Shown here in pieces: positions 1-54,751 of a DNA stretch of 54,751 bases (positions within the stretch are counted from its first letter, which is position 1; each line of letters starts with the position of its first letter). Location of the stretch: the NCBI RefSeq assembly GCF_001723295.1, contig NZ_LPWD01000455.1, positions 1 through 54,751 on the forward strand, in the 5' to 3' direction. Both the position numbers and the translations under genes were made by a program. The stretch comes from Methyloceanibacter marginalis. Its GTDB lineage: Bacteria > Pseudomonadota > Alphaproteobacteria > Rhizobiales > Methyloligellaceae. The notes below the pieces were generated by a model, which made no database searches, had not been told where the DNA came from, and saw nothing but the letters and a program-made list of their open reading frames with translations.

Positions 1-232
1 TAGTTCCTTGGTCCGCTGCCCATTGTCACCCCCATAGCAAGCTCCGACCCGCACTATAGCACAGCCTTGGCGAGTACGCGTGCTGGAGATGATGGGTGAC
101 CGGACCACCGTCGACTCTCAGCCTTTACGACATTTCTGACAAAGAGACACCTCGCGGTAAGAAGTTTTCCGTACCCAGCCACTTGAAGGAGAGTGACGCG
201 ACACACGGAAAGGCGGCGCCCTATTGTATGCA

Positions 233-1789
233 ATGAATTTCTATATTCGGCACTTCGCCCGGAACCATAAGGGGAGCGTCGCTCTCCTTTTTGCCCTTTC
301 TCTTATCCCGATCCTCCTCGCGATCGGCGCCGCTGTGGACTACGGACGCGCGCTTGCCGCGCGCGAGCGAATGGCCGACGCGGCGGACGCCGCCGCGCTG
401 GCCATCGGCTCATGGACCGGGCTTTCTGAAGCCGAGCTCGAGGCCAGAGCCCAGCACTACTTCAACGCCAACTTCCCTAAGTCATCGCTAGGCACTGCAC
501 GGGCACTGAAGGTGTCATTCTCAGGTGACGATATCCACGTGGAGGTGTCGGGGTCGCTACCGACTACCTTCATGGGCCTCGCTAATATCAATTCCCTGGA
601 CGTCGGTGCGACCAGCGTCGTCACGAAGAAGCAACGAAATCTTGAGCTTGCGCTTGTCCTCGACACCACCGGCTCGATGGGTCAACGGGGTAAGATGCAG
701 GCAATGCAGAGTGCTGCGAAAACGATGGTCCAGGACCTGTTCAAAGGCAAATCTGACTCGGAGACACTCAGGATTGGCGTGGTGCCATTTTCAGGCGCGG
801 TGAATGTCGGCGCGGATAATCTTGATTCCGGCTGGATCGATACGCGCACATATCCGCATATGTCGAGTGTCGCCAAAGAGGACTTTGATTTTAGAAACGG
901 CGAAAGTGCGCTGACGCTCTACGACGATCTCAGGAATCGCGAGTGGGCTGGGTGTGTCCGCGAACGCGCCGAACCGTACGAATTGACGGACGACCCGCCC
1001 GGCAGTGCCGCCGCGACGAAGTGGGCGCCCTACTTCGCTCCCGACGAACAGGACACCTACTCCTCCAGCAACGACTACCTCGACGACGGCAATGCAGGCG
1101 CGTGTAAAGCGTCCGGCGGCTGGGGCTGGGGTGGCTGGGGCGGCGGCGGTTCCCCCGATCCGGAGGAATGCCAGCGCGATACATCAAAGTATAGCCGCGC
1201 GGTTGTGCGCAGCTCAAGCAAGGGCCCCGACTTCAACTGCCCGCCCCGCGCCGTGACGCCCCTTGTCGACAAACAGGGCCGGGTTATCTCGGCCGTTGAG
1301 CAGCTACAGCCGGAGGGCAGTACCGTGATACCGGCAGGGCTGCTTTGGGGTTGGCGACTGCTCTCACCGGGAGAGCCTTTTACGGAAGGGGCCCCCTACG
1401 GCGGCGAGAAATGGGTTAAGGCAATCGTGCTGCTCACAGATGGCCAGAACGACGTCGGAGGTGGCGGCAACGGCCACAACAATTCCTTCTACAACGCCTT
1501 CGGCTTTGCTGCTTGCTGCGGCAACGCCGGCCATCTGGGCTCGAAGAGCGGAAACAGAACGGAGCAGACGCTCAATAACAAGACATCCGAGGTGTGCAAC
1601 GCCATCAAGGAGAAGGACATCCTGCTTTATACGATCGGGTTCCAGGTGCACGACTCGACGACGCAGCAGCTGTTGAGGAACTGCGCCTCAAAGCCCGACA
1701 TGTATTACAATTCGCCTTCTAACGCACAGCTCGCCACAGTGTTTAAAGAGATTACGCAAGGACTCAGTGAGTTGCGCATCGCCCAATAG
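233..1789 (+). CDS. TadG-like pilus-assembly protein with vWA domain
   Basis: A TadE/TadG-type protein of about 518 residues, expected to be an envelope protein of the Flp/Tad pilus apparatus. The N-terminus has the short basic head (FARNHKGSVAL) followed by one hydrophobic segment (LLFALSLIPILLAIGAAVDY) and the DYGRA/ADAAALA pattern of the TadE/G pseudopilin family. A von Willebrand A domain follows: the MIDAS motif DTTGSMG lies near residue 145 and a second LTDGQND near residue 400. Between them is a Gly/Trp-rich low-complexity insert (about residues 295-310). ATG at 233 is chosen; an in-frame TTG at 224 gives three more residues. No other tad genes are visible, so this may be a stand-alone TadG paralogue. 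The domain assignment is firm; the substrate or partner is not known. Confidence 0.85.
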   Translation: MNFYIRHFARNHKGSVALLFALSLIPILLAIGAAVDYGRALAARERMADAADAAALAIGSWTGLSEAELEARAQHYFNANFPKSSLGTARALKVSFSGDDIHVEVSGSLPTTFMGLANINSLDVGATSVVTKKQRNLELALVLDTTGSMGQRGKMQAMQSAAKTMVQDLFKGKSDSETLRIGVVPFSGAVNVGADNLDSGWIDTRTYPHMSSVAKEDFDFRNGESALTLYDDLRNREWAGCVRERAEPYELTDDPPGSAAATKWAPYFAPDEQDTYSSSNDYLDDGNAGACKASGGWGWGGWGGGGSPDPEECQRDTSKYSRAVVRSSSKGPDFNCPPRAVTPLVDKQGRVISAVEQLQPEGSTVIPAGLLWGWRLLSPGEPFTEGAPYGGEKWVKAIVLLTDGQNDVGGGGNGHNNSFYNAFGFAACCGNAGHLGSKSGNRTEQTLNNKTSEVCNAIKEKDILLYTIGFQVHDSTTQQLLRNCASKPDMYYNSPSNAQLATVFKEITQGLSELRIAQ

Positions 1790-1792
1790 CAC

Positions 1793-1978
1793 ATGCGGGC
1801 GGTCCGACATCACGCCCCGCGTGCCAAACGCTGGCGATACGGGGGAGCTCTCATCTCCGCCGTCGTACTCGCATTATTACCAGTTGACGCGCATGCCGGC
1901 CTTGCCGCCGCGATCGGCACCTCCGTCGCCAACCTTGGCGCCCACCGAGGTCCCTCAACGAAATTGGATTCGTTCTGA
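1793..1978 (+). CDS. possible small exported protein
   Basis: A 61-codon ORF starting 3 bases after the TadG-like stop. It has a basic start, a hydrophobic stretch (ISAVVLALLPVDAHAGLA) that resembles a cleavable signal peptide, and a short tail. There is no clear Shine-Dalgarno sequence, though coupling to the preceding stop is possible. I do not recognise a family. It could be a chance ORF. Confidence 0.3.
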   Translation: MRAVRHHAPRAKRWRYGGALISAVVLALLPVDAHAGLAAAIGTSVANLGAHRGPSTKLDSF

Positions 1979-2106
1979 ATGGGGAAGGCCAGCAACAAGT
2001 ATGATCGCGGCCACGGCGCGCCGGCTACCTCCGAGAGGCCAAGCGGGTTGCTAAGCCGCTAGCGCCGCGGCCTGCGCCAGTTCGTCCTCGTCCAGGTTTC
2101 AGATGG

Positions 2107-2586
2107 TCATGCTGCCAAGTTGTCGGCGGCGATAGCGTATGCGCCGGCGGATGCGAACGGCGCTAGGGCACTCACAACCGCTGCGGCAGGCGCAACAAAG
2201 GCCCGAAGCCGAGGCTCCGAGCCTTTCAGTTGTCGCTCAAATCTCTTTGCTAGACCTACTTGGAAAAGGTCTGCTCGAAAGGCTTGAGCGTTCCGCACCA
2301 TGTCGGTATACATCTCGCCGAGCTTGGTCATCTGAGCAATATGGGCCTCGAAGGCCTTCTTGGCATATTGCGACTGGATCTCGACGGCCTGCTCGAAAGA
2401 CTTCACGCCAAGCAATTGCTCGAAGGTCCGGGTAGCATCCTCGAAAGTCTTTTTCGAGTAGCCTGTCATCTCAGCGGTCACGGCCTGGACGCCCTTGGTC
2501 ACTTCTTGGTAGGAGCGGGTGGAATTATCCAAGCTCTGCTTGCTTGCCTTTTGAACTTCGTCACTAAATTTTTGATGCTCAGTCAT
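2107..2586 (-). CDS. phasin family protein
   Basis: Phasins coat polyhydroxyalkanoate granules in the cytoplasm and control their size and number. This 159-residue protein has the phasin pattern: an amphipathic, Ala/Lys/Gln-rich helical body with the conserved block FEQLLGVKSFEQAVEIQSQY near residues 55-75, then KKAFEAHIAQMTKLGEMY. The C-terminus is Ala-rich and hydrophobic (VAPAAAVVSALAPFASAGAY), fitting granule binding. The start at MTEHQKF is chosen because AAAGGAAAT lies just upstream on the minus strand; the frame continues 15 codons further without support. Two TTGCAnTGCA repeats 60-100 bp upstream suggest control by a PhaR-type regulator. It stands alone, unlinked to PHA synthase genes in this window. 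Confidence 0.88.
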   Translation of the reverse strand: MTEHQKFSDEVQKASKQSLDNSTRSYQEVTKGVQAVTAEMTGYSKKTFEDATRTFEQLLGVKSFEQAVEIQSQYAKKAFEAHIAQMTKLGEMYTDMVRNAQAFRADLFQVGLAKRFERQLKGSEPRLRAFVAPAAAVVSALAPFASAGAYAIAADNLAA

Positions 2587-2642
2587 CTCTGATTTCCTTT
2601 CAGGGCGGCCTTTGCGGCCTATTTCAATCACCTTCTAGACTT

Positions 2643-2686
2643 AATGTTGCACTGCACAAAAAACAAGACCACAATGTTGCAATGCA
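2643..2686. promoter_or_regulatory. paired TGCA repeats upstream of phasin (putative PhaR operator)
   Basis: AATGTTGCACTGCA (2643-2656) recurs as AATGTTGCAATGCA (2673-2686), exactly 30 bp apart, about three helical turns, 57-100 bp upstream of the phasin start. TGC/GCA-rich sites are what PhaR-type regulators bind at phasin promoters in other alphaproteobacteria. The assignment to PhaR is inference; the repeat itself is plain. Confidence 0.5.
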
Positions 2687-2910
2687 GCATAATTGCGCAG
2701 CCCAAGATAGCTTGAGGTTGTGCGAACCCATTTTGTGATGGGTTCCGTCTGTTAGGCAGCGAGACGAGGGATGCTACAAAAGGCAAATAGTCCCCGAGGC
2801 CCAAGCCCGTATTGACCAGGATCAAACCTTAGGCCCAGTCTGCAGAACGTACCTTTTAGCGTGCCCGCCGGCCGCGGAGGTGAGGCGGTGCACTACGCCC
2901 TGGCTGAAAT

Positions 2911-2988
2911 CGCGCCCCGGAGGGCCTCAAGCCGACCCGCTACTCGATCCACGTCAATGGACCGTGGTGCATCACATTTGAGTTCGAC
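2911..2988 (+). pseudogene. HigB/RelE-like toxin remnant
   Basis: A short open stretch reads ...APEGLKPTRYSIHVNGPWCITFEF, resembling the central beta-sheet of HigB/RelE-type toxins (family pattern: YSI-N-W-I-F). There is no start codon, a stop lies just upstream (2905), and the frame runs directly into an IS110-like segment. No antitoxin gene follows. Best read as a fragment truncated by insertion or deletion. Confidence 0.4.
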
Positions 2989-3087
2989 GGCGTTGATGTT
3001 CAGGTCGTCGGGCTTGACTTCGCGAAGAACGCGTTTCGGGTCCGCGGCATCCTGATTGCCGGGAGCGCGCCAACTAAAAGCCGTTAA
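2989..3087 (+). mobile_element. IS110-type transposase N-terminal fragment
   Basis: In the same frame as the toxin remnant, the sequence reads DVQVVGLDFAKNAFRVRG, matching the start of IS110-family transposases (pattern VGxDxAKNxFxVHG, with the DEDD-nuclease Asp). It ends at TAA 3085-3087 after about 33 codons, far short of the usual 300-plus residues. The 3' end overlaps the end of the SnoaL-like gene on the other strand by 14 bases. Too short for certainty. Confidence 0.35.
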
Positions 3088-3523
3088 TGGGGGTCACCAA
3101 ACCCACTTGCTGAAGCAAAGCGAGCGCGTCGTAGTTGACCCACGACTCTACAATCCTGCCGTCGGCGATGCAGTTGAGGTCCATACCCGTATAGGTCACG
3201 GTCCTGCCGGTCGGAGCCGCGCCGAGGAACGACCCAAGATGCGTACCGGCCGCCGAGAACCGCGTCCAGACAAGGTCGCGCTCCGCCATTTGCTCTTCGA
3301 CGGCATACTGCAGGTCCGGGAAAGCGTCCCGGAATAGCCTGACCGCCTGCTTGATGCCCTCGACACCGACCACCCGTGATGGCTCGGGCCCACGGGCCAC
3401 GTGGTCGACGTAATCCGGCGCATAAAGTTCATCGGCGACGCCAAGGTCGCCGGCGCCCCACATCTCGAGCAGCACGCGGCGCCCTATGAGTTGGTTTGCA
3501 GCAAGCGTCGCTTCGTCGGTCAT
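3074..3523 (-). CDS. SnoaL-like ester cyclase family protein
   Basis: A 149-residue protein of the SnoaL-like / nuclear-transport-factor-2 fold. The family includes polyketide cyclases, but most chromosomal members have no known substrate. Visible pattern: N-terminal helix, then LYAPDYVDHVARGPEPSRVVG, then GIKQAVRLFRDAFPDLQY and WTRFSAAGTHLGSFLGAAPTGR, and the closing IVESWVNYDALALLQQVG. All are typical of this family and the length is normal. ATG at 3523 is the natural start. It has no functional link to its neighbours and lies convergent with the toxin/IS110 fragments. Confidence 0.8.
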   Translation of the reverse strand: MTDEATLAANQLIGRRVLLEMWGAGDLGVADELYAPDYVDHVARGPEPSRVVGVEGIKQAVRLFRDAFPDLQYAVEEQMAERDLVWTRFSAAGTHLGSFLGAAPTGRTVTYTGMDLNCIADGRIVESWVNYDALALLQQVGLVTPINGF

Positions 3524-3694
3524 AGCCTGGTCCTATTTTCGCCCTGCACGATCGGCTGGTTGCCGATGAACTCGCGCAGGTTTCGCCGGTGCAATAATTT
3601 TTTCTTGGGAGCCAGATGCTGGATCTTGATTATCACTTGAGCAGTTATAGCTCAGCAAGTTGTAGCTACCCCCTTAAGCATAGGAGACCTCCCC

Positions 3695-4042
3695 ATGTTG
3701 AAGCGCACCTTCGCCACTGCTGCTTTGGTCGTCGCCCTGTCAGCCGACGCTGCCTTGGCCGCAGCGAGCGATTTTGTCGGCAAATACGAGACCACGGATA
3801 CGGATGGCAAACCGATGGAGATCACGCTCGCCGAAAATGGCGCCGCTACCGGAAAGCGAGCCGACGAAAGTCTGACTGGAAACTGGAAAACAGCGAAAAA
3901 GAACGACAACATTGCCGTGATCCGATGGAAGGACGGCTGGGTCAGCAGGATCACAAAGTCGGGGGATGCTTACAGCAAAGTCGCCTTCAAGAAGGGAAAG
4001 CCTGACGAGGCAAAGAAGTCCGATATCACTAAGGTCGAATAG
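3695..4042 (+). CDS. small exported protein of unknown function
   Basis: A 115-residue protein with a clear Sec signal peptide (KRT...AALVVALSADAALAA, cleavage probably around residue 22). The mature part of about 93 residues is rich in Lys, Asp and Thr, with KYETTDTDGKPMEITLAENG and WKDGWVSRI stretches suggesting a small beta-rich periplasmic domain. I recognise no named family. The start is supported by GGAGA (3682-3686) upstream. A GC-rich hairpin about 90 bp beyond the stop could end the transcript. Confidence 0.7.
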   Translation: MLKRTFATAALVVALSADAALAAASDFVGKYETTDTDGKPMEITLAENGAATGKRADESLTGNWKTAKKNDNIAVIRWKDGWVSRITKSGDAYSKVAFKKGKPDEAKKSDITKVE

Positions 4043-4131
4043 AAACGGTAAGGCTAGGGATGGCGAGGAGGGTGAGTCGCACCTGGGCGGACATCCGGTC
4101 GTGAAGCCTACTCGTGCTCTTTGATGGGCAG

Positions 4132-4154
4132 GCGGGACGGCGGGTTCGTCCCGC
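4132..4154 (+). terminator. GC-rich hairpin, possible terminator
   Basis: GCGGGAC (4132-4138) and GTCCCGC (4148-4154) form a perfect 7-bp stem with a 9-base loop, downstream of the exported-protein gene ending at 4042. The T-run after it is weak (TTCTC), so intrinsic termination is uncertain. Confidence 0.35.
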
Positions 4155-4284
4155 TTCTCGCCGCCACGACGCGAGCCGCACGGAGGCGGCGCAAATTGAT
4201 TCCTCATGGCTAAGGTCGCGCAAGATCTCGTTAACCAAATTGGGCGGAAGATACGACGAGCAACGCAGCCTGGAGAACCCTTCG

Positions 4285-4500
4285 ATGGTAAGCACGCCCG
4301 AGTATGGGGACGACGTGGAGCCCACGCATTTGTCCTGGCTGGATCTGCCTTTAGCGACGCGAGAGCCCATGACCGTCAAGGATGCCAACGAGGCCCGCAA
4401 GGCCCTACGAGCTCTCGATACCCGTACTCCCATACAGAGAATGCTGGGCGAACCGCCTCTTTGGCGCAGCGCCCTAGCACAGAAGGGCCTTGTCGACTGA
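4285..4500 (+). CDS. possible small cytoplasmic protein
   Basis: A 71-codon ORF with GGAG (4269-4272) ahead of ATG 4285. The product contains a Lys/Arg-Ala helix (VKDANEARKALRAL) and ends ALAQKGLVD. The composition looks protein-like rather than random, but I recognise no family. A longer in-frame start at 4114 exists without a good ribosome site. Confidence 0.35.
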   Translation: MVSTPEYGDDVEPTHLSWLDLPLATREPMTVKDANEARKALRALDTRTPIQRMLGEPPLWRSALAQKGLVD

Positions 4501-4516
4501 TGCTTGCTCACGCGGC

Positions 4517-4837
4517 CTAGGCCGGAGCCCGGTCCGCAATGGAACCGCCGCGTGAAGCCCGGCCTTGCGCCCGCATCGGAGGCGCCGTCTCCGAACTGAC
4601 CGGTGTAGGCGCGCTGAGAATCTCGCCCCAGACGTAGTCAGTCGACTCGAAGCCTAGCCGGGACCCCCCGCAGCGATCCGCTTTCTGGCTCCCGTAGCCG
4701 GACGCAACCCCTGCCGTCTCGTCCGCCGGCACGAACACCACGCCTGCATCCTCCAAGATCTCCTGCAGGTGCCCCAAGGTGTCGGCTCTGGCACCAGCAC
4801 CTTTCTCGAACCGGCTCACCGTATTCGGCGGACGCCC
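4517..4837 (-). pseudogene. XRE-family regulator, truncated
   Basis: The frame reads PNTVSRFEKGAGARADTLG then LQEILEDAGVVFVPADE. This is the second half of the small XRE helix-turn-helix regulators common in Hyphomicrobiales, whose full form begins roughly 30 residues earlier with LLGWSQ...LA..AGV. Here a TAG sits just upstream (about 4838-4840) and the first helix is absent from this frame, so the gene is broken at its 5' end. The tail after VPADE is also unlike the usual G-V-R-L ending. It is related in sequence to the repressor-like relic at 7278-7591 and marks the left edge of the phage-derived segment. Confidence 0.55.
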
Positions 4838-5026
4838 GCTCTATCCCCGTCTCCTAGTACAGTTGCGCAAATTGGGTTCGTTTTTCAGACGACACTCCTG
4901 AAGTAGCACACTCCAAAACTACAATTATAAGTTGTAACTGAAGCTCATACGATTTGGCGTGTTGGAACGAATCACGTGCCTCGACAACCTCTGCGCATGA
5001 TCCACAAAACCTCAGGGAGAGTGTCG

Positions 5027-5552
5027 ATGGCATCAAGCAAACAGATTGCAGCAAACAAAGCGAACGCGAAGAAGAGCACCGGACCAAAGACGGAAGCCGG
5101 GAAATCGTGCTCCAGCATGAACGCGCTTACGCACGGCTTGACGGCGAAGACCGTCTTAATTCTCGGCGAGAGCGGCGACAGCTTCGAGGCACTCCGCGCG
5201 GCGCTGAGGAGGAGTATCAGCCCCTTGGTGCCGTCAAGGCGGAGCTTCTAGGGCATCTCCTCGCTCTCCTTTGGCGCCTCCGCCGCGGACCCCTCTTCGA
5301 GGCCGCAATTATCGCGGCTCGCTTCGCCGACGTTGCGGCGCGCGATGAGAGTGACGACGTATGCCGCATTGAACTGGGCGACGCCTGATCCACGACGCGA
5401 GCGACAACGACGCCCTCGGAAAACTTACGCAACGCGAGGTCCGGCTGACGAGGGAGGTCGAGAAGACGTTGAAGATGCTGCGTGAGCTCCATGAAGAGAG
5501 AGCCGCGGCCGCGTCACCCGCGACTTCGGAGCCCCGGCAGTCGGCGGCGTAA
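5027..5552 (+). CDS. phage-associated protein of the STGPxTxxGK...NAxxHGL family (two frameshifts)
   Basis: Reads MASSKQIAANKANAKKSTGP, then TEAGK...SSMNALTHGLTAK and an EALRAAL block. It continues one base out of frame (near 5205) as EEYQPLGAVKAELLGHLLAL with an LLWRLRR segment. A second shift near 5385 leads into LTQREVRLTREVEKTLKMLR and a stop at 5552. Joined, it is about 174 residues with a basic N-terminus and a helical body. Proteins with this N-terminal signature are frequent in Hyphomicrobiales, often near phage genes, and have no established function. CAGGGAGA upstream supports ATG 5027. Both shifts equal the loss of one base, so the true gene may be intact. Confidence 0.6.
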
Positions 5553-5610
5553 TCTCATCCCGACGCATGCCACCTGAGAACGTCAAGCAAGATGGCGAAA
5601 GCAGCAGCCA

Positions 5611-5886
5611 ATGCGTAGACGAAGCAAACGCGGGTCGAGGGGCGCCGCACCACGAGCCCATGCGAGCCGCGACTTCGTCGAGGCGCTGGAGGCCGAGTAT
5701 GCGCAGCACGGCCAGCGAGCGATCACCAAGCTGAGATTGAGACGCCCAGAAGCCTTCCTCCGCCTTGTGGCTGACATTGGTCGCCAGAGTTCTCAGGCCG
5801 ATGCGCAAAGCGGGGATGCATTCGGAAAGTTGCTGGAGATGATTAGCGATGGACGCGGACGTGAGTTGGCAGAAAGCCTGGGCTGA
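5611..5886 (+). CDS. terminase small-subunit-like protein
   Basis: A 91-residue basic protein immediately upstream of the large terminase, overlapping its start by 38 bases. The core RDFVEALEAEYAQHGQRAIT and RRPEAFLRLVADIG resembles short proteins that precede terminase large subunits in alphaproteobacterial prophages (pattern FhxALxxDFxxHGxxhIxxh...PxxYLxhhA). The presumed role is DNA recognition for packaging. The assignment rests on position and this pattern; direct similarity to a characterised TerS is not claimed. Confidence 0.55.
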   Translation: MRRRSKRGSRGAAPRAHASRDFVEALEAEYAQHGQRAITKLRLRRPEAFLRLVADIGRQSSQADAQSGDAFGKLLEMISDGRGRELAESLG

Positions 5887-7232
5887 GAGCAGAGACGACC
5901 CGCTGCGGTTTGTGACCGGCGTCCTAGGGGCGCAGCCGGAGCCGTGGCAGTCGCAAGCTCTAGAGGCCATCGGGAAGCACGACCGCGTCTCGATCCGCTC
6001 CGGACACGGCGTCGGCAAAACGACGCTTCAGGCGTGGCTCGTGTTATGGTTCATGCTGACGCGCTCAAGCTGCAAGATCCCCGTTGCGGCGAACTCACAA
6101 AGTCAGCTGAGGGACACGATCTGGCCCGAGATCGCCAAGTGGCACAGAAAACTTCCGGCGCCACTGAGGGAGAAGATCGAAGTCCAAGCTGAACGCGTCG
6201 TCTTGCTGACCAACCCCGAGGGCTCGTTTGCGGTGAGACGCACCGCCTCGAAAGATAACCCCGAGGCTCTGCAGGGTTTCCACGCCGACAACTTGCTGTT
6301 CCTGATCGACGAGGCCTCCGGGATCGACGACGTTGTCTTCGAAGTGGGCTTAGGTGCCCTCTCGCGCCCGGCGCGAAGGTTGTCCTAGCGGGCAACCCCA
6401 CGCGTTCGTCTGGCTTCTTCCACGACACCCACCACTCGCAGAGGGATCGGTGGCACGCGATGCACGTCAGCTGCCTCGATGTGCCGAGGGCGCAGGGGCA
6501 CATCGAGGACATCCGAGCGAAATACGGCGAGGATTCAAACCAATGGCGCGTCAGGGTTCTTGGGGAATTCCCGACGGCTGACGATGACACCGTCATGCCG
6601 CTGGAGCTGGTGCTCGCAGCCGTTGACCGCGACGTGATGCCTCTTTCTAGTTACATCCCGATTTGGGGATTGGATGTCGCTCGCTTCGGTGACGACTCAA
6701 GTGCACTTGCGAAGCGACAAGCGAACAAGCTGCTCGAGCCGGTCAAGAGGTGGCGTAACAAGGACAGCATTCAACTGACGGCGTAGTTGAGCAGGAGTAC
6801 AACGCCGCGCCCCACGATATGAAGCCGCACGTTATCCTCATCGACATCATCGGCCTCGGTGCCGGCGTCTACGACCAGTGCAAAGTGCGCGGCCTACCCG
6901 TGAGAGGGATCAATGTCGGTGAGACTGCGCCCACTCGGGAGAACTGCATGCGGCTGCGTGATGAGCTGTGGTTCAAGGGTCGCGAGTGGTTTTCCGACAG
7001 GGCGTGCTCCATCCCTAAGGACGACACGCTGATTGCTGAGCTGGTCTTGCCGACGTACAGCTACACCGCCGCCGGAAAAATCGTGGTTGAGGCGAAGTCC
7101 GACTTGAAGAAGCGAGGTGTCGCGTCACCAGACGCGGCAGACGCCTTCCTGCTGACATTCGCCACCCGCGATAAGAGCAAAGCCATGACGCCATACTTTG
7201 CCGAGACCCCTGAATCAAATTGGGCTGCCTAA
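5849..7232 (+). CDS. phage terminase large subunit (two frameshifts)
   Basis: Motor/nuclease that packages phage DNA. Segment one (5849 to about 6370) has the Walker A loop SGHGVGKTT near residue 52 and Walker B LLFLIDEAS near residue 150. Segment two continues after one missing base as GAKVVLAGNPTRSSGFFHDT, and holds the first nuclease Asp (WGLDVARFGDD). Segment three, after another missing base near 6780, reads VVEQEYNAAPHDMKPHVILI then DIIGLGAGVYD (second acidic site) and ends with SPDAADAFLLTF (third). The joined length of about 461 residues is normal for the family. All catalytic motifs are retained, which favours sequence error or very recent mutation over old decay. GGAG upstream supports ATG 5849. 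Confidence 0.85.
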
Positions 7233-7277
7233 GCGACCACTCCGACCAGTGGGCCGCGCTGCGGCGGCTGCAATTCC

Positions 7278-7591
7278 TTATCGGTCAGAGGGGCTAGAGA
7301 ATTTTGAGACGCGCTCCTCACCCACCCGATCAGGACGCGCGGGCTCAAGGGGTTTGGATGTTTCTGCGGAGACGAACCCCCGGCCCTTCCCTTCCGCAGG
7401 GATAAACTCGACACCTGCCGCCTCGAGCGCCTTCTGAACCTTCCAAACTGTTTCCGCGGAACCTCGTATCTCTCCCCGGACAGACTCCAATCGCCGGACC
7501 GTGGCGACGCCAACCGTAGCTGCGTCGGCAAGGTTGGTCTGGCTCCAGCCCAGGAGAGCTCGGCCCGCCCGAATTCAGCTGAAAAGATCAT
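7278..7591 (-). CDS. XRE-family repressor-like regulator (frameshifted at its start)
   Basis: A complete helix-turn-helix reading frame runs from IRAGRALLGWSQTNLADAAT through VGVATVRRLE and KVQKALEAAGVEFIPAEG. This is the canonical small XRE regulator of Hyphomicrobiales. The frame opens just after a TGA (7575-7577) with no ordinary start codon. One base out of phase, ATG 7589-7591 leads into FSAE, so a single missing base near 7575 would restore a roughly 100-residue protein. It is divergent from gp157 across a promoter/operator region, the position expected of a phage repressor. Confidence 0.6.
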
Positions 7592-7628
7592 GCCTGATCG
7601 TATCCATATCGAAATTGATCTAATCTAG

Positions 7629-7668
7629 TTGACAGAGGGCGTCTGAATGATATCATTGCGATCATATC
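7629..7668 (+). promoter_or_regulatory. phage promoter with palindromic operator over the -10
   Basis: TTGACA (7629-7634), 16 bases, then TATCAT (7651-7656) form a near-consensus sigma-70 promoter reading toward gp157 (start 7691). The imperfect palindrome GATATCATTGCGATCATATC (7649-7668, 8 of 10 positions symmetric) covers the -10. The XRE relic starts on the opposite strand about 60 bp to the left. Together this is the architecture of a repressor-controlled early promoter. Confidence 0.55.
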
Positions 7669-7690
7669 CGATCTAAAAAGGTCTAACCAA

Positions 7691-8170
7691 ATGAACCTTG
7701 CTATTGGAATTTCAGGCTACCTGGCCACGAGGGAGCGCTTGCTCAAGGCTTGGCCTGAACTAGACCCCGAAACTCTAACGGACACGTTGGAAGGAATCAG
7801 CGACCTCCCCGAGATGATAGCCGCCGTCATCCGCTCCGCGCTAGTGGATGAAGCTCTCCACGCCGGCCTCCGCGGCCGCCTCGAGGAGATGAGGGAGCGC
7901 CTCTCTCGCCTCGAGCTCCGCTTCAAGAAGAAGCGGGAACTGGCGCTAGAGGCGATGACCGAGGTCGGGCTCTCGAAACTCCAGCAGCCGGATTTCACCG
8001 CCTCGACCCGCCCCGGGACGCCATCCCTCGTGGTGGTCACCGAGGAGACAATCCCCCCAGCCTACTGGATCCCTCAGCCGCCGAAGCTCGACCGGCAGGC
8101 CGTGGTCAGCGAGCTGAAGCGCGGCGGCGCCATCGAGGCGCCCAACTCAGCAACCCGAAACCCGTTCTGA
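7691..8170 (+). CDS. Siphovirus Gp157-like protein
   Basis: A 159-residue protein of the Gp157 family, associated with phage early regions. It has an N-terminal helix, a long coiled region (EEMRERLSRLELRFKKKREL, about residues 65-90), then QQPDFTASTRPGTPSLVVV and the diagnostic IPPAYWIPQPPKLDRQAVVS. This C-terminal block is typical. AAAAAGG upstream supports ATG 7691. It is followed by the Rad52-like gene 16 bp downstream, so the two are probably one early operon controlled by the operator at 7649-7668. The family's molecular role is not settled; resistance of host cells to phage infection was originally proposed. Confidence 0.8.
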   Translation: MNLAIGISGYLATRERLLKAWPELDPETLTDTLEGISDLPEMIAAVIRSALVDEALHAGLRGRLEEMRERLSRLELRFKKKRELALEAMTEVGLSKLQQPDFTASTRPGTPSLVVVTEETIPPAYWIPQPPKLDRQAVVSELKRGGAIEAPNSATRNPF

Positions 8171-8186
8171 CCGTGAGGACCAAGTA

Positions 8187-9368
8187 ATGGCGCTCAGCGA
8201 CACCCAGCTCCGGCAACTTAAGGCGAAGCTCGACCCAAAACACATCAAGACGCGGAGAGCCGACGGCGTGGACCTCCACTACGTCGAGGGGTGGCACTCC
8301 GTATCCGAAGCCAACCGCATCTTCGGCTTCGACGCCTGGGACCGGAGGACGCTCGTGAACAGCTGCGTCTGGAGCGGCACCGGCGGGGGAGACTTCGTCG
8401 CGGCGTACACCGCCAAGGTGCGCATCTCCGTCCGCGCCGGGGACATCACCATCGTGAGAGATGGATCCGGCTCCGGCGAAGGCAAGGGGCCGACCCGTGG
8501 CCAAGCCCACGACCTCGCCCTAAAGGCCGCCGAGACGGACGCAACGAAGCGGGCGCTCTCAACCTTCGGCAACTCCTTCGGGCTCGCCCTCTACGACCCC
8601 GAGCAGGCCGGCGTCCGCAAGATGAGGAAGCAGGAGGCGCCGGAGCCCGCGACGTCGTGGACGCTGCGGTCACCTTCCGGCGAGGCGGGGGCTACCTTCG
8701 GGAAGCCGAGCGAATTCGCGGCGGCACTCCAGAAGGCGATGAGCGAGGCGGCCGACATGGAGGCGCTCTTCGCGCTGTGGGAGCAGAATGTTGACGCCGT
8801 CCGGTCGCTCAGCCGCACCTTAAGGCAGGAGCACCTCCCGAAGTCAGGGATCGCGCCGCAACTCGTTCGGCACCTCAAGCAGTGCGCCGTCGATTTGGCA
8901 ACGCCGCGCGACGGCGGCAGCGGGAACTCTCAACCGGAAATGTCCACCTCCAGCAAAGTGAACGAGACCTCACGCCCGAAGGTCGACAAGAGTGTCCTGA
9001 CAATCAGCGAGCCGAAACGGGTCCGCTGCAAGGAGCACCTCCGCTTCGTCGCGGGGCAACCCTGCGTCGTCTGCGGGCGGCAGCCCAGCCACGCGCATCA
9101 TCTGCGCCACGCGCAAGAACGGGGGGTCGGCTTGAAGGTCAGCGACGAGTTTACTGTGCCGCTATGCGCCATCCACCACAACGAGGTCCACCGCGTAGGC
9201 AGGGAGGAGAACTGGTGGCGGGAGCGAAACATCGAACCCATGGGCATTGCTCAAAGCCTGTGGCAGCAAAGCCTCCGTTCTCACTCATTCTCCTCACAAA
9301 CCGCCGCTGCGCCAGCCTCTAAGAGTGATCAACGGGCCAACCTTGCATCCGATGGTCAGCAGCTATGA
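8187..9368 (+). CDS. Rad52/Rad22 single-strand annealing protein with C-terminal HNH/DUF968-like domain
   Basis: A 393-residue two-domain protein. Residues 1-150 match the Rad52/22 fold: TQLRQLKAKLDPKHIKTR, the YVEGWHSVSEANRIFGFDAW motif, then GKGPTRGQAHDLALKAAETD ATKRALSTFGNSFGLALYD. These proteins anneal single strands during phage recombination. After a variable linker, residues 290-365 hold CVVCGRQPSHAHHLRHAQ and VPLCAIHHNEVHRVG, a Cys/His zinc-type HNH-like module (DUF968-like) that may nick or bind DNA. GAGG just upstream fixes ATG 8187. The gene is intact, unlike the terminase, and follows gp157 in one probable operon. Confidence 0.85.
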   Translation: MALSDTQLRQLKAKLDPKHIKTRRADGVDLHYVEGWHSVSEANRIFGFDAWDRRTLVNSCVWSGTGGGDFVAAYTAKVRISVRAGDITIVRDGSGSGEGKGPTRGQAHDLALKAAETDATKRALSTFGNSFGLALYDPEQAGVRKMRKQEAPEPATSWTLRSPSGEAGATFGKPSEFAAALQKAMSEAADMEALFALWEQNVDAVRSLSRTLRQEHLPKSGIAPQLVRHLKQCAVDLATPRDGGSGNSQPEMSTSSKVNETSRPKVDKSVLTISEPKRVRCKEHLRFVAGQPCVVCGRQPSHAHHLRHAQERGVGLKVSDEFTVPLCAIHHNEVHRVGREENWWRERNIEPMGIAQSLWQQSLRSHSFSSQTAAAPASKSDQRANLASDGQQL

Positions 9369-9521
9369 GAGACGCGGGTTCCGCGATAGGCGCGCTATCA
9401 CTTCAAAATATGGATGCCCGCCAAATGCGATCGCTGCCTGATTCCGCTTAGGTCGTCGATCCCCTGATCACGCTTCGCCTCTGCGCGTACTCGAAGTAGC
9501 ATTCTTTTAAGGCCGCGACGA

Positions 9522-9692
9522 ATGCACCTGCCCAAGCTGCCAAAGCAACCTGTAAACACCGGATGGCCCCCGATAGTTATGTGGGCTATCTCGTGGTTAA
9601 ACTGCGGGCTCGCGATCTACTTCCTGGCGATCATCGCCGCGGGGGTGCTGTACGGGCTGGGACTTCTGGTCAGTGACCTTCTTTATCCCTGA
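9522..9692 (+). CDS. small membrane protein
   Basis: A 56-codon ORF with a Pro/Lys-rich N-terminus (HLPKLPKQPVNTGWPP) and one long hydrophobic stretch (about residues 18-53) rich in Ile, Ala and Leu, predicting one or two membrane spans. Small inner-membrane proteins like this are common at prophage ends (holin-like or unassigned). No Shine-Dalgarno stands out and I recognise no family. The hydrophobic continuity makes a real gene more likely than not. Confidence 0.45.
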   Translation: MHLPKLPKQPVNTGWPPIVMWAISWLNCGLAIYFLAIIAAGVLYGLGLLVSDLLYP

Positions 9693-9735
9693 GCGGCGCC
9701 GTAGCCTTCTTCCACGCGATGGCGCCCACCCTCAC

Positions 9736-9879
9736 ATGTTGACGGTGGCCTTCGTCTACTGCTGCGCCCGCGTGGCGCAGATTGAGCAGAGCGGGGAGAA
9801 GGGCTGCCTCCACCACCTCTGGATCGTCGTGATGGTGCTGCTGTTCATGCTATATGGCTTCTACACTTGGAGACCCTAG
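9736..9879 (+). CDS. possible small membrane protein
   Basis: A 47-codon ORF with a Cys-containing head and a hydrophobic segment (LWIVVMVLLFMLYGFYTW) near the C-terminus. It follows the 56-residue membrane ORF closely, so the pair could be phage-derived. No ribosome site is evident. A longer in-frame start at 9673 overlaps the previous ORF. Confidence 0.3.
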   Translation: MLTVAFVYCCARVAQIEQSGEKGCLHHLWIVVMVLLFMLYGFYTWRP

Positions 9880-9899
9880 CCGGACCCGCGAACCGTCTG

Positions 9900-10763
9900 A
9901 TGCTCACCCCCGCACAAATCGTCTTCCGGCTCGGACAACTTGTTCGAGGTCAATGGGGCAACCGGCCCGTCATCGAGTACGACGGGCAGGTGATCTACCG
10001 ATTGCCGCCTCCACTCTCGAACAAGCCCTCGTGTTTGATGTTCACGCAGCCAAAATCCGGCAGCAAGATGGCGCGAGGCATCCTGCGGGAGCTGGCAAGA
10101 CAATCGGGTCTCCAGCCTACCGGCCCCGGGGGTGCCTTCTTCAAGGCTGGTATCCCTCAGAGTGAAATTCCTGCGTCGACCTCAGAGATCTTCCAGCCAT
10201 CAGGATACTTCTATCACTTCTCAAATGTGCCCACGGAATACGAGATCCCGATCGACGCCCCCACGTTGGTGCATGTCCGCGACATTCGTGACGTTCTCGT
10301 TTCAAAGTACTACTCGCTGCGCGACAGCCACCCGGAGCCGGGCGATGCCGTCGCCTCGGATAAAAAGCAGGCATTTCTAAACCAGCGAGAAATTCTGAGG
10401 AAAGTGGACGTGGACCAAGGTGTCCTGCGTCTCGCGACCCGAGGTGTCGCCGATATGATGAGGGGTCTCAGGGTGCGCGCATCATGCAGGGGTTCGATGC
10501 TCACCCGTTACGAAGACATGGTCTATCGCAAAGAAGAATGGGCTCAGGATGTGTGCCGCCAGTTCGGCTGGGATAGGTCAAAAAAAGCGATCGCACGCGC
10601 CGTTGCGCCCTTCGATGTTTTTCCTGACGGCGAGCGTCCCGATCGGCACGTCCGCCAGGTCCATCCGGGAAACTACCAGAAGAAACTGAAGCCGGAGACC
10701 ATCAAGAGACTGAATGAGATGTTCCATGAAGAGTTGGAGTTTTTCGGCTATCCCGTTCAGTAG
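9900..10763 (+). CDS. sulfotransferase domain protein (type 1)
   Basis: About 287 residues. Sulfotransferases move sulfate from PAPS to hydroxyl or amino groups; in a glycan locus the likely acceptor is a sugar. The 5'-phosphosulfate loop is seen as FTQPKSGSKMARGILREL near residue 48, and the 3'-phosphate site as VHVRDIRDVLVSKYYSLRD near residue 125. MLTRYEDMVYRKEEWAQ and the closing H..NYQKKLKPETI..LNEMF are typical of cytosolic-type family members. ATG 9900 is preferred over the in-frame TTG 9867, though neither has a strong ribosome site. It is the first gene of the polysaccharide island and one of five sulfotransferases of different sequence types here. Confidence 0.8.
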   Translation: MLTPAQIVFRLGQLVRGQWGNRPVIEYDGQVIYRLPPPLSNKPSCLMFTQPKSGSKMARGILRELARQSGLQPTGPGGAFFKAGIPQSEIPASTSEIFQPSGYFYHFSNVPTEYEIPIDAPTLVHVRDIRDVLVSKYYSLRDSHPEPGDAVASDKKQAFLNQREILRKVDVDQGVLRLATRGVADMMRGLRVRASCRGSMLTRYEDMVYRKEEWAQDVCRQFGWDRSKKAIARAVAPFDVFPDGERPDRHVRQVHPGNYQKKLKPETIKRLNEMFHEELEFFGYPVQ

Positions 10764-10881
10764 CCCCGCGGAGCTTATTTGACAAACGAAACGCCACGGG
10801 CTCGAACGGACCAGTGGTACGTCGCGGCTGATCGACACGATAACCGTTGTAGAGGAACTGTCGGCCGATGGTACTCTCGTC

Positions 10882-12198
10882 GTGATTGGGACGAGGCACC
10901 ACGCAAGCGTCAGGCACAGTGCAATGGTAATTGCCTACACGGGTTCTCAGGACGTACTCGACGTTATCGGCCGCCTGGGGAGAACTGAGGACATCAAGTT
11001 CTCGCCGGATTATCGGCGCTTTGCCGTCGCGGGGTTCTCTGCAAGTAAGGTATTTCTGTTCGATTTCTCTGTCGCGCACGGTCCTGAAACAAAGCTAATA
11101 TTGACGGGAGCAGCAGAGATCTTCTCTGAAAGCTTCGATTACCCTCATGGGCTTGATTTCATCGGCGACGATTCACTCATTGTCGCCAATCGAAATGGCA
11201 GCGCCTGCATATTGCGGCTACCCGAATGCACTAACGGCGCCGGGCACTATGAAATCTCTCCGAGCGGGGCGATTGCCGAGCGGGACCTCTTGGACTCCCC
11301 GGGGTCGGTATCAGTCAACAGGCTCTCCAGGGGCCGCTACGAAGTTTTAATATGCGACAACTTCGGCCACAAGATTACGAGGCACATAGTGACGACAGCG
11401 GGCTGTTACTCAGTTCAAGACAGCTCCGTGCTTCTGCAAAAGCACATTGATATTCCGGACGGCATATGTGTGAGCAGCGATCGTAGATGGATTGCCGTTA
11501 GCAACCACAACAAGCATTGCGTTTTCGTTTATCTCAATGATGGATCGCTGAATGCGTCCACAGGTCCGCAAGGAATTTTGAAGGGCGTCTATTATCCTCA
11601 CGGTCTGCGCTTTACAGCCGATGGAAGCGCAATTTTGGTAGCCGATGCGGGCGCTCCCTTCGTGCGAATTTACGCGAGGCCCGGTGTTGACTGGCGAGGC
11701 GTGCACTATCCGTCCTCATCGTACCGCGTTTTAAGTGATGAAATGTTCATGCGAGGCCGCGGCAATCCTCAAGAAGGAGGTCCGAAAGGCATTGATGTCA
11801 ACGAAGGCATGGGCATCGTCGCGACAACGAATGACTTGCAGCCACTCGCATTTTTTTCTCTGCCAGAGATGCTGAGCGGCACCGGAGATAACAGCTATTG
11901 CAGCGACCAGCAAAGCCAGCTAGCCGTGACGTGCGAACTCGACCTCGATGACTACACCGCAGCAAGCAGGGAGGAAACAAAGACACGAGCAGCCCAAGCA
12001 AGGTCACGAGCTACGCAAGCTGAAAAGCGAGCAGCTGAGGCGGAGACGCGAGCAAGGCGCGCAGATTTCCGGGCAAGCCGAGCGGAGATTCACTCCAAAA
12101 AATCAGAAGGGCAGGTCGCGGCAATGATAAGTAGTCGGTCTTGGCGGCTTACTGCACCGCTTCGCTGGGCTTCTTTTTACTTCAATCAAATCAAATGA
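10882..12198 (+). CDS. NHL/YVTN-type beta-propeller protein with coiled coil and SWRhTxPLR tag
   Basis: A 438-residue protein. Residues 25-340 contain repeated blade-like segments: IKFSPDYRRFAVAGFSASKV, YPHGLDFIGDDSLIVANRNG, IPDGICVSSDRRWIAVSNHN, YPHGLRFTADGSAILVADAG. This is the pattern of NHL/lactonase-like propellers, which bind ligands or partners and rarely catalyse. Residues 350-410 form a strongly charged Ala/Arg/Glu coiled coil built on an imperfect A-x-x-R-A repeat, and the C-terminus carries SRSWRLTAPLR (418-428). GTG 10882 is the longest start; ATG 10924 is an alternative. There is no signal peptide, so it is probably cytoplasmic. The tag is shared with four other proteins of this island, suggesting a scaffold or sensor role. 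Confidence 0.75.
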   Translation: MIGTRHHASVRHSAMVIAYTGSQDVLDVIGRLGRTEDIKFSPDYRRFAVAGFSASKVFLFDFSVAHGPETKLILTGAAEIFSESFDYPHGLDFIGDDSLIVANRNGSACILRLPECTNGAGHYEISPSGAIAERDLLDSPGSVSVNRLSRGRYEVLICDNFGHKITRHIVTTAGCYSVQDSSVLLQKHIDIPDGICVSSDRRWIAVSNHNKHCVFVYLNDGSLNASTGPQGILKGVYYPHGLRFTADGSAILVADAGAPFVRIYARPGVDWRGVHYPSSSYRVLSDEMFMRGRGNPQEGGPKGIDVNEGMGIVATTNDLQPLAFFSLPEMLSGTGDNSYCSDQQSQLAVTCELDLDDYTAASREETKTRAAQARSRATQAEKRAAEAETRARRADFRASRAEIHSKKSEGQVAAMISSRSWRLTAPLRWASFYFNQIK

Positions 12199-12276
12199 AA
12201 AAGTAGCACAGCAAGTCGCGCACCTCTCGAAATGATGAGGAACGGCAAAAAGGGCAAAGCGCAGCGGCATTAACTT

Positions 12277-13221
12277 TCACTTGAGGGCAAGGCGCTCCTT
12301 TAGTCTCTTAATCCAATGTTGCTGCGACTGGCTAAATTGCCGGAGCGGCGCCGTTATTCTCCAAGAGGTGGAGTGGCGAATCAAAGCGATAGACTGCTCT
12401 AGCTGATGCAGCTTTCGACTCATTAACTCGAAGCTTTTTTTTGCACTGTCAAGCTCCGCATATAATGCCTTGAGTTCCGTATCCTTCTTCACAATCAGCT
12501 CTTTCAAGCTCGCACGATGCGGCGCTGAATAGCTATGCGCTTGGCCAAGAACTCGCTCCAGCGCATGCTTATCAAATGGCTCTCTAAGGAAGTCAAAAAG
12601 ATTCTTACAATAGTTAGAGTTCTCGATAAGAGAATCGTAGTTGAAGACAAAGCAGTTATCTCGGCTCGCTGCGTAGGATTGGAATCGCTCTATCGTTTTG
12701 TTCAACATATCCCTCGATGCTGCTTGGTCGCTTTCTGCCCACCAACCACTATCTAGAGTGCTTCTAACTTCGCGGACATTGAATATGATCGCGGCACCAG
12801 GGAATACCCTCTTAACAAAGTCTAGGTAAGCGACAAACATTCCATCCGGCATCTGGGCTGGCGTATACCGAATCTCCTTAAAGCCTATGCACCGAGCAGC
12901 CTCCGGTGGCTGGAGGCAAAGCCTCAAAAATAGATCTGCGAGCTCTTGGGAAAAGTTTCCCGGATCCAGTGTGTCTGCACCGAACCAGGGCGATGTGGAC
13001 GAAGTCTCTTTTTTGCCAAAGCCGCGATGCGCGGTTTCATACTTCGTAGCCGCAGCGAAGAGGTAAAAGAGCGTAGAATTGTTCTCTCCTCTTATGCAGT
13101 AGCCAGGAATCGAGTTCAGAATGCCTTGGAGGAGAGTAGAGCCTGACCGCCCATACGTCACAACGAAGGCGAACGGGAAGAGAGCGAGGCAGGGGCTCTG
13201 CAAGTATTCCTTTACAGACAT
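12277..13221 (-). CDS. sulfotransferase (type 3) with C-terminal coiled coil and SWRhTxPLR tag
   Basis: A 314-residue protein. The N-terminal 230 residues are a sulfotransferase: PAPS loop TYGRSGSTLLQGILNSIPG near residue 24 and the 3'-phosphate site IIFNVREVRSTLDSGWW near residue 150. FNYDSLIENSNYCKNLFDFL is typical for the family. Residues 235-280 are a coiled coil (KELIVKKDTELKALYAELD), and STSWRITAPLR (284-294) is followed by a basic tail. The same tail architecture is found on unrelated enzymes nearby. Convergent with the propeller gene (78 bp apart). Base composition is AT-richer than the genes after 30 kb. Confidence 0.82.
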   Translation of the reverse strand: MSVKEYLQSPCLALFPFAFVVTYGRSGSTLLQGILNSIPGYCIRGENNSTLFYLFAAATKYETAHRGFGKKETSSTSPWFGADTLDPGNFSQELADLFLRLCLQPPEAARCIGFKEIRYTPAQMPDGMFVAYLDFVKRVFPGAAIIFNVREVRSTLDSGWWAESDQAASRDMLNKTIERFQSYAASRDNCFVFNYDSLIENSNYCKNLFDFLREPFDKHALERVLGQAHSYSAPHRASLKELIVKKDTELKALYAELDSAKKSFELMSRKLHQLEQSIALIRHSTSWRITAPLRQFSQSQQHWIKRLKERLALK

Positions 13222-13550
13222 AAGGTGTCAGCTCACAGAAGAAATGCGCAGCCGTGCCAGGCAAGCACTGACACAATCACGTACGAGACCATCCATCGCT
13301 CCTGAATACACTAAGTTGAGCACGCGGCCTCAAGCGAACATCGCAAGCGTCTCATCGGCTCTCCTCAATCGCTTGCATCTAGCTCTCAGTGGTGCTTCGT
13401 CCGCCTCACGCCAACTGCTTACAATTCTTCCCTTCTTATCGGGCAGCCTCGCATACTCGGCACTTTCGCGCACTTTTACGCTCTCCGTTGACGGTTGCGC
13501 TACCAGATCATTCTGCGCCTTAGGACGACTCGATGGGCTGCAGAGCGAAC
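13222..13550. other. 329-bp intergenic region, nothing coding seen
   Basis: Lies between the epimerase stop and the sulfotransferase start, both on the minus strand. Short ORFs on either strand lack family resemblance and ribosome sites. It probably holds the promoter for the sulfotransferase; no clear -35/-10 pair or hairpin was recognised. Confidence 0.4.
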
Positions 13551-14558
13551 CTATACTCCGTAATAGGCATGATACCAAGCAACGAACCTGCTAATACCTT
13601 CTGCGACTGATGTGTTTGGGCTATAGCCGAAGTCTCTCGTCAGGTCAGTTACGTCCGCATATGTCCTCGGTACGTCGCCCGGCTGGAGATCCAAGTAATT
13701 CTTCCGCGCCTCGCGACCAAGAGCTTTTTCGATCAAACCGATGAAGTCCATCAGTGACACCGCAGTGTGGTTTCCGATGTTATACAGACGGTAAGGTGCT
13801 AACGACGTGCCCGGGTCCGGATTGTCCCCCGACCATTCGGGATTGGGTGCTGGCGGCCGGTCGATCATGCGCAGCATCACCTCTACGACATCATCGATAT
13901 ACGTAAAGTCGCGGGCATGATTGCCGTTGTTGTACACGTCGATCACCTCGTCCGCGAGTATCTGCTTCACGAACTTAAACAATGCCATGTCTGGTCGTCC
14001 CCAAGGTCCGTACACGGTAAAGAAGCGGAGCCCTGTCGCTGGCAGCCGATAGAGGTGAGCATAGACATGCGCCATAAGCTCGTTCGATTTCTTACTCGCG
14101 GCGTAAATGCTGAGCGGATGGTCCACGCAGTCGTGGACGCTGAAGGGCACGCGCGTGTTCGCTCCGTAGACGGAGCTTGAGGAGGCAAAAATGAGATGCT
14201 CTGCCTCGTGTTCACGGCAGGCCTCAAGAATATTAAGGAAGCCAACAATGTTGGATTGGATGTAATCCTCCGGACGCGTGAGTGAGTAGCGCACGCCGGC
14301 TTGCGCGGCTAAGTGGATAACACGCTCGGGTTTGTGGGTTGCAAACAACTCAAAAACCATCGGCGAATCGACTAAATCGCCACGTATAAAAGAGAAGCTG
14401 TCGTAACGAGTGAGTTGGGAAAGTCGCGCTTCCTTCAGCTTGACGTCGTAGTATGAGTTCATGTTGTCGAGCCCGACAACCTCGGCACCGCGGTCGAGCA
14501 ATTTGCGCGAAACGTGGAATCCGATAAACCCAGCGGCACCGGTGACCAGTATCTTCAT
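13551..14558 (-). CDS. UDP-glucuronate 4-epimerase-like SDR protein
   Basis: A 335-residue extended short-chain dehydrogenase. It would interconvert UDP-glucuronate and UDP-galacturonate, feeding acidic sugars to the polysaccharide (rhizobial LpsL is of this type). Evidence: the NAD loop VTGAAGFIGFHVSRKLL at the N-terminus, GLDNMNSYYDVKLKEARL (typical of GlcA epimerases), HLAAQAGVRYSLTRPEDYI, the SSSSVYG serine region, YAASKKSNELMAH (catalytic Tyr-x3-Lys), and GRPDMALFKFVKQI. The start at 14558 (MKILVTG) is chosen; the frame runs 45 codons further upstream without family resemblance. Together with the UDP-glucose dehydrogenase at 29290 it completes a UDP-GlcA/GalA route. Confidence 0.88.
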   Translation of the reverse strand: MKILVTGAAGFIGFHVSRKLLDRGAEVVGLDNMNSYYDVKLKEARLSQLTRYDSFSFIRGDLVDSPMVFELFATHKPERVIHLAAQAGVRYSLTRPEDYIQSNIVGFLNILEACREHEAEHLIFASSSSVYGANTRVPFSVHDCVDHPLSIYAASKKSNELMAHVYAHLYRLPATGLRFFTVYGPWGRPDMALFKFVKQILADEVIDVYNNGNHARDFTYIDDVVEVMLRMIDRPPAPNPEWSGDNPDPGTSLAPYRLYNIGNHTAVSLMDFIGLIEKALGREARKNYLDLQPGDVPRTYADVTDLTRDFGYSPNTSVAEGISRFVAWYHAYYGV

Positions 14559-14708
14559 CTTTCGTAGACGATTGCGCATGGCGAAGTTTTGTCCAGGACT
14601 ACCGTGGCCAATGCCTACGCAACCAACGCAAAGATAGTCCGCGCTGGGCAAGGATCGGCTTGAGGTAGATATCTGGATAGAACTGACGGTCAACCTCTGG
14701 AAGATGAT

Positions 14709-15923
14709 TTACTGGCTGCCACGATGCCGGATAGCCAAACCGCTAAGGTACAGCCTCTTAATCCAGTTGAAGTGGTCGTCGGCGTTGGCGGGACGATACG
14801 GTACGAGCCAAGTTGACGCTCTTCCGGCAACTCGCTCTGACACGGCGCCTATTGCTGTCGCCAAGATGGGCAAACCTAAGCCGAGTAGGTCGGAGAGCGC
14901 GTAGCTGTGGGTCTCCGGTACCGTGAAGGGAAGCCATGCAATATGGGGATCGATCTGGGCAACAATATCGTGAAGATCTGTGTCCTTATATGCACCGAGA
15001 CTCCGGACGTTCGGCAAGGTATCCAGCGCGGCTGCCGCCTCTCTACTGCTCTCGCCAAGGCAAAGTATCTCGATAGGAAGAGCTTCGTATCGAGCGAATT
15101 TTGCCACGTCCAGGATGATGCTTAGTCCTTTGGCCCGGTGAGGCCGGCCTAGCACCAGCACCCTCATTGGCTGGCCTGGCTTTAGTACTGGGGCCTTTAC
15201 AGCTGCACGAACCTCTTGAGGATCGCGGACTCGTGCAGCGATCACCGGCAACTCAGGGAGTAGCCACTGCAACCGATGCGCCAGATCACCAGATATTGCA
15301 ATTCGTCGATCGGCCTTTGCTAGGAAAGGCGGCAAAGTCAGTCCAGCAGCATTGCGCATTTGGGCAATAGCATCGTCTCCGATGAAGTACCCGCGCTCAT
15401 CCTCGAAGTGTGGGGTCGGAGAGAAGTGGTGGTAATCGGTAAGCGTTACGTCGTACGGCACGCTGAGACCCTCTGTGAGTTCTGAGATGTGTTCCTGTAG
15501 TCCGATCGTGTGAATAACATTCAGGCGGTCGAACTGGCGCTCCTTCAGATCCCGCAACGGAACATCAAATCCGGCTGCCAAATCATAGCTCTTTTGGCTG
15601 TAATACGGCCCACGCTCCGAGACATGGAACAGTTTGTTCCTGACGCCCCACGCCCAGGTCACATCCACTTTGTCAGCCACCAAATCGGCTAGAGCGCGTG
15701 CGAAGCGAATCGTGCCGCCACCCCAGCCGTGGACGACGAACAGAATTCTAGGGCGAAATTTTTCCGGACGACGCAACATCGATGGCCACCATCTTGACGA
15801 CAGCAGAGCAGCGTCAAACGAGCGGCTCTGAGGCCAAGCTCTCTTTGCTATCGCCGATCGGTCTTTCGACGGCATCCGCCCCCCACGGTTGACCATAGTC
15901 GGCGAGCGTAGCCCGATAGCCAT
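14709..15923 (-). CDS. GT4-like glycosyltransferase
   Basis: Up to 404 residues. It has a GT-B fold: the N-terminal domain opens with RPRILFVVHGWGGGTIRFAR (about residue 58), and the C-terminal nucleotide-sugar domain with MRVLVLGRPHRAKGLSIILD. WLPFTVPETHSYALSDLLG followed by GLPILATAIGAVSERV corresponds to the GT4 donor-binding region (E-x7-E-like, GxPxxxT). The start is uncertain: 15923, 15875 and 15779 (MLRRPEKF) are all in frame, and the earlier ones overlap the preceding gene. Donor and acceptor cannot be assigned. It lies downstream of the asparagine-synthase-like gene on the same strand and probably in the same transcript. Confidence 0.78.
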   Translation of the reverse strand: MAIGLRSPTMVNRGGRMPSKDRSAIAKRAWPQSRSFDAALLSSRWWPSMLRRPEKFRPRILFVVHGWGGGTIRFARALADLVADKVDVTWAWGVRNKLFHVSERGPYYSQKSYDLAAGFDVPLRDLKERQFDRLNVIHTIGLQEHISELTEGLSVPYDVTLTDYHHFSPTPHFEDERGYFIGDDAIAQMRNAAGLTLPPFLAKADRRIAISGDLAHRLQWLLPELPVIAARVRDPQEVRAAVKAPVLKPGQPMRVLVLGRPHRAKGLSIILDVAKFARYEALPIEILCLGESSREAAAALDTLPNVRSLGAYKDTDLHDIVAQIDPHIAWLPFTVPETHSYALSDLLGLGLPILATAIGAVSERVAGRASTWLVPYRPANADDHFNWIKRLYLSGLAIRHRGSQ

Positions 15924-17740
15924 CTCTGCACCCCGGCGCGTGCGTTATCGGCGAAAATTTGCGTCCGACAATATCCAGTACGCCAGCGACCTGGAAGCAT
16001 AGCTGCCGCGGAACCGTCGTGTAGTCTCCCCTGTAGCGCTTACTTACCTGATCTAGGGAGTTGACGAGCTTCTGTCTGTATTCCGCATGCGAGGGCCCGG
16101 GAGCGGAATGCCATGCCGAATTAAGCCTGGCCCATCGAGGCCACTGATGCGAGGGCTCGCGCTGTAGTCGCTGCTGAATACGGCTTGTGATCAACGCGGA
16201 AGCTTCAGGCATCATCAGCCTGAGAGGAGATCCTCCATGTCCGGCGCATAGAAGGCGTGCTTAGGGTGCTGTTCTTTCAGCTTGATCGGAATCTCGAAGC
16301 CGATCTCCAGTGCCGTGCGGGTCATGAACGCCTCGTAAATGGGGTATTCACGCCGTGCTGCCTGGAAATGAGCAATATGTCCCTGGCGGGTCGCCGGATA
16401 GGCGGTGGTCAAACTCGGCTCGTGGTGCCCGGTGATGCTCAGCAACGCATCCGACTGTTCCCAGCGCCCAGAGATGCCGTCGACGGTTTCACTATCAAGC
16501 GTTGTACCGAATGTCGTCAGCATCCAGCGCGGGGCATCGCTCGAGATGGTACCTGCCCGCATGGCCTTGCACCGAGCCCAATAGAAGGGACTAGCGAGAT
16601 GCAATATCGTGTCGGCCATGTATCCGCCGAGCAGGAAGGGACTCTTTATCTCTCCGAGGGCCTGATCCCTAAAATGAGCGTGCTCCCGGTCCGTGTGGGA
16701 CGGAATGACAGGCGCGTTTTTGAGCATGCGCGCTCCGTATCCGCCATTCGGGGGGGCGACGCATTTATGCCTCACGCCAAGCAAATGTGCTGCGCGCTTC
16801 GCCAACCAGACTCCTGATTTCGAATCGGCGAAATCGTGATTGCCTCGACGTCGAGCAGGTTGCCACGCGTGGCCATTGCGACCAGATATCGTGTATCCAA
16901 CCCAGCACTTAACGTGGCGGCTCCTTTGCCGCCTAATTCCGCGCGAATCCGCCCGAAGGTCTTAGTAACACTCTCGCGAAGGCGTTCAGCCCACGCTGGA
17001 ACCGATTCTCCCTCGATCGGAAGCGGCGGGGTCCAATAGCGGCTCGACGACACAATGCCGTCTGGCGTCAGCGTTGTGCTTGAGGCCGGTGCGATCTGCC
17101 AAATGTCTTTGAACAAAGTGTTGGGGAACGAGAGCTGCGTGGTCGCCAGAAACTCGCGGACCGAAAGGTCATCCAGTTCGGTTGGAACGCAAAGCGCGAT
17201 CAGATCAGGACTCGTTGCGATGTAGAGATCGCCGCCAAACAAACCGTAGAACAGCGGGACCGCGCCCCAGGCGTCGGTTATGACCTGGACCGTCGTTGGA
17301 GCCTGCGCCCGAATGAGGGCAGCCGGATGCTCGGGCTCAACTGACTTGGCATCGAGCTTCCACTTTCCGGCGATTCCTATGGTGCGGCTTGCCCCCAGTC
17401 GCTCACGCACAGCAACGTCCGACACCAAAGGATCCCCGACAACACAGAATAGTTCACCACCAAGAGTAGTCGGCGCATAACCCCAGTAAGTGGACTCCGT
17501 CGCTACGAGAGCTCCCCATGGTCCCCTCATTTTATAAGCGGCCTGCATCTCGACCGGAGGCCTTGCCAATACCCCGAAGATCTCGGAGGCCCTGGACCGG
17601 TTACTGCAATAAACTATATCCATTGGACCAAGCGTGAGTTTCGGAAAAATTCCACTCTCCAAGTCGAGCGGTTGCCTAGCCTGCTTTTGGAATTCGCTTT
17701 TTTCGGCGCAAGACAACGTCTTGCCGATAATATTGACCAT
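15814..17740 (-). CDS. asparagine-synthase-like protein (frameshifted)
   Basis: Three consecutive frames join to about 640 residues. Part one (17740 to about 16790) has a glutaminase-type N-terminal domain without the catalytic N-terminal Cys (VATESTYWGYAPTTLGG, DAWGAVPLFYGLFGGDLYIA), then the ATP-pyrophosphatase loop as LSAGLDTRYLVAMATRG. Part two, after one missing base, reads LAKRAAHLLGVRHKCVAP and GGYMADTILHLASPFYWAR. Part three starts at a TGATG junction (16215) and may be the remaining C-terminus or a coupled small gene. The missing Cys and the altered SGGxD loop (SAGLDTR) indicate an amidotransferase-like modifier of sugars or nucleotides rather than a true asparagine synthetase. It overlaps the end of the DUF616/FkbM gene. 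The exact 3' end is uncertain. Confidence 0.65.
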
Positions 17741-19469
17741 CGCCCAAAGCTACAGAGAAGGCTTCTGGCGTTGCCGGCACAACTCGTACAAGAGCGTTAA
17801 GAGGCGATTTCTTATCAAGGAGTTCGACGTCGAATTTTTTGATAATCCAACTGCGATCCGATGGTGAAACATGGAGAAGCTCAACTAATGCCGCAAAATC
17901 TTCAAAACTATCTAGCATTTCCAGCATGCCTGCGAGAGCGCGAACTTCATGTCCTTCGACATCGACCTTGATCAGCAAGCGGATCCCGGAGGCGACATCT
18001 GAATCATCGCCAAGGACTTTCGAAATCGTCGTTGTTGGTACGGTGATGGTTTGGTTCTTGTCCTTTGTCTCGCTGTCTTCTCCGCCAATACGGCTTACTC
18101 CTGACCAATTGTAGTCTATCAAGAACGGCGCTTCGCCTACGTGATTGGACACAGCGGTTTGAATAACATCAGCGCGAATCCTCGCCTCGGCGAGATTCCA
18201 TTCCAAATAGGGTGCAATTAGCGGGTTAGGTTCGAAAGCCAAAACTTTTGCGCTCGTCGGCAGTTTTGTGCCTAGCAGCATTTCCCCATAGTTGGCCCCT
18301 ACGTCGATTATGTGGGTCCACGGACCTTCTGCAACTAAGCGGCACCATATTTTGAGGGTCAGCGGATTTAGGTCGCCCGCTCGGCGAAGCAGTTCATGTC
18401 CACGTCTGTCCGAAGGGCTGACATGAAACCGGGGGCGAGCGGCTTCCTTAGCCGGGCGTAAAGAGTTAAGAGGCGGCCTTCGCGGCGTGCGCAAGCGGCT
18501 TTTCACAGCTCGTAGCGGCGCCGTGAGGCGCCAACTAGTCGAGGACCGCAGTTGCGAGACCGAATGCTCTAACGTCGATAGTGCCTTTCTCGTGGCAATA
18601 TGATCTGCGCGTTCGCGGTCAAGGGCAATCTTCGCAGCGTCTTCCTTCGCTTTTTCCGCTGTGAGTGCCCTTTCATATTCCTGCATCTGAAGTTCGAGGG
18701 TCCGAATGCCGACCGCGGACGGAACTTGGCCGAGTCTTACGATGGTAGCGCGCTTGCTTTCGCTTCGCCCTGCCGTATGGGGCCAGGAGTGAAATTGTGA
18801 CGCATGCGTATCGATTGGCAACACTTGCGGGCGCAGATTGCTGGATCGAAGAACAACGTTTAGCGACAATTGATCGCGCCTGGAGTAACGTAGGACGTGA
18901 GCGCACCAAAAGCGCATAAGTTCTCGAATATCCGGGTTGCGATGGTCACGCAGCATCAGGCCTGTCCAGAAGGGCTTTTCTTCCAGGGCCTCGGGGCATA
19001 CTAGAGAATAGTGATTCAGTTGCTCGAAAACGCGGCCCTGTTCGTCTTTGCCCTGATGCACAACGGCTAAGAACTCATCGAGCACCGTTTCCCTGAATGC
19101 GTGTTGGCCGATCCCAAACCCCGTTTGCTCATCGAACTGTTCAAAGAGCTTCTCGGGCGCTTTGGTTAGAAGAACGCTGTTGTCGATGTAGAGCGAACAG
19201 TCGAACTCCGGGAGGCATTCGAAGGGCTGGATCTTGAGCGCACGCTGACTCCGAATTGGGTCCACACCGAATAGAGTTGGAACGCGCCGAACCTGCCAGC
19301 TGGTGCTCTGCAACTTTGCGTCATCCGTCAAACAAATGAACGGAACGGATGATATGGCCGCGACGGATTGCTCATTTAAGCGCTCGTAGTTTCCAACAAG
19401 TGTCGTGAAGACACAGAAGTTGGGTTGTAAGGAGTTGCCGCTAGGATTCCGTAGTGTTTCGTTGCTCAT
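17676..19469 (-). CDS. DUF616 glycosyltransferase - coiled coil/tag - FkbM methyltransferase fusion
   Basis: A 597-residue three-part protein. Residues 15-245 match DUF616 (MUCI70/TOD1-like) glycosyltransferases: FCVFTTLVGNYERLNEQ, PFICLTDDAKLQSTSWQVRR, IKIQPFECLPEFDCSLYIDN-type segments. Residues 255-308 are a coiled coil ending in STSWRLTAPLR (310-320), which here sits between domains instead of at the C-terminus. Residues 380-590 are an FkbM-family SAM methyltransferase: IIDVGANYGEMLLGTKLP, VLAFEPNPLIAPYLEWNLAE, LLIKVDVEGHEVRALAGM. The protein would add a sugar and then O-methylate the product. It overlaps the asparagine-synthase-like gene by 65 bp on the same strand, implying coupling. 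The reading frame is intact throughout. Confidence 0.85.
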   Translation of the reverse strand: MSNETLRNPSGNSLQPNFCVFTTLVGNYERLNEQSVAAISSVPFICLTDDAKLQSTSWQVRRVPTLFGVDPIRSQRALKIQPFECLPEFDCSLYIDNSVLLTKAPEKLFEQFDEQTGFGIGQHAFRETVLDEFLAVVHQGKDEQGRVFEQLNHYSLVCPEALEEKPFWTGLMLRDHRNPDIRELMRFWCAHVLRYSRRDQLSLNVVLRSSNLRPQVLPIDTHASQFHSWPHTAGRSESKRATIVRLGQVPSAVGIRTLELQMQEYERALTAEKAKEDAAKIALDRERADHIATRKALSTLEHSVSQLRSSTSWRLTAPLRAVKSRLRTPRRPPLNSLRPAKEAARPRFHVSPSDRRGHELLRRAGDLNPLTLKIWCRLVAEGPWTHIIDVGANYGEMLLGTKLPTSAKVLAFEPNPLIAPYLEWNLAEARIRADVIQTAVSNHVGEAPFLIDYNWSGVSRIGGEDSETKDKNQTITVPTTTISKVLGDDSDVASGIRLLIKVDVEGHEVRALAGMLEMLDSFEDFAALVELLHVSPSDRSWIIKKFDVELLDKKSPLNALVRVVPATPEAFSVALGDGQYYRQDVVLRRKKRIPKAG

Positions 19470-19842
19470 TTTTTATCACCGCGCAGGCACTACCATTGCT
19501 GAGACTGCCAAACTCCCTATCCCTGAACAGCCATTTAGGTATCGGGACGAGCCGGATGGTCGGAAATTTCGATGCCTAGGTCGACCCTCTTGCGGCACGC
19601 ACGAGTTTCTAGCTTCTTGCGTCTTGAGTTTCTTGGTAGCGGGCAGCTCGCTCACCAACGTATGTAGCGCAGCGAAGGGTGCGTGGACCTCTCAAATAGC
19701 GCCTCAAGCTTTTTGGGAGTGGAAATTAGCTGTCTAAAGTCTCCGGACCGGTTCGTTCAGTGATCGATGACTTCATTGCACTACGCTCTCGCCCCACCAT
19801 AGACGCCCTGATAATATTGCAACCTCGTTTCAGGAGGTACAA
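19470..19842. other. 373-bp divergent intergenic region
   Basis: Separates the minus-strand fusion gene from the plus-strand sulfotransferase. Both promoters must lie here. A strong ribosome site (GGAGG, 19833-19837) serves the plus-strand gene. No conserved ORF, repeat or operator was recognised. Confidence 0.45.
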
Positions 19843-20537
19843 TTGATAAGAACTCGTGCAACGGCCAAACGGTCACAGGAACTGACTAAGTACAGCAAAC
19901 TATATCAGTCCTATGCGGCTATAGTCCGTCGTGGATTGCCGTTGCTTCCCTCAGAGACACAGTACAACATATCTATATCCCATGATCGGCGCTTTTTATG
20001 GTATCGCGTAGCAAGGTTTGCACGCGAACAGTATTTTCGGCAATCGATGCGGGAGGAATAAAGCTAGATGCCGATCATCCCATGAATTGTTACTACCCGC
20101 CAAAACACTTTGCGAATTATTTCAGATTCGCTTTCGTTCGCGACCCCTTGGATCGTCTCGCTTCATGCTGGCGCAACAGGGTTCTGGATCAGAATTATTT
20201 TCATCTTAGTGGCGATCAGCGTCAATCGATGTCGAATTTCAACTCATTCATCGATTGGGTGCAGACAAAAGACCTTGAGACCTGCGATGTTCACCTGCGT
20301 CTACAATGTCGGCTTATTGACCTCAATCACGTTGACTTCATTGGTCGGTTCGAAAATTTCGATAATGATTTCCGCGTTGTTGCTGCGCACATTGGCTTGC
20401 CGGTGGTCGATATTCCGCACGAAAACCGCAGTAGTTCATCAACATCCGCCGACCTTTACAGTTATGAAACGAGAAAACGGGTAACTGATTTATACGCCAA
20501 AGATGTGGCGATTTTCGGATATACTGGCCGTCTATAG
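19843..20537 (+). CDS. sulfotransferase family 2 protein (frameshifted)
   Basis: A Sulfotransfer_2-type enzyme, a class that sulfates carbohydrates in other organisms. The start is TTG 19843, fixed by GGAGG six bases upstream. The first frame ends ISHDRRFLWYRVA; after one missing base near 20015 the second frame continues KVCTRTVFSAIDAG, so the PAPS-binding segment reads FLWYRVAKVCTRT. Downstream, FAFVRDPLDRLASCWRNRVL is the 3'-phosphate site and DFIGRFENFDNDFR, then HENRSSS near the C-terminus, are family-typical. Joined length is about 231 residues. It is the only plus-strand gene in a long minus-strand block. The break falls inside the cofactor site, so if the shift is real the enzyme is dead. 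Confidence 0.72.
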
Positions 20538-20688
20538 TTTGAGTGCCTCTAGCGGCGTCGAGTGTCGGCTAATCATCTGTTCTGTCCCGCGGCGGCGATC
20601 TTATCGATGGGCTCTTACGCGGCCGCAAACTTACATGGGAACCTCTCCACGGATTGCGATTTCGACCCGAAGTGGTGCATGCTCGCCA

Positions 20689-21536
20689 CTAAAGAAGCCG
20701 TATACGATAGATCTCGAGCGAAAGACCGAAGAGTTTTGTGATAACTCGCAGCTCTTCTAATGGATCGATACGCTGGCTACGAAGGAACTTGTAGAAAGCT
20801 CCGTCGCGCTGGTCGATGGGCCGCTGGTGGGTGGCTACAACAGAACCGATAACGAACGTATCGATCCCAAACCTTCTGGAAAGGTAAGCCCCTAGTAAGA
20901 GGTCTACGCCATAGCCGCTCACAGATTCTTTGAACACCCACGCCGCTTCCTTAAGGGCTCGCCTTGACAGACACGGCATCATGATCTCGATCGTGTTGGT
21001 GACCGCTGTACGACCTTCCAAGCCGGTCTCTCGAAGGGCGTCCCAGCGCCCGGGCTGTCATGGCTCAGCGCCGGCTGGGCCGCATCTAAGGAAGAGTTAT
21101 CCACTTCAGCAAACAGCGCATTCAGTTGGTCGGTGCTTAGCTCAATGTCATCGTCCAAGAAGAGTACCCATTCATACCGATCGAGCAGATCTGGGCTTTC
21201 ACAGGTTATCTTAGAAATGGCAGTGCACTTGGAACCTATCTGATGGCAGGCTATTTCAACCTCCGGCCTAAGGTCGGGCACGCCATCGTAAAAGTTAAGT
21301 AGCAGATCAAACGACCGATTTCTATTAGAAAGAAGTGCCTTGTTATAGCTGTTCGCTGAGCATTGAATAAAGACTAGGAAGCGCCTCTGCTTTCCTCTAT
21401 CGAACAGCAGCTTGAACTCTATCTTTGAGTAAAAATCACGTTGGGACTGCCGTACACGTTCGATAAGGGGCACTTCAGCTTTGGGAAAACCGGCCTTCTT
21501 CAAGCGTTGCAACACTGACCCGAGGATCAATGACAT
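20689..21536 (-). CDS. DUF707-like glycosyltransferase (frameshifted)
   Basis: Frame one (21536 to about 21015) has FLVFIQCSANSYNKALLSNR, FDLLLNFYDG and EWVLFLDDDIELSTDQLNAL, a DxD-containing nucleotide-sugar site. After one missing base near 21015 the second frame reads TNTIEIMMPCLSRRALKEAA and YGVDLLLGAYLSRRFGIDTF, then SVVATHQRPIDQRDGAFYKF. This is the DUF707 pattern (putative glycosyltransferases with a His near the end). Joined length is about 282 residues. It overlaps the preceding methyltransferase-like gene by 10 bp and ends the long rfbC-led transcript. Confidence 0.68.
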
Positions 21537-22711
21537 TTGCTAGAGCCTGCTCGCAGCAACGGTTTCAGAAAGCTTCCTACCAACCTCACTGGACTGGTGA
21601 CCCGCCACATCGTGGACCGTTTAACCGCCGAGAGTTGATCCTTCGCGTCCTGGCGCTTCCTCTTCTCCACTTCTAAAGCCGAGGCTTGTTGTGCAATTAC
21701 ACTCTGGCTATGGCAGAAAAGATTAAACAGTTGGGTCAGTCTCCGCCCAGCTGAAGGATTATCTCTCAACCAATTTAGCGTCTCTGCCACGATACCTTCA
21801 AAAGTTCCAACGTACGCGAGCCCCAGATGAAAGTAATCATTGCGCCAGACTGGCAGGCTGCTCTCTAGGTCCTTCCAATTTGATTGCATCTCGCTTGCAT
21901 TGAGCGCGCCGTATTGCACTACAACCACGCCTCGATCAGACATTTTCCGGAGCCATGCCTTGAGTTCCAACGTGCCGTCATTGATAACAAGAGGGCTGAC
22001 GTGCAAGAAATCTATTGAACCATCCTCGAAGAATGACAACGCGTCTTCTAATCGACCGCGGATATAGTGAGTCATATCTCGGAACCGTGTCTCAGCTAAG
22101 TTTCTGAAGTTGCACCATTCGGAATCATCGGCCCAAGCGTCTATTGCGATGCATTCAGCTGTACTGCCATAGCCTCGTCCCGCTTCGCACGCAGCAAAAA
22201 ATGCTTCTCCGGTAGCAACACCGAGCTCAACGTATCTGCGAGGCTCTAGGAGCCCAACCAAGACAGCAATAATTGGGACAACGTCGCGTGACCTGTCTTC
22301 TGGGCCTACTTCAGGCACAGATGGAATGCTTCCCAGATGCAACGGATGGTCTGAAATTCCAGCCCAGTCGCACTTTGTTTCAGAGAGCTGCCTGAAAGTT
22401 GTAGGTTGGTCCAATCCCCGACCAGAGACGGGGTGTAGCCCAATTTTTATCTCGTCTCCCTCGACTTGGGCAACCGGGTCCTGCGTGTCAGGTGAGGGCA
22501 CCCAACCGAGCGCCCTTTCAGCACTATGGACCGATGAGCGCATGACAGCGGGTGTATCGGGAGGATCGAAGCTCTCTTTTAGAAAATCATCGACGACCTC
22601 AATAGCCTGTTCCATGCCTCCTGTGTCCTCAGGTCGGCAACCATACTTGAGAACGAATCTTCGCAGATCCGAATCCTGACCAGATTTCAGAAGCTCCCGT
22701 AAGTGTACCAA
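21527..22711 (-). CDS. degenerate class I methyltransferase-like protein with SWRhTxPhR tag
   Basis: A 394-residue protein. Residues 140-290 align by eye with the methyltransferase_24-type domain of the 634-residue neighbour: LVGLLEPRRYVELGVATGEA here versus LVSLLKPRRYVELGVHHGAS there. Where the neighbour has HIDGFHSF and VVLFHDVN, this protein has FLHVSPLVINDG and VVVVQYGALN, so the Asp/His residues expected for metal and catalysis are gone. The N-terminal 130 residues are unrecognised. A coiled coil (EVEKRKRQDAKDQL) and STMWRVTSPVR (366-376) close the protein. Likely a non-catalytic partner, or an enzyme with altered chemistry. It overlaps both neighbours by 10-25 bp. Confidence 0.65.
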   Translation of the reverse strand: MVHLRELLKSGQDSDLRRFVLKYGCRPEDTGGMEQAIEVVDDFLKESFDPPDTPAVMRSSVHSAERALGWVPSPDTQDPVAQVEGDEIKIGLHPVSGRGLDQPTTFRQLSETKCDWAGISDHPLHLGSIPSVPEVGPEDRSRDVVPIIAVLVGLLEPRRYVELGVATGEAFFAACEAGRGYGSTAECIAIDAWADDSEWCNFRNLAETRFRDMTHYIRGRLEDALSFFEDGSIDFLHVSPLVINDGTLELKAWLRKMSDRGVVVVQYGALNASEMQSNWKDLESSLPVWRNDYFHLGLAYVGTFEGIVAETLNWLRDNPSAGRRLTQLFNLFCHSQSVIAQQASALEVEKRKRQDAKDQLSAVKRSTMWRVTSPVRLVGSFLKPLLRAGSSKCH

Positions 22712-23460
22712 TGGTGACCTTCATTTGGCGACTTATTTGCTTTGGCCTCATAGGCAGAAATTCCGCAGTCAATTTTGAACGCTAGCCTTTCAAGAGAGCG
22801 AACAGGCACGTGGAGTATTTCACCCACTGGTGGGCCGGCTATTGGCTGAGCGCCCCTCCAAGGTGCTACCCCGTGGTTCCCCATAGAAATTTGAAAAGTT
22901 GGAAAGCGTGTTGCCCAAGGGGCAGAAATCGAAACTTTCGAAAAGGTCGAGGGTGTATTCAGCGTGAAGTATCGCTGAACGATCGGGAAGTCACAGAATG
23001 AGCCGAATTCAGATGGCAGCAGATTTCGCCAAACGAAAGAAACGACTGTCTCAGCATGAGTAGCCAGAGCGTCTTCTAGGCCAGCCCTGTCGTTAACGCG
23101 GTAGAACTCGTCCGCGTCCAGAAAAAGCACCCAATCAGCTCCGTCTTCAAACGCTCTGCGCGCCAATCGATTCGATACCTGATTCTGGTAATAACCCTGC
23201 TGTCGAAGGGCAAACCTTGAAATGGCTTTAGGATAAGCGTTGGCAAAAAACTTAGTTATCTCTTCTGTGCCGTCTGTTGACTGGTGGTCGACAACATAGA
23301 TGTGGTCGAAGAGTTGCAGGGCTCTTTCCAGTACGTATGGCCAGATATCTCGCTCATTGCGTATCAATGAAATCGCCCTGATATCCAACTCATGCCCCAA
23401 CGTGCGTTTTGAATGTCCTCTTGCAACACGATCAAGAGCGTGCAAGCGATCTGGCAGCAA
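22687..23460 (-). CDS. family 2-like glycosyltransferase
   Basis: A 257-residue GT-A enzyme: ISLIRNERDIWPYVLERALQ near residue 31, then HIYVVDHQSTDGTEEITKFF (a GT2 donor loop with the DH/ST pattern of the Glyco_tranf_2_4 subgroup), and the metal site ADWVLFLDADEFYRV near residue 110. GNHGVAPWRG lies in the acceptor region. Length is short but complete for this subgroup. It follows the GT2/methyltransferase fusion by 11 bp and overlaps the next gene by 25 bp, so it belongs to one transcript. Donor unknown. Confidence 0.8.
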   Translation of the reverse strand: MLPDRLHALDRVARGHSKRTLGHELDIRAISLIRNERDIWPYVLERALQLFDHIYVVDHQSTDGTEEITKFFANAYPKAISRFALRQQGYYQNQVSNRLARRAFEDGADWVLFLDADEFYRVNDRAGLEDALATHAETVVSFVWRNLLPSEFGSFCDFPIVQRYFTLNTPSTFSKVSISAPWATRFPTFQISMGNHGVAPWRGAQPIAGPPVGEILHVPVRSLERLAFKIDCGISAYEAKANKSPNEGHHWYTYGSF

Positions 23461-23471
23461 CGGCCCCGCAG

Positions 23472-25376
23472 TCAGCGATTTTTGTTAAGGGATAAAGCTC
23501 GCGCCAGCGCCCGCAATGGCTTTGTGATGCGCCATGAAGTAGACCTTTGAAATTCGCTGATCTGCATTTCCAGCTGCCTTATTCTATTGTCTTTGGCTTG
23601 CAGGGCATCCTTCGATGGCTTTTGTATCGCCGTTTCGGGAAATTGACCGAGGCCACCAAATAGCACTATTGCCAGGTCCAATATATCGTCCGACAGTAGC
23701 GAAGCCGATCGCCCCTCAATCGGACGCCTGAGCGGACTATGTTCACCTACAATTAGAACACCTAATCCATGTCCGTGGCCAAATGCAAAACTCGGGTACT
23801 GCTTACGAATTTGGTTCCAGAAGCGCCAAACGCCGAAGTCGGCTCGGTATTCGTTCACATCGTGAAAAAGTACTACACCCACGTCAGACAGCTTTGGCTG
23901 CCACGTAGTGAAGTCATTGCGGACAGCGTCGAATGAATGGAATCCGTCGATATGAAGCAGGTCAACCGACGAGTCCTCAAATTGCTCCAAAGCGGAATCG
24001 AAGTTTTTTCGAATATAGCCAGCAAAGGAATCATAGCTTTTCGAAATATTGTTGCGAAAATCAGTGAAGACACTGTCGACATGTCTGCCCGCGTGCGGGT
24101 CCCCAATCCAGCTGTCTATGGCCACACAATTGCACCGTAGCTGCATCCTTTCCACCGCTTGACAAGCAGCTAAGAAACTCGCTCCGTGGTGGACGCCAAG
24201 CTCGACATATCGACGGGGTTTCAGAAGTGACACTAGGCTGAACAAAAATGGAATATGCTCACTCCATGCGCTGGGGACTGGATCCCGCACATTCCAGAAG
24301 GCTGCTTGTAGTGCGGCAAAGATATCGCTCTGAGAAATCTCCTGAGGCTGCACTGAAGGTAGTTTTGAAAAATGCTCAGCGCCAAAATCGCAGCTTAATG
24401 TCACCTCTGAAGCGTTGCTCTCAGTTGAGAGTAAGCCAGCTTCGATCTTACTCGTAACCTCTACGACGCGACGTTCAGTATCAGCGTCCAAGTAGGGCTG
24501 ATACCCCTTTAGGTTGTTCATGCAGGCCACCATCTTTGTGTGGTCATCTGTTCTCATGCAGCGGCGGATATCTCTCAGCTCCGCTTCCACAAAACGATGA
24601 ATAATGTGATGTTTGACGAGGTTTGCGTTTGATCCCGAACCGTTCTCATAGGCCTCTAAAAGTTTCTTTCCGTATAGGCCTCTTGAGATTTTCATACGGT
24701 CTGAATGTGTAGCGGATGCACCATGTCTGCGCACTCTCGTTGAGACCTCCGGAACAAAGACATTGTCGAATCCAGCTTGGAAAAAGCGCAACCAAAGATC
24801 GTCATCTTCGTAGCCACGCAAAGTCTCGTCAAATCCTCCAACTGCGTCAAATGCTTCGTGAGAAATGACAGCTGAAGAGACCCACACCATCATGTCATTC
24901 CGCAAACAAGCCGCCAGCGTGCGCTTTGGATGTTCCTCTCCCCGGTTGGTGGCCCCAAGATAGGAGCGCTTGAATACACAACCTCTCTCATCCATCAGAT
25001 CGACATCGCTATACACCCAACCCAGTGGTCTCGCTCGACGCTCTGCAAACGGCTCTATGAGATTCTCGATGTGATCGGGTAGCCATAGATCATCTTGATC
25101 CAAGAAAGCGAGCAACGCTTCCTTCACCTCTCTAGCGCCACGATTTCTCGCCGACGACTGCCCCTCTTGTTGCTGCCGCACAAGCCTGATCTTCTCATTC
25201 CTATCCGCAAATGCTTCGACGATTATTGGGCCATCGTCCGTAGACCCGTCGTCGACGACCACCACTTCCGTCGGAAGGACAGACTGAGACAGGATGCTGT
25301 TGAGTGACCCTTCGATATACTTCCCACCATTGTGCAATGGGATTATCGCAGCAACAGCCTGTTGTTGTTTGGCCAT
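23472..25376 (-). CDS. GT2 glycosyltransferase - methyltransferase_24 fusion with C-terminal SWRhTxPLR tag
   Basis: A 634-residue bifunctional protein. Residues 8-230 are a GT2 domain: AAIIPLHNGGKYIEGSLNSI, EVVVVDDGSTDD, ALLAFLDQDDLWLPDHIENL, and GFDETLRGYEDDDLWLRFF. Residues 375-545 are a SAM methyltransferase: SLLKPRRYVELGVHHGASFL, CNCVAIDSWIGDPHAGRHVD, DLLHIDGFHSFDAVRNDF, VGVVLFHDVNEY, with metal-type Asp/His residues kept. Residues 590-610 are a short coiled coil and STSWRITKPLR (612-622) is almost terminal. A tandem add-sugar/methylate function is likely. It starts 35 bp after rfbA. Confidence 0.87.
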   Translation of the reverse strand: MAKQQQAVAAIIPLHNGGKYIEGSLNSILSQSVLPTEVVVVDDGSTDDGPIIVEAFADRNEKIRLVRQQQEGQSSARNRGAREVKEALLAFLDQDDLWLPDHIENLIEPFAERRARPLGWVYSDVDLMDERGCVFKRSYLGATNRGEEHPKRTLAACLRNDMMVWVSSAVISHEAFDAVGGFDETLRGYEDDDLWLRFFQAGFDNVFVPEVSTRVRRHGASATHSDRMKISRGLYGKKLLEAYENGSGSNANLVKHHIIHRFVEAELRDIRRCMRTDDHTKMVACMNNLKGYQPYLDADTERRVVEVTSKIEAGLLSTESNASEVTLSCDFGAEHFSKLPSVQPQEISQSDIFAALQAAFWNVRDPVPSAWSEHIPFLFSLVSLLKPRRYVELGVHHGASFLAACQAVERMQLRCNCVAIDSWIGDPHAGRHVDSVFTDFRNNISKSYDSFAGYIRKNFDSALEQFEDSSVDLLHIDGFHSFDAVRNDFTTWQPKLSDVGVVLFHDVNEYRADFGVWRFWNQIRKQYPSFAFGHGHGLGVLIVGEHSPLRRPIEGRSASLLSDDILDLAIVLFGGLGQFPETAIQKPSKDALQAKDNRIRQLEMQISEFQRSTSWRITKPLRALARALSLNKNR

Positions 25377-25411
25377 GGCAGGTTCTTAGCAGAGGAAACG
25401 GAGTGCGAAGT

Positions 25412-26277
25412 CTATGATGAAGAAAGCCTGACGAGATATTCTCCATATTCATTGTTTTTATAGGACTTGCCTAATCGGCCCAGTTCATCAGAATCAATCC
25501 AACCATTGTCAAATGCAATCTCTTCGGGGACTGAGATTCGCATTCCCTGTCGCCTCTCAATAGCCCGAACAAAAGACGATGCCTCCAAAAGGCTTTCACA
25601 GGTCCCCGCATCAAACCATGCATAGCCCCGACCCAACTTCTCGACACCAAGTCTCCCACGTTCTAGGTAGGCCTTGTTAACGTCAGTAATTTCCAACTCG
25701 CCGCGCGCACTTGGCATTATACTTTCAGCAATACGGACGACGTCGTTATCGTAAAAATAAAGCCCTGTCACCGCCCAGTTAGAACGCGGACTAGTCGGCT
25801 TCTCTTCCAGATCTGTGGCCCTGAGCTCTTCGTCGAAATGTACAACGCCGTAGCGTTCCGGGTCCGGCACTTGATACGCAAAGATGGTCGCTCCATCTGT
25901 AAGGCTGATGATCGCCGCAATAGGTCCACGAGGCCGTGTCCGAAGAAGATATTGTCCCCCAACACGAGCGCGCAGGAGCTTTTTCCAATGAACTCCTTCC
26001 CCAAGATGAATGCCTGTGCGAGCCCGTCCGGTCGCGGCTGAGCAGTAAATTGTATCGAGATGCCCCATTGGCTGCCGTCTCCCAAAAGCTCGACGAAACT
26101 GGCTGCATCCTGAGGAGTGGTTATCACCAAGACGTCCCGGATTCCCGCGAGCATCAACGTACTTAGGGGATAGTAGATCATGGGCTTATCGAAGACTGGT
26201 AGCAGTTGCTTGGATACTGCCCTCGTGACCGGATAGAGTCGCGTGCCGGATCCCCCAGCCAGAATTATCCCCTTCAT
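25412..26277 (-). CDS. rfbA: glucose-1-phosphate thymidylyltransferase (frameshifted)
   Basis: First step of dTDP-L-rhamnose synthesis: dTTP plus glucose-1-phosphate to dTDP-glucose. Frame one holds the nucleotidyltransferase signature [16 protein letters not shown], then [20 protein letters not shown] and [18 protein letters not shown]. One missing base near 25895 moves the reading to [20 protein letters not shown], then [37 protein letters not shown] and [17 protein letters not shown]. Joined length of about 288 residues is exactly that of RfbA/RmlA, with every conserved block present, so the enzyme is probably functional in the organism. It is the fourth gene of rfbCBDA, 19 bp after rfbD. 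Confidence 0.9.
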
Positions 26278-26296
26278 TGCTTTTTCCCCAACTCCG

Positions 26297-27211
26297 CTAG
26301 AACTTCCTTATTCCCTTAGCCGGAAAAAGACCAAGGGTCGTATCGAGCATCTCGGATAAAGCGCTTCTGCCAGGTCGCATGGCGATACCATGGATTCTAG
26401 CGAAGCGGCCGCAATCGAGTGCCGAGTAGGCAGGCCTCTTTGCTAGCGTAGGATAATCAGCCGTCGTGATCGGCTCTATCGCTGGTACGTGCGCCAGCCT
26501 AGGACGAGCTTCTTCAAAAATCATTTGGGCAAAGCCACACCAGCTGGTTGTCCACTCGCCCGCGAGATGGAACGTGCCGAAGCCTTGCTTCGGCCATGTG
26601 CCTAACTGCAACCGCCGAACCAACGTCAAAATCGCCCTGCCGAGGTCTCCGGCAAAGGTCGGGTTGCCGAACTGATCATCGACAACTTTGATCTGGTCTC
26701 GCTCCCCTGCGAGCCGCAACATGGTTTTCACGAAGTTTGGGCCGTGAAGCCCGTAAACCCACGCCGTTCGCAAGACTACATGCTTCGCACAATACTCACG
26801 GACGGCCGCCTCACCCGCCAGTTTGCTCTCTCCGTAGATACTAAGAGGAGAGCCGGGATCGTCTTCGGTGTAAGGCGTCTTCTTGGTTCCATCGAATACG
26901 TAGTCGGTCGAAATATGGATGATGGGTATGTCGACTCTAGCGCAGGCGTGAGCCAAGTGGGCCGCTCCATCCCGGTTGACCGAGAATGCTGTCTCTGAGT
27001 CGGTTTCAGCCTTGTCGACGTTCGTATATGCTGCGGCGTTGATCACTACGAGGGGCGCGAAATGTACGACGGCGCGAAGCACTGCGTCAGCCACGGTGAT
27101 ATCGAGTGACGTTCTCTCCAAAGCTTGGCAAGGCAGGCCGAGAAGTCTGGCCTGCCGAGCGATCTCCCAGCCGACCTGACCATTGGCGCCAGTAAGTAGA
27201 ATTCCCGCCAT
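26297..27211 (-). CDS. rfbD: dTDP-4-dehydrorhamnose reductase
   Basis: Last step of dTDP-L-rhamnose synthesis, an NAD(P)H-dependent reduction. 304 residues with [20 protein letters not shown] at the start, [20 protein letters not shown] (the RmlD signature), [19 protein letters not shown], and the catalytic [28 protein letters not shown] and the C-terminal [12 protein letters not shown] are also family-typical. The start (27211) overlaps the rfbB stop as ATGA, so translation is coupled. The frame continues far upstream inside rfbB but without resemblance. Confidence 0.95.
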
Positions 27212-28275
27212 CAGACTGTAGCCGCGATGTTCTGCAATCCTAGCCGCTTGCCCGCATAGCGCCCATTGCGAATGTCCTCCCACCACCGGGTGTTTTCGAT
27301 GTACCAATGGACAGTTTTTCGCAGTGCGGCCTCGAAGCTCTCCCGCGGCTCCCAGCCCAGCTCCCGCTTGATCTTGCTGATGTCCATCGCGTAGCGCGCA
27401 TCGTGGCCCGGCCGGTCGGCAACAAATGTAACCAGTTCGTGTTTCGAGATAGCATGCGGAACGCACTCATCCAGCAGGTCACAGATCTGCCGCACAACGT
27501 CTATGTTACGAAGCTCCGCTTCGCCGCCAATATTGTACGTTTCGCCAATCTCGCCGCGGCTTACTACCGTCCACAGGGCGCGCGCATGGTCATCGACATA
27601 GAGCCAGTCTCTGACGTTGGTGCCTTGACCATAGACGGGAAGTGGCTTGCTTTCCAAGCCGTTCAAAATGGTCAGCGGGATGAGCTTTTCCGGAAACTGG
27701 TAGGGGCCATAGTTGTTGGAGCAATTAGTGATGACCACCGGGAGCCCGAAGGTGTGATGCCAGGCCCTGACCAAATGGTCGGAGGAAGCCTTGCTCGCAG
27801 AATATGGGCTGCTCGGAGCGTAGGGCGTCGTCTCCGTGAAGCTTCCGATGTCCCCCAGTGACCCATAAACCTCGTCCGTGGAGATGTGATGGAAGCGAAA
27901 TGCTTCCTGCTTCTGCGGCGGCAGCGACGACCAATAGGCGCGCGCCACTTCGAGCAGTGTGTAAGTGCCCACGATGTTCGTCTCGATAAAGTCCGAGGGG
28001 CCATCGATTGACCGATCGACATGACTTTCTGCTGCGAGATGCATCACAACATCGGGCTCCATCACGCGAAAGAGCTCAGTCATGGCTTGACCGTCGCAGA
28101 TATCGGCTCGGACGAAACGATAGCGGGGATCTCCCTCAACCACTGCAAGCGAGGCAAGGTTTCCGGCGTAAGTGAGCTTGTCGACGTTGACAACGTTGAC
28201 AGACGTTTCATTGATCAGCATCCGCACCAATGCCGACCCTATGAACCCGGCGCCGCCGGTCACCACGACAATCAC
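27211..28275 (-). CDS. rfbB: dTDP-glucose 4,6-dehydratase
   Basis: Second step of the rhamnose pathway. 354 residues: NAD loop [75 protein letters not shown], and catalytic [32 protein letters not shown] and [20 protein letters not shown] complete the RmlB pattern. It overlaps rfbC by 4 bp and rfbD by 1 bp. Confidence 0.97.
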
Positions 28276-28844
28276 GGCTTCACCCCCTCGAACTGAAAAT
28301 AGGCTGGCAAGTTGGCAAGTAGCGGCTGTGCCCGGTCCTTAGGAGAAAGGATCACGTCGGTGACCGGCCAGGCGATCCCCAGCGCCGGATCATTCCACAA
28401 CAGGCCCTTGTCGTGCTCTGGCGAGTATACGTCGCTCACCTTGTAAAGCACCTCGGTGTTAGACTCTAGCGTGAGGAGCCCATGGGCGAAGCCAACAGGG
28501 ACAAAAATCTGATTCCATTCCTCTGCGCTGATGACGGCCGACACATGACGTCCAAAAGTCGGCGACCCGACCCGTAAGTCCACCGCGACATCGAGTATGG
28601 CACCTCTGGCCACGCGCACGAGTTTGGCTTGCGCGAAGGGAGGGACCTGGAAGTGCAGCCCCCGTAGAGTTCCCTTGTGCGCAGAAAAAGCATGGTTGTC
28701 TTGAACGAGGTCGACATTAACGCCGGCGTCAGCAAACTTGCGCCTGCTGTACGTTTCGGTAAAAAACCCCCGATCGTCGCCATGCTTGGGAAGCCGGATG
28801 ATTTTGACATCCGGAATCTCAAGGTCCTCAACGCTGATAGACAA
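28272..28844 (-). CDS. rfbC: dTDP-4-dehydrorhamnose 3,5-epimerase
   Basis: Third step of the rhamnose pathway (double epimerisation). 190 residues: [20 protein letters not shown] at the N-terminus, [20 protein letters not shown] containing the catalytic His, [40 protein letters not shown], and the Tyr-bearing [17 protein letters not shown]. First gene of the operon, and its upstream 445 bp should contain the promoter for the long transcript running to 20689. Confidence 0.96.
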
Positions 28845-29289
28845 CCAACCCCCAACACCACGCTACGTTGACGCAGGACAACCTAGAGTAACATAGATAC
28901 GGCGTCCCGCCCGCCGTCGCAACTCTATAAGCCCCCTCCCGCACCAGCCCAATGGGCTTGCCTGGGGTTGCATGACATGAAACTTGGCTCAGCAGAAGGC
29001 GTGCAATCCGAACACGTCCTATCTATTTAAAAACCTCTATGGTTGTGCTCGCAAGGGGGCGTCCCCTGGTCGTTTCTCGTGGGGAAACGGGCTCTCCCCG
29101 CCACATCGAGGTAAGCCGCGTCTTACGCTCGACGGGACCTGCCGGCGGCCGAGGTTCTGTTGGATGCCGGCTGTTCCCGACACCCCTGCGACTTCGGTCT
29201 CGCGCAAGAATTCGCCAAGATTGCGGCGATCCAGCGCAATTGGCCCGACGCGGCGCCGCGATGGCGGATGAGCCCTGAGAAACAAACCG
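28845..29289. other. 445-bp intergenic region with a plus-strand ORF scrap
   Basis: Between ugd and rfbC, both on the minus strand. It must hold the rfbC promoter. On the plus strand at about 29154-29279, a start-less frame reads AQEFAKIAAIQRNWPDAAPR, which looks protein-like and may be the tail of a lost gene. No family, repeat or terminator was recognised. Confidence 0.4.
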
Positions 29290-30684
29290 CTAGCCGGCGT
29301 CCGTATTTGTGATCTCCATTGCGAGGCCGTTCTGCCGCGATAGCGCGACATCTAGTTGACGCGGAGACTTGAGAGTGCCAGCACCCCGTCCCACGCCTCG
29401 ATAGGTGAAGCCTGCGGCTTCCGCCTGCGCCGGCTGGTAAACGTTCCGCAGATCCACGAGTGCGTCGCCGCGCATCGTTGCCCGAAGCTGCTTCAGATCG
29501 ACGGCACGGAATTCATTCCATTCCGTGAGCACCACCAGAACGTCGGCGTCCCTCGCGGTCTCGAGCGCACTGCTGCACCACTCCACTTCCGGCAACAACA
29601 TCTCCGCATTTTCGCGACCCTGGGGGTCGCACGCTTTGACCGTTGCGCCGCGAGCTTGGAGCATCGGCACGATCACGAGGCTAGGCGCTTCACGCATATC
29701 ATCGGTGTTAGGCTTGAAGGTTACGCCCAAGATCGCGATCGTCTTGCCGCGCACGGACCCGCCAGCGGCTTCTTCGATGCGCGTCCCCATTGAGATCTTG
29801 CGCTCTGCGTTGACTTTCTCGACCTGCTCCACGAGTGAAACCGGACATCTCGCTTCGCGCGCCGTCCTGACAAGGGCGCTGACGTCTTTGGGGAAGCAAG
29901 AGCCACCGTAACCGGGACCGGCATGCAGGAATTTTGATCCGATGCGACCGTCGGCACCGATGGCATTCGCCACCTCACCGACATCGGCCCCAACCATCTC
30001 ACAAAGGTCCGCCACCTCGTTGATGAAGGTGATCTTCATGGCAAGGAAGGCGTTAGCGGCATATTTGGCTAGTTCGGCGGACTCGCGGCTGGTGAAGACT
30101 ATTGGCGCCTTGCGCAGAGCCAACGGCTCGTATAGCCGCGCCATGACCTCTCGACCGCGCGGACTGTCAACACCAATGAGCACACGATCAGGGTGGGTGA
30201 AGTCGCGGATGGCGGAAGCCTCCCGCAAGAACTCGGGATTCGAGCAAACCGCAAAGTCGACATCGGGGCGCAGAGCACGCAACCGCCGTTCGAGCTCCCG
30301 GCTGGTGCCGACCGGCACGGTTGACTTTGTGGTGACGACGATCTCTGACCCGACATGCTGCGCGAGCTCCTCGGCGGCCTCGAAGACGTAGCTCAGGTCG
30401 GCGTAACCGTCGCCACGGCGCATCGGCGTTCCGACAGCTAGGAAGATCACATCGGCGCCCCGGGCGCCTTCCTCGAGCGACATAGTGAAGTGCATGCGGC
30501 CGGCGGCTACGTTCCTCTCGACGAGGTCGTCAAGGCCGGGTTCGTAGATCGGAATTCGGCCCTTCTTCAGCCCCTCGACGCGATCATTGTCCTTGTCGAC
30601 GCAAATAATGTTCCAGCCGAAGTCAGCGAAGCAGGCGGCTGAGACCAGCCCCACATATCCCGCGCCAATCATACAAATCTTCAC
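29290..30684 (-). CDS. ugd: UDP-glucose 6-dehydrogenase
   Basis: Oxidises UDP-glucose to UDP-glucuronate with two NAD. 464 residues, full length: NAD loop MIGAGYVGLVSAACFADFGW, EPGLDDLVERNVAAGRMHFT, VGTPMRRGDGYADLSYVFEA, KSTVPVGTSRELE, SNPEFLREASAIRDFTHPDR, the Lys/Asn region ELAKYAANAFLAMKITFINE, and the catalytic Cys in YGGSCFPKDVSALV. The C-terminal domain has GVTFKPNTDDMREAPSLVI. It supplies the substrate for the epimerase at 13551. It is an upstream neighbour of rfbC but separated by 445 bp, so probably a separate transcript. Confidence 0.96.
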   Translation of the reverse strand: MKICMIGAGYVGLVSAACFADFGWNIICVDKDNDRVEGLKKGRIPIYEPGLDDLVERNVAAGRMHFTMSLEEGARGADVIFLAVGTPMRRGDGYADLSYVFEAAEELAQHVGSEIVVTTKSTVPVGTSRELERRLRALRPDVDFAVCSNPEFLREASAIRDFTHPDRVLIGVDSPRGREVMARLYEPLALRKAPIVFTSRESAELAKYAANAFLAMKITFINEVADLCEMVGADVGEVANAIGADGRIGSKFLHAGPGYGGSCFPKDVSALVRTAREARCPVSLVEQVEKVNAERKISMGTRIEEAAGGSVRGKTIAILGVTFKPNTDDMREAPSLVIVPMLQARGATVKACDPQGRENAEMLLPEVEWCSSALETARDADVLVVLTEWNEFRAVDLKQLRATMRGDALVDLRNVYQPAQAEAAGFTYRGVGRGAGTLKSPRQLDVALSRQNGLAMEITNTDAG

Positions 30685-31045
30685 GGCAAACTCCCCATAA
30701 ATGCCGGTACTATAGCATTTCGTGGCTACTCTCTAGAGCCTGCAGTTCTGAGCCGCAAGAACCCATTGCGCCGCCCGAGTCGACGTGGGATTCCGGGCTC
30801 TAACGGGGTCGGGGAGGGCATGAAGATCGGCACCTAAGCAGCCAGCCAAACTTTCTTGGAGACAAGATTCCAGTCTCAAGCGTGCTTTTGCCTATAGGCC
30901 GGGTACAATTCACCATGGCCGTGTACGCAAAGGAGATTTGCCACGGGCCCTGCCGATCCGTCGCTCAAATCTTGGTGCCGTTTCGCTTCGCCGTCTTGCG
31001 AGCTGACGCACCGGCAGATGCCGACCGTTACCATGTACAACGGTC
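30685..31045. other. 361-bp divergent intergenic region
   Basis: Separates ugd (minus) from the plus-strand glycosyltransferase pair. Expected to carry both promoters. I see no convincing promoter pair, repeat or conserved ORF. Confidence 0.4.
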
Positions 31046-31069
31046 TTGCTGAAAGAAAGTAGTCTGACT

Positions 31070-31764
31070 ATGGATGCGCTGATCAAAACAACACGCGTAG
31101 AAAAGTTGCACCTCCTGTCATACAGCGACCCCGATGGCGTCGCCATTGTTATGCCAAGCCTAAATGTCGCGAAGGCCACCGAAACCGCAAAGATCCTGTT
31201 GAAGAGGGCGGGGATGACGACCACCGTCTTTATTGTGGAGGACACGGTGCGACAGGGCTTCATCAAAACCCTGAACGACACCGCTGCTCAGTTGCGCGTT
31301 CGATATCTGGCTTACGTTGCGGAGGATGCTTTTCCGGGAGTTGACTGGCTCCGAAGTGCACACGCGCGTCTTGAGGAGACCAACCGCGGCCTGCTTGCCT
31401 TCAACTGCGGAAAGTGGCGAGGGCGCATCGCCGCCTTCGGGTTGGTGCGTCTAAGCTGGGTGAAACAGCTTTACGGGGGGCCTGTCTTCTTCCCAGCTTA
31501 CAAAGCGCACAAGGCGGACAACGAACTCACCGTCATAGCCCGCGTTCAAGATCAGCTTGTCTATGATCCAAACTGCGTCCTTGTGGAGATTGATGCTGAT
31601 AAGCAGTTTCGGGAGACTGTCCCAGAGGATAAGCCACCTTTCGCGAGCGTTTCCGTTCGGGCTTTTCCGGGCTCGCTTCGCTTGACGAGTTACGGCCCCT
31701 TGCTGCCGAGTATTTTGTGCCAATGGATGTGAACTCGGCAGATCGCAAGCCAAGGGACGCATAG
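31070..31764 (+). CDS. putative GT2-like glycosyltransferase (frameshifted near the end)
   Basis: About 230 residues. ATG 31070 is preferred to the in-frame TTG 31046. GVAIVMPSLNVAKATETAKI and TTVFIVEDTVRQGFIKTLND resemble a GT-A donor domain; LAYVAEDAFPGVDWLRSAHA supplies a DxF acidic site. NCGKWRGRIAAFGLVRLSW and PVFFPAYKAHKADNELTVI fit a galactosyltransferase-like GT2. Near 31635 one base is missing: the shifted frame reads TFRERFRSGFSGLASLDELR and ends at TAG 31762-31764, sharing one base with the GTG start of the next gene. This TAGTG junction supports the shifted frame as the true end. Donor unknown. Confidence 0.6.
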
Positions 31765-33971
31765 TGCGCTGGTTTTCTCAGAGCAGCTGCCCAAGCCGCA
31801 AGGCATCTTCCTTCTTTCAACGGCCGTTGACCTTTAGCGAGGTGCGCGCTCTCAAGCGGGAGTCTAGAGAGAGTGGGCTACAGGCAGTACGAGATACCTT
31901 CGTCCTCTACCGGATCGTTGGAGTCGATCTGTATCCACCTGTAGCCGGACAGTCGCGAACAAATCTTCAGTTCATTCTTGAACACGAAGAGGCGCTTCCA
32001 AATTGCCAAAAGCGCTACTTGGTCTACAGAATCTTTGACCAAGAAGAGGAGCAGAAAATAGTCGCTCTGCTAGAAAGATTCGGAGCGACCTACACGGTCG
32101 TACCATTCGATCGCTCGGAGTACGCGAGGATCGGTTTTGACCTCCAATCTCTGCCAGAACCAGAGCTCTTGACTGGCCCAACGATGGATCTCTTGAGCGT
32201 GTCCGAACGCCAGCGCTTGCTGATGAGTCTCCATCGCTCGAAGGCCAACTACGTCATTCATAACAACGGAGCCAAAAACTCAGTTCTGCGCGAGGGGCGC
32301 GGACTAGCAAAATGGGTTCTCCCATTTGACGGGACCTGCTTCTTTACGAATCAAGGCTGGCGTCAGTTCATGTCAGACGTACAGCACAAGCCCTACCTAA
32401 AATACTTTGTGGTGCCCATGACACGCGTTGCCTCGAACGAGGATCTCCTCTCGGAGCGGGTCGAGTGTAACCAGAGTGAAGAGCCGCAGCTCGTGTTCCG
32501 GAAGGATGCCGCTGAAAGTTTTGATGAAGACTTTACTTACGGGAGACACTCAAACGTCGAGCTATTTTGGCGGCTTCAGGTCGCTGGCGAGTGGGACCAC
32601 TATAAGGATGATGCGTGGGATCAACAGCGTCGAACTCTGTCCGAAGAGGCACGACAATTCGGAGTCGCCGGCTGGGTTGCTCGCCTATCCTCAGGGGTGG
32701 CAGATCAGGAGATTGAGGACAGGGAGCAGCGTAGTTTAGCGCACACAAGCGCCATTCTCTCAACTCTTCATGCCCTTGATGCGTCAGTTGCCGGAACATC
32801 GAAAGAGACGTTGGTAAGCGTCAGAGAATTGGTCTTGGATCAGGAAAGGCGATCTTCAGACCCTAAAATTTCACACTTGATTGACCTAATACAGCAAACG
32901 GCTGAGCAGGCCTTAAGTCGTGGACCGTATTCAGTGGTCGACAAGACGACCCTCCCGCCGAGTGGGTGTGCGCAAGACTACTGGCATCCGGCCCCCTACT
33001 GGTGGCCAAACCCCGATACCCCCGACGGTCTCCCCTACGTCCGAAGGGATGGTGAGAGAATACCCGGTACGAGCTTGTTCGAGCCTGAGAGCGACAAATA
33101 TGACCGGAGCCGCCTCCAGCGTGTCTTCGATGACTCATTTGTTCTAGCAATGGCGTGGCAGCTCACCGGCAATCAGGTCTTCGCTGACCACGCCGGCAAT
33201 ATTTTCAGGAGGTTTTTTATAGCCGAAGAGAGTCGCATGAACCCGCACTTGGTCTATAGCCAGGTTCGTGCCGGATACAATAGCAATCTTGGATACTCGT
33301 CAGGCATTATCGAGATGAAGGACTTGTACTTCTACCTCGATGCGGTTCGGATCCTTGACCGTGCAGGAAGTATCAGCCGGAGAGAGGTCGAGGCATTCTC
33401 TGCGTGGCTAGACGCTTATCTGTCTTGGCTCATGGACTCCAAGCAAGGTAGGAAGGAACGAGCGGCGAAGAATAACCATGGTACCTGTTATGACTTGCAG
33501 GTAGCCGCAATCGCTTCTTTCTTGGGCCGAAAAGAGACGCTGTACGAGACGCTCGCCCGAGCACAGTCAAGGATAGGGTCTCACTTCGCGGCTGACGGCT
33601 CACAGCCCCACGAACTCCAACGCAAAACGACGCAGCATTATTGTTGCTTCAATCTCCAAAGTTGGATCAATCTTTCTGAGCTCGCGATGCGGTGGAACGT
33701 CAATTTTTGGACTTACAACCCTCCTAGGGGCGGCAGCCTTAAGAGAGGTGTCCGCTGGTTCCTTGGTTTCAGGCAGAGCCGCTGGCCATTCCCACAAAAT
33801 GATGCCTTTGACCAGGATCGCTTCCTACCGATCTGGTTTGCGGCTCGCGATCGGATCGGGGATCTCAGTCCTACCGGGCGTCCGGAGACTGCTTACGAAG
33901 CGAAGCCACTGTTTCATCCTCACGATGGTGTGAGGCCATTTTGGAACATCGGAAGCTTTGGCTCACCGTAG
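31764..33971 (+). CDS. two-domain protein: N-terminal glycosyltransferase-like region + alginate-lyase family domain
   Basis: A 735-residue protein. Residues 400-720 match the alginate_lyase (PF05426-type) alpha-toroid: DYWHPAPYWWPNPDTPDGLP, then RRDGERIPGT, FDDSFVLAMAWQLTGNQVFA, and the catalytic NNHGTCYDLQVAAIASFLG (Asn-His). Residues 25-360 are not a known lyase part; YLVYRIFDQEEEQKIVALLE, NYVIHNNGAKNSVLREGRG and WVLPFDGTCFFTNQG suggest a glycosyltransferase-like or sugar-binding fold. No signal peptide, so it acts in the cytoplasm, unlike ordinary exported lyases. The GTG start overlaps the previous stop (TAGTG), so the two are coupled. It might edit or release a uronate-containing intermediate. 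Confidence 0.75.
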   Translation: MRWFSQSSCPSRKASSFFQRPLTFSEVRALKRESRESGLQAVRDTFVLYRIVGVDLYPPVAGQSRTNLQFILEHEEALPNCQKRYLVYRIFDQEEEQKIVALLERFGATYTVVPFDRSEYARIGFDLQSLPEPELLTGPTMDLLSVSERQRLLMSLHRSKANYVIHNNGAKNSVLREGRGLAKWVLPFDGTCFFTNQGWRQFMSDVQHKPYLKYFVVPMTRVASNEDLLSERVECNQSEEPQLVFRKDAAESFDEDFTYGRHSNVELFWRLQVAGEWDHYKDDAWDQQRRTLSEEARQFGVAGWVARLSSGVADQEIEDREQRSLAHTSAILSTLHALDASVAGTSKETLVSVRELVLDQERRSSDPKISHLIDLIQQTAEQALSRGPYSVVDKTTLPPSGCAQDYWHPAPYWWPNPDTPDGLPYVRRDGERIPGTSLFEPESDKYDRSRLQRVFDDSFVLAMAWQLTGNQVFADHAGNIFRRFFIAEESRMNPHLVYSQVRAGYNSNLGYSSGIIEMKDLYFYLDAVRILDRAGSISRREVEAFSAWLDAYLSWLMDSKQGRKERAAKNNHGTCYDLQVAAIASFLGRKETLYETLARAQSRIGSHFAADGSQPHELQRKTTQHYCCFNLQSWINLSELAMRWNVNFWTYNPPRGGSLKRGVRWFLGFRQSRWPFPQNDAFDQDRFLPIWFAARDRIGDLSPTGRPETAYEAKPLFHPHDGVRPFWNIGSFGSP

Positions 33972-34041
33972 TTCATCAGACTATTTGCGGGAAGCTGGCG
34001 ACGTGGCTCTGGCGGCTGCGGTATGCGGCTCCTCCCAAAGG

Positions 34042-34791
34042 TCAAAATTGCCCAGGCGGCCGTTTCGCAAGGCAGTATACGGAGAGACCGAAAGGAAGAT
34101 CGAGACCCTTCCGTATGGCCCACACCTCAGAATCGAGAACGCTTTGAAAGAGTGCATTCACCGGTCGCGGCATCAGACCGCTTTGCTTGCGAGCCGGCCG
34201 CTCCTTGGAGCTTCGGCGCACGACTTTCTTGCTGAGGCGAACCGAGGCGGCGACGGGAAAGAGGACGGAATTGAAGTAGCCGCATCGCACGACCTCGACC
34301 GAGGGGGGAAACGCGCGCTTGAGCTGACGGGCGGTGTAGCGCCGAAAATGGTGCAGAGCGACGTCATGCTCCGAGAAGAGCCATTGGTAGGCCGGCACCG
34401 TGGCAAAGAGAAAGCCGCCGGGCTTCAGGTGCTGAGCCATCCAGTTCAAGGCTTCTCTGTCGTCCTCGATGTGCTCCACCACATCCATGGCGACGATAAC
34501 GTCGTAGGTCTCTTTGAGATCGAACGGGATGGGATCGCCCATGACGTGCCTGATCCCGCCGATTTTCCTGAGCGCCTCCAGGCCGACGTCGCTGATTTCA
34601 ACGACATCGACTTGGCCAAACTCCAGCAAGGCGGGCACATTCTGGCCTACGCCGGCTCCCACCTCCAGGAGCTTGAGATCTTTGCGGCCGCCTCCGGACT
34701 GCCGCACCATTGAGCTCAGCAGATTCCGGCGCCCCTTCTTGAGCCAACTCTCGCTTTCGCGCTGATAGTCCCTGTATGCGGCTGCGTCCAT
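34042..34791 (-). CDS. class I SAM-dependent methyltransferase
   Basis: A 249-residue Methyltransf_11/25-type enzyme: KLLEVGAGVGQNVPALLEFG (SAM loop), VDVVEISDVGLEALRK, YDVIVAMDVVEHIEDDREAL (the acidic motif), HLKPGGFLFATVPAYQWLFS and HFRRYTARQLKRAF. The last two are characteristic of methyltransferases that travel with GT2/flippase-type surface-glycan genes. Full length and intact. Convergent with the alginate-lyase fusion (70 bp apart). Substrate unknown, probably a lipid-linked sugar or glycan. Confidence 0.85.
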   Translation of the reverse strand: MDAAAYRDYQRESESWLKKGRRNLLSSMVRQSGGGRKDLKLLEVGAGVGQNVPALLEFGQVDVVEISDVGLEALRKIGGIRHVMGDPIPFDLKETYDVIVAMDVVEHIEDDREALNWMAQHLKPGGFLFATVPAYQWLFSEHDVALHHFRRYTARQLKRAFPPSVEVVRCGYFNSVLFPVAASVRLSKKVVRRSSKERPARKQSGLMPRPVNALFQSVLDSEVWAIRKGLDLPFGLSVYCLAKRPPGQF

Positions 34792-35050
34792 GTCGCGTTC
34801 CCGAGGGGCCGCCTCGTTCTGTTCTGCAGGTCGCGCCGCGCGGCGTACCGCCCTGAAGGCGGTAATCCCCCTTGCGCTTGGTCACCGTGGCGCTCTCTTA
34901 GGCCCTAAGGTTCGTCCCGTCCAGAGCGGCCTTCTGGCGTTCGAGGGGGCTCGATGCTAACCATGCCCCGACCGCCTTTGGCGTCGGGCAGCAGCAAGTC
35001 AAACTGAAAACAATGCGGCCTTGGGTTCACACGCTCTCGAGGGCTTGGCT

Positions 35051-36024
35051 GTGAAGGATAAGCTCCTGATAGAGCAGCGCCTGCGCTTCATCGGCTGGGC
35101 GATCACGGCGCTCGCTCTCGCCCTCATCGGCTGGAGCATATCGACCTCCGACTTTTTGGAGACGGACGCATGGCGGGATCCTGCGGTCCTGGCTGGAATT
35201 TTCGCCTCTGCCGCGATTTTCACCGTTTGTCTCTGCCTCATATTCGCAGCATGGTACCTCGTGATCATGAGCATTTCGCAGATTCCTATCTCCTGGCGCG
35301 AAGGCTTCTGCATCTACGCGATCTCGCAGATCTATAAATATGTCCCATCAAACGTGGTCCACCATATCGGGCGGTACTTCATGCTCCGCCAACGTGGCGT
35401 CGACCACAGGGCTGCGGCGTGGGGCTTTCTCACAGAGGTGGTGCTGATCCTGATCGCCTCCACGCTCGTGGCGCTACTTTTCGGCGCGCCGCTGGTGCGC
35501 AATGCAGTGGCGGACTTGAGCAGCAGCACCAGCCTTCTCCTTTTGGTGGTTGGCTCTCTGGCCTTGGTCGTCGGCGCGGGGATGGCAGCCCTCCTCCTTG
35601 GACGAAGAGAGACCCTGCAGAGCTTCCTCAGCCCTTTCTTCCGGGCGCAGGTTCTCCAAGCAAGCATCGCAGCGCTGCTTCTGCATATTGGCGCCCGCGT
35701 GGTCGGAGGCGCGGCTCTTTGGTGGCTCGCGATGCCTGTGCTCGGTTCTGGCGAGCTTGCCCTAGCGGTGCCATTGCTGTGTGGGCGGCTGCCTGGACTT
35801 TGGGCTACATCACCCCCGGGGCGACAGCCGGGTTGGGGGTCCGCGAGGCGATCATGATGGCTGCCTTGGTGGCATTAACGATACCTGTCGCAGAGGCAAC
35901 CCTTCTTGCGTTGGCCTTCCGGGTCGCCACCACCTTGGGCGATCTTCTCTTTGCCGCAATGGGCTGGCTCGTGCAACGCTTCGTTCCGGTTCCTGTGAAG
36001 CCATCGCATCATTCGGAGTCATGA
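35051..36024 (+). CDS. lysylphosphatidylglycerol synthase TM-region (flippase-like) protein (frameshifted)
   Basis: An integral membrane protein of about 324 residues with 7-8 spans. Family markers: QIPISWREGFCIYAISQIYK and YVPSNVVHHIGRYFML (the Y-x-P-x-x-V/G box), FLTEVVLILIASTLVALLF, then after one missing base near 35785 YITPGATAGLGVREAIMMAA, the second signature of LPG-synthase-TM / AglD-like proteins. Stand-alone TM versions commonly sit in polysaccharide loci and may translocate or bind lipid-linked sugars; this is not proven. GTG 35051 is the preferred start. The stop overlaps the next gene's ATG (ATGA at 36021). Confidence 0.75.
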
Positions 36025-37043
36025 GACCTGACGCCCTCCCGAGATAAGCGTAGCTCTGCGGTTTCGCCCTTCTTCGTCGTCGGCTGCGGGCGATCGGGAA
36101 CCACGCTGCTGCGCACCATGCTCAATCGTCACTCTCAAGTCGCCATCCCTTTGGAGTCTCTGTTCATCGTCGACTACCTACGCGCCTCGCAGAACATCGA
36201 TCGCAGACGGCTGTTCGCGATGCTGGTCCGAGAGTACGAGCTAGAAGAATGGGGCGTGGATGTCCGCGCCAGCGATCTCACCGAAGCCGGGGACGCCCGC
36301 GAGGCGATCGAGAAGTTGCACGATCTATATCTCGCCAAGGTCGGCAAGACAATCTGGGGACAGAAAACACCGCGCTTCGTGCGATACGGCGCCCTCCTCA
36401 AGAGGGCATGGCCGCACGCCAAGTTTGTCAATGTCGTGCGGGACCCGCGGGCTGTCGTATCATCGCTGATCCGCTCAGACGTGCATCGGAGCAACGCTTT
36501 CTTCGCGGCGTTGCGGTGGTTGAAGGACGTAACCGCAGGCTTTGATCTGCAGGACCGCTTTCCCGACGATGTCCTTCTCGTTCGGTATGAGGATCTGGTA
36601 CGAGACCCTGAACCGGTGCTCAGGAAGGTATGCGGGCATCTCGGCATCGAGTACGAGGCGGGGATGGCGGCTCCGAAGGGCAACGAGATGCGCGAGTACG
36701 GATCCTGGTACAGCCAAGCTCACGCGCTTCTCGACAAGCCGCCGGACCCGGATCGCATCGACCTCTGGCGCACGCAGCTCTCGCCACGCCAACTCAGCCT
36801 CATAGAAAGTATATGCGGCAAGCCTATGGAGCGCCTCGCTATGATCGCACCCAGCCGGAGGCCGCGATAAACAAATCCTATGTCGCGGCCCTTCTGGCCG
36901 ATCGCGCCGTCGGTTTCGTGTCTCAAATTGTCAAGGCGCAACGGGACCGGCGCGGCTATCTCAAGTCAGTGGCGCGCCGGAAGATCGCTATGCTTGGTGT
37001 TCGCGGGATGATTCTCGAGAGCCGATGGTCCAGCAAGCGGTAG
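36021..37043 (+). CDS. sulfotransferase (type 3; frameshifted)
   Basis: An ATG at 36021 overlaps the flippase-like stop as ATGA. After a shift near 36045 (equal to two missing bases) the frame reads SPFFVVGCGRSGTTLLRTML, the PAPS-binding loop, which lies upstream of the first ATG (36118) of the long open frame. KFVNVVRDPRAVVSSLIRSD is the 3'-phosphate site and VLLVRYEDLVRDPEPVLRKV is also typical. A second single-base loss near 36835 moves the end to YDRTQPEAAINKSYVAALLA, closing at 37043. Joined length is about 340 residues. Convergent with the GT39 gene four bases away. Confidence 0.72.
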
Positions 37044-37047
37044 CTGC

Positions 37048-38666
37048 TTACTTCCTCGTGTCCCAAACGATGATCCCGCGGCCCCTTCGATCAAGCTGCG
37101 TAATGTGCCTCGTATAAAGCTCATCTAGCCGGCGCACAGTCCTTGGGTAACTTTTGAGCCGCTTATGCGTGAAGGCTACAATCAAAAAGTCGTGGCCATC
37201 GATCTCGTCGATCTTTTCTCGAAACTTTTGCGCGGACAACTTCTCGTAAGATGGCCGTATCTTGTCCTCGACCCTCACCCCTCCCTTGCTCATCTTCGGC
37301 AAATAGTAGTTGAGCGTGCCAGTATGATTGGCTTCATACAGGACATAGCTTTCGCTTGGATTTCCGCGAACCGTATTCACCACGAGCTGAGCTATACCGC
37401 GATAATCTTCGTTGATCAGAGATGCAGCTTGGCGACCCCCTGGAGCCGCTATCGCGAGGGCCACGACGATGGCGTAAATCAACGAATACCGGACGTAGTG
37501 ACGTGCCGGATCAAGCGCCTTAATCTTTGAGAGAAGCTTTTTGGCAGACAGAAAGATGTTCTCCACAGCAAGCAGCGTCATGACAGCGAGGGGTGGCGCA
37601 CAGAAAATGAAATATCGCGCGCTGTATCTTTCTGCGTGAGCCACAAGAAACAGCAAGAATGCCATGACACAGGGCACAAAGGCCCAGATGACAACGTAGA
37701 GTGTGAAGTAGCCACGGTCCTCAGCGCCCCGTCCATCGTATCGATAGACGGCCCACACGCCCTGGATTGTCAGAAGGATCAACACTGCCGCCACGGCTAC
37801 TGGCGCTAGGGCGCCGAGGTCTGCCCCGCCAAATGTCGGTCTATCACGTAGTCAGAGAAAATTGTCCACGGGTCAGCTGAAGGGAAATCTGCGCTGTAGG
37901 TACCGCGCTCCTCAAACTGAGCGTAGCGATACGCCATTGCCCAGCCCCAGCTAAAGAGAAGCAAGACCACCGGAACAACACTAATCAACGCAGCCTTTGC
38001 GGTCTCGGCAATGGCGCTCAAATGCGGCTTAATCGTAAGAAGATAGATCAGAAGAAAGAGACCCTGCGCGCCTAGGAAGAAGACGTTGTAGTAGTGCGTC
38101 ATGATTAGGCCAGCGTTCGCCAGCGTCAGCCACACCAACCTTCGATTGAGAAGCCCTCGCCAGCTGCACGGCCTCGGCAGCTTGGTGACGTAGCGATAGA
38201 GGAGCAGCGAGGAGAGACACGTCAGAAATAGGGTCTGGGCGTATGAACGTGCCTCCAAGCCGTATCGCATCGGGAAATACATCACCGTGAAGATGATGGC
38301 GGAACCGAGCGCCACGCGCTTCCCATAGACTTTGTAGGAGAAGAGGTAGAGGCAAAGGGTCGCCCCTACGACGTAGACGTTGGACAGCGAGCGCGTCGCA
38401 AGTTCGCTCGTCCCGAACAAATCCATCCAGTTATATAGAATGAATTGGTACAGCGGCGGATGGATCGAGCTGTACGCCAGCGAGAGGATAGCATCGAAAA
38501 CGGTATCGTGATTAGAACCATCGAGGTAAACCGATATGAACTCGTCATACCAATAGGGACGCCACGGCGCCAAATAGCTGCGCAGCACGAAACCCAAAAA
38601 GAGCACGACGATGAGCGCTGCGTGCTGTTCAAGAAACGCATAGGCAGCAGATCTGAACTTGTTCAT
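37048..38666 (-). CDS. GT39/ArnT-like membrane glycosyltransferase (frameshifted)
   Basis: A GT-C enzyme of about 538 residues that would transfer a sugar from a polyprenyl phosphate on the periplasmic side. It has an N-terminal span, then the first-loop catalytic acids in PYWYDEFISVYLDGS, then SIHPPLYQFILYNWMDLFG and SELATRSLSNVYVVGATLCL. Several spans follow, with RYGLEARSYAQTLFL and IMTHYYNVFFLGAQGLFLLI. One missing base near 37843 leads to FGGADLGALAPVAVAAVL and the C-terminal half, which ends in a soluble domain (TGTLNYYLPKM, IVAFTHKRLKSYPRTV). It is a clear paralogue of the gene at 39847, with the GtrB-like gene between them. Confidence 0.75.
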
Positions 38667-38717
38667 GGCGTGGGCCCGACAGGGCGAGAGAGGCGATACG
38701 ATTCGGCACCGTTCGTA

Positions 38718-39725
38718 CTAACGCTTCGGGTCACCCACCACTTCGGCTACGATGGCCCGAGTGTTGAGAGGCTCTGTTCGGTGAATGATCAGTTCGGACA
38801 GCATGCCGAACAGCAACAGCTGGCCACCCACGATAACGAGCAACACGCCCAGAAGCAGCAGAGGCCGCTCGCCGATGGATTCGCCGAACGCGATTTTAAT
38901 GATCGTGAGATAGGTCAGTACGACGGCGCCGATGAATGAAAGCAACAGCCCGGCGCCTCCGAAAAGGTGTCCCGGGCGGCGGTCGTAACGTGTAATCATC
39001 AGAGTGGTCAGAAGGTCGAGGAATCCGCGTGAGTAGCGCTTGAAGCCGTACTTGGAGACGCCGAACTTGCGGGCGTGGTGCCTCACCGGAATTTCGCCGA
39101 TCCGGTATCCGACAGAGTCTGCCAGGACGGGAATGTAGCGGTGAAGCTCGCCATAGAGCGCGATTGATTCGAAGACCTCGCGACGATAAGCCTTGAAGCC
39201 GCAGTTCATGTCTCTCAGCTTCACGCCCGTAAGCCGCGAAGTCACGGAGTTGAAGACCTTAGAGGGAAGCGTCTTTTCGGCGTTGTCCTTGCGGGCCTCT
39301 TTCCAACCCGACACGACATCGTAGCCTTCGTCGAGCTTGGCCAGGAACTTCGGAATTTCCTTAGGATCGTCCTGCAGGTCCGCGTCCATCGTGATAATAA
39401 CGTCTGTCGCGGCTTCGCGGACGCCGATGTCCAGTGCGGCCGCCTTGCCGAAGTTGCGGCGCAGCCGGATACTGGTAATCTCCGGATCATCCTTCGCCAT
39501 GTCGGCGATGATTTGCCAAGAGCCGTCGGTGCTACCGTCGTCGATGAATATGATTCGCAGCGATCCGATCTCAGGCGAGTCCTGGGCAACGCTCCGCAAA
39601 GCTTCCTTTAAGGAGAGCAGCGATTCCCGCTCATTGAAAACCGGTATGACCACCGAGATGCTTTTGGCGGTTTTCTCGCGCGCGGAATGCGGCTTTGTCT
39701 GAACGCCCAACCCGGTCATCTCCAC
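38718..39725 (-). CDS. GtrB/DPM1-like polyprenyl-phosphate glycosyltransferase
   Basis: A 335-residue GT2 enzyme with two C-terminal membrane spans, likely to make the polyprenyl-phosphate-sugar donor used by the GT39 neighbours. Evidence: SISVVIPVFNERESLLSLKE, IIFIDDGSTDGSWQIIADMA, RLRRNFGKAAALDIGVREA, DVIITMDADLQDDPKEIPKF (metal DxD), RDMNCGFKAYRREVF, HRYIPVLADSVGYRIGEIPV, and RKFGVSKYGFKRYSRGFLDL. Spans are at about residues 235-260 and 275-300. It sits 51 bp upstream of one GT39 gene and 121 bp downstream of the other. Intact. Confidence 0.9.
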   Translation of the reverse strand: MEMTGLGVQTKPHSAREKTAKSISVVIPVFNERESLLSLKEALRSVAQDSPEIGSLRIIFIDDGSTDGSWQIIADMAKDDPEITSIRLRRNFGKAAALDIGVREAATDVIITMDADLQDDPKEIPKFLAKLDEGYDVVSGWKEARKDNAEKTLPSKVFNSVTSRLTGVKLRDMNCGFKAYRREVFESIALYGELHRYIPVLADSVGYRIGEIPVRHHARKFGVSKYGFKRYSRGFLDLLTTLMITRYDRRPGHLFGGAGLLLSFIGAVVLTYLTIIKIAFGESIGERPLLLLGVLLVIVGGQLLLFGMLSELIIHRTEPLNTRAIVAEVVGDPKR

Positions 39726-39846
39726 CCCCGGCTAGGAGATCTACGAGACCTCTGCAGCCTGCCTTCTTCTGTAGCCGAGAATGACCGTGGGAGTCGACTG
39801 GCCTTCTCTCGGGTTGGCTTTCGCCGCCCTCGGAACAGCGCTTTTT

Positions 39847-41377
39847 TCAATGGATCGAGTAGACGAGATAACCGTGACTCCATGAGTTGAAGTGCTTCTC
39901 CTGAAGCGTCATATCGCGATCGAAAGCCTCGAGCGTCCTAGGAAAGTCTTCAGTCTTCTGGTGGGTAAAGGCCACAATCGCATAGTCGGCGTTTGGCACC
40001 GCGATTGAGATCGGCTCCTTCTTCCTCTCAAAACGGCGCTGTAAGATCTCGTGGACACGGATGTCGTTGGAGAACCTGCTCAAGTAGTAATTAAGAGTGG
40101 GGTACTTTTTAAACGTGGTTTCGTAGACCACGAATTTCTTGTCTGGTTCGCGATTGATGCGTTCCACAATGGCCTCGGCGATGCCACGCCAGTCGGCCTT
40201 GGGCTTCTCCAGGCCATAAGAGCCGCCGGGATAGACTAAGTAGACCGCGAACACCGCCGTTGCGAACAGCGCCGCACGGCTCAACACCGGCACCATGCGG
40301 CTCAACAGCATCATGATCTGGTAAATACCGATGACTACGAGGACAGACAACGGGCCAACCGAAAAAGCGAAGTAGCGGTCGCTATAGCGTTCGTGCCCCG
40401 AGAAGAGAAAGAGGAGGAAGGCGAAGAGTACCGGCGTAAGCGCGGCCAGTATGAACCATAACGTGAAGAGTGTCTCGCCGTCCGTGCGTCGCACGACCCT
40501 TACCAAGGTCGTGATTGTCACCAATGCGATCAGGAGAACGACGGCATAATAGGTATAGTAGCTCCCGAAGTTCGGCTGTATCACCGTCGCCGATAGGGTC
40601 TCCCAAGGAAGCTTGGGCATACCATCCACCGTGTAGCCGTCGGAATGTTTGCCGTAGACCTTCATCATCACCGGCCCCCAAACGAGCAGGAGCACGATCA
40701 CGGGCACGACGCCCACCGCGAATGTCTTGGCGATCGCGTCGAACGGCCGTTCACTGCGGTACAGGAGATAGATGATGAGGAAGACGCCTTGCGCTGCTAG
40801 GAACATCGCGTTGTAGTAGTGCGTCATGAGCAGCGCCGTGTTCGCTGCCAGTAACGCGTAGAACCATCCATCCTTGAGCAGGGCACGCCACGACTTCTCG
40901 GCGATCCGAGGCAGCGCATAGACGAGACAGAGCGTCGACAGTGAAGACAGGAAGATGCTCTGCGCGTAGGAGCGCGTCTCCATGCCGTAATAGGTCGGCG
41001 TGAACATCAGCGTGAACGAGAGCGCTACGATGACGCCGAGCCACGCGCCGTAGACCCTCCGGACTGCGAGATAGAGGCACAGGTCGCGCCGACAATGTAG
41101 AGATTGGACAGCGAGCGCGTCGCGACCTCGCTGTCTCCGAAAACCACCATCCAGTTGTATAGGATGAACTGATAAAGCGGCGGATGTATCGAGCGGGTCA
41201 GCCTGTGGATGCATCGGACACGGAATCATGGGCGATGCCGTAGACCACGACCGAGTAATGCTCGTCGAGCCAGTATGAATTGACGTCGGCGAAGTAGAAG
41301 CGGGCAGCGGCACCCGCAATAAGGATCGCAAGGAAAATAACTGAAGGCAGATCCCAATAGTCCCTGAACGCACGCAT
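39847..41377 (-). CDS. GT39/ArnT-like membrane glycosyltransferase (two frameshifts at the N-terminus)
   Basis: A second GT-C protein, about 510 residues. The start is ATG 41377 (MRAFRDYWDLPSVIFLAI), then VNSYWLDEHYSVVVYGIAHD with the catalytic acidic pair. One missing base near 41220 leads to SIHPPLYQFILYNWMVVFGD and another near 41075 to LCLYLAVRRVYGAWLG, after which the frame is open to the end. Spans and TRSYAQSIFLSSLSTLC, LLMTHYYNAMFLAAQGVFLI match the paralogue at 37048. The C-terminal soluble domain has PTLNYYLSRFSNDIRVHEIL and IVAFTHQKTEDFPRTL. The two probably add different sugars. Confidence 0.75.
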
Positions 41378-41464
41378 CGCCCCTCAATCCCCGTCTCCCT
41401 TGCCTCGAGTCCCCTAGCGAAGTTTCGGGGGCACGGCAAGACCCGGGCGACTTCTCAAAACCCG

Positions 41465-43410
41465 TTACCCTCGGCGCCCTAGCCAGCTAACTCGGGGCAA
41501 GCGCGGGTCTCCGGAGAACCAGGTGATGGAACGACCAAAATACCGCGACGCGTTTGCCTCGCATGCCGCCAACCAACCCTCCAGCGCCTCAGGTCCGAAA
41601 GGTTCGGGGGAATCTCCTCGACGAGAACATGAACGGCTCCGGCTTCCACCGCCGGCATGAAGCGTTGGAACTTCTCGAGGACAGGAGGGTGCGGGACCAC
41701 CACCTGGTCGCAGACCACGTGCTCGCCGGCGACGAGGAACTGGACTTCGCCCCGGTCTTCCAGGTTGCGGAACTCGGGAAGAACCTGGGTTGTGGGATCG
41801 AAATCGTAGCATGCCGTTTGGATTAGACCGATCCGGATTCCTCGGTTGATGGCTTGCTCTATATGCTGGAGGTTACGCGCCTTGATCCGCCCCGGAATCC
41901 GGAAGTCCGAGGCGATCACCACATCGAAGTGCCGCCGCTCGCCCTTGGAGATCTCCCTGAAAGGCTGCATCGGCTCCGGAATGGCGAAGGGGCGCTTCTT
42001 TTGGGGGAACTCGTAGAAGAGCCGCTTCCGCGAGCGGTGATAGCGACGCGAGGCTTGGTGGTACGCAAGCCGCGCGCCCATGAAGAAACCATGGAAGCCG
42101 AAGACGCTGCTTCCGGTTAAAGAGCTCTCGGACTGCCGCTGGAACGACAGGGGGCCAGCTTGTGCTAAGCTTACTACTGAGTTGCGTCCCAAGCTCACGC
42201 GGATTCGCTCGATAAACTCCGAGTCGGCGCCGAAGCGTACCGAGTCCCAGTAGCCGAGCTTCTGCAGCACCGGTTCCCGCCGGAACATCAGCGACGACAT
42301 GTTGTCGAACAGATAGTGCCCCGGGTTGCCGCGGCGGTGAAAGACAAGCTCGCTCGTGGCGCGCGCCTGCTGGGACATGTTGGCCATGACCTTGGGATGG
42401 GCTTGCAGGTACCGCGCCTGGATCTCAAGCTTCCGAGGGTGAGACCAGTCGTCGGCGTCGTGCGTCGTCACGAACTCTCCGGAGGCCTCACTCAAAGCGA
42501 TATTGCGCGCGACGTAGCTACCTCGGTTCGCCTCCGCCCGGATGAGCTTGATGCGCGGCTCGCGCCTCGAGAACTCCGAGACGACCGCGGCTGTGTCGTC
42601 GGTACTGAGGTCGTCGACCACCAGCACCTCAACGTTCCGCCAAGTTTGATCGATCAGACATTGAAGCGCCGTGCCGATGTGGTCGGCCGCGTTGTAGGCC
42701 GGCACGATGACGCTGACCTTCGCGCCGTGAGCCGGGGGCAGCGTCTCGGTCACGGTCAGACAGTCGTAGAGCGGTTCTCCCGTTTTGGGCCTTAGCGACA
42801 CATGGGGTAGATTGAAAAGCGCCAGCGCGCCATTGATGTGTCGCTGCCGGTCATCGGGGGCCTGCTGCAGGTTGGCCGCCGCGAGGTGAAGGTCTGGATG
42901 CTGCGTGACGCGGAGAACCTCCTCGATCACTCGACGCCCCGCGTCGACCTCTCCCAGCGTCGCATGACACTCCGCCCGCAGGATCGCCTCCCGCCGCCTT
43001 AGCTCTGGATGCGCCACGTCATCGAGACCCCGATCGAGAAGCTCAAGTGCAGCCGCGGAGCCCTCCGCCGAGCGGCGGTTGGCATGCCACACGGCGAGAT
43101 CCCAAATTGCGAGCTGACGCTCCACCGGCTCATCGCTCTCGGACATGCTGGTCAAGTCTTCGAGCGCGCGCTCAGTGAACCCAAGATCGTTGAGGCGAAC
43201 CCGCAACTCCTGCACCCGGACGATCGGATCCTTGATCCCGAGCGCCCATTTGGCAGCGCGCCGCAGACCCTCGGGGATGAGAGCCCGCACCTCCGTCGGC
43301 AGGAGGCGCCGGTAGAACGGCAGCATCGCGGACATAGCGCCCCGCACGCGGTTCTGAACGCCCTGCGGATCCGATGGCACGCTAGAGGAGGATTTGTCGG
43401 AGGGCTTCAT
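41465..43410 (-). CDS. GT2 glycosyltransferase with helical-repeat N-terminus (frameshifted near the end)
   Basis: About 648 residues. Residues 60-200 look like TPR-type helical repeats (RQLAIWDLAVWHANRRSAEG, AECHATLGEVDAGRRVIEEV). Residues 230-345 are a GT2 core: KVSVIVPAYNAADHIGTALQ, EVLVVDDLSTDDTAAVVSEF, FVTTHDADDWSHPRKLEIQA, the last with the DxD. The C-terminal 200 residues (VVIASDFRIPGRIKARNLQH) resemble a second nucleotide-sugar or effector domain. Near 41600 one missing base moves the end to GPEALEGWLAACEANASRYF, stopping at 41465. 87 bp upstream of the GT39 gene on the same strand. Confidence 0.78.
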
Positions 43411-43519
43411 GCTGATCGTACTCGCAACGCGTAAAAGTCTGGCCTTCAGCTCTCTCGACCGCGAAGTCCAGAGGCCTTCTCTACCCCATGGAACGGACCT
43501 GTAAAGGCAACAGATCCGG

Positions 43520-44974
43520 TCAGCGCCGACCCTCCAGCAGGCTCCGCAATTGGCGCCTAAAATCTTCGTTGTCGGCGAAGAACATGCGAATTACTCGCAG
43601 CATGAGCCTCAAGCGCCCGCGCAGGCCGCGCGTCTCACGCCTTCGGGCGCCTCGCTCCTTGCGGAGCTCATCGAACCTCACCACGCGATAATCGGCTAGC
43701 AGCTGGTCGAAACGGTGAACTGCTGGAGCGTTTTGCCGCTCAACCTGAGCCGATACCGTTTGAGTTTGGGCGGTCCCGTGGAGTTCCTCGAACAGGGCCA
43801 AATATCGAGGACCGATCGCACTCGCGGCAAAGGTTTCCGCCACATAGCGGTGAAGCTCCTCCGGCCTGTCTTGCGAGCGGGAAAGCATGGTGCGCAAGCC
43901 GCCTGCGAGGGCCTCAATGTCGTTCACCGCGACCGCGCGCCCTCGCGCGCCTTGCGCGATCTCCGGGATGGCGCCGACACGGAAGCCGACGACCGGCGTG
44001 CCGCATGCGACCGATTCCGCCGCAGTGTTGGAGAAAGTCTCCTCGGTCGACGGGATCAGGGTGACGTCAGCCGCGGAATAGAACTGCGCCAAGCGATGCT
44101 TGTCGGCGATGAATCCCACCTCGATCGTCTCGAATGGTACCTGTAGCGGCTTCTCGAGATCACCTGCGCATACGACCACGCAATCCTTTGCGGGAACATC
44201 GCGGGCCAAACGCTCAAGCGCGGCGACGGCTTGCGAGCCCCCCTTCACCGAACTGCCGAACGAGGGCAGGTAGGCAACCGCGTGCTTGTCTTGCGGAATG
44301 CCGAGCGCCGCGCGGGCGGCCTCCCGACGATGGGGCTTAAAGATCGAAACATCGATGGGGTTGGGAATCTTCTCGATGCGGCACTGTCCAAAGAGCGGGG
44401 AGCATTCGATGAGCGACGCGGTGTGGTCGCTCAGCACGACGACCGTGATGTTCTCTAAGTTCCAAAGCGTCCTCTTCGCATCCAGCGTGGCACCAGGAAG
44501 CGGCAGCGTATCGGGAATAAACTGCGGGCACGGGAAGCAATCGCGCTTCCAATTCTCGCAGCCATGAAAGAAGTGGCAGCCGCCGGTGAGTGGGTTCATG
44601 TCGCGGACCGTGATGATCACGGGTTTCCCGCTGCTGGACAGGCGCTCGACGTTACGCACCGAGAGAAATCGCGCGAACCAGTGCAAATTGAAAATGTCCG
44701 CCTGCGCGATGATTTCATCGAGCTCGGCGTCCGGAATGCCGGGCGGGTCCACCGAGAAAATGGTCAAGCCAGGAACCCGCCTGGGCTGGCACCCCTCCTC
44801 AGCGCCCCGCAGTCGCCTGATGCCGGGGTGCCTGCCGCGCTCGGCCTGGCCGACATAGAGCGTGGAGCCCGCGCCACTGAGGCGCAACGCATCATGCACG
44901 CGAAGCGCTGCATAGCCCGCGCCACCATTGATCATAGTGCTGAACATGGCGATGCGTAGGCGCTTCGCCGCCAT
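43520..44974 (-). CDS. GT4 glycosyltransferase
   Basis: A 484-residue GT-B enzyme. The start at 44974 (MAAKRLRIAMFSTMINGGAG) is chosen because the 78 codons upstream have no resemblance and overlap the divergent gene. INGGAGYAALRVHDALRLSG is the acceptor-side glycine loop; KPVIITVRDMNPLTGGCHFF and GCENWKRDCFPCPQF contain a Cys cluster seen in a GT4 subgroup. The donor site is VTLIPSTEETFSNTAAESVA and CGTPVVGFRVGAIPEI (E-x7-E). A basic C-terminal helix (RLRLMLRVIRMFF) may touch the membrane. Donor unknown. Confidence 0.87.
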   Translation of the reverse strand: MAAKRLRIAMFSTMINGGAGYAALRVHDALRLSGAGSTLYVGQAERGRHPGIRRLRGAEEGCQPRRVPGLTIFSVDPPGIPDAELDEIIAQADIFNLHWFARFLSVRNVERLSSSGKPVIITVRDMNPLTGGCHFFHGCENWKRDCFPCPQFIPDTLPLPGATLDAKRTLWNLENITVVVLSDHTASLIECSPLFGQCRIEKIPNPIDVSIFKPHRREAARAALGIPQDKHAVAYLPSFGSSVKGGSQAVAALERLARDVPAKDCVVVCAGDLEKPLQVPFETIEVGFIADKHRLAQFYSAADVTLIPSTEETFSNTAAESVACGTPVVGFRVGAIPEIAQGARGRAVAVNDIEALAGGLRTMLSRSQDRPEELHRYVAETFAASAIGPRYLALFEELHGTAQTQTVSAQVERQNAPAVHRFDQLLADYRVVRFDELRKERGARRRETRGLRGRLRLMLRVIRMFFADNEDFRRQLRSLLEGRR

Positions 44975-45173
44975 GGGCGTTCTCCACTGGCGCCGGGCGC
45001 CCTGCCGCCTAGCGCGAACCAACCGTAGCGGCCTGTATACAAGCCTCGCCGGCGCCTCGCCATCGCGAAAAGATACAGTGTTTCTGGAGATTAGAGGGTC
45101 GGCACGTCCATCCAGGTTGATTTGGCGGGGGGCCGTCGAGGCAGGGTGCGGGATCAGCTCGGAGCCAACCCGC

Positions 45174-46076
45174 GTGCCAGCCGTCTCGATCGTCATACCG
45201 GTCTTCAACAGACAGGACGTCCTGCGGCGGGCCGTCAGTAGCGTTCTGTCGCAGACATTTCAGGACTACGAGCTGATCGTGGTTGACGACGGCTCGACAG
45301 AGCGTGTCGCCGACGCGCTTTCTGAGGCGCGGGATAAGATCGTTTTCCGCCTCATTCACCACGGCCGCAACCGCGGCGCCGCAGCGGCACGCAACACCGG
45401 CGCCCGCGCCGCCACGGGGCGCTATCTCGCCTTTCTGGACTCCGACGATACGTGGCGCAGCGAGAAGCTGGCGCAGCAGATCGCTTTCATGGAGGCGGAG
45501 ACAGAGCGCCGGATGTCCTGCACTGGCTTTGCGTTGGTTGGCGAGCACGGCGTTTTTGACCGGCGGCTTCCGCCGAAAGTTAGCGACCTCGACGAAATCC
45601 TCTGGGGCTGCCGCATCTCGCCCGGCACCACCTTGATGGTGGAACGCGCCCTTTGGGAGACCACTGGACCGATGGACGAGACCCTGGGCCGGTTGGAGGA
45701 CTGGGATTGGATGATAAAAGCCGCCAGGCATGCGCCGTTCGACGGCTTGCGCCAAACACTCGCCGATGTGCATCACGACCGCTACGCGCACGTCAACGAA
45801 GCGAAGCTCGTTGCCGCCGCTCGGAAGATCGCAGACTACGCCCGCGAGGGACGCTACGGACTTTCACCTTCTCAGAAGAGGATTCTGCTTTCCGCGGTCC
45901 AATACGAACTCGCCGCCACTTATTACCGGAAGGGTCGTTTCGGTGCAGGGCTCGGTGCGCTGGGAAAGTCTCTTCTCTACGCCCCGTGGAAACGGCCCGG
46001 ACACGTACTGGCCGCGCTCAACACGGTTCGGGCCGATATCCGGCGATCGCTGACGGATGAGCGCGAAGGCTCCTAA
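45174..46076 (+). CDS. GT2 glycosyltransferase
   Basis: About 300 residues from GTG 45174, chosen because GGAG stands nine bases upstream and the GT2 core begins at once (VPAVSIVIPVFNRQDVLRRA). Earlier in-frame starts reach into the divergent GT4 gene. YELIVVDDGSTERVADALSE, NRGAAAARNTGARAATGRYL and AFLDSDDTWRSEKLAQQIAF are standard GT2 motifs; MDETLGRLEDWDWMIKAARH is the catalytic ED region. Its stop overlaps the 3' end of a DUF6165 remnant on the other strand. Confidence 0.87.
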   Translation: MPAVSIVIPVFNRQDVLRRAVSSVLSQTFQDYELIVVDDGSTERVADALSEARDKIVFRLIHHGRNRGAAAARNTGARAATGRYLAFLDSDDTWRSEKLAQQIAFMEAETERRMSCTGFALVGEHGVFDRRLPPKVSDLDEILWGCRISPGTTLMVERALWETTGPMDETLGRLEDWDWMIKAARHAPFDGLRQTLADVHHDRYAHVNEAKLVAAARKIADYAREGRYGLSPSQKRILLSAVQYELAATYYRKGRFGAGLGALGKSLLYAPWKRPGHVLAALNTVRADIRRSLTDEREGS

Positions 46077-46114
46077 TACTCGGCGTAACTCTTCTCTTCG
46101 ACGATGGTGCTGTT
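46073..46114 (-). pseudogene. 3'-end remnant of a DUF6165 gene
   Basis: The last 13 codons of a DUF6165 gene are preserved: NSTIVEEKSYAEY then TAG (46073-46075). The intact copy at 54089 ends DSVIIEEKSYAEY-stop, and the DNA matches at most positions over about 42 bp before diverging abruptly. No other DUF6165 sequence follows upstream, so this is a recombination or deletion scar. Confidence 0.65.
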
Positions 46115-46199
46115 AGACCGATCGCGGTGGACGCGCGTCTCTAGCATCGCGGCATTGGGCGTGCCACTGTTGCTTAACGAAATCCCCACCTAACTCATG

Positions 46200-47245
46200 T
46201 CAATAGGCGCCAGCATATTGGCGGTGCAAGTTGATGAGCAAATCTTCAAAGGCGTCAGTGAAGGAGACCTTCTCGGCGAGCAAGCGCGCTCGCGCCTGTG
46301 CTTTGGTTTTCATGATACCTTCGTCAGCCAATATTGCGCCGACCCGTTCGCCTAACGTCTCCTTGTCGAGGATGCGTTCGATTAAGCCGTAGCGCTCAAG
46401 CTCGCGGGTGTGTCCGGCCTCAAGTGGATTCGCCAAGACTGTGGGCACACCAAGCACCGCTGATTCACCTGCAACCGTTATGCTTTCCGAGATGCACAAC
46501 CGGGCGAAAGCGAGCAGATGGTGCAGGTCGTGCGGCGCCACTTTGATGGCCCCAACCAAGGGTGTGTTGCCTTGATCATTCTCCGAGCTGAGCACGATTT
46601 TTTTTATGCCGCTTGCCCCAATGGTAGTGCTTAGCTTGGCAACGTCATCCGGCCTCAAACCGGAAACCCCGTGGTCGTGCAGCGCACGCCAGGCTATCAG
46701 CCGAAGCACCACATACGGCTCCTCAGCCGAGAGGCCATATTTCGAGAGGACAGAAGGATCAGGCTGGAACTCAGATGGGTGAAGGTATGCAAGGGGTTCC
46801 AGCGAGTTAATGCGCAATTGGCGGGGCCCCAGTCCTTATAATAGGACGTCGTTGTTACGATTTTCGAGGCAAATGGTAGGAAAAGTCGTTGCTGCAATGT
46901 GGCGAACTCGGTGTCCTCATGCACAATGCACGGGATGCGCATGAGCCACGCGACGTGGGTGATCGCGACTGAGTGCGCCGACAGCACGAGCGTTGGACGA
47001 AATCGCAAGACGGCGATGAACGTCCGCCATTCCCGCACGAGAAGTTCGAATAATGTGCCTAGATAGCCTTTCCGGGCGCGGCTGATGCAAAGGTGGTCAC
47101 AGCCGAGTTCATCAAGCAGAGAAAGCATGACGTCCTTGTCACGGCTTAACACCTTTACCGTAGCGCCGCGCAACTCCAGCCGGCGCAGCACGTGCTTGAA
47201 TTTGTGGACTTGAGCAGGATGTGAAAATTCTGCCAGCAGTCTCAT
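46200..47245 (-). CDS. DUF354 family protein (frameshifted)
   Basis: DUF354 proteins are GT-B-like and resemble UDP-GlcNAc 2-epimerase / MurG-type transferases. Frame one: LLAEFSHPAQVHKFKHVLRR, RFRPTLVLSAHSVAITHVAW, IPCIVHEDTEFATLQQRLFL. After one missing base near 46815: LRINSLEPLAYLHPSEFQPD, PYVVLRLIAWRALHDHG, LLAFARLCISESITVAGESA, VLGVPTVLANPLEAGHTREL. Joined length of about 348 residues fits the family. The start overlaps the GT2 stop as ATGA (47242-47245), so it is translationally coupled to that gene. Confidence 0.75.
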
Positions 47246-48276
47246 ACAGGGGCGCGGCTAGTATCATAGGCTGTTCCCCGTTTTACGCTATCGGGCATCA
47301 TGGAAGGCAGGAGCTTCGGGGCGAATGCGCCGCTAACGAAGCCGCAAACCATCAGGATAGCTCCCGTCATGACCAGCGGGAGGACTACCGGTAGATAGAT
47401 TAGCCGTCTGGGATCCTCGGCGAAAATGCGTACAAGTCGGCGAGAAACCTTTGTCAGGTGATCGGCTCCAACTGAGAACATTCGGCCAAACAAAAACCCG
47501 CGCGATGGTCTGTTATGGTGCGCGCCAGAGCGACCGGGCCAGGGCAGCTTCTGAGTGTAAACGCCGTCCAGGCCGAACACGATATAGCGCCAGAAAAAGT
47601 GGGCCAATCCATTTGGCGACTCATGACGGCAGCGACTCAGCGGCTGTCGAGCAATGCGGTAGCCATGTTCGCGCAGGAGCGCCGCATAATAGGTCGTCGG
47701 CAACCGGAAGACCGGCAGGTTTGTCGGGGGCGGGACGCGCTCAAGTGCCGAGCGACGGAACGCGACATTGTTAAAGTGAAACCGCTCGGCTTCATAAATT
47801 TCCTCGCGGTCCGTGTACCAATCGAAGCTGAATAGAACTGCCGAAGCAATGGCCCACGCCGAGTCGGTATGGATCATTGTCTCGCCACCTAAGACGCTGA
47901 TGTCCGGCCTTTCAGCCAAGCCCTCGATGAGATGCCGTAACCAACCGGGTTGGTATTCGCAATCGGCGTCAAAAAAAACTATAATTTCGCCCGTTGTCTC
48001 CTTCACGCCTGCCATTTTGGCCTCTTCATACCCCGTCTCGTTCGGAACCTTGACCAAGCTTAACCAGGGAAAGTCCTTACGAAGCGTGGCCAGCACCTCT
48101 TGCGGCACCTCACCACTCTCGACCAAGACGACCTCGTTCGCCGCTTCGGGACTAAGATCCTGCTGCGCTAGACTCGCCAAGCTACGGCGGACATCGTCTA
48201 CATCAGCTAACTCTAGATTGACGGTCTCGAGAACGAGCGAGAACGATGGCAAACTCCGATCACTGACGGCGTTCAT
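47242..48276 (-). CDS. GT2 glycosyltransferase with C-terminal membrane span
   Basis: A 344-residue protein: FSLVLETVNLELADVDDVRR, a divergent N-terminal strand; EVVLVESGEVPQEVLATLRK; TGEIIVFFDADCEYQPGWLR (metal DxD); AERFHFNNVAFRRSALERVP; and CRHESPNGLAHFFWRYIVFG. A hydrophobic C-terminus (YLPVVLPLVMTGAILMVCGF) anchors it in the inner membrane. Overlaps the flippase-like gene (48273-48276) and DUF354 (47242-47245), each by four bases, giving a tightly coupled three-gene set. Intact. Confidence 0.85.
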   Translation of the reverse strand: MNAVSDRSLPSFSLVLETVNLELADVDDVRRSLASLAQQDLSPEAANEVVLVESGEVPQEVLATLRKDFPWLSLVKVPNETGYEEAKMAGVKETTGEIIVFFDADCEYQPGWLRHLIEGLAERPDISVLGGETMIHTDSAWAIASAVLFSFDWYTDREEIYEAERFHFNNVAFRRSALERVPPPTNLPVFRLPTTYYAALLREHGYRIARQPLSRCRHESPNGLAHFFWRYIVFGLDGVYTQKLPWPGRSGAHHNRPSRGFLFGRMFSVGADHLTKVSRRLVRIFAEDPRRLIYLPVVLPLVMTGAILMVCGFVSGAFAPKLLPSMMPDSVKRGTAYDTSRAPV

Positions 48277-49258
48277 TTGACACTCTCCTTGCGATAATCA
48301 CGTGAGCCCCCCAGCAGCAAAACAGAAATCAGCCCTGCCGAGCCAGTGACCAGCAGCCCGGCAGCACGGTAGATTGCCGCACAGACGAGACCAGTTACCA
48401 GCGTCGAACCAACACTGCTGGATAAGAGGGCAACAACCCATTCATAGACCCCGAGATTGCCAGGGGTAATCATGACAAGCCGCAGCGCGAAGGTAAGCGC
48501 ATCCACCACGCCGCCGACCACGAGCCATTTGGCACGTTAGCCAAAGCCGCGAACAGGAGGCCGAAGGCAAGGAAGCTTGATAGCGACCTTACGCATAGCA
48601 GCGTGGCGACAGTCAACATGCGCCGATGGTCTCCCACGACTTGAGCCCAGGTCTCTGGAAAATAGGAAAAGCGTTGCAGACGACCAGTCTTTGGTAGCCT
48701 CCCAGCAAAAATGAGAATGAGACTAGCGCCGAACAATGTGCATGCGCTCAGCAGCCAAAGGAGATGCAGGTTGGCCATCCCATGTGCCTCGAGCCAAGCG
48801 AGACCAATGAGCGCAGTCAGCGAAGCCGTACTCAACGCAACGACGACTATGACCCCGCTGATGGCTAGAGACCTTTGAACTTCGACTCCATGTCGGCCTT
48901 TCAAATAGGCCGATTTTGCGGCCTGCGCCGCACCAGGTAGCGATAAAATGGTTCCCGCCGAACTAGCAGCCACAAACTCTAAGCTATTCAAGTTGGGCGC
49001 ATAGCGCCGCAGGCAATAGGTGGTGGCGCCTATAAGAGCCAGATAGGCTATGGCCCGCCCCATCACGACCTGAAGCACTGTGATGCCTGATAGATCGAGC
49101 AATCGTTGAAATTCGGATTGGTTGGCCCAGAGGTATGCCGCAAAGGCACCCAACAGCAGAACCAGCACGAGCCATTTGGCAGCCTTGAGTAAACGGCTCG
49201 CGCTACGGAGCGGGGGTGCGGCCGTAGTCTGGCACTGCTGAGATGCTGCACTCGACAT
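48273..49258 (-). CDS. lysylphosphatidylglycerol synthase TM-region (flippase-like) protein (frameshifted)
   Basis: About 328 residues with 7-8 hydrophobic spans. WLVLVLLLGAFAAYLWANQS at the N-terminus, SAGTILSLPGAAQAAKSAYL (family box: P-G...AAK), VIVVVALSTASLTALIGLAW, then after one missing base near 48520 VDALTFALRLVMITPGNLGV with YEWVV, the conserved TPGxxGVxE motif. It is a second stand-alone LPG-synthase-TM protein, related to the one at 35051, without the catalytic lysyltransferase domain. First gene of the coupled set with GT2 and DUF354. Confidence 0.75.
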
Positions 49259-49602
49259 AAGTAGTCTCTGAAAAATAAGGTGAAATCGGGGGTTGTGCCC
49301 TGCCCGTCCTTATATCGAGTGATGCTAAGGCCAATCTCGTCTAACGTAAACAGCATACCCGGATCGGTATTCGGCCAACTTTTCCGTGCTCTCGTCGCAT
49401 TTGCGGCGCTTGCAGCGATCAAGCCACGGCTTGGAGCCCAAAAATTCTGGAAGACAGCCGCTGTGAGCGACTGCAAGCCTAGGGGTGCCCCGGCATTGCG
49501 GCTAGCGACCTTCGATGTTTGAGTCGTGTGCTAACCGCCTTTGCGGATATAATGGTTGAGGCTTTGACCCAACCCGCTCATCCACTGTTGAGAGACCGTC
49601 GA

Positions 49603-50619
49603 ATGGACTTCTCCCCCGAGAACATTCACCCAATGCAATCAGTGGAACCACGGCCGGATGGACAGAAGAAGAAGCTGATCATCCAGATCCCTTGCTTAAA
49701 TGAAGCAGAGACGTTGCCCGTTACACTGGCGTGTTTGCCGCGTCAGGTGCCGGGATATGACGTCGTAGAGTGGCTCGTCATTGACGACGGTTGTACTGAC
49801 AACACCGTGCAGGTAGCGAAGGCGCATGGTGTCGACCACATAGTGAGCCTTGGCACAAGGCGCGGCCTTGCGGTGGCTTTTATAGCCGGCATCGAGGCCA
49901 GTCTAAAGCTTGGGGCGCACACCATAGTGAACACCGATGCTGATAATCAGTATCGTGCCGAATATATCTCGGAGCTTGTGCGTCCGATCTTGGACGGCTC
50001 CGCACAGATAGTCGTCGGGGCGCGTCCGATTCAGAGGACCGAAGATTTCTCGTGGTTAAAGCGGCGGTTGCAGCGGCTAGGCAGCTGGGTCGTACGCGTA
50101 GCAAGCAACACTGACATCCCCGACGCGCCCAGCGGCTTCCGAGCGATTTATCGCGAGGCGGCAATGCAGCTTTACGCCTTCAATGCTTATACATACACAC
50201 TAGAGACAATAATCCAGGCGGGGCGTAAAAACATTCCTATCACTTGGGTGCCAGTGGAAACAAACGGCCCCACGAGACCATCGAGATTGATCTCATCGAT
50301 TCCCCGTTACGTCTGGCGCTCACTGATCACAATTCTCCGGATTTTCATTGTTTACAAGCCGGCTCGGTTTTTCGGAATGCTGAGTTTGATAGTCTTAGTG
50401 CCGGGTCTAATCGCCATTTGTCGATTTCTCGTTTTCTATGCCCTGGGAGACGGGGGAGGACATTTGCAGTCACTCATTCTTGGCGGAAGCTTAGTCGCAG
50501 TCTCTGCCATTCTGCTGGTCACGGGGATTATTGCGGATCTCATCGCCGCAAACAGGCGCCTGCTAGAGGATATTCGACTGAAGTTGTGGCGACAGGAATT
50601 GGGTGGCCCCCGGCCTTGA
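49603..50619 (+). CDS. GT2 glycosyltransferase with two C-terminal membrane spans
   Basis: About 338 residues. ATG 49603 is preferred for GAGAG upstream; in-frame starts at 49552 and 49519 (TTG) are possible. LIIQIPCLNEAETLPVTLAC, VEWLVIDDGCTDNTVQVAKA, GAHTIVNTDADNQYRAEYIS (DxD), DIPDAPSGFRAIYREAAMQL and VPVETNGPTRPSRL follow the polyprenyl-phosphate mannosyltransferase-like GT2 plan. Two C-terminal spans are visible (FFGMLSLIVLVPGLIAICRF; GGSLVAVSAILLVTGIIADL). It is divergent from the flippase-like gene and probably supplies a lipid-linked sugar. Confidence 0.87.
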   Translation: MDFSPENIHPMQSVEPRPDGQKKKLIIQIPCLNEAETLPVTLACLPRQVPGYDVVEWLVIDDGCTDNTVQVAKAHGVDHIVSLGTRRGLAVAFIAGIEASLKLGAHTIVNTDADNQYRAEYISELVRPILDGSAQIVVGARPIQRTEDFSWLKRRLQRLGSWVVRVASNTDIPDAPSGFRAIYREAAMQLYAFNAYTYTLETIIQAGRKNIPITWVPVETNGPTRPSRLISSIPRYVWRSLITILRIFIVYKPARFFGMLSLIVLVPGLIAICRFLVFYALGDGGGHLQSLILGGSLVAVSAILLVTGIIADLIAANRRLLEDIRLKLWRQELGGPRP

Positions 50620-50778
50620 GCTCAAGACCCCCGCGACTGCGGCAGTGAATTGAGCTCAGCTCAATTTCTCTGAAGATTAGAGCGTGCCTCGCCTGAGTTT
50701 GTCATAGGGCCGTGCGGTGACCACCAGTCAGCGCCGAATGCAGCCTTGCGGCAGAACTCAGGGATCCTGCAGGATCCC
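50615..50778. repeat. three perfect palindromes between convergent genes
   Basis: CTTGAGCTCAAG (50615-50626, overlapping the GT2 stop), AATTGAGCTCAGCTCAATT (50648-50666, 9-bp arms around one base) and GGGATCCTGCAGGATCCC (50761-50778). They lie between the GT2 gene and the convergent membrane-protein gene ending at 50789. None has a T-run, so bidirectional termination or protein binding is possible but unproven. Confidence 0.55.
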
Positions 50779-50788
50779 GACACTACCG

Positions 50789-52273
50789 TTAGGAATGATT
50801 TTTGAGCCCCGTCCTTCGCGCAAGAAACGCAGGAGCCCTCCAGCAACGCGAGGTTGCCGCTACCGCGATATAAAGAGCAGCAAGAGGAACAACCTGAATC
50901 AGCATTCGGTTGAGCGAGTCGCCATCTCCCACACGATAGCCTCCACCGCGAAAATAAGCGAGCAGCAGAAAAAGTGGAATGACGGCCGTCAACGGAAACT
51001 GCAGGTACACAAGGGTGTCGTCCCTACACAGAATGAGGACGAGCAGCACAAGGGCAGCGAGGAATGCCAATGAAGCTCCCCACGCTCCCGCACCACCCAC
51101 AACGTTCTCATATGTGGCCGCGAGGCTCTCAACTAAGATCTGCGGATTGAGGATCGCAGCACCGGCCAACGCCAGCCACAACAAAGCTTCCCCGGCAATC
51201 AGCAATTGGCGGCGGTGGCCGGTAAGCTTTGACCAGGCTAGAACAGGGATGGCAACCAGAGCTGCTATCCCGAGAACAAGTGGACCAATTGCAAATGCGG
51301 GAACCTGCGCCCCAGCCTTCACGAATGCCATGATTACAAAGCTGCTCCAAACTATGGTCGAAGCACCATAAACGCCAAGCACAAGGGCGCGGCTGCGCAA
51401 AGTCACCATGTCGCTTAGCAATAGCGGCGCAATAGCAAGCATAATCGCAAGCGGCGCTTCTGGCCGCGTCACCGTCAAGGCCATTATGGCGGCCGCAATG
51501 AGTCCCAGCAGCGCCGGCCCTGGCATGTTTGGCCTAGTAGCCAGCAGCCAACTTGATGCCGTAATCGCTACAAAGCAGATGCCGAAAAAAAGATGACCGT
51601 TCACGTAGAACGAATGGAAGACATACCGATTGTTTGACACAAGAAGCAAGAGCATCGCAACGCCGACGGCATAGCGATAGGTTTGCGATGGCGTTCCCTG
51701 AGGTCGATTTGATTGCGCGGGCTGAGTGCCAGTTGAGTGATACCACCACAGCGCTAACAGCAGTGACGCCGACAAGGCGGGTGAGATCGTTCTGACATAG
51801 CCATCATCGTAAAGTCGCCCCAGGGACTGCAGGATAGGGACAGCTAGATTGCGCTTGGTGATGAGGTTGAGATTGGCGAGATCATAATTGTCGTTCGCCA
51901 GCAGCCATGCGCCCAGTAGGTACCTGAAGCTGTCAATATGATATTTGACCAGATTGAGTTCATGGGCGAGGAAAACTATGAGCGCTAATCCGGAAAAGGC
52001 GCAGGCTAGATAGATCCACTCCTGTTGCGTCGGCTTAACGCGGATCGGACTTCCAAACCAAAGAGCAAGAGAGAGAAAGAGTGTGCTTGCGAGCATCCAG
52101 ACCGGGTTCGTCGGCAGACCACAAACTACGAGCAGGAAACCGACGGCCACAAGGACAAACGATCCGACGAGGAAGCCGAGAGCAGCAATCCCCAGGCCGC
52201 GCATTCCCAAGGCGGCCACAAAGAACACGCCCGCAACGAAAACGACACTAACGACCAAGAATTCATAAATCAC
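50789..52273 (-). CDS. multi-span inner-membrane protein, unknown function
   Basis: A 494-residue protein with about 12 hydrophobic spans and short loops. The longest polar loop lies near residues 110-160 (HELNLVKYHIDSFRYLLGAW, YDLANLNLITKRNLAVPILQ) and contains Asp/Arg/Lys residues suitable for a GT-C or polymerase active site. No GT39 DE motif is seen and I do not recognise the family. It starts with GTG 52273, overlapping the stop of the upstream gene (GTGA), so the two are co-translated. Candidates: an O-antigen polymerase-like or GT-C protein. No wzy is otherwise seen in the window. Confidence 0.7.
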   Translation of the reverse strand: MIYEFLVVSVVFVAGVFFVAALGMRGLGIAALGFLVGSFVLVAVGFLLVVCGLPTNPVWMLASTLFLSLALWFGSPIRVKPTQQEWIYLACAFSGLALIVFLAHELNLVKYHIDSFRYLLGAWLLANDNYDLANLNLITKRNLAVPILQSLGRLYDDGYVRTISPALSASLLLALWWYHSTGTQPAQSNRPQGTPSQTYRYAVGVAMLLLLVSNNRYVFHSFYVNGHLFFGICFVAITASSWLLATRPNMPGPALLGLIAAAIMALTVTRPEAPLAIMLAIAPLLLSDMVTLRSRALVLGVYGASTIVWSSFVIMAFVKAGAQVPAFAIGPLVLGIAALVAIPVLAWSKLTGHRRQLLIAGEALLWLALAGAAILNPQILVESLAATYENVVGGAGAWGASLAFLAALVLLVLILCRDDTLVYLQFPLTAVIPLFLLLAYFRGGGYRVGDGDSLNRMLIQVVPLAALYIAVAATSRCWRAPAFLARRTGLKNHS

Positions 52274-52871
52274 AGTTCCAACGCCTCTCGGAGCGCATCG
52301 TCCAACAGTTGCACGTCAACAAAAAGTATCGGATTGACACGCCCCGGATCTCCCTTCGGTGCCAGGACTACAAATGTCCGCGCGTCAGGGGATAGCCTGA
52401 ATACAGAAAGGCGCTCCTTTAGCTCCTCCATCAGTCTCGTGTTCATAGGAGCATAGTGGCTTAAGTCGACTTCGTAGGCACTGTTACTTGACCCCTCAAA
52501 TTCTGTTACGGGATCGTAGTCTCGAAGCAGAATTTTCTGGCTTTGCCGAACCCAATCAAACTGGTGTGGAGTTCAAACCAACTGCTTAGGCGTCGAGAAG
52601 GCAGTATGACCGTGGAATTAGGACTAATGACGCCGAAATAGTAGAAAGGCCCTACGCGGTACCGAACTGATTGACTGCGAGCTGTGCCAATCTCAAAAAT
52701 GTTTCCACTCTTATGAGCCCTATAGTCGCGTAGAGCCTGATAGTTGTGAACTGTCCTTTTATCAATATGACGGAACTGAAGGAAATTCACGCCGATCGCA
52801 ATTATCATAAGCCCGAGAAACAAATGTTGGGACGAAACCCAGCTCGATAGGTGTTCACGCAACCCTACCAT
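52270..52871 (-). CDS. single-span membrane protein of unknown function (frameshifted)
   Basis: About 200 residues. One N-terminal span (LFLGLMIIAIGVNFLQF), then a periplasmic domain: KSGNIFEIGTARSQSVRYRV, GPFYYFGVISPNSTVILPSR. At an AAAA run near 52530 one base is missing; the shifted frame continues KILLRDYDPVTEFEGSSNSA, YAPMNTRLMEELKERLSVFR and ends FVDVQLLDDALREALEL at 52270. That stop overlaps the GTG start of the 494-residue membrane protein, which supports the shifted frame as real. The family is not recognised. Probably a partner of the downstream membrane protein. Confidence 0.6.
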
Positions 52872-53075
52872 TGCTTTGCCCTCCGCCTCTGTAGCCCCGC
52901 CTCAATTACCCCGATGGGATTAGTGCAATTGTAACTTGCGTGAGCCATCCGAACCTAGGCCTGCGACAGCGAATGCGCTTTCCGACCTTCCAAGGGAAGA
53001 GATTCCGGGGCTCAGGTCAAACGTTTTTCTGCGACGCTAAAATTGTTAGAGTCCATCACCTTGAGGGGGATGGGC

Positions 53076-53245
53076 ATGAAGCCGAGACGGTTGACGGAAG
53101 AGCAAATTATGGGGCTCCTGCGCGAGCAGGAAGTCGGATCAACAACGAGCGACGTCTGCCGCAGGCATGGGGTGGCCAGCGCGACGTTCTACAAGTGGAA
53201 AGCCAAGACGAAGACTGACTTCGGGGTGGACGTCCGAGATCGGCT
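53076..53245 (+). mobile_element. IS3-family OrfA fragment
   Basis: MKPRRLTEEQIMGLLREQEV then HGVASATFYKWKAK is the helix-turn-helix start of an IS3-type transposase OrfA. After the WKAK motif (about residue 50) the sequence departs from the family and no OrfB follows, so only the 5' fragment remains. It lies directly upstream of a sulfotransferase gene and may mark how that gene arrived. Confidence 0.65.
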
Positions 53246-53352
53246 CACACGGCTCGGCTTGACGTGGCCGTTCGTCGGCCTCATCTCCCAACCGGACATG
53301 CCCGACGTGCTGCCGTGTGCCCGCGGACTGAGTTGAGAGGAAGCGGAAGCGC

Positions 53353-53991
53353 ATGCCAGTAACCCCTGACCCGCGACGACCCCGGATATTCGGCATCGGT
53401 ATGAACAAGACCGGTACGACATCGCTGACCGAGGCGTTGCGAGCCCTCGGCTTCAACGCGTTCCACTGGGGCGGCCAGACAGTCACTGATCTGGTGGCTG
53501 AGGCTCTCAAGAACGGACGACCCTTGTTAGAGGGACTTGATCCGACACTGGATGCGTTTAGCGACGTTCACATCCTGGCTCGCAACTATGAACTGCTCGA
53601 TGAGCAGTACCCGGGCAGCAAGTTCATTCTTACGGTTCGTCCGATCGACTCGTGGATTCAAAGTCGGACCAAGCACGTTCTCCTCAACCGGGAGCGCAAG
53701 ACCGCCGGCACGTATTCGGGCAAGTTCTTGGAGGTTGACGAAGACGGTTGGCGGGCGGAGTGGCGGCAGCGTGTTGACGGAGCCCGAGCGTACTTTGAAG
53801 GACGAGATGATTTTCTCGAGATCGATCTCACCGCTGGTCTCGGGTGGGATCCGCTGTGCACGTTCCTTGGGCGACCGACCCCGAAACAAGAATTCCCGGC
53901 CGCGAATAGTGCTTTAGATCGCCGGAAGAAGGTTTTGGCGGAAGCAGAACTCGACAAGGAGGCCAGAGAGACCGCCGCAGAAAAATGGTGA
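53353..53991 (+). CDS. sulfotransferase family 4-like protein
   Basis: A 212-residue protein: IFGIGMNKTGTTSLTEALRA (PAPS loop), LGFNAFHWGG, ELLDEQYPGSKFILTVRPID followed by SWIQSRTKHVL (3'-phosphate site), and FLEIDLTAGLGWDPLCTFLG with a terminal helix. This N-K-T-G-T-T class differs from the other sulfotransferases in the window. The substrate is unknown. GAGAGGAAG ahead of ATG 53353 is a good ribosome site. Convergent with the DUF6165 gene. Intact. Confidence 0.85.
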   Translation: MPVTPDPRRPRIFGIGMNKTGTTSLTEALRALGFNAFHWGGQTVTDLVAEALKNGRPLLEGLDPTLDAFSDVHILARNYELLDEQYPGSKFILTVRPIDSWIQSRTKHVLLNRERKTAGTYSGKFLEVDEDGWRAEWRQRVDGARAYFEGRDDFLEIDLTAGLGWDPLCTFLGRPTPKQEFPAANSALDRRKKVLAEAELDKEARETAAEKW

Positions 53992-54088
53992 CGCCGCTGC
54001 CAGGCCTGGAGCTGTCGAGCACTTTTGTTCCGCGTTTCTGGTGAGCGAGGGCGACATGTTCGACGCTTGCGACAGATCGAGCCTCGGC

Positions 54089-54474
54089 CTAATACTCTGC
54101 GTAGCTCTTCTCTTCGATGATGACGCTGTCGAGCAGCTCGTTGATCTTGCGCTTCGTCGCAGCACGGGCGCGTTGCTCCGATAGACTGAACGCGCCACCG
54201 CGACGAAGGCGTCGCCGAAGTCCTTATTGCGCTCGAGCTCGCGGATCTCGTCCTCGATATCCCATATTTTCTGATTTGCTGCACGCAACTCGTCGATTAG
54301 CTCGCGGAGCTCCGGTGTTTCCGGGATGTTGGCGCGGAAAGTCTCCATCAGATGCGCGTGCTCGCGCCGCACGTTGGCCAGTTTCGCTTCGTCCTCAATC
54401 TTCTGGAGCTTGATCTCGAGGATCGTGATCTTGTCGATCAGCTCGCCGGGGGCCACTTCTACCAACAGCGTCAC
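54089..54474 (-). CDS. DUF6165 family protein (frameshifted near the end)
   Basis: About 128 residues, highly helical and acidic: LLVEVAPGELIDKITILEIK, KLANVRREHAHLMETFRANI, NQKIWDIEDEIRELERNKDF, GDAFVAVARSVYRSN. One missing base near 54175 brings in ARAATKRKINELLDSVIIEE and KSYAEY-stop at 54089. The block GELIDKITILEIK and the ending E-E-K-S-Y are family hallmarks. DUF6165 genes commonly sit among glycosyltransferases; their function is unknown. Starts with GTG 54474, overlapping the stop of the upstream coiled-coil gene. Confidence 0.75.
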
Positions 54475-54751
54475 TTCGCGCCTCCCCGCGTCTTCTCCAT
54501 TGCGGTCAATTTCTCGCGCAACTCGGCGATCTCGGCTTCCGTCGCCGACACGCGCGCGGCGGCCGACTCGTAGACGCCCGCAGGCGCTCGGTTTCGTCTT
54601 TTGAGACGGCTTGATAGGCCAGGAGATCTTCGATCTTGGCCTGGGCTTTAGCCTTCTCATCCGCGCTAAGGCCCTGCGTTTCCGCGAGCGAGGCAGCCAG
54701 AGAGGCGCGGAGCTGGGCAATCTGCTCGTCGTGGGCGCGCAAGCCCGACAG
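54471..54751 (-). CDS. coiled-coil protein, C-terminal part (runs off the right edge)
   Basis: Only the last 93 or so residues are in the window. LRAHDEQIAQLRASLAASLA and KAKAQAKIEDLLAYQAVSKD are heptad-rich coiled coil. After one missing base near 54595 the frame continues ARVSATEAEIAELREKLTAM and ends EKTRGGAK-stop at 54471. The stop overlaps the DUF6165 GTG (GTGA), so the two are coupled. It may be the tail of a larger glycosyltransferase or a scaffold; the start lies outside the window. Confidence 0.55.

Follow-up and report, generated by a model that had tools for sequence, protein, structure and literature searches.

The question raised by this locus is how the active site of a polysaccharide lyase might come to serve the making of a polymer. 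Within the window analysed, a stretch of 54,751 nucleotides of Methyloceanibacter marginalis (contig NZ_LPWD01000455.1), a single gene encodes an alginate-lyase-type domain behind an N-terminal region that the initial annotation likened to sugar-nucleotide enzymes, proposing a synthesising plus cleaving protein. Our results make it very probable that this protein joins a glycosyltransferase (GT) domain and a uronate-acting domain in a biosynthetic role. Lyases are known as degraders, and here the same active site appears built into polymer-making enzymes of several phyla; the fusion is thus a clean case in which to ask whether such a site, serving synthesis, cuts or epimerises.

Frame and folds of the two-domain protein

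The reading frame is unbroken and retains the intact NNHG motif reported earlier, as K-N-N-H-G at residues 569–573. It remains open for 26 codons 5' of the GTG (761 residues open in all), none of them ATG, GTG or TTG, so that no secretion signal can be gained from an upstream start. A simple hydropathy scan of the 735-residue protein revealed neither a signal peptide nor a membrane segment (Kyte–Doolittle maximum 1.01 for a 19-residue window, and 0.19 for an 11-residue window within the first 40 residues), in agreement with the earlier view that it is not exported.

Table 1. Features of the window, with coordinates, strand and supporting detail
Feature	Position	Strand	Detail
GT-A / PL38-type two-domain gene	31764..33971	+	GTG start, 735 aa, frame unbroken
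GT-A glycosyltransferase domain (predicted)	31869..32819	+	aa 36-352, fold core ~36-310; AlphaFold, Foldseek/VIA, conserved columns
PL38-type alginate-lyase-fold domain	32820..33968	+	aa 353-735 (fold ~348-734)
Catalytic N571-H572 (BoPL38 N242-H243)	33474..33479	+	N and H in 33/33 fused-clade rows
Catalytic R620, H625, Y626 (BoPL38 R292, H297, Y298)	33621..33641	+	33/33 fused-clade rows
Upstream gene, 'up' domain	31046..31732 (ATG at 31070)	+	GT-A-like by sequence pattern
TAGTG, stop of shifted 'up' frame (TAG 31762-31764) overlapping the GTG start	31762..31766	+	sequence, frames
UDP-glucose 6-dehydrogenase-like gene (would make UDP-GlcA)	29290..30684	-	NCBIfam profiles
Sulfotransferase family gene, PF13469	36118..36870	+	E 6.1e-25; 8.5e-37 with upstream part
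Sulfotransferase family gene, PF03567 Sulfotransfer_2	19998..20537	+	E 3.5e-18, profile 78-251 of 252
Sulfotransferase family gene, PF13469	12277..13221	-	E 3e-10
Sulfotransferase family gene, PF17784	53353..53991	+	E 4.2e-27
Methyltransferase, PF13489	34042..34791	-	E 5.1e-15

The extra N-terminal part, put at about 390 residues by the initial annotation, has that length when the Pfam match is taken as the boundary, but is nearer 350 by fold, since the lyase fold begins at about residue 348. Its AlphaFold model (pLDDT 87.7, pTM 0.88) has a predicted GT-A fold, the best VIA match being chondroitin polymerase (Z 12.3 over 194 residues), with heparosan synthase 2 (Z 11.2) and LARGE1 (Z 10.8) among further matches (rmsd 3.5–3.9). 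A linker or carbohydrate-binding domain is ruled out by this model and its structural matches, and the likeness to sugar-nucleotide enzymes was correct in direction, the more exact description being a predicted GT-A glycosyltransferase.

By sequence the domain falls into no described GT family in Pfam, NCBIfam or a PDB profile search: no Pfam or NCBIfam family scores above cut-off for residues ~36–310, none of the weaker matches is a GT, and the GT-domain profile found only chance-level matches among PDB sequences, no PDB glycosyltransferase being one of them. The weak N-terminal hits (Pfam FliX, E 0.008; NCBIfam and PDB acylphosphatases, E 0.02–0.7) lie below cut-off and were taken as chance. 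The domain represents a glycosyltransferase-like family to which Pfam and NCBIfam gave no match. D189, invariant in 19/19 aligned rows, occupies what the sequence pattern suggests is the likely DXD place, although no DXD as such is present around it; D189-G190 reads LPFDGT in the M. marginalis protein and LPWDGN in most relatives. The window domain is unusually divergent, departing from consensus at 12 of 78 conserved columns, and transfer activity may therefore be altered in this protein.

The C-terminal domain is matched by PF05426 (Alginate_lyase) over residues 390–669 (E 1.2e-69; 235.3 bits against a curated cut-off of 22.2). Among PDB sequences it matches 3nfv (E 1.9e-54) and BoPL38, 8bdq (E 1.1e-47), and structurally it reaches VIA Z 41.2 to 3nnb and 36.5–37.1 to the BoPL38 entries. 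All eight of the BoPL38 residues compared are present; in fold and catalytic residues the domain is of the PL38 type. The synthesising plus cleaving proposal accordingly holds for both halves at the level of predicted fold, because a GT-A fold is predicted and the PL38-type fold carries its catalytic set; cleavage by the second domain stays putative.

Relatives of the fusion

A search for the same architecture found both domains in one open reading frame at 22 of 25 loci. The fusion spans several phyla, often with additional glycosyltransferase domains, and because distant bacteria possess the two-domain frame as well, at 41–52% identity (18 rows), it is more than chance; a chance fusion confined to the M. 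marginalis contig is ruled out. The alignment comprised 18 of the 25 loci and the window, outside it being two split loci (L008, L011), three cut by contig ends (L021, L024, L025) and two without the GT domain (L022, L023). Sequences L033–L037 entered the tree, and lie outside the alignment and the models; the plasmid row L042 (incomplete frame) was dropped from the tree by length, one of ten, and L044, also incomplete, was retained.

In the tree the lyase domains of the fusions form one clade of 33 rows (support 100/99), apart from the secreted, catabolic-type lyases; the order among the remaining rows, BoPL38 included, is not fixed. Could the gene instead encode a plain alginate lyase of catabolism, deprived of its signal peptide and placed in a polysaccharide locus by chance? 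The family name and the PF05426 match would suit this, but the fusion is conserved across phyla, no other gene of the 80%-complete genome matches PF05426, and plasmid-borne lyases of the same family, which adjoin SusD, TonB, KdgM, KduI or GH88 genes, form other branches. We regard it as very improbable.

Within the fused clade Q500, N571, H572, R620, H625 and Y626 are present in 33/33 rows, Y412 in 32 (one gap) and D429 in 31 (one G, one gap). The clade also has residues of its own close in sequence to the catalytic ones (H408, R502, E517, K519, D520 and Y522), and changes of this kind could suggest that the domain has lost its chemistry and merely holds the uronate chain for the GT domain. 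This seems improbable, as retention of both bases, the arginine and the asparagine in every row is hard to explain without catalysis.

The two domains are not obligate partners. The 15-kb stretches of L057 and L058 contain the GT domain among related neighbours and yielded no lyase domain; L060 and L061 have a divergent GT domain without lyase, preceded in L061 by a segment that shows a sulfotransferase-like motif (no Pfam match); and L059 has a remnant at most. Conversely, L022 and L023 have the lyase domain alone, nested in the fused clade, and their genomes have no match to the GT profile. In L002, and likewise in L012, a single stretch holds two GT-lyase modules. Scanned with the GT alignment, viral contigs returned 18 pattern matches, none of them confirmed as a relative; BFVD, however, has one Megaviridae model at E 2.6e-15. 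Within the open-access papers and the terms searched, no account of a lyase combined with a glycosyltransferase came up, the sole match being a paper on phage depolymerases.

Genetic setting

The neighbours (Table 1) speak for a biosynthetic setting: the window has a UDP-glucose-dehydrogenase-like gene together with four members of sulfotransferase families. The dehydrogenase-like product scores best with a TuaD-type NCBIfam profile (E 9.5e-139), yet under its curated cut-off, and lies above cut-off for TIGR03026 (NDP-sugar dehydrogenase); of the loci compared, the window, L006, L007 and L008 alone yielded a relative of this gene, many loci being short. The open frame of the sulfotransferase gene nearest downstream reaches upstream across a GCGRSGTT loop, and the PF03567 gene leaves the N-terminal part of its profile unmatched.

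Among relatives, a PF13469 or PF03567 sulfotransferase lies within 30 kb of the gene in 5 of 15 (one of them, G454, below cut-off), where random scatter would give 0.75. Nine of the 15 have none in the vicinity on the gene's own contig, six of these none genome-wide, and in a tenth, G296, the gene sits on a 9.5-kb contig. This survey covered those two families in 15 genomes; PF17784, G463, G464 and the genomes of L057–L061 lie outside it. In L004 a sulfotransferase is fused into the same frame as the GT-lyase unit.

The initial annotation also proposed TAGTG coupling to a small upstream GT gene. The overlap exists, but its TAG is off-frame from the upstream frame as sequenced, which stops at TGA (31730–31732). 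This 'up' gene has no Pfam or NCBIfam match and is 50–58% identical to counterparts in L002 and L004 that precede the GT-lyase unit within the same frame; a frame change occurs near 31615–31660, and the homology goes on in the frame of that TAG over ~31615–31761. The stop-start overlap concerns 'up' only if the frame change is an assembly artefact.

Epimerisation, cleavage and known systems

The computed basis for a mechanism is formed by the two predicted folds, the conserved catalytic set, the absence of an export signal and the biosynthetic neighbours. Our full account, for which the chances are a little under even, is of a cytoplasmic enzyme for the synthesis of a surface polysaccharide that is acidic and probably sulfated, its GT domain being paired with a C5-epimerising domain. 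The GT-A domain would extend the chain with a sugar taken from a nucleotide sugar, and the PL38-type domain would bind a chain uronate, probably GlcA. Tyr626 or His572, which should sit on opposite faces of the sugar, would take the C5 proton; the likelier outcome would be reprotonation from the other face, converting GlcA to IdoA at the polymer level, after which sulfotransferases would act on the product. BoPL38 uses Y298 and H243 to take up H5 in syn and anti elimination (PMC13169297), and by analogy such lyase-type residues could serve a C5-epimerase too. The separation of the fused clade from the catabolic-type lyases, with its own residues near the catalytic ones, also counts in favour of this account.

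For the lyase-fold domain itself we lean slightly to C5-epimerisation. In comparison with the dermatan sulfate epimerase type, human dermatan sulfate epimerase 1 (DS-epi1, 6hzn) superposes on the domain with Z 19.6 over 304 residues, and H572, Y412 and Y626 are in place, though the same set occurs in lyases. Against this, true lyases have the same conserved catalytic residues, and it is lyases that supply the nearest structures (Z 36.5–41.2), well above DS-epi1. The dehydrogenase and sulfotransferase genes being found with only some of the relatives, and the divergence of the window's GT domain, also weigh against the full account. We know of no iduronate polymer in any of these organisms.

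We give cleavage an appreciable, if lesser, likelihood. Here the domain would beta-eliminate the nascent uronate chain in the cytoplasm, and might thereby set chain length, create unsaturated-uronate chain ends or clear faulty chains; the intact N571, H572, R620, H625 and Y626 in all 33 rows and the lyase structures favour it, as does the retention of the lyase AlgL in the biosynthetic machinery of alginate producers (PMC4432689). However, AlgL is periplasmic (PDB titles) whereas the fusion has no export signal, and no GH88 or KduI-type salvage gene occurs among the Pfam-scanned neighbours (part of the neighbours at part of the loci). Two modules per stretch, as in L002 and L012, would be odd for a cutter and in our judgement suit the tailoring of particular sugars better. 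The lyase-domain step is possibly optional, given L057 and L058.

If the domain epimerises, the fusion would be a new bacterial source of iduronate and possibly a one-protein tool for glycosaminoglycan-like polymers. The findings suggest that the way in which certain bacteria make and modify acidic, sulfated sugar chains has some likeness to that of animals. A broader possibility, which we think less likely than not, is a bacterial assembly line as in animal dermatan or heparan sulfate synthesis, with GT-A polymerising domains, a fused PL38-derived, polymer-level GlcA C5-epimerase and sulfotransferases beside or inside it, spread across phyla by horizontal transfer.

Of the known systems, the PL38 alginate lyase BoPL38 (8bdq; Z 36.5–37.1) and the Bacteroides ovatus alginate lyase BACOVA_01668 (3nfv/3nnb; Z 40.9–41.2) share their fold with the window protein, which also has the counterparts of Y91, D108, Q173, N242, H243, R292, H297 and Y298 of BoPL38; both are single-domain enzymes of alginate use, whereas the fused clade is separate, non-exported, joined to a GT-A domain and different at 408, 502 and 517–522. 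The chondroitin polymerase K4CP and the heparosan synthase PmHS2 have the GT-A fold (Z 12.3 and 11.2) and a uronate-polymer context in common with the N-terminal domain, without detectable sequence similarity to it. Both have two paired GT domains and are not known to carry a lyase fold.

The fold of AlgG and AlgE differs from the PL38 type. AlgL, AlgG and AlgE likewise place a uronate lyase or C5-epimerase within the polymer's own biosynthesis (PMC4432689), but are separate proteins, periplasmic or extracellular, unlike the fusion. Human DS-epi1 and DS-epi2 have an alpha/alpha toroid related to the PL domain and the partnership with sulfotransferases in common with it, DS-epi2 bearing a sulfotransferase domain of its own (PMC13308652); their structural similarity is far below that of PL38 enzymes, they are located in the Golgi lumen, and DS-epi1 has an extra beta-sandwich domain and a Mn site (PMC8006597). 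Among prokaryotes, the Bermanella glucuronyl C5-epimerase RED65 and Halobacterium Agl32 make IdoA in glycan; RED65 is GLCE-like, the Agl32 model is nearest to AGE-superfamily epimerases, and in the account that PMC13308652 gives of them neither is described as PL38-related. If epimerisation is correct, the fusions would make up a class of iduronate-forming enzymes in bacteria that has no relation to RED65, the one bacterial glucuronyl C5-epimerase named in the literature consulted.

Domain composition of the fused protein

The fused gene (31764-33971, + strand) encodes a protein of 735 residues from a GTG start in a frame without interruption. Its C-terminal half matches Pfam PF05426 (235 bits) and the solved alginate lyases 3nfv from Bacteroides ovatus (E = 1.9e-54) and BoPL38 (8bdq, E = 1.1e-47). 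For residues 1 to ~350, Pfam and NCBIfam searches returned nothing above cut-off, and a profile of 19 N-terminal sequences gave only chance-level matches to PDB sequences. AlphaFold with our own alignments yielded confident models of the whole protein (pLDDT 85.2, pTM 0.86) and of the N-terminal domain (pLDDT 87.7, pTM 0.88), and comparison by Foldseek and VIA-align identifies the predicted N-terminal model as a GT-A glycosyltransferase (GT) fold. This agrees with the initial annotation, which had likened the region to sugar-nucleotide enzymes and proposed a fold prediction. The closest match is the chondroitin polymerase K4CP (Z = 12.3, 194 residues, rmsd 3.5-3.9), followed by CHSY3-CHPF (11.8), RmlT (11.5), the heparosan synthase PmHS2 (11.2) and LARGE1 (10.8), values that lie close together and indicate the fold, not the donor. 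The invariant D189, in the motif LPWDGN (LPFDGT in the window) downstream of NGARN, would by sequence pattern occupy the DXD position of GT-A enzymes. Among viral models, the one nearest to this domain is a Megaviridae glycosyltransferase (BFVD A0A5J6VJ98, E = 2.6e-15, 22% identity).

The C-terminal domain superposes on 3nnb, also from B. ovatus, with Z = 41.2, on BoPL38 entries with 36.5-37.1 and, more distantly, on PL5 A1-III (~24) and human dermatan sulfate epimerase DS-epi1 (19.6). It is PL38-like by fold and residues and, by function, a candidate member of a lyase family. A hydropathy scan of the fused protein found no export signal, bearing out its earlier description as lacking a signal peptide; a signal-like hydrophobic start, judged by eye, is present in 8 of 10 plasmid-borne lyases of the family, the remaining two ORFs being start-incomplete. 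The fused protein resembles a synthase with a putative built-in uronate-modifying site.

Distribution and the window's own copy

The domain architecture recurs, as a search suggested by the initial annotation revealed: one open frame holds both domains in 22 of the 25 related loci found by the genome_contigs scan, among which L008 is interrupted by a stop in its lyase portion and contig ends truncate L021, L024 and L025, leaving the GT only partly visible. In L011 the domains occupy two adjacent ORFs, and L022 and L023 have the lyase domain only. Record titles name Desulfobacterales, Hyphomonas, Bacillaceae, Marinospirillum, Salinicola, Devosia, a planctomycete and cyanobacteria; many of these records are metagenome bins and could be mislabelled. 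The gene is rare and patchy. It occurs in 1 of 61 genomes of the nearest-relatives set (the window's own) and in 6 of 398 from the phylum (the window's own and five in which a single ORF spans the two domains). The family to which relative G456 belongs yields 5 of 193 (one a short fragment with stops), and the class that includes relative G455 yields 4 of 385. Horizontal transfer is likely, because the tree of lyase domains disagrees with organism relationships.

The window's GT domain deviates at 12 of 78 conserved positions, including N54V, R59P, N88Y, R171K and N191T, and its lyase domain at 3 of 91 (Fisher P = 0.007, with a position counted as conserved when 17 or 18 of the 18 other rows agree, and positions not independent); L018 comes second, with 10 and 8 deviations, respectively. 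The GT half may use another donor or be less active, and the lyase-fold half retains nearly all conserved positions. The upstream ORF (31046-31732) corresponds to the domain standing before the GT-lyase unit in L002 and L004; its homology shifts frame from ~31615 and stops at a TAG (31762-31764). By eye, frame changes also seem to split genes elsewhere on the contig (35021-35857/35419-36024 and 37048-37794/37806-38666), which makes assembly indels plausible and suggests either these or decay, also for 31046-31764.

Biosynthetic neighbours and sulfotransferases

Neighbours in the window include a UDP-glucose dehydrogenase-like gene, dTDP-rhamnose genes and several glycosyltransferases and methyltransferases, together with four sulfotransferase-family genes in 55 kb from three Pfam families (PF13469 twice, PF03567 and PF17784). 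Among 14 well-known control genomes, PF13469 occurs in two and PF03567 in none. Further PF13469 and PF03567 matches on other contigs of the window's genome mean that sulfotransferases are not limited to this locus, and the organism therefore probably makes sulfated glycans. G+C falls to 0.50-0.58 at 12000-27000, compared with 0.60-0.64 in portions of the two flanks, a pattern resembling that of an acquired polysaccharide island.

Sulfotransferase-family genes in the window
Feature	Coordinates	Strand	Basis
Sulfotransferase-family gene	12277-13221	-	Pfam
Sulfotransferase-family gene	19998-20537	+	Pfam
Sulfotransferase-family gene	36118-36870	+	Pfam
Sulfotransferase-family gene	53353-53991	+	Pfam

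Elsewhere the unit is also fused to GT2 (L020, L033 and L034) or a putative rhamnosyltransferase (L012), precedes GT2 and a PLOD-type GT across a stop (L008), or lies within proteins of ~2,900 residues with GT1, GT2 and methyltransferase domains (L002) and ~2,800 residues with sulfotransferase, GT1 and GT2 domains (L004). A partner gene of ~720-890 residues stands immediately upstream in L010 (7200-9374), L016 (6705-9371), L033 (10354-12507, -) and L034 (5928-8114, -); the L010 partner, the one scanned, has just a weak glycosyltransferase-28 C-terminal match.

Of 15 relatives, 5 (G454, with a match under the curated cut-off, G455, G370, G457 and G465) have a PF13469 or PF03567 gene no more than 30 kb from the unit on its contig, where random scattering would give 0.75 (P = 0.0002, a value that ignores the general clustering of glycan genes with sulfotransferases). 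Such genes are only on other contigs in G106, G114 and G462, and neither search found one in G180, G456, G458, G459, G460 or G461; the G296 contig is only 9.5 kb. Neighbours include ATP-grasp proteins in L005 (Bacillaceae), a TupA-like ATP-grasp in L008 and a Mur-type ligase in L057, which has no lyase domain. Since neighbours and sulfotransferases vary, different groups probably make different polymers, not all of them sulfated. Divergent GT domains with DGA replacing DGN, and no lyase, occur in L060 (5885-7993) and L061 (7231-9639, -). The L061 ORF starts with HIGLEKTGST, which we take to be a sulfotransferase-like motif; a Pfam search of that region gave no match, and two L061 neighbours are Pfam sulfotransferases.

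Cleavage or epimerisation

Alignments equate BoPL38 Y91, D108, Q173, N242, H243, R292, H297 and Y298 with Y412, D429, Q500, N571, H572, R620, H625 and Y626. The last six are kept in all 33 rows of the fused clade, a tree branch apart from secreted catabolic-type lyases; Y412 is found in 32 (one gap) and D429 in 31 (one G, one gap). In 11 comparison rows (nine plasmid lyases and two PDB entries) the set is kept wherever a letter stands, except H297 (6 of 11). That the site is as complete as in lyases, and that the closest solved relatives are lyases, argues for chain cleavage, which we rate as slightly less probable than epimerisation. Work on BoPL38 cited in PMC13169297 is given as showing that its syn and anti eliminations use Y298 and H243 to abstract the proton at C5. 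Such bases would lie on opposite faces of the sugar, which is also what a C5-epimerase requires, and the DS-epi1 authors argue that minute changes can convert a lyase to an epimerase (PMC8006597). Residues typical of the clade, including H408, R502, E517, K519, D520 and Y522, are rare or absent in the comparison rows and suggest a different substrate or outcome. Tailoring is favoured by sulfotransferases and a source of UDP-GlcA at some of the loci, by paired GT-lyase modules in L002 and in L012, and by related Bacillaceae loci with the domains apart (L057 and L058 without lyase, L022 without GT). We tentatively prefer C5-epimerisation, by a small margin over cleavage; what probability remains beyond these two falls to binding or something else.

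L012 (4978-7062) and L013 (664-4458, first lyase domain) also contain alginate-lyase-like domains that form a second, deep branch, with His243 replaced by Ile, His297 by Asp and Tyr298 retained; one L013 ORF unites this domain with a GT and a normal lyase domain.

Our search of open-access literature for a lyase-glycosyltransferase combination found no paper on such a fusion. The literature consulted (PMC13308652 and PMC4432689) names one glucuronyl C5-epimerase from bacteria, the GLCE-type enzyme RED65. Sulfated bacterial polymers are not new per se, since a 2014 review already lists exopolysaccharides of marine bacteria that carry sulfate (PMC4189415).
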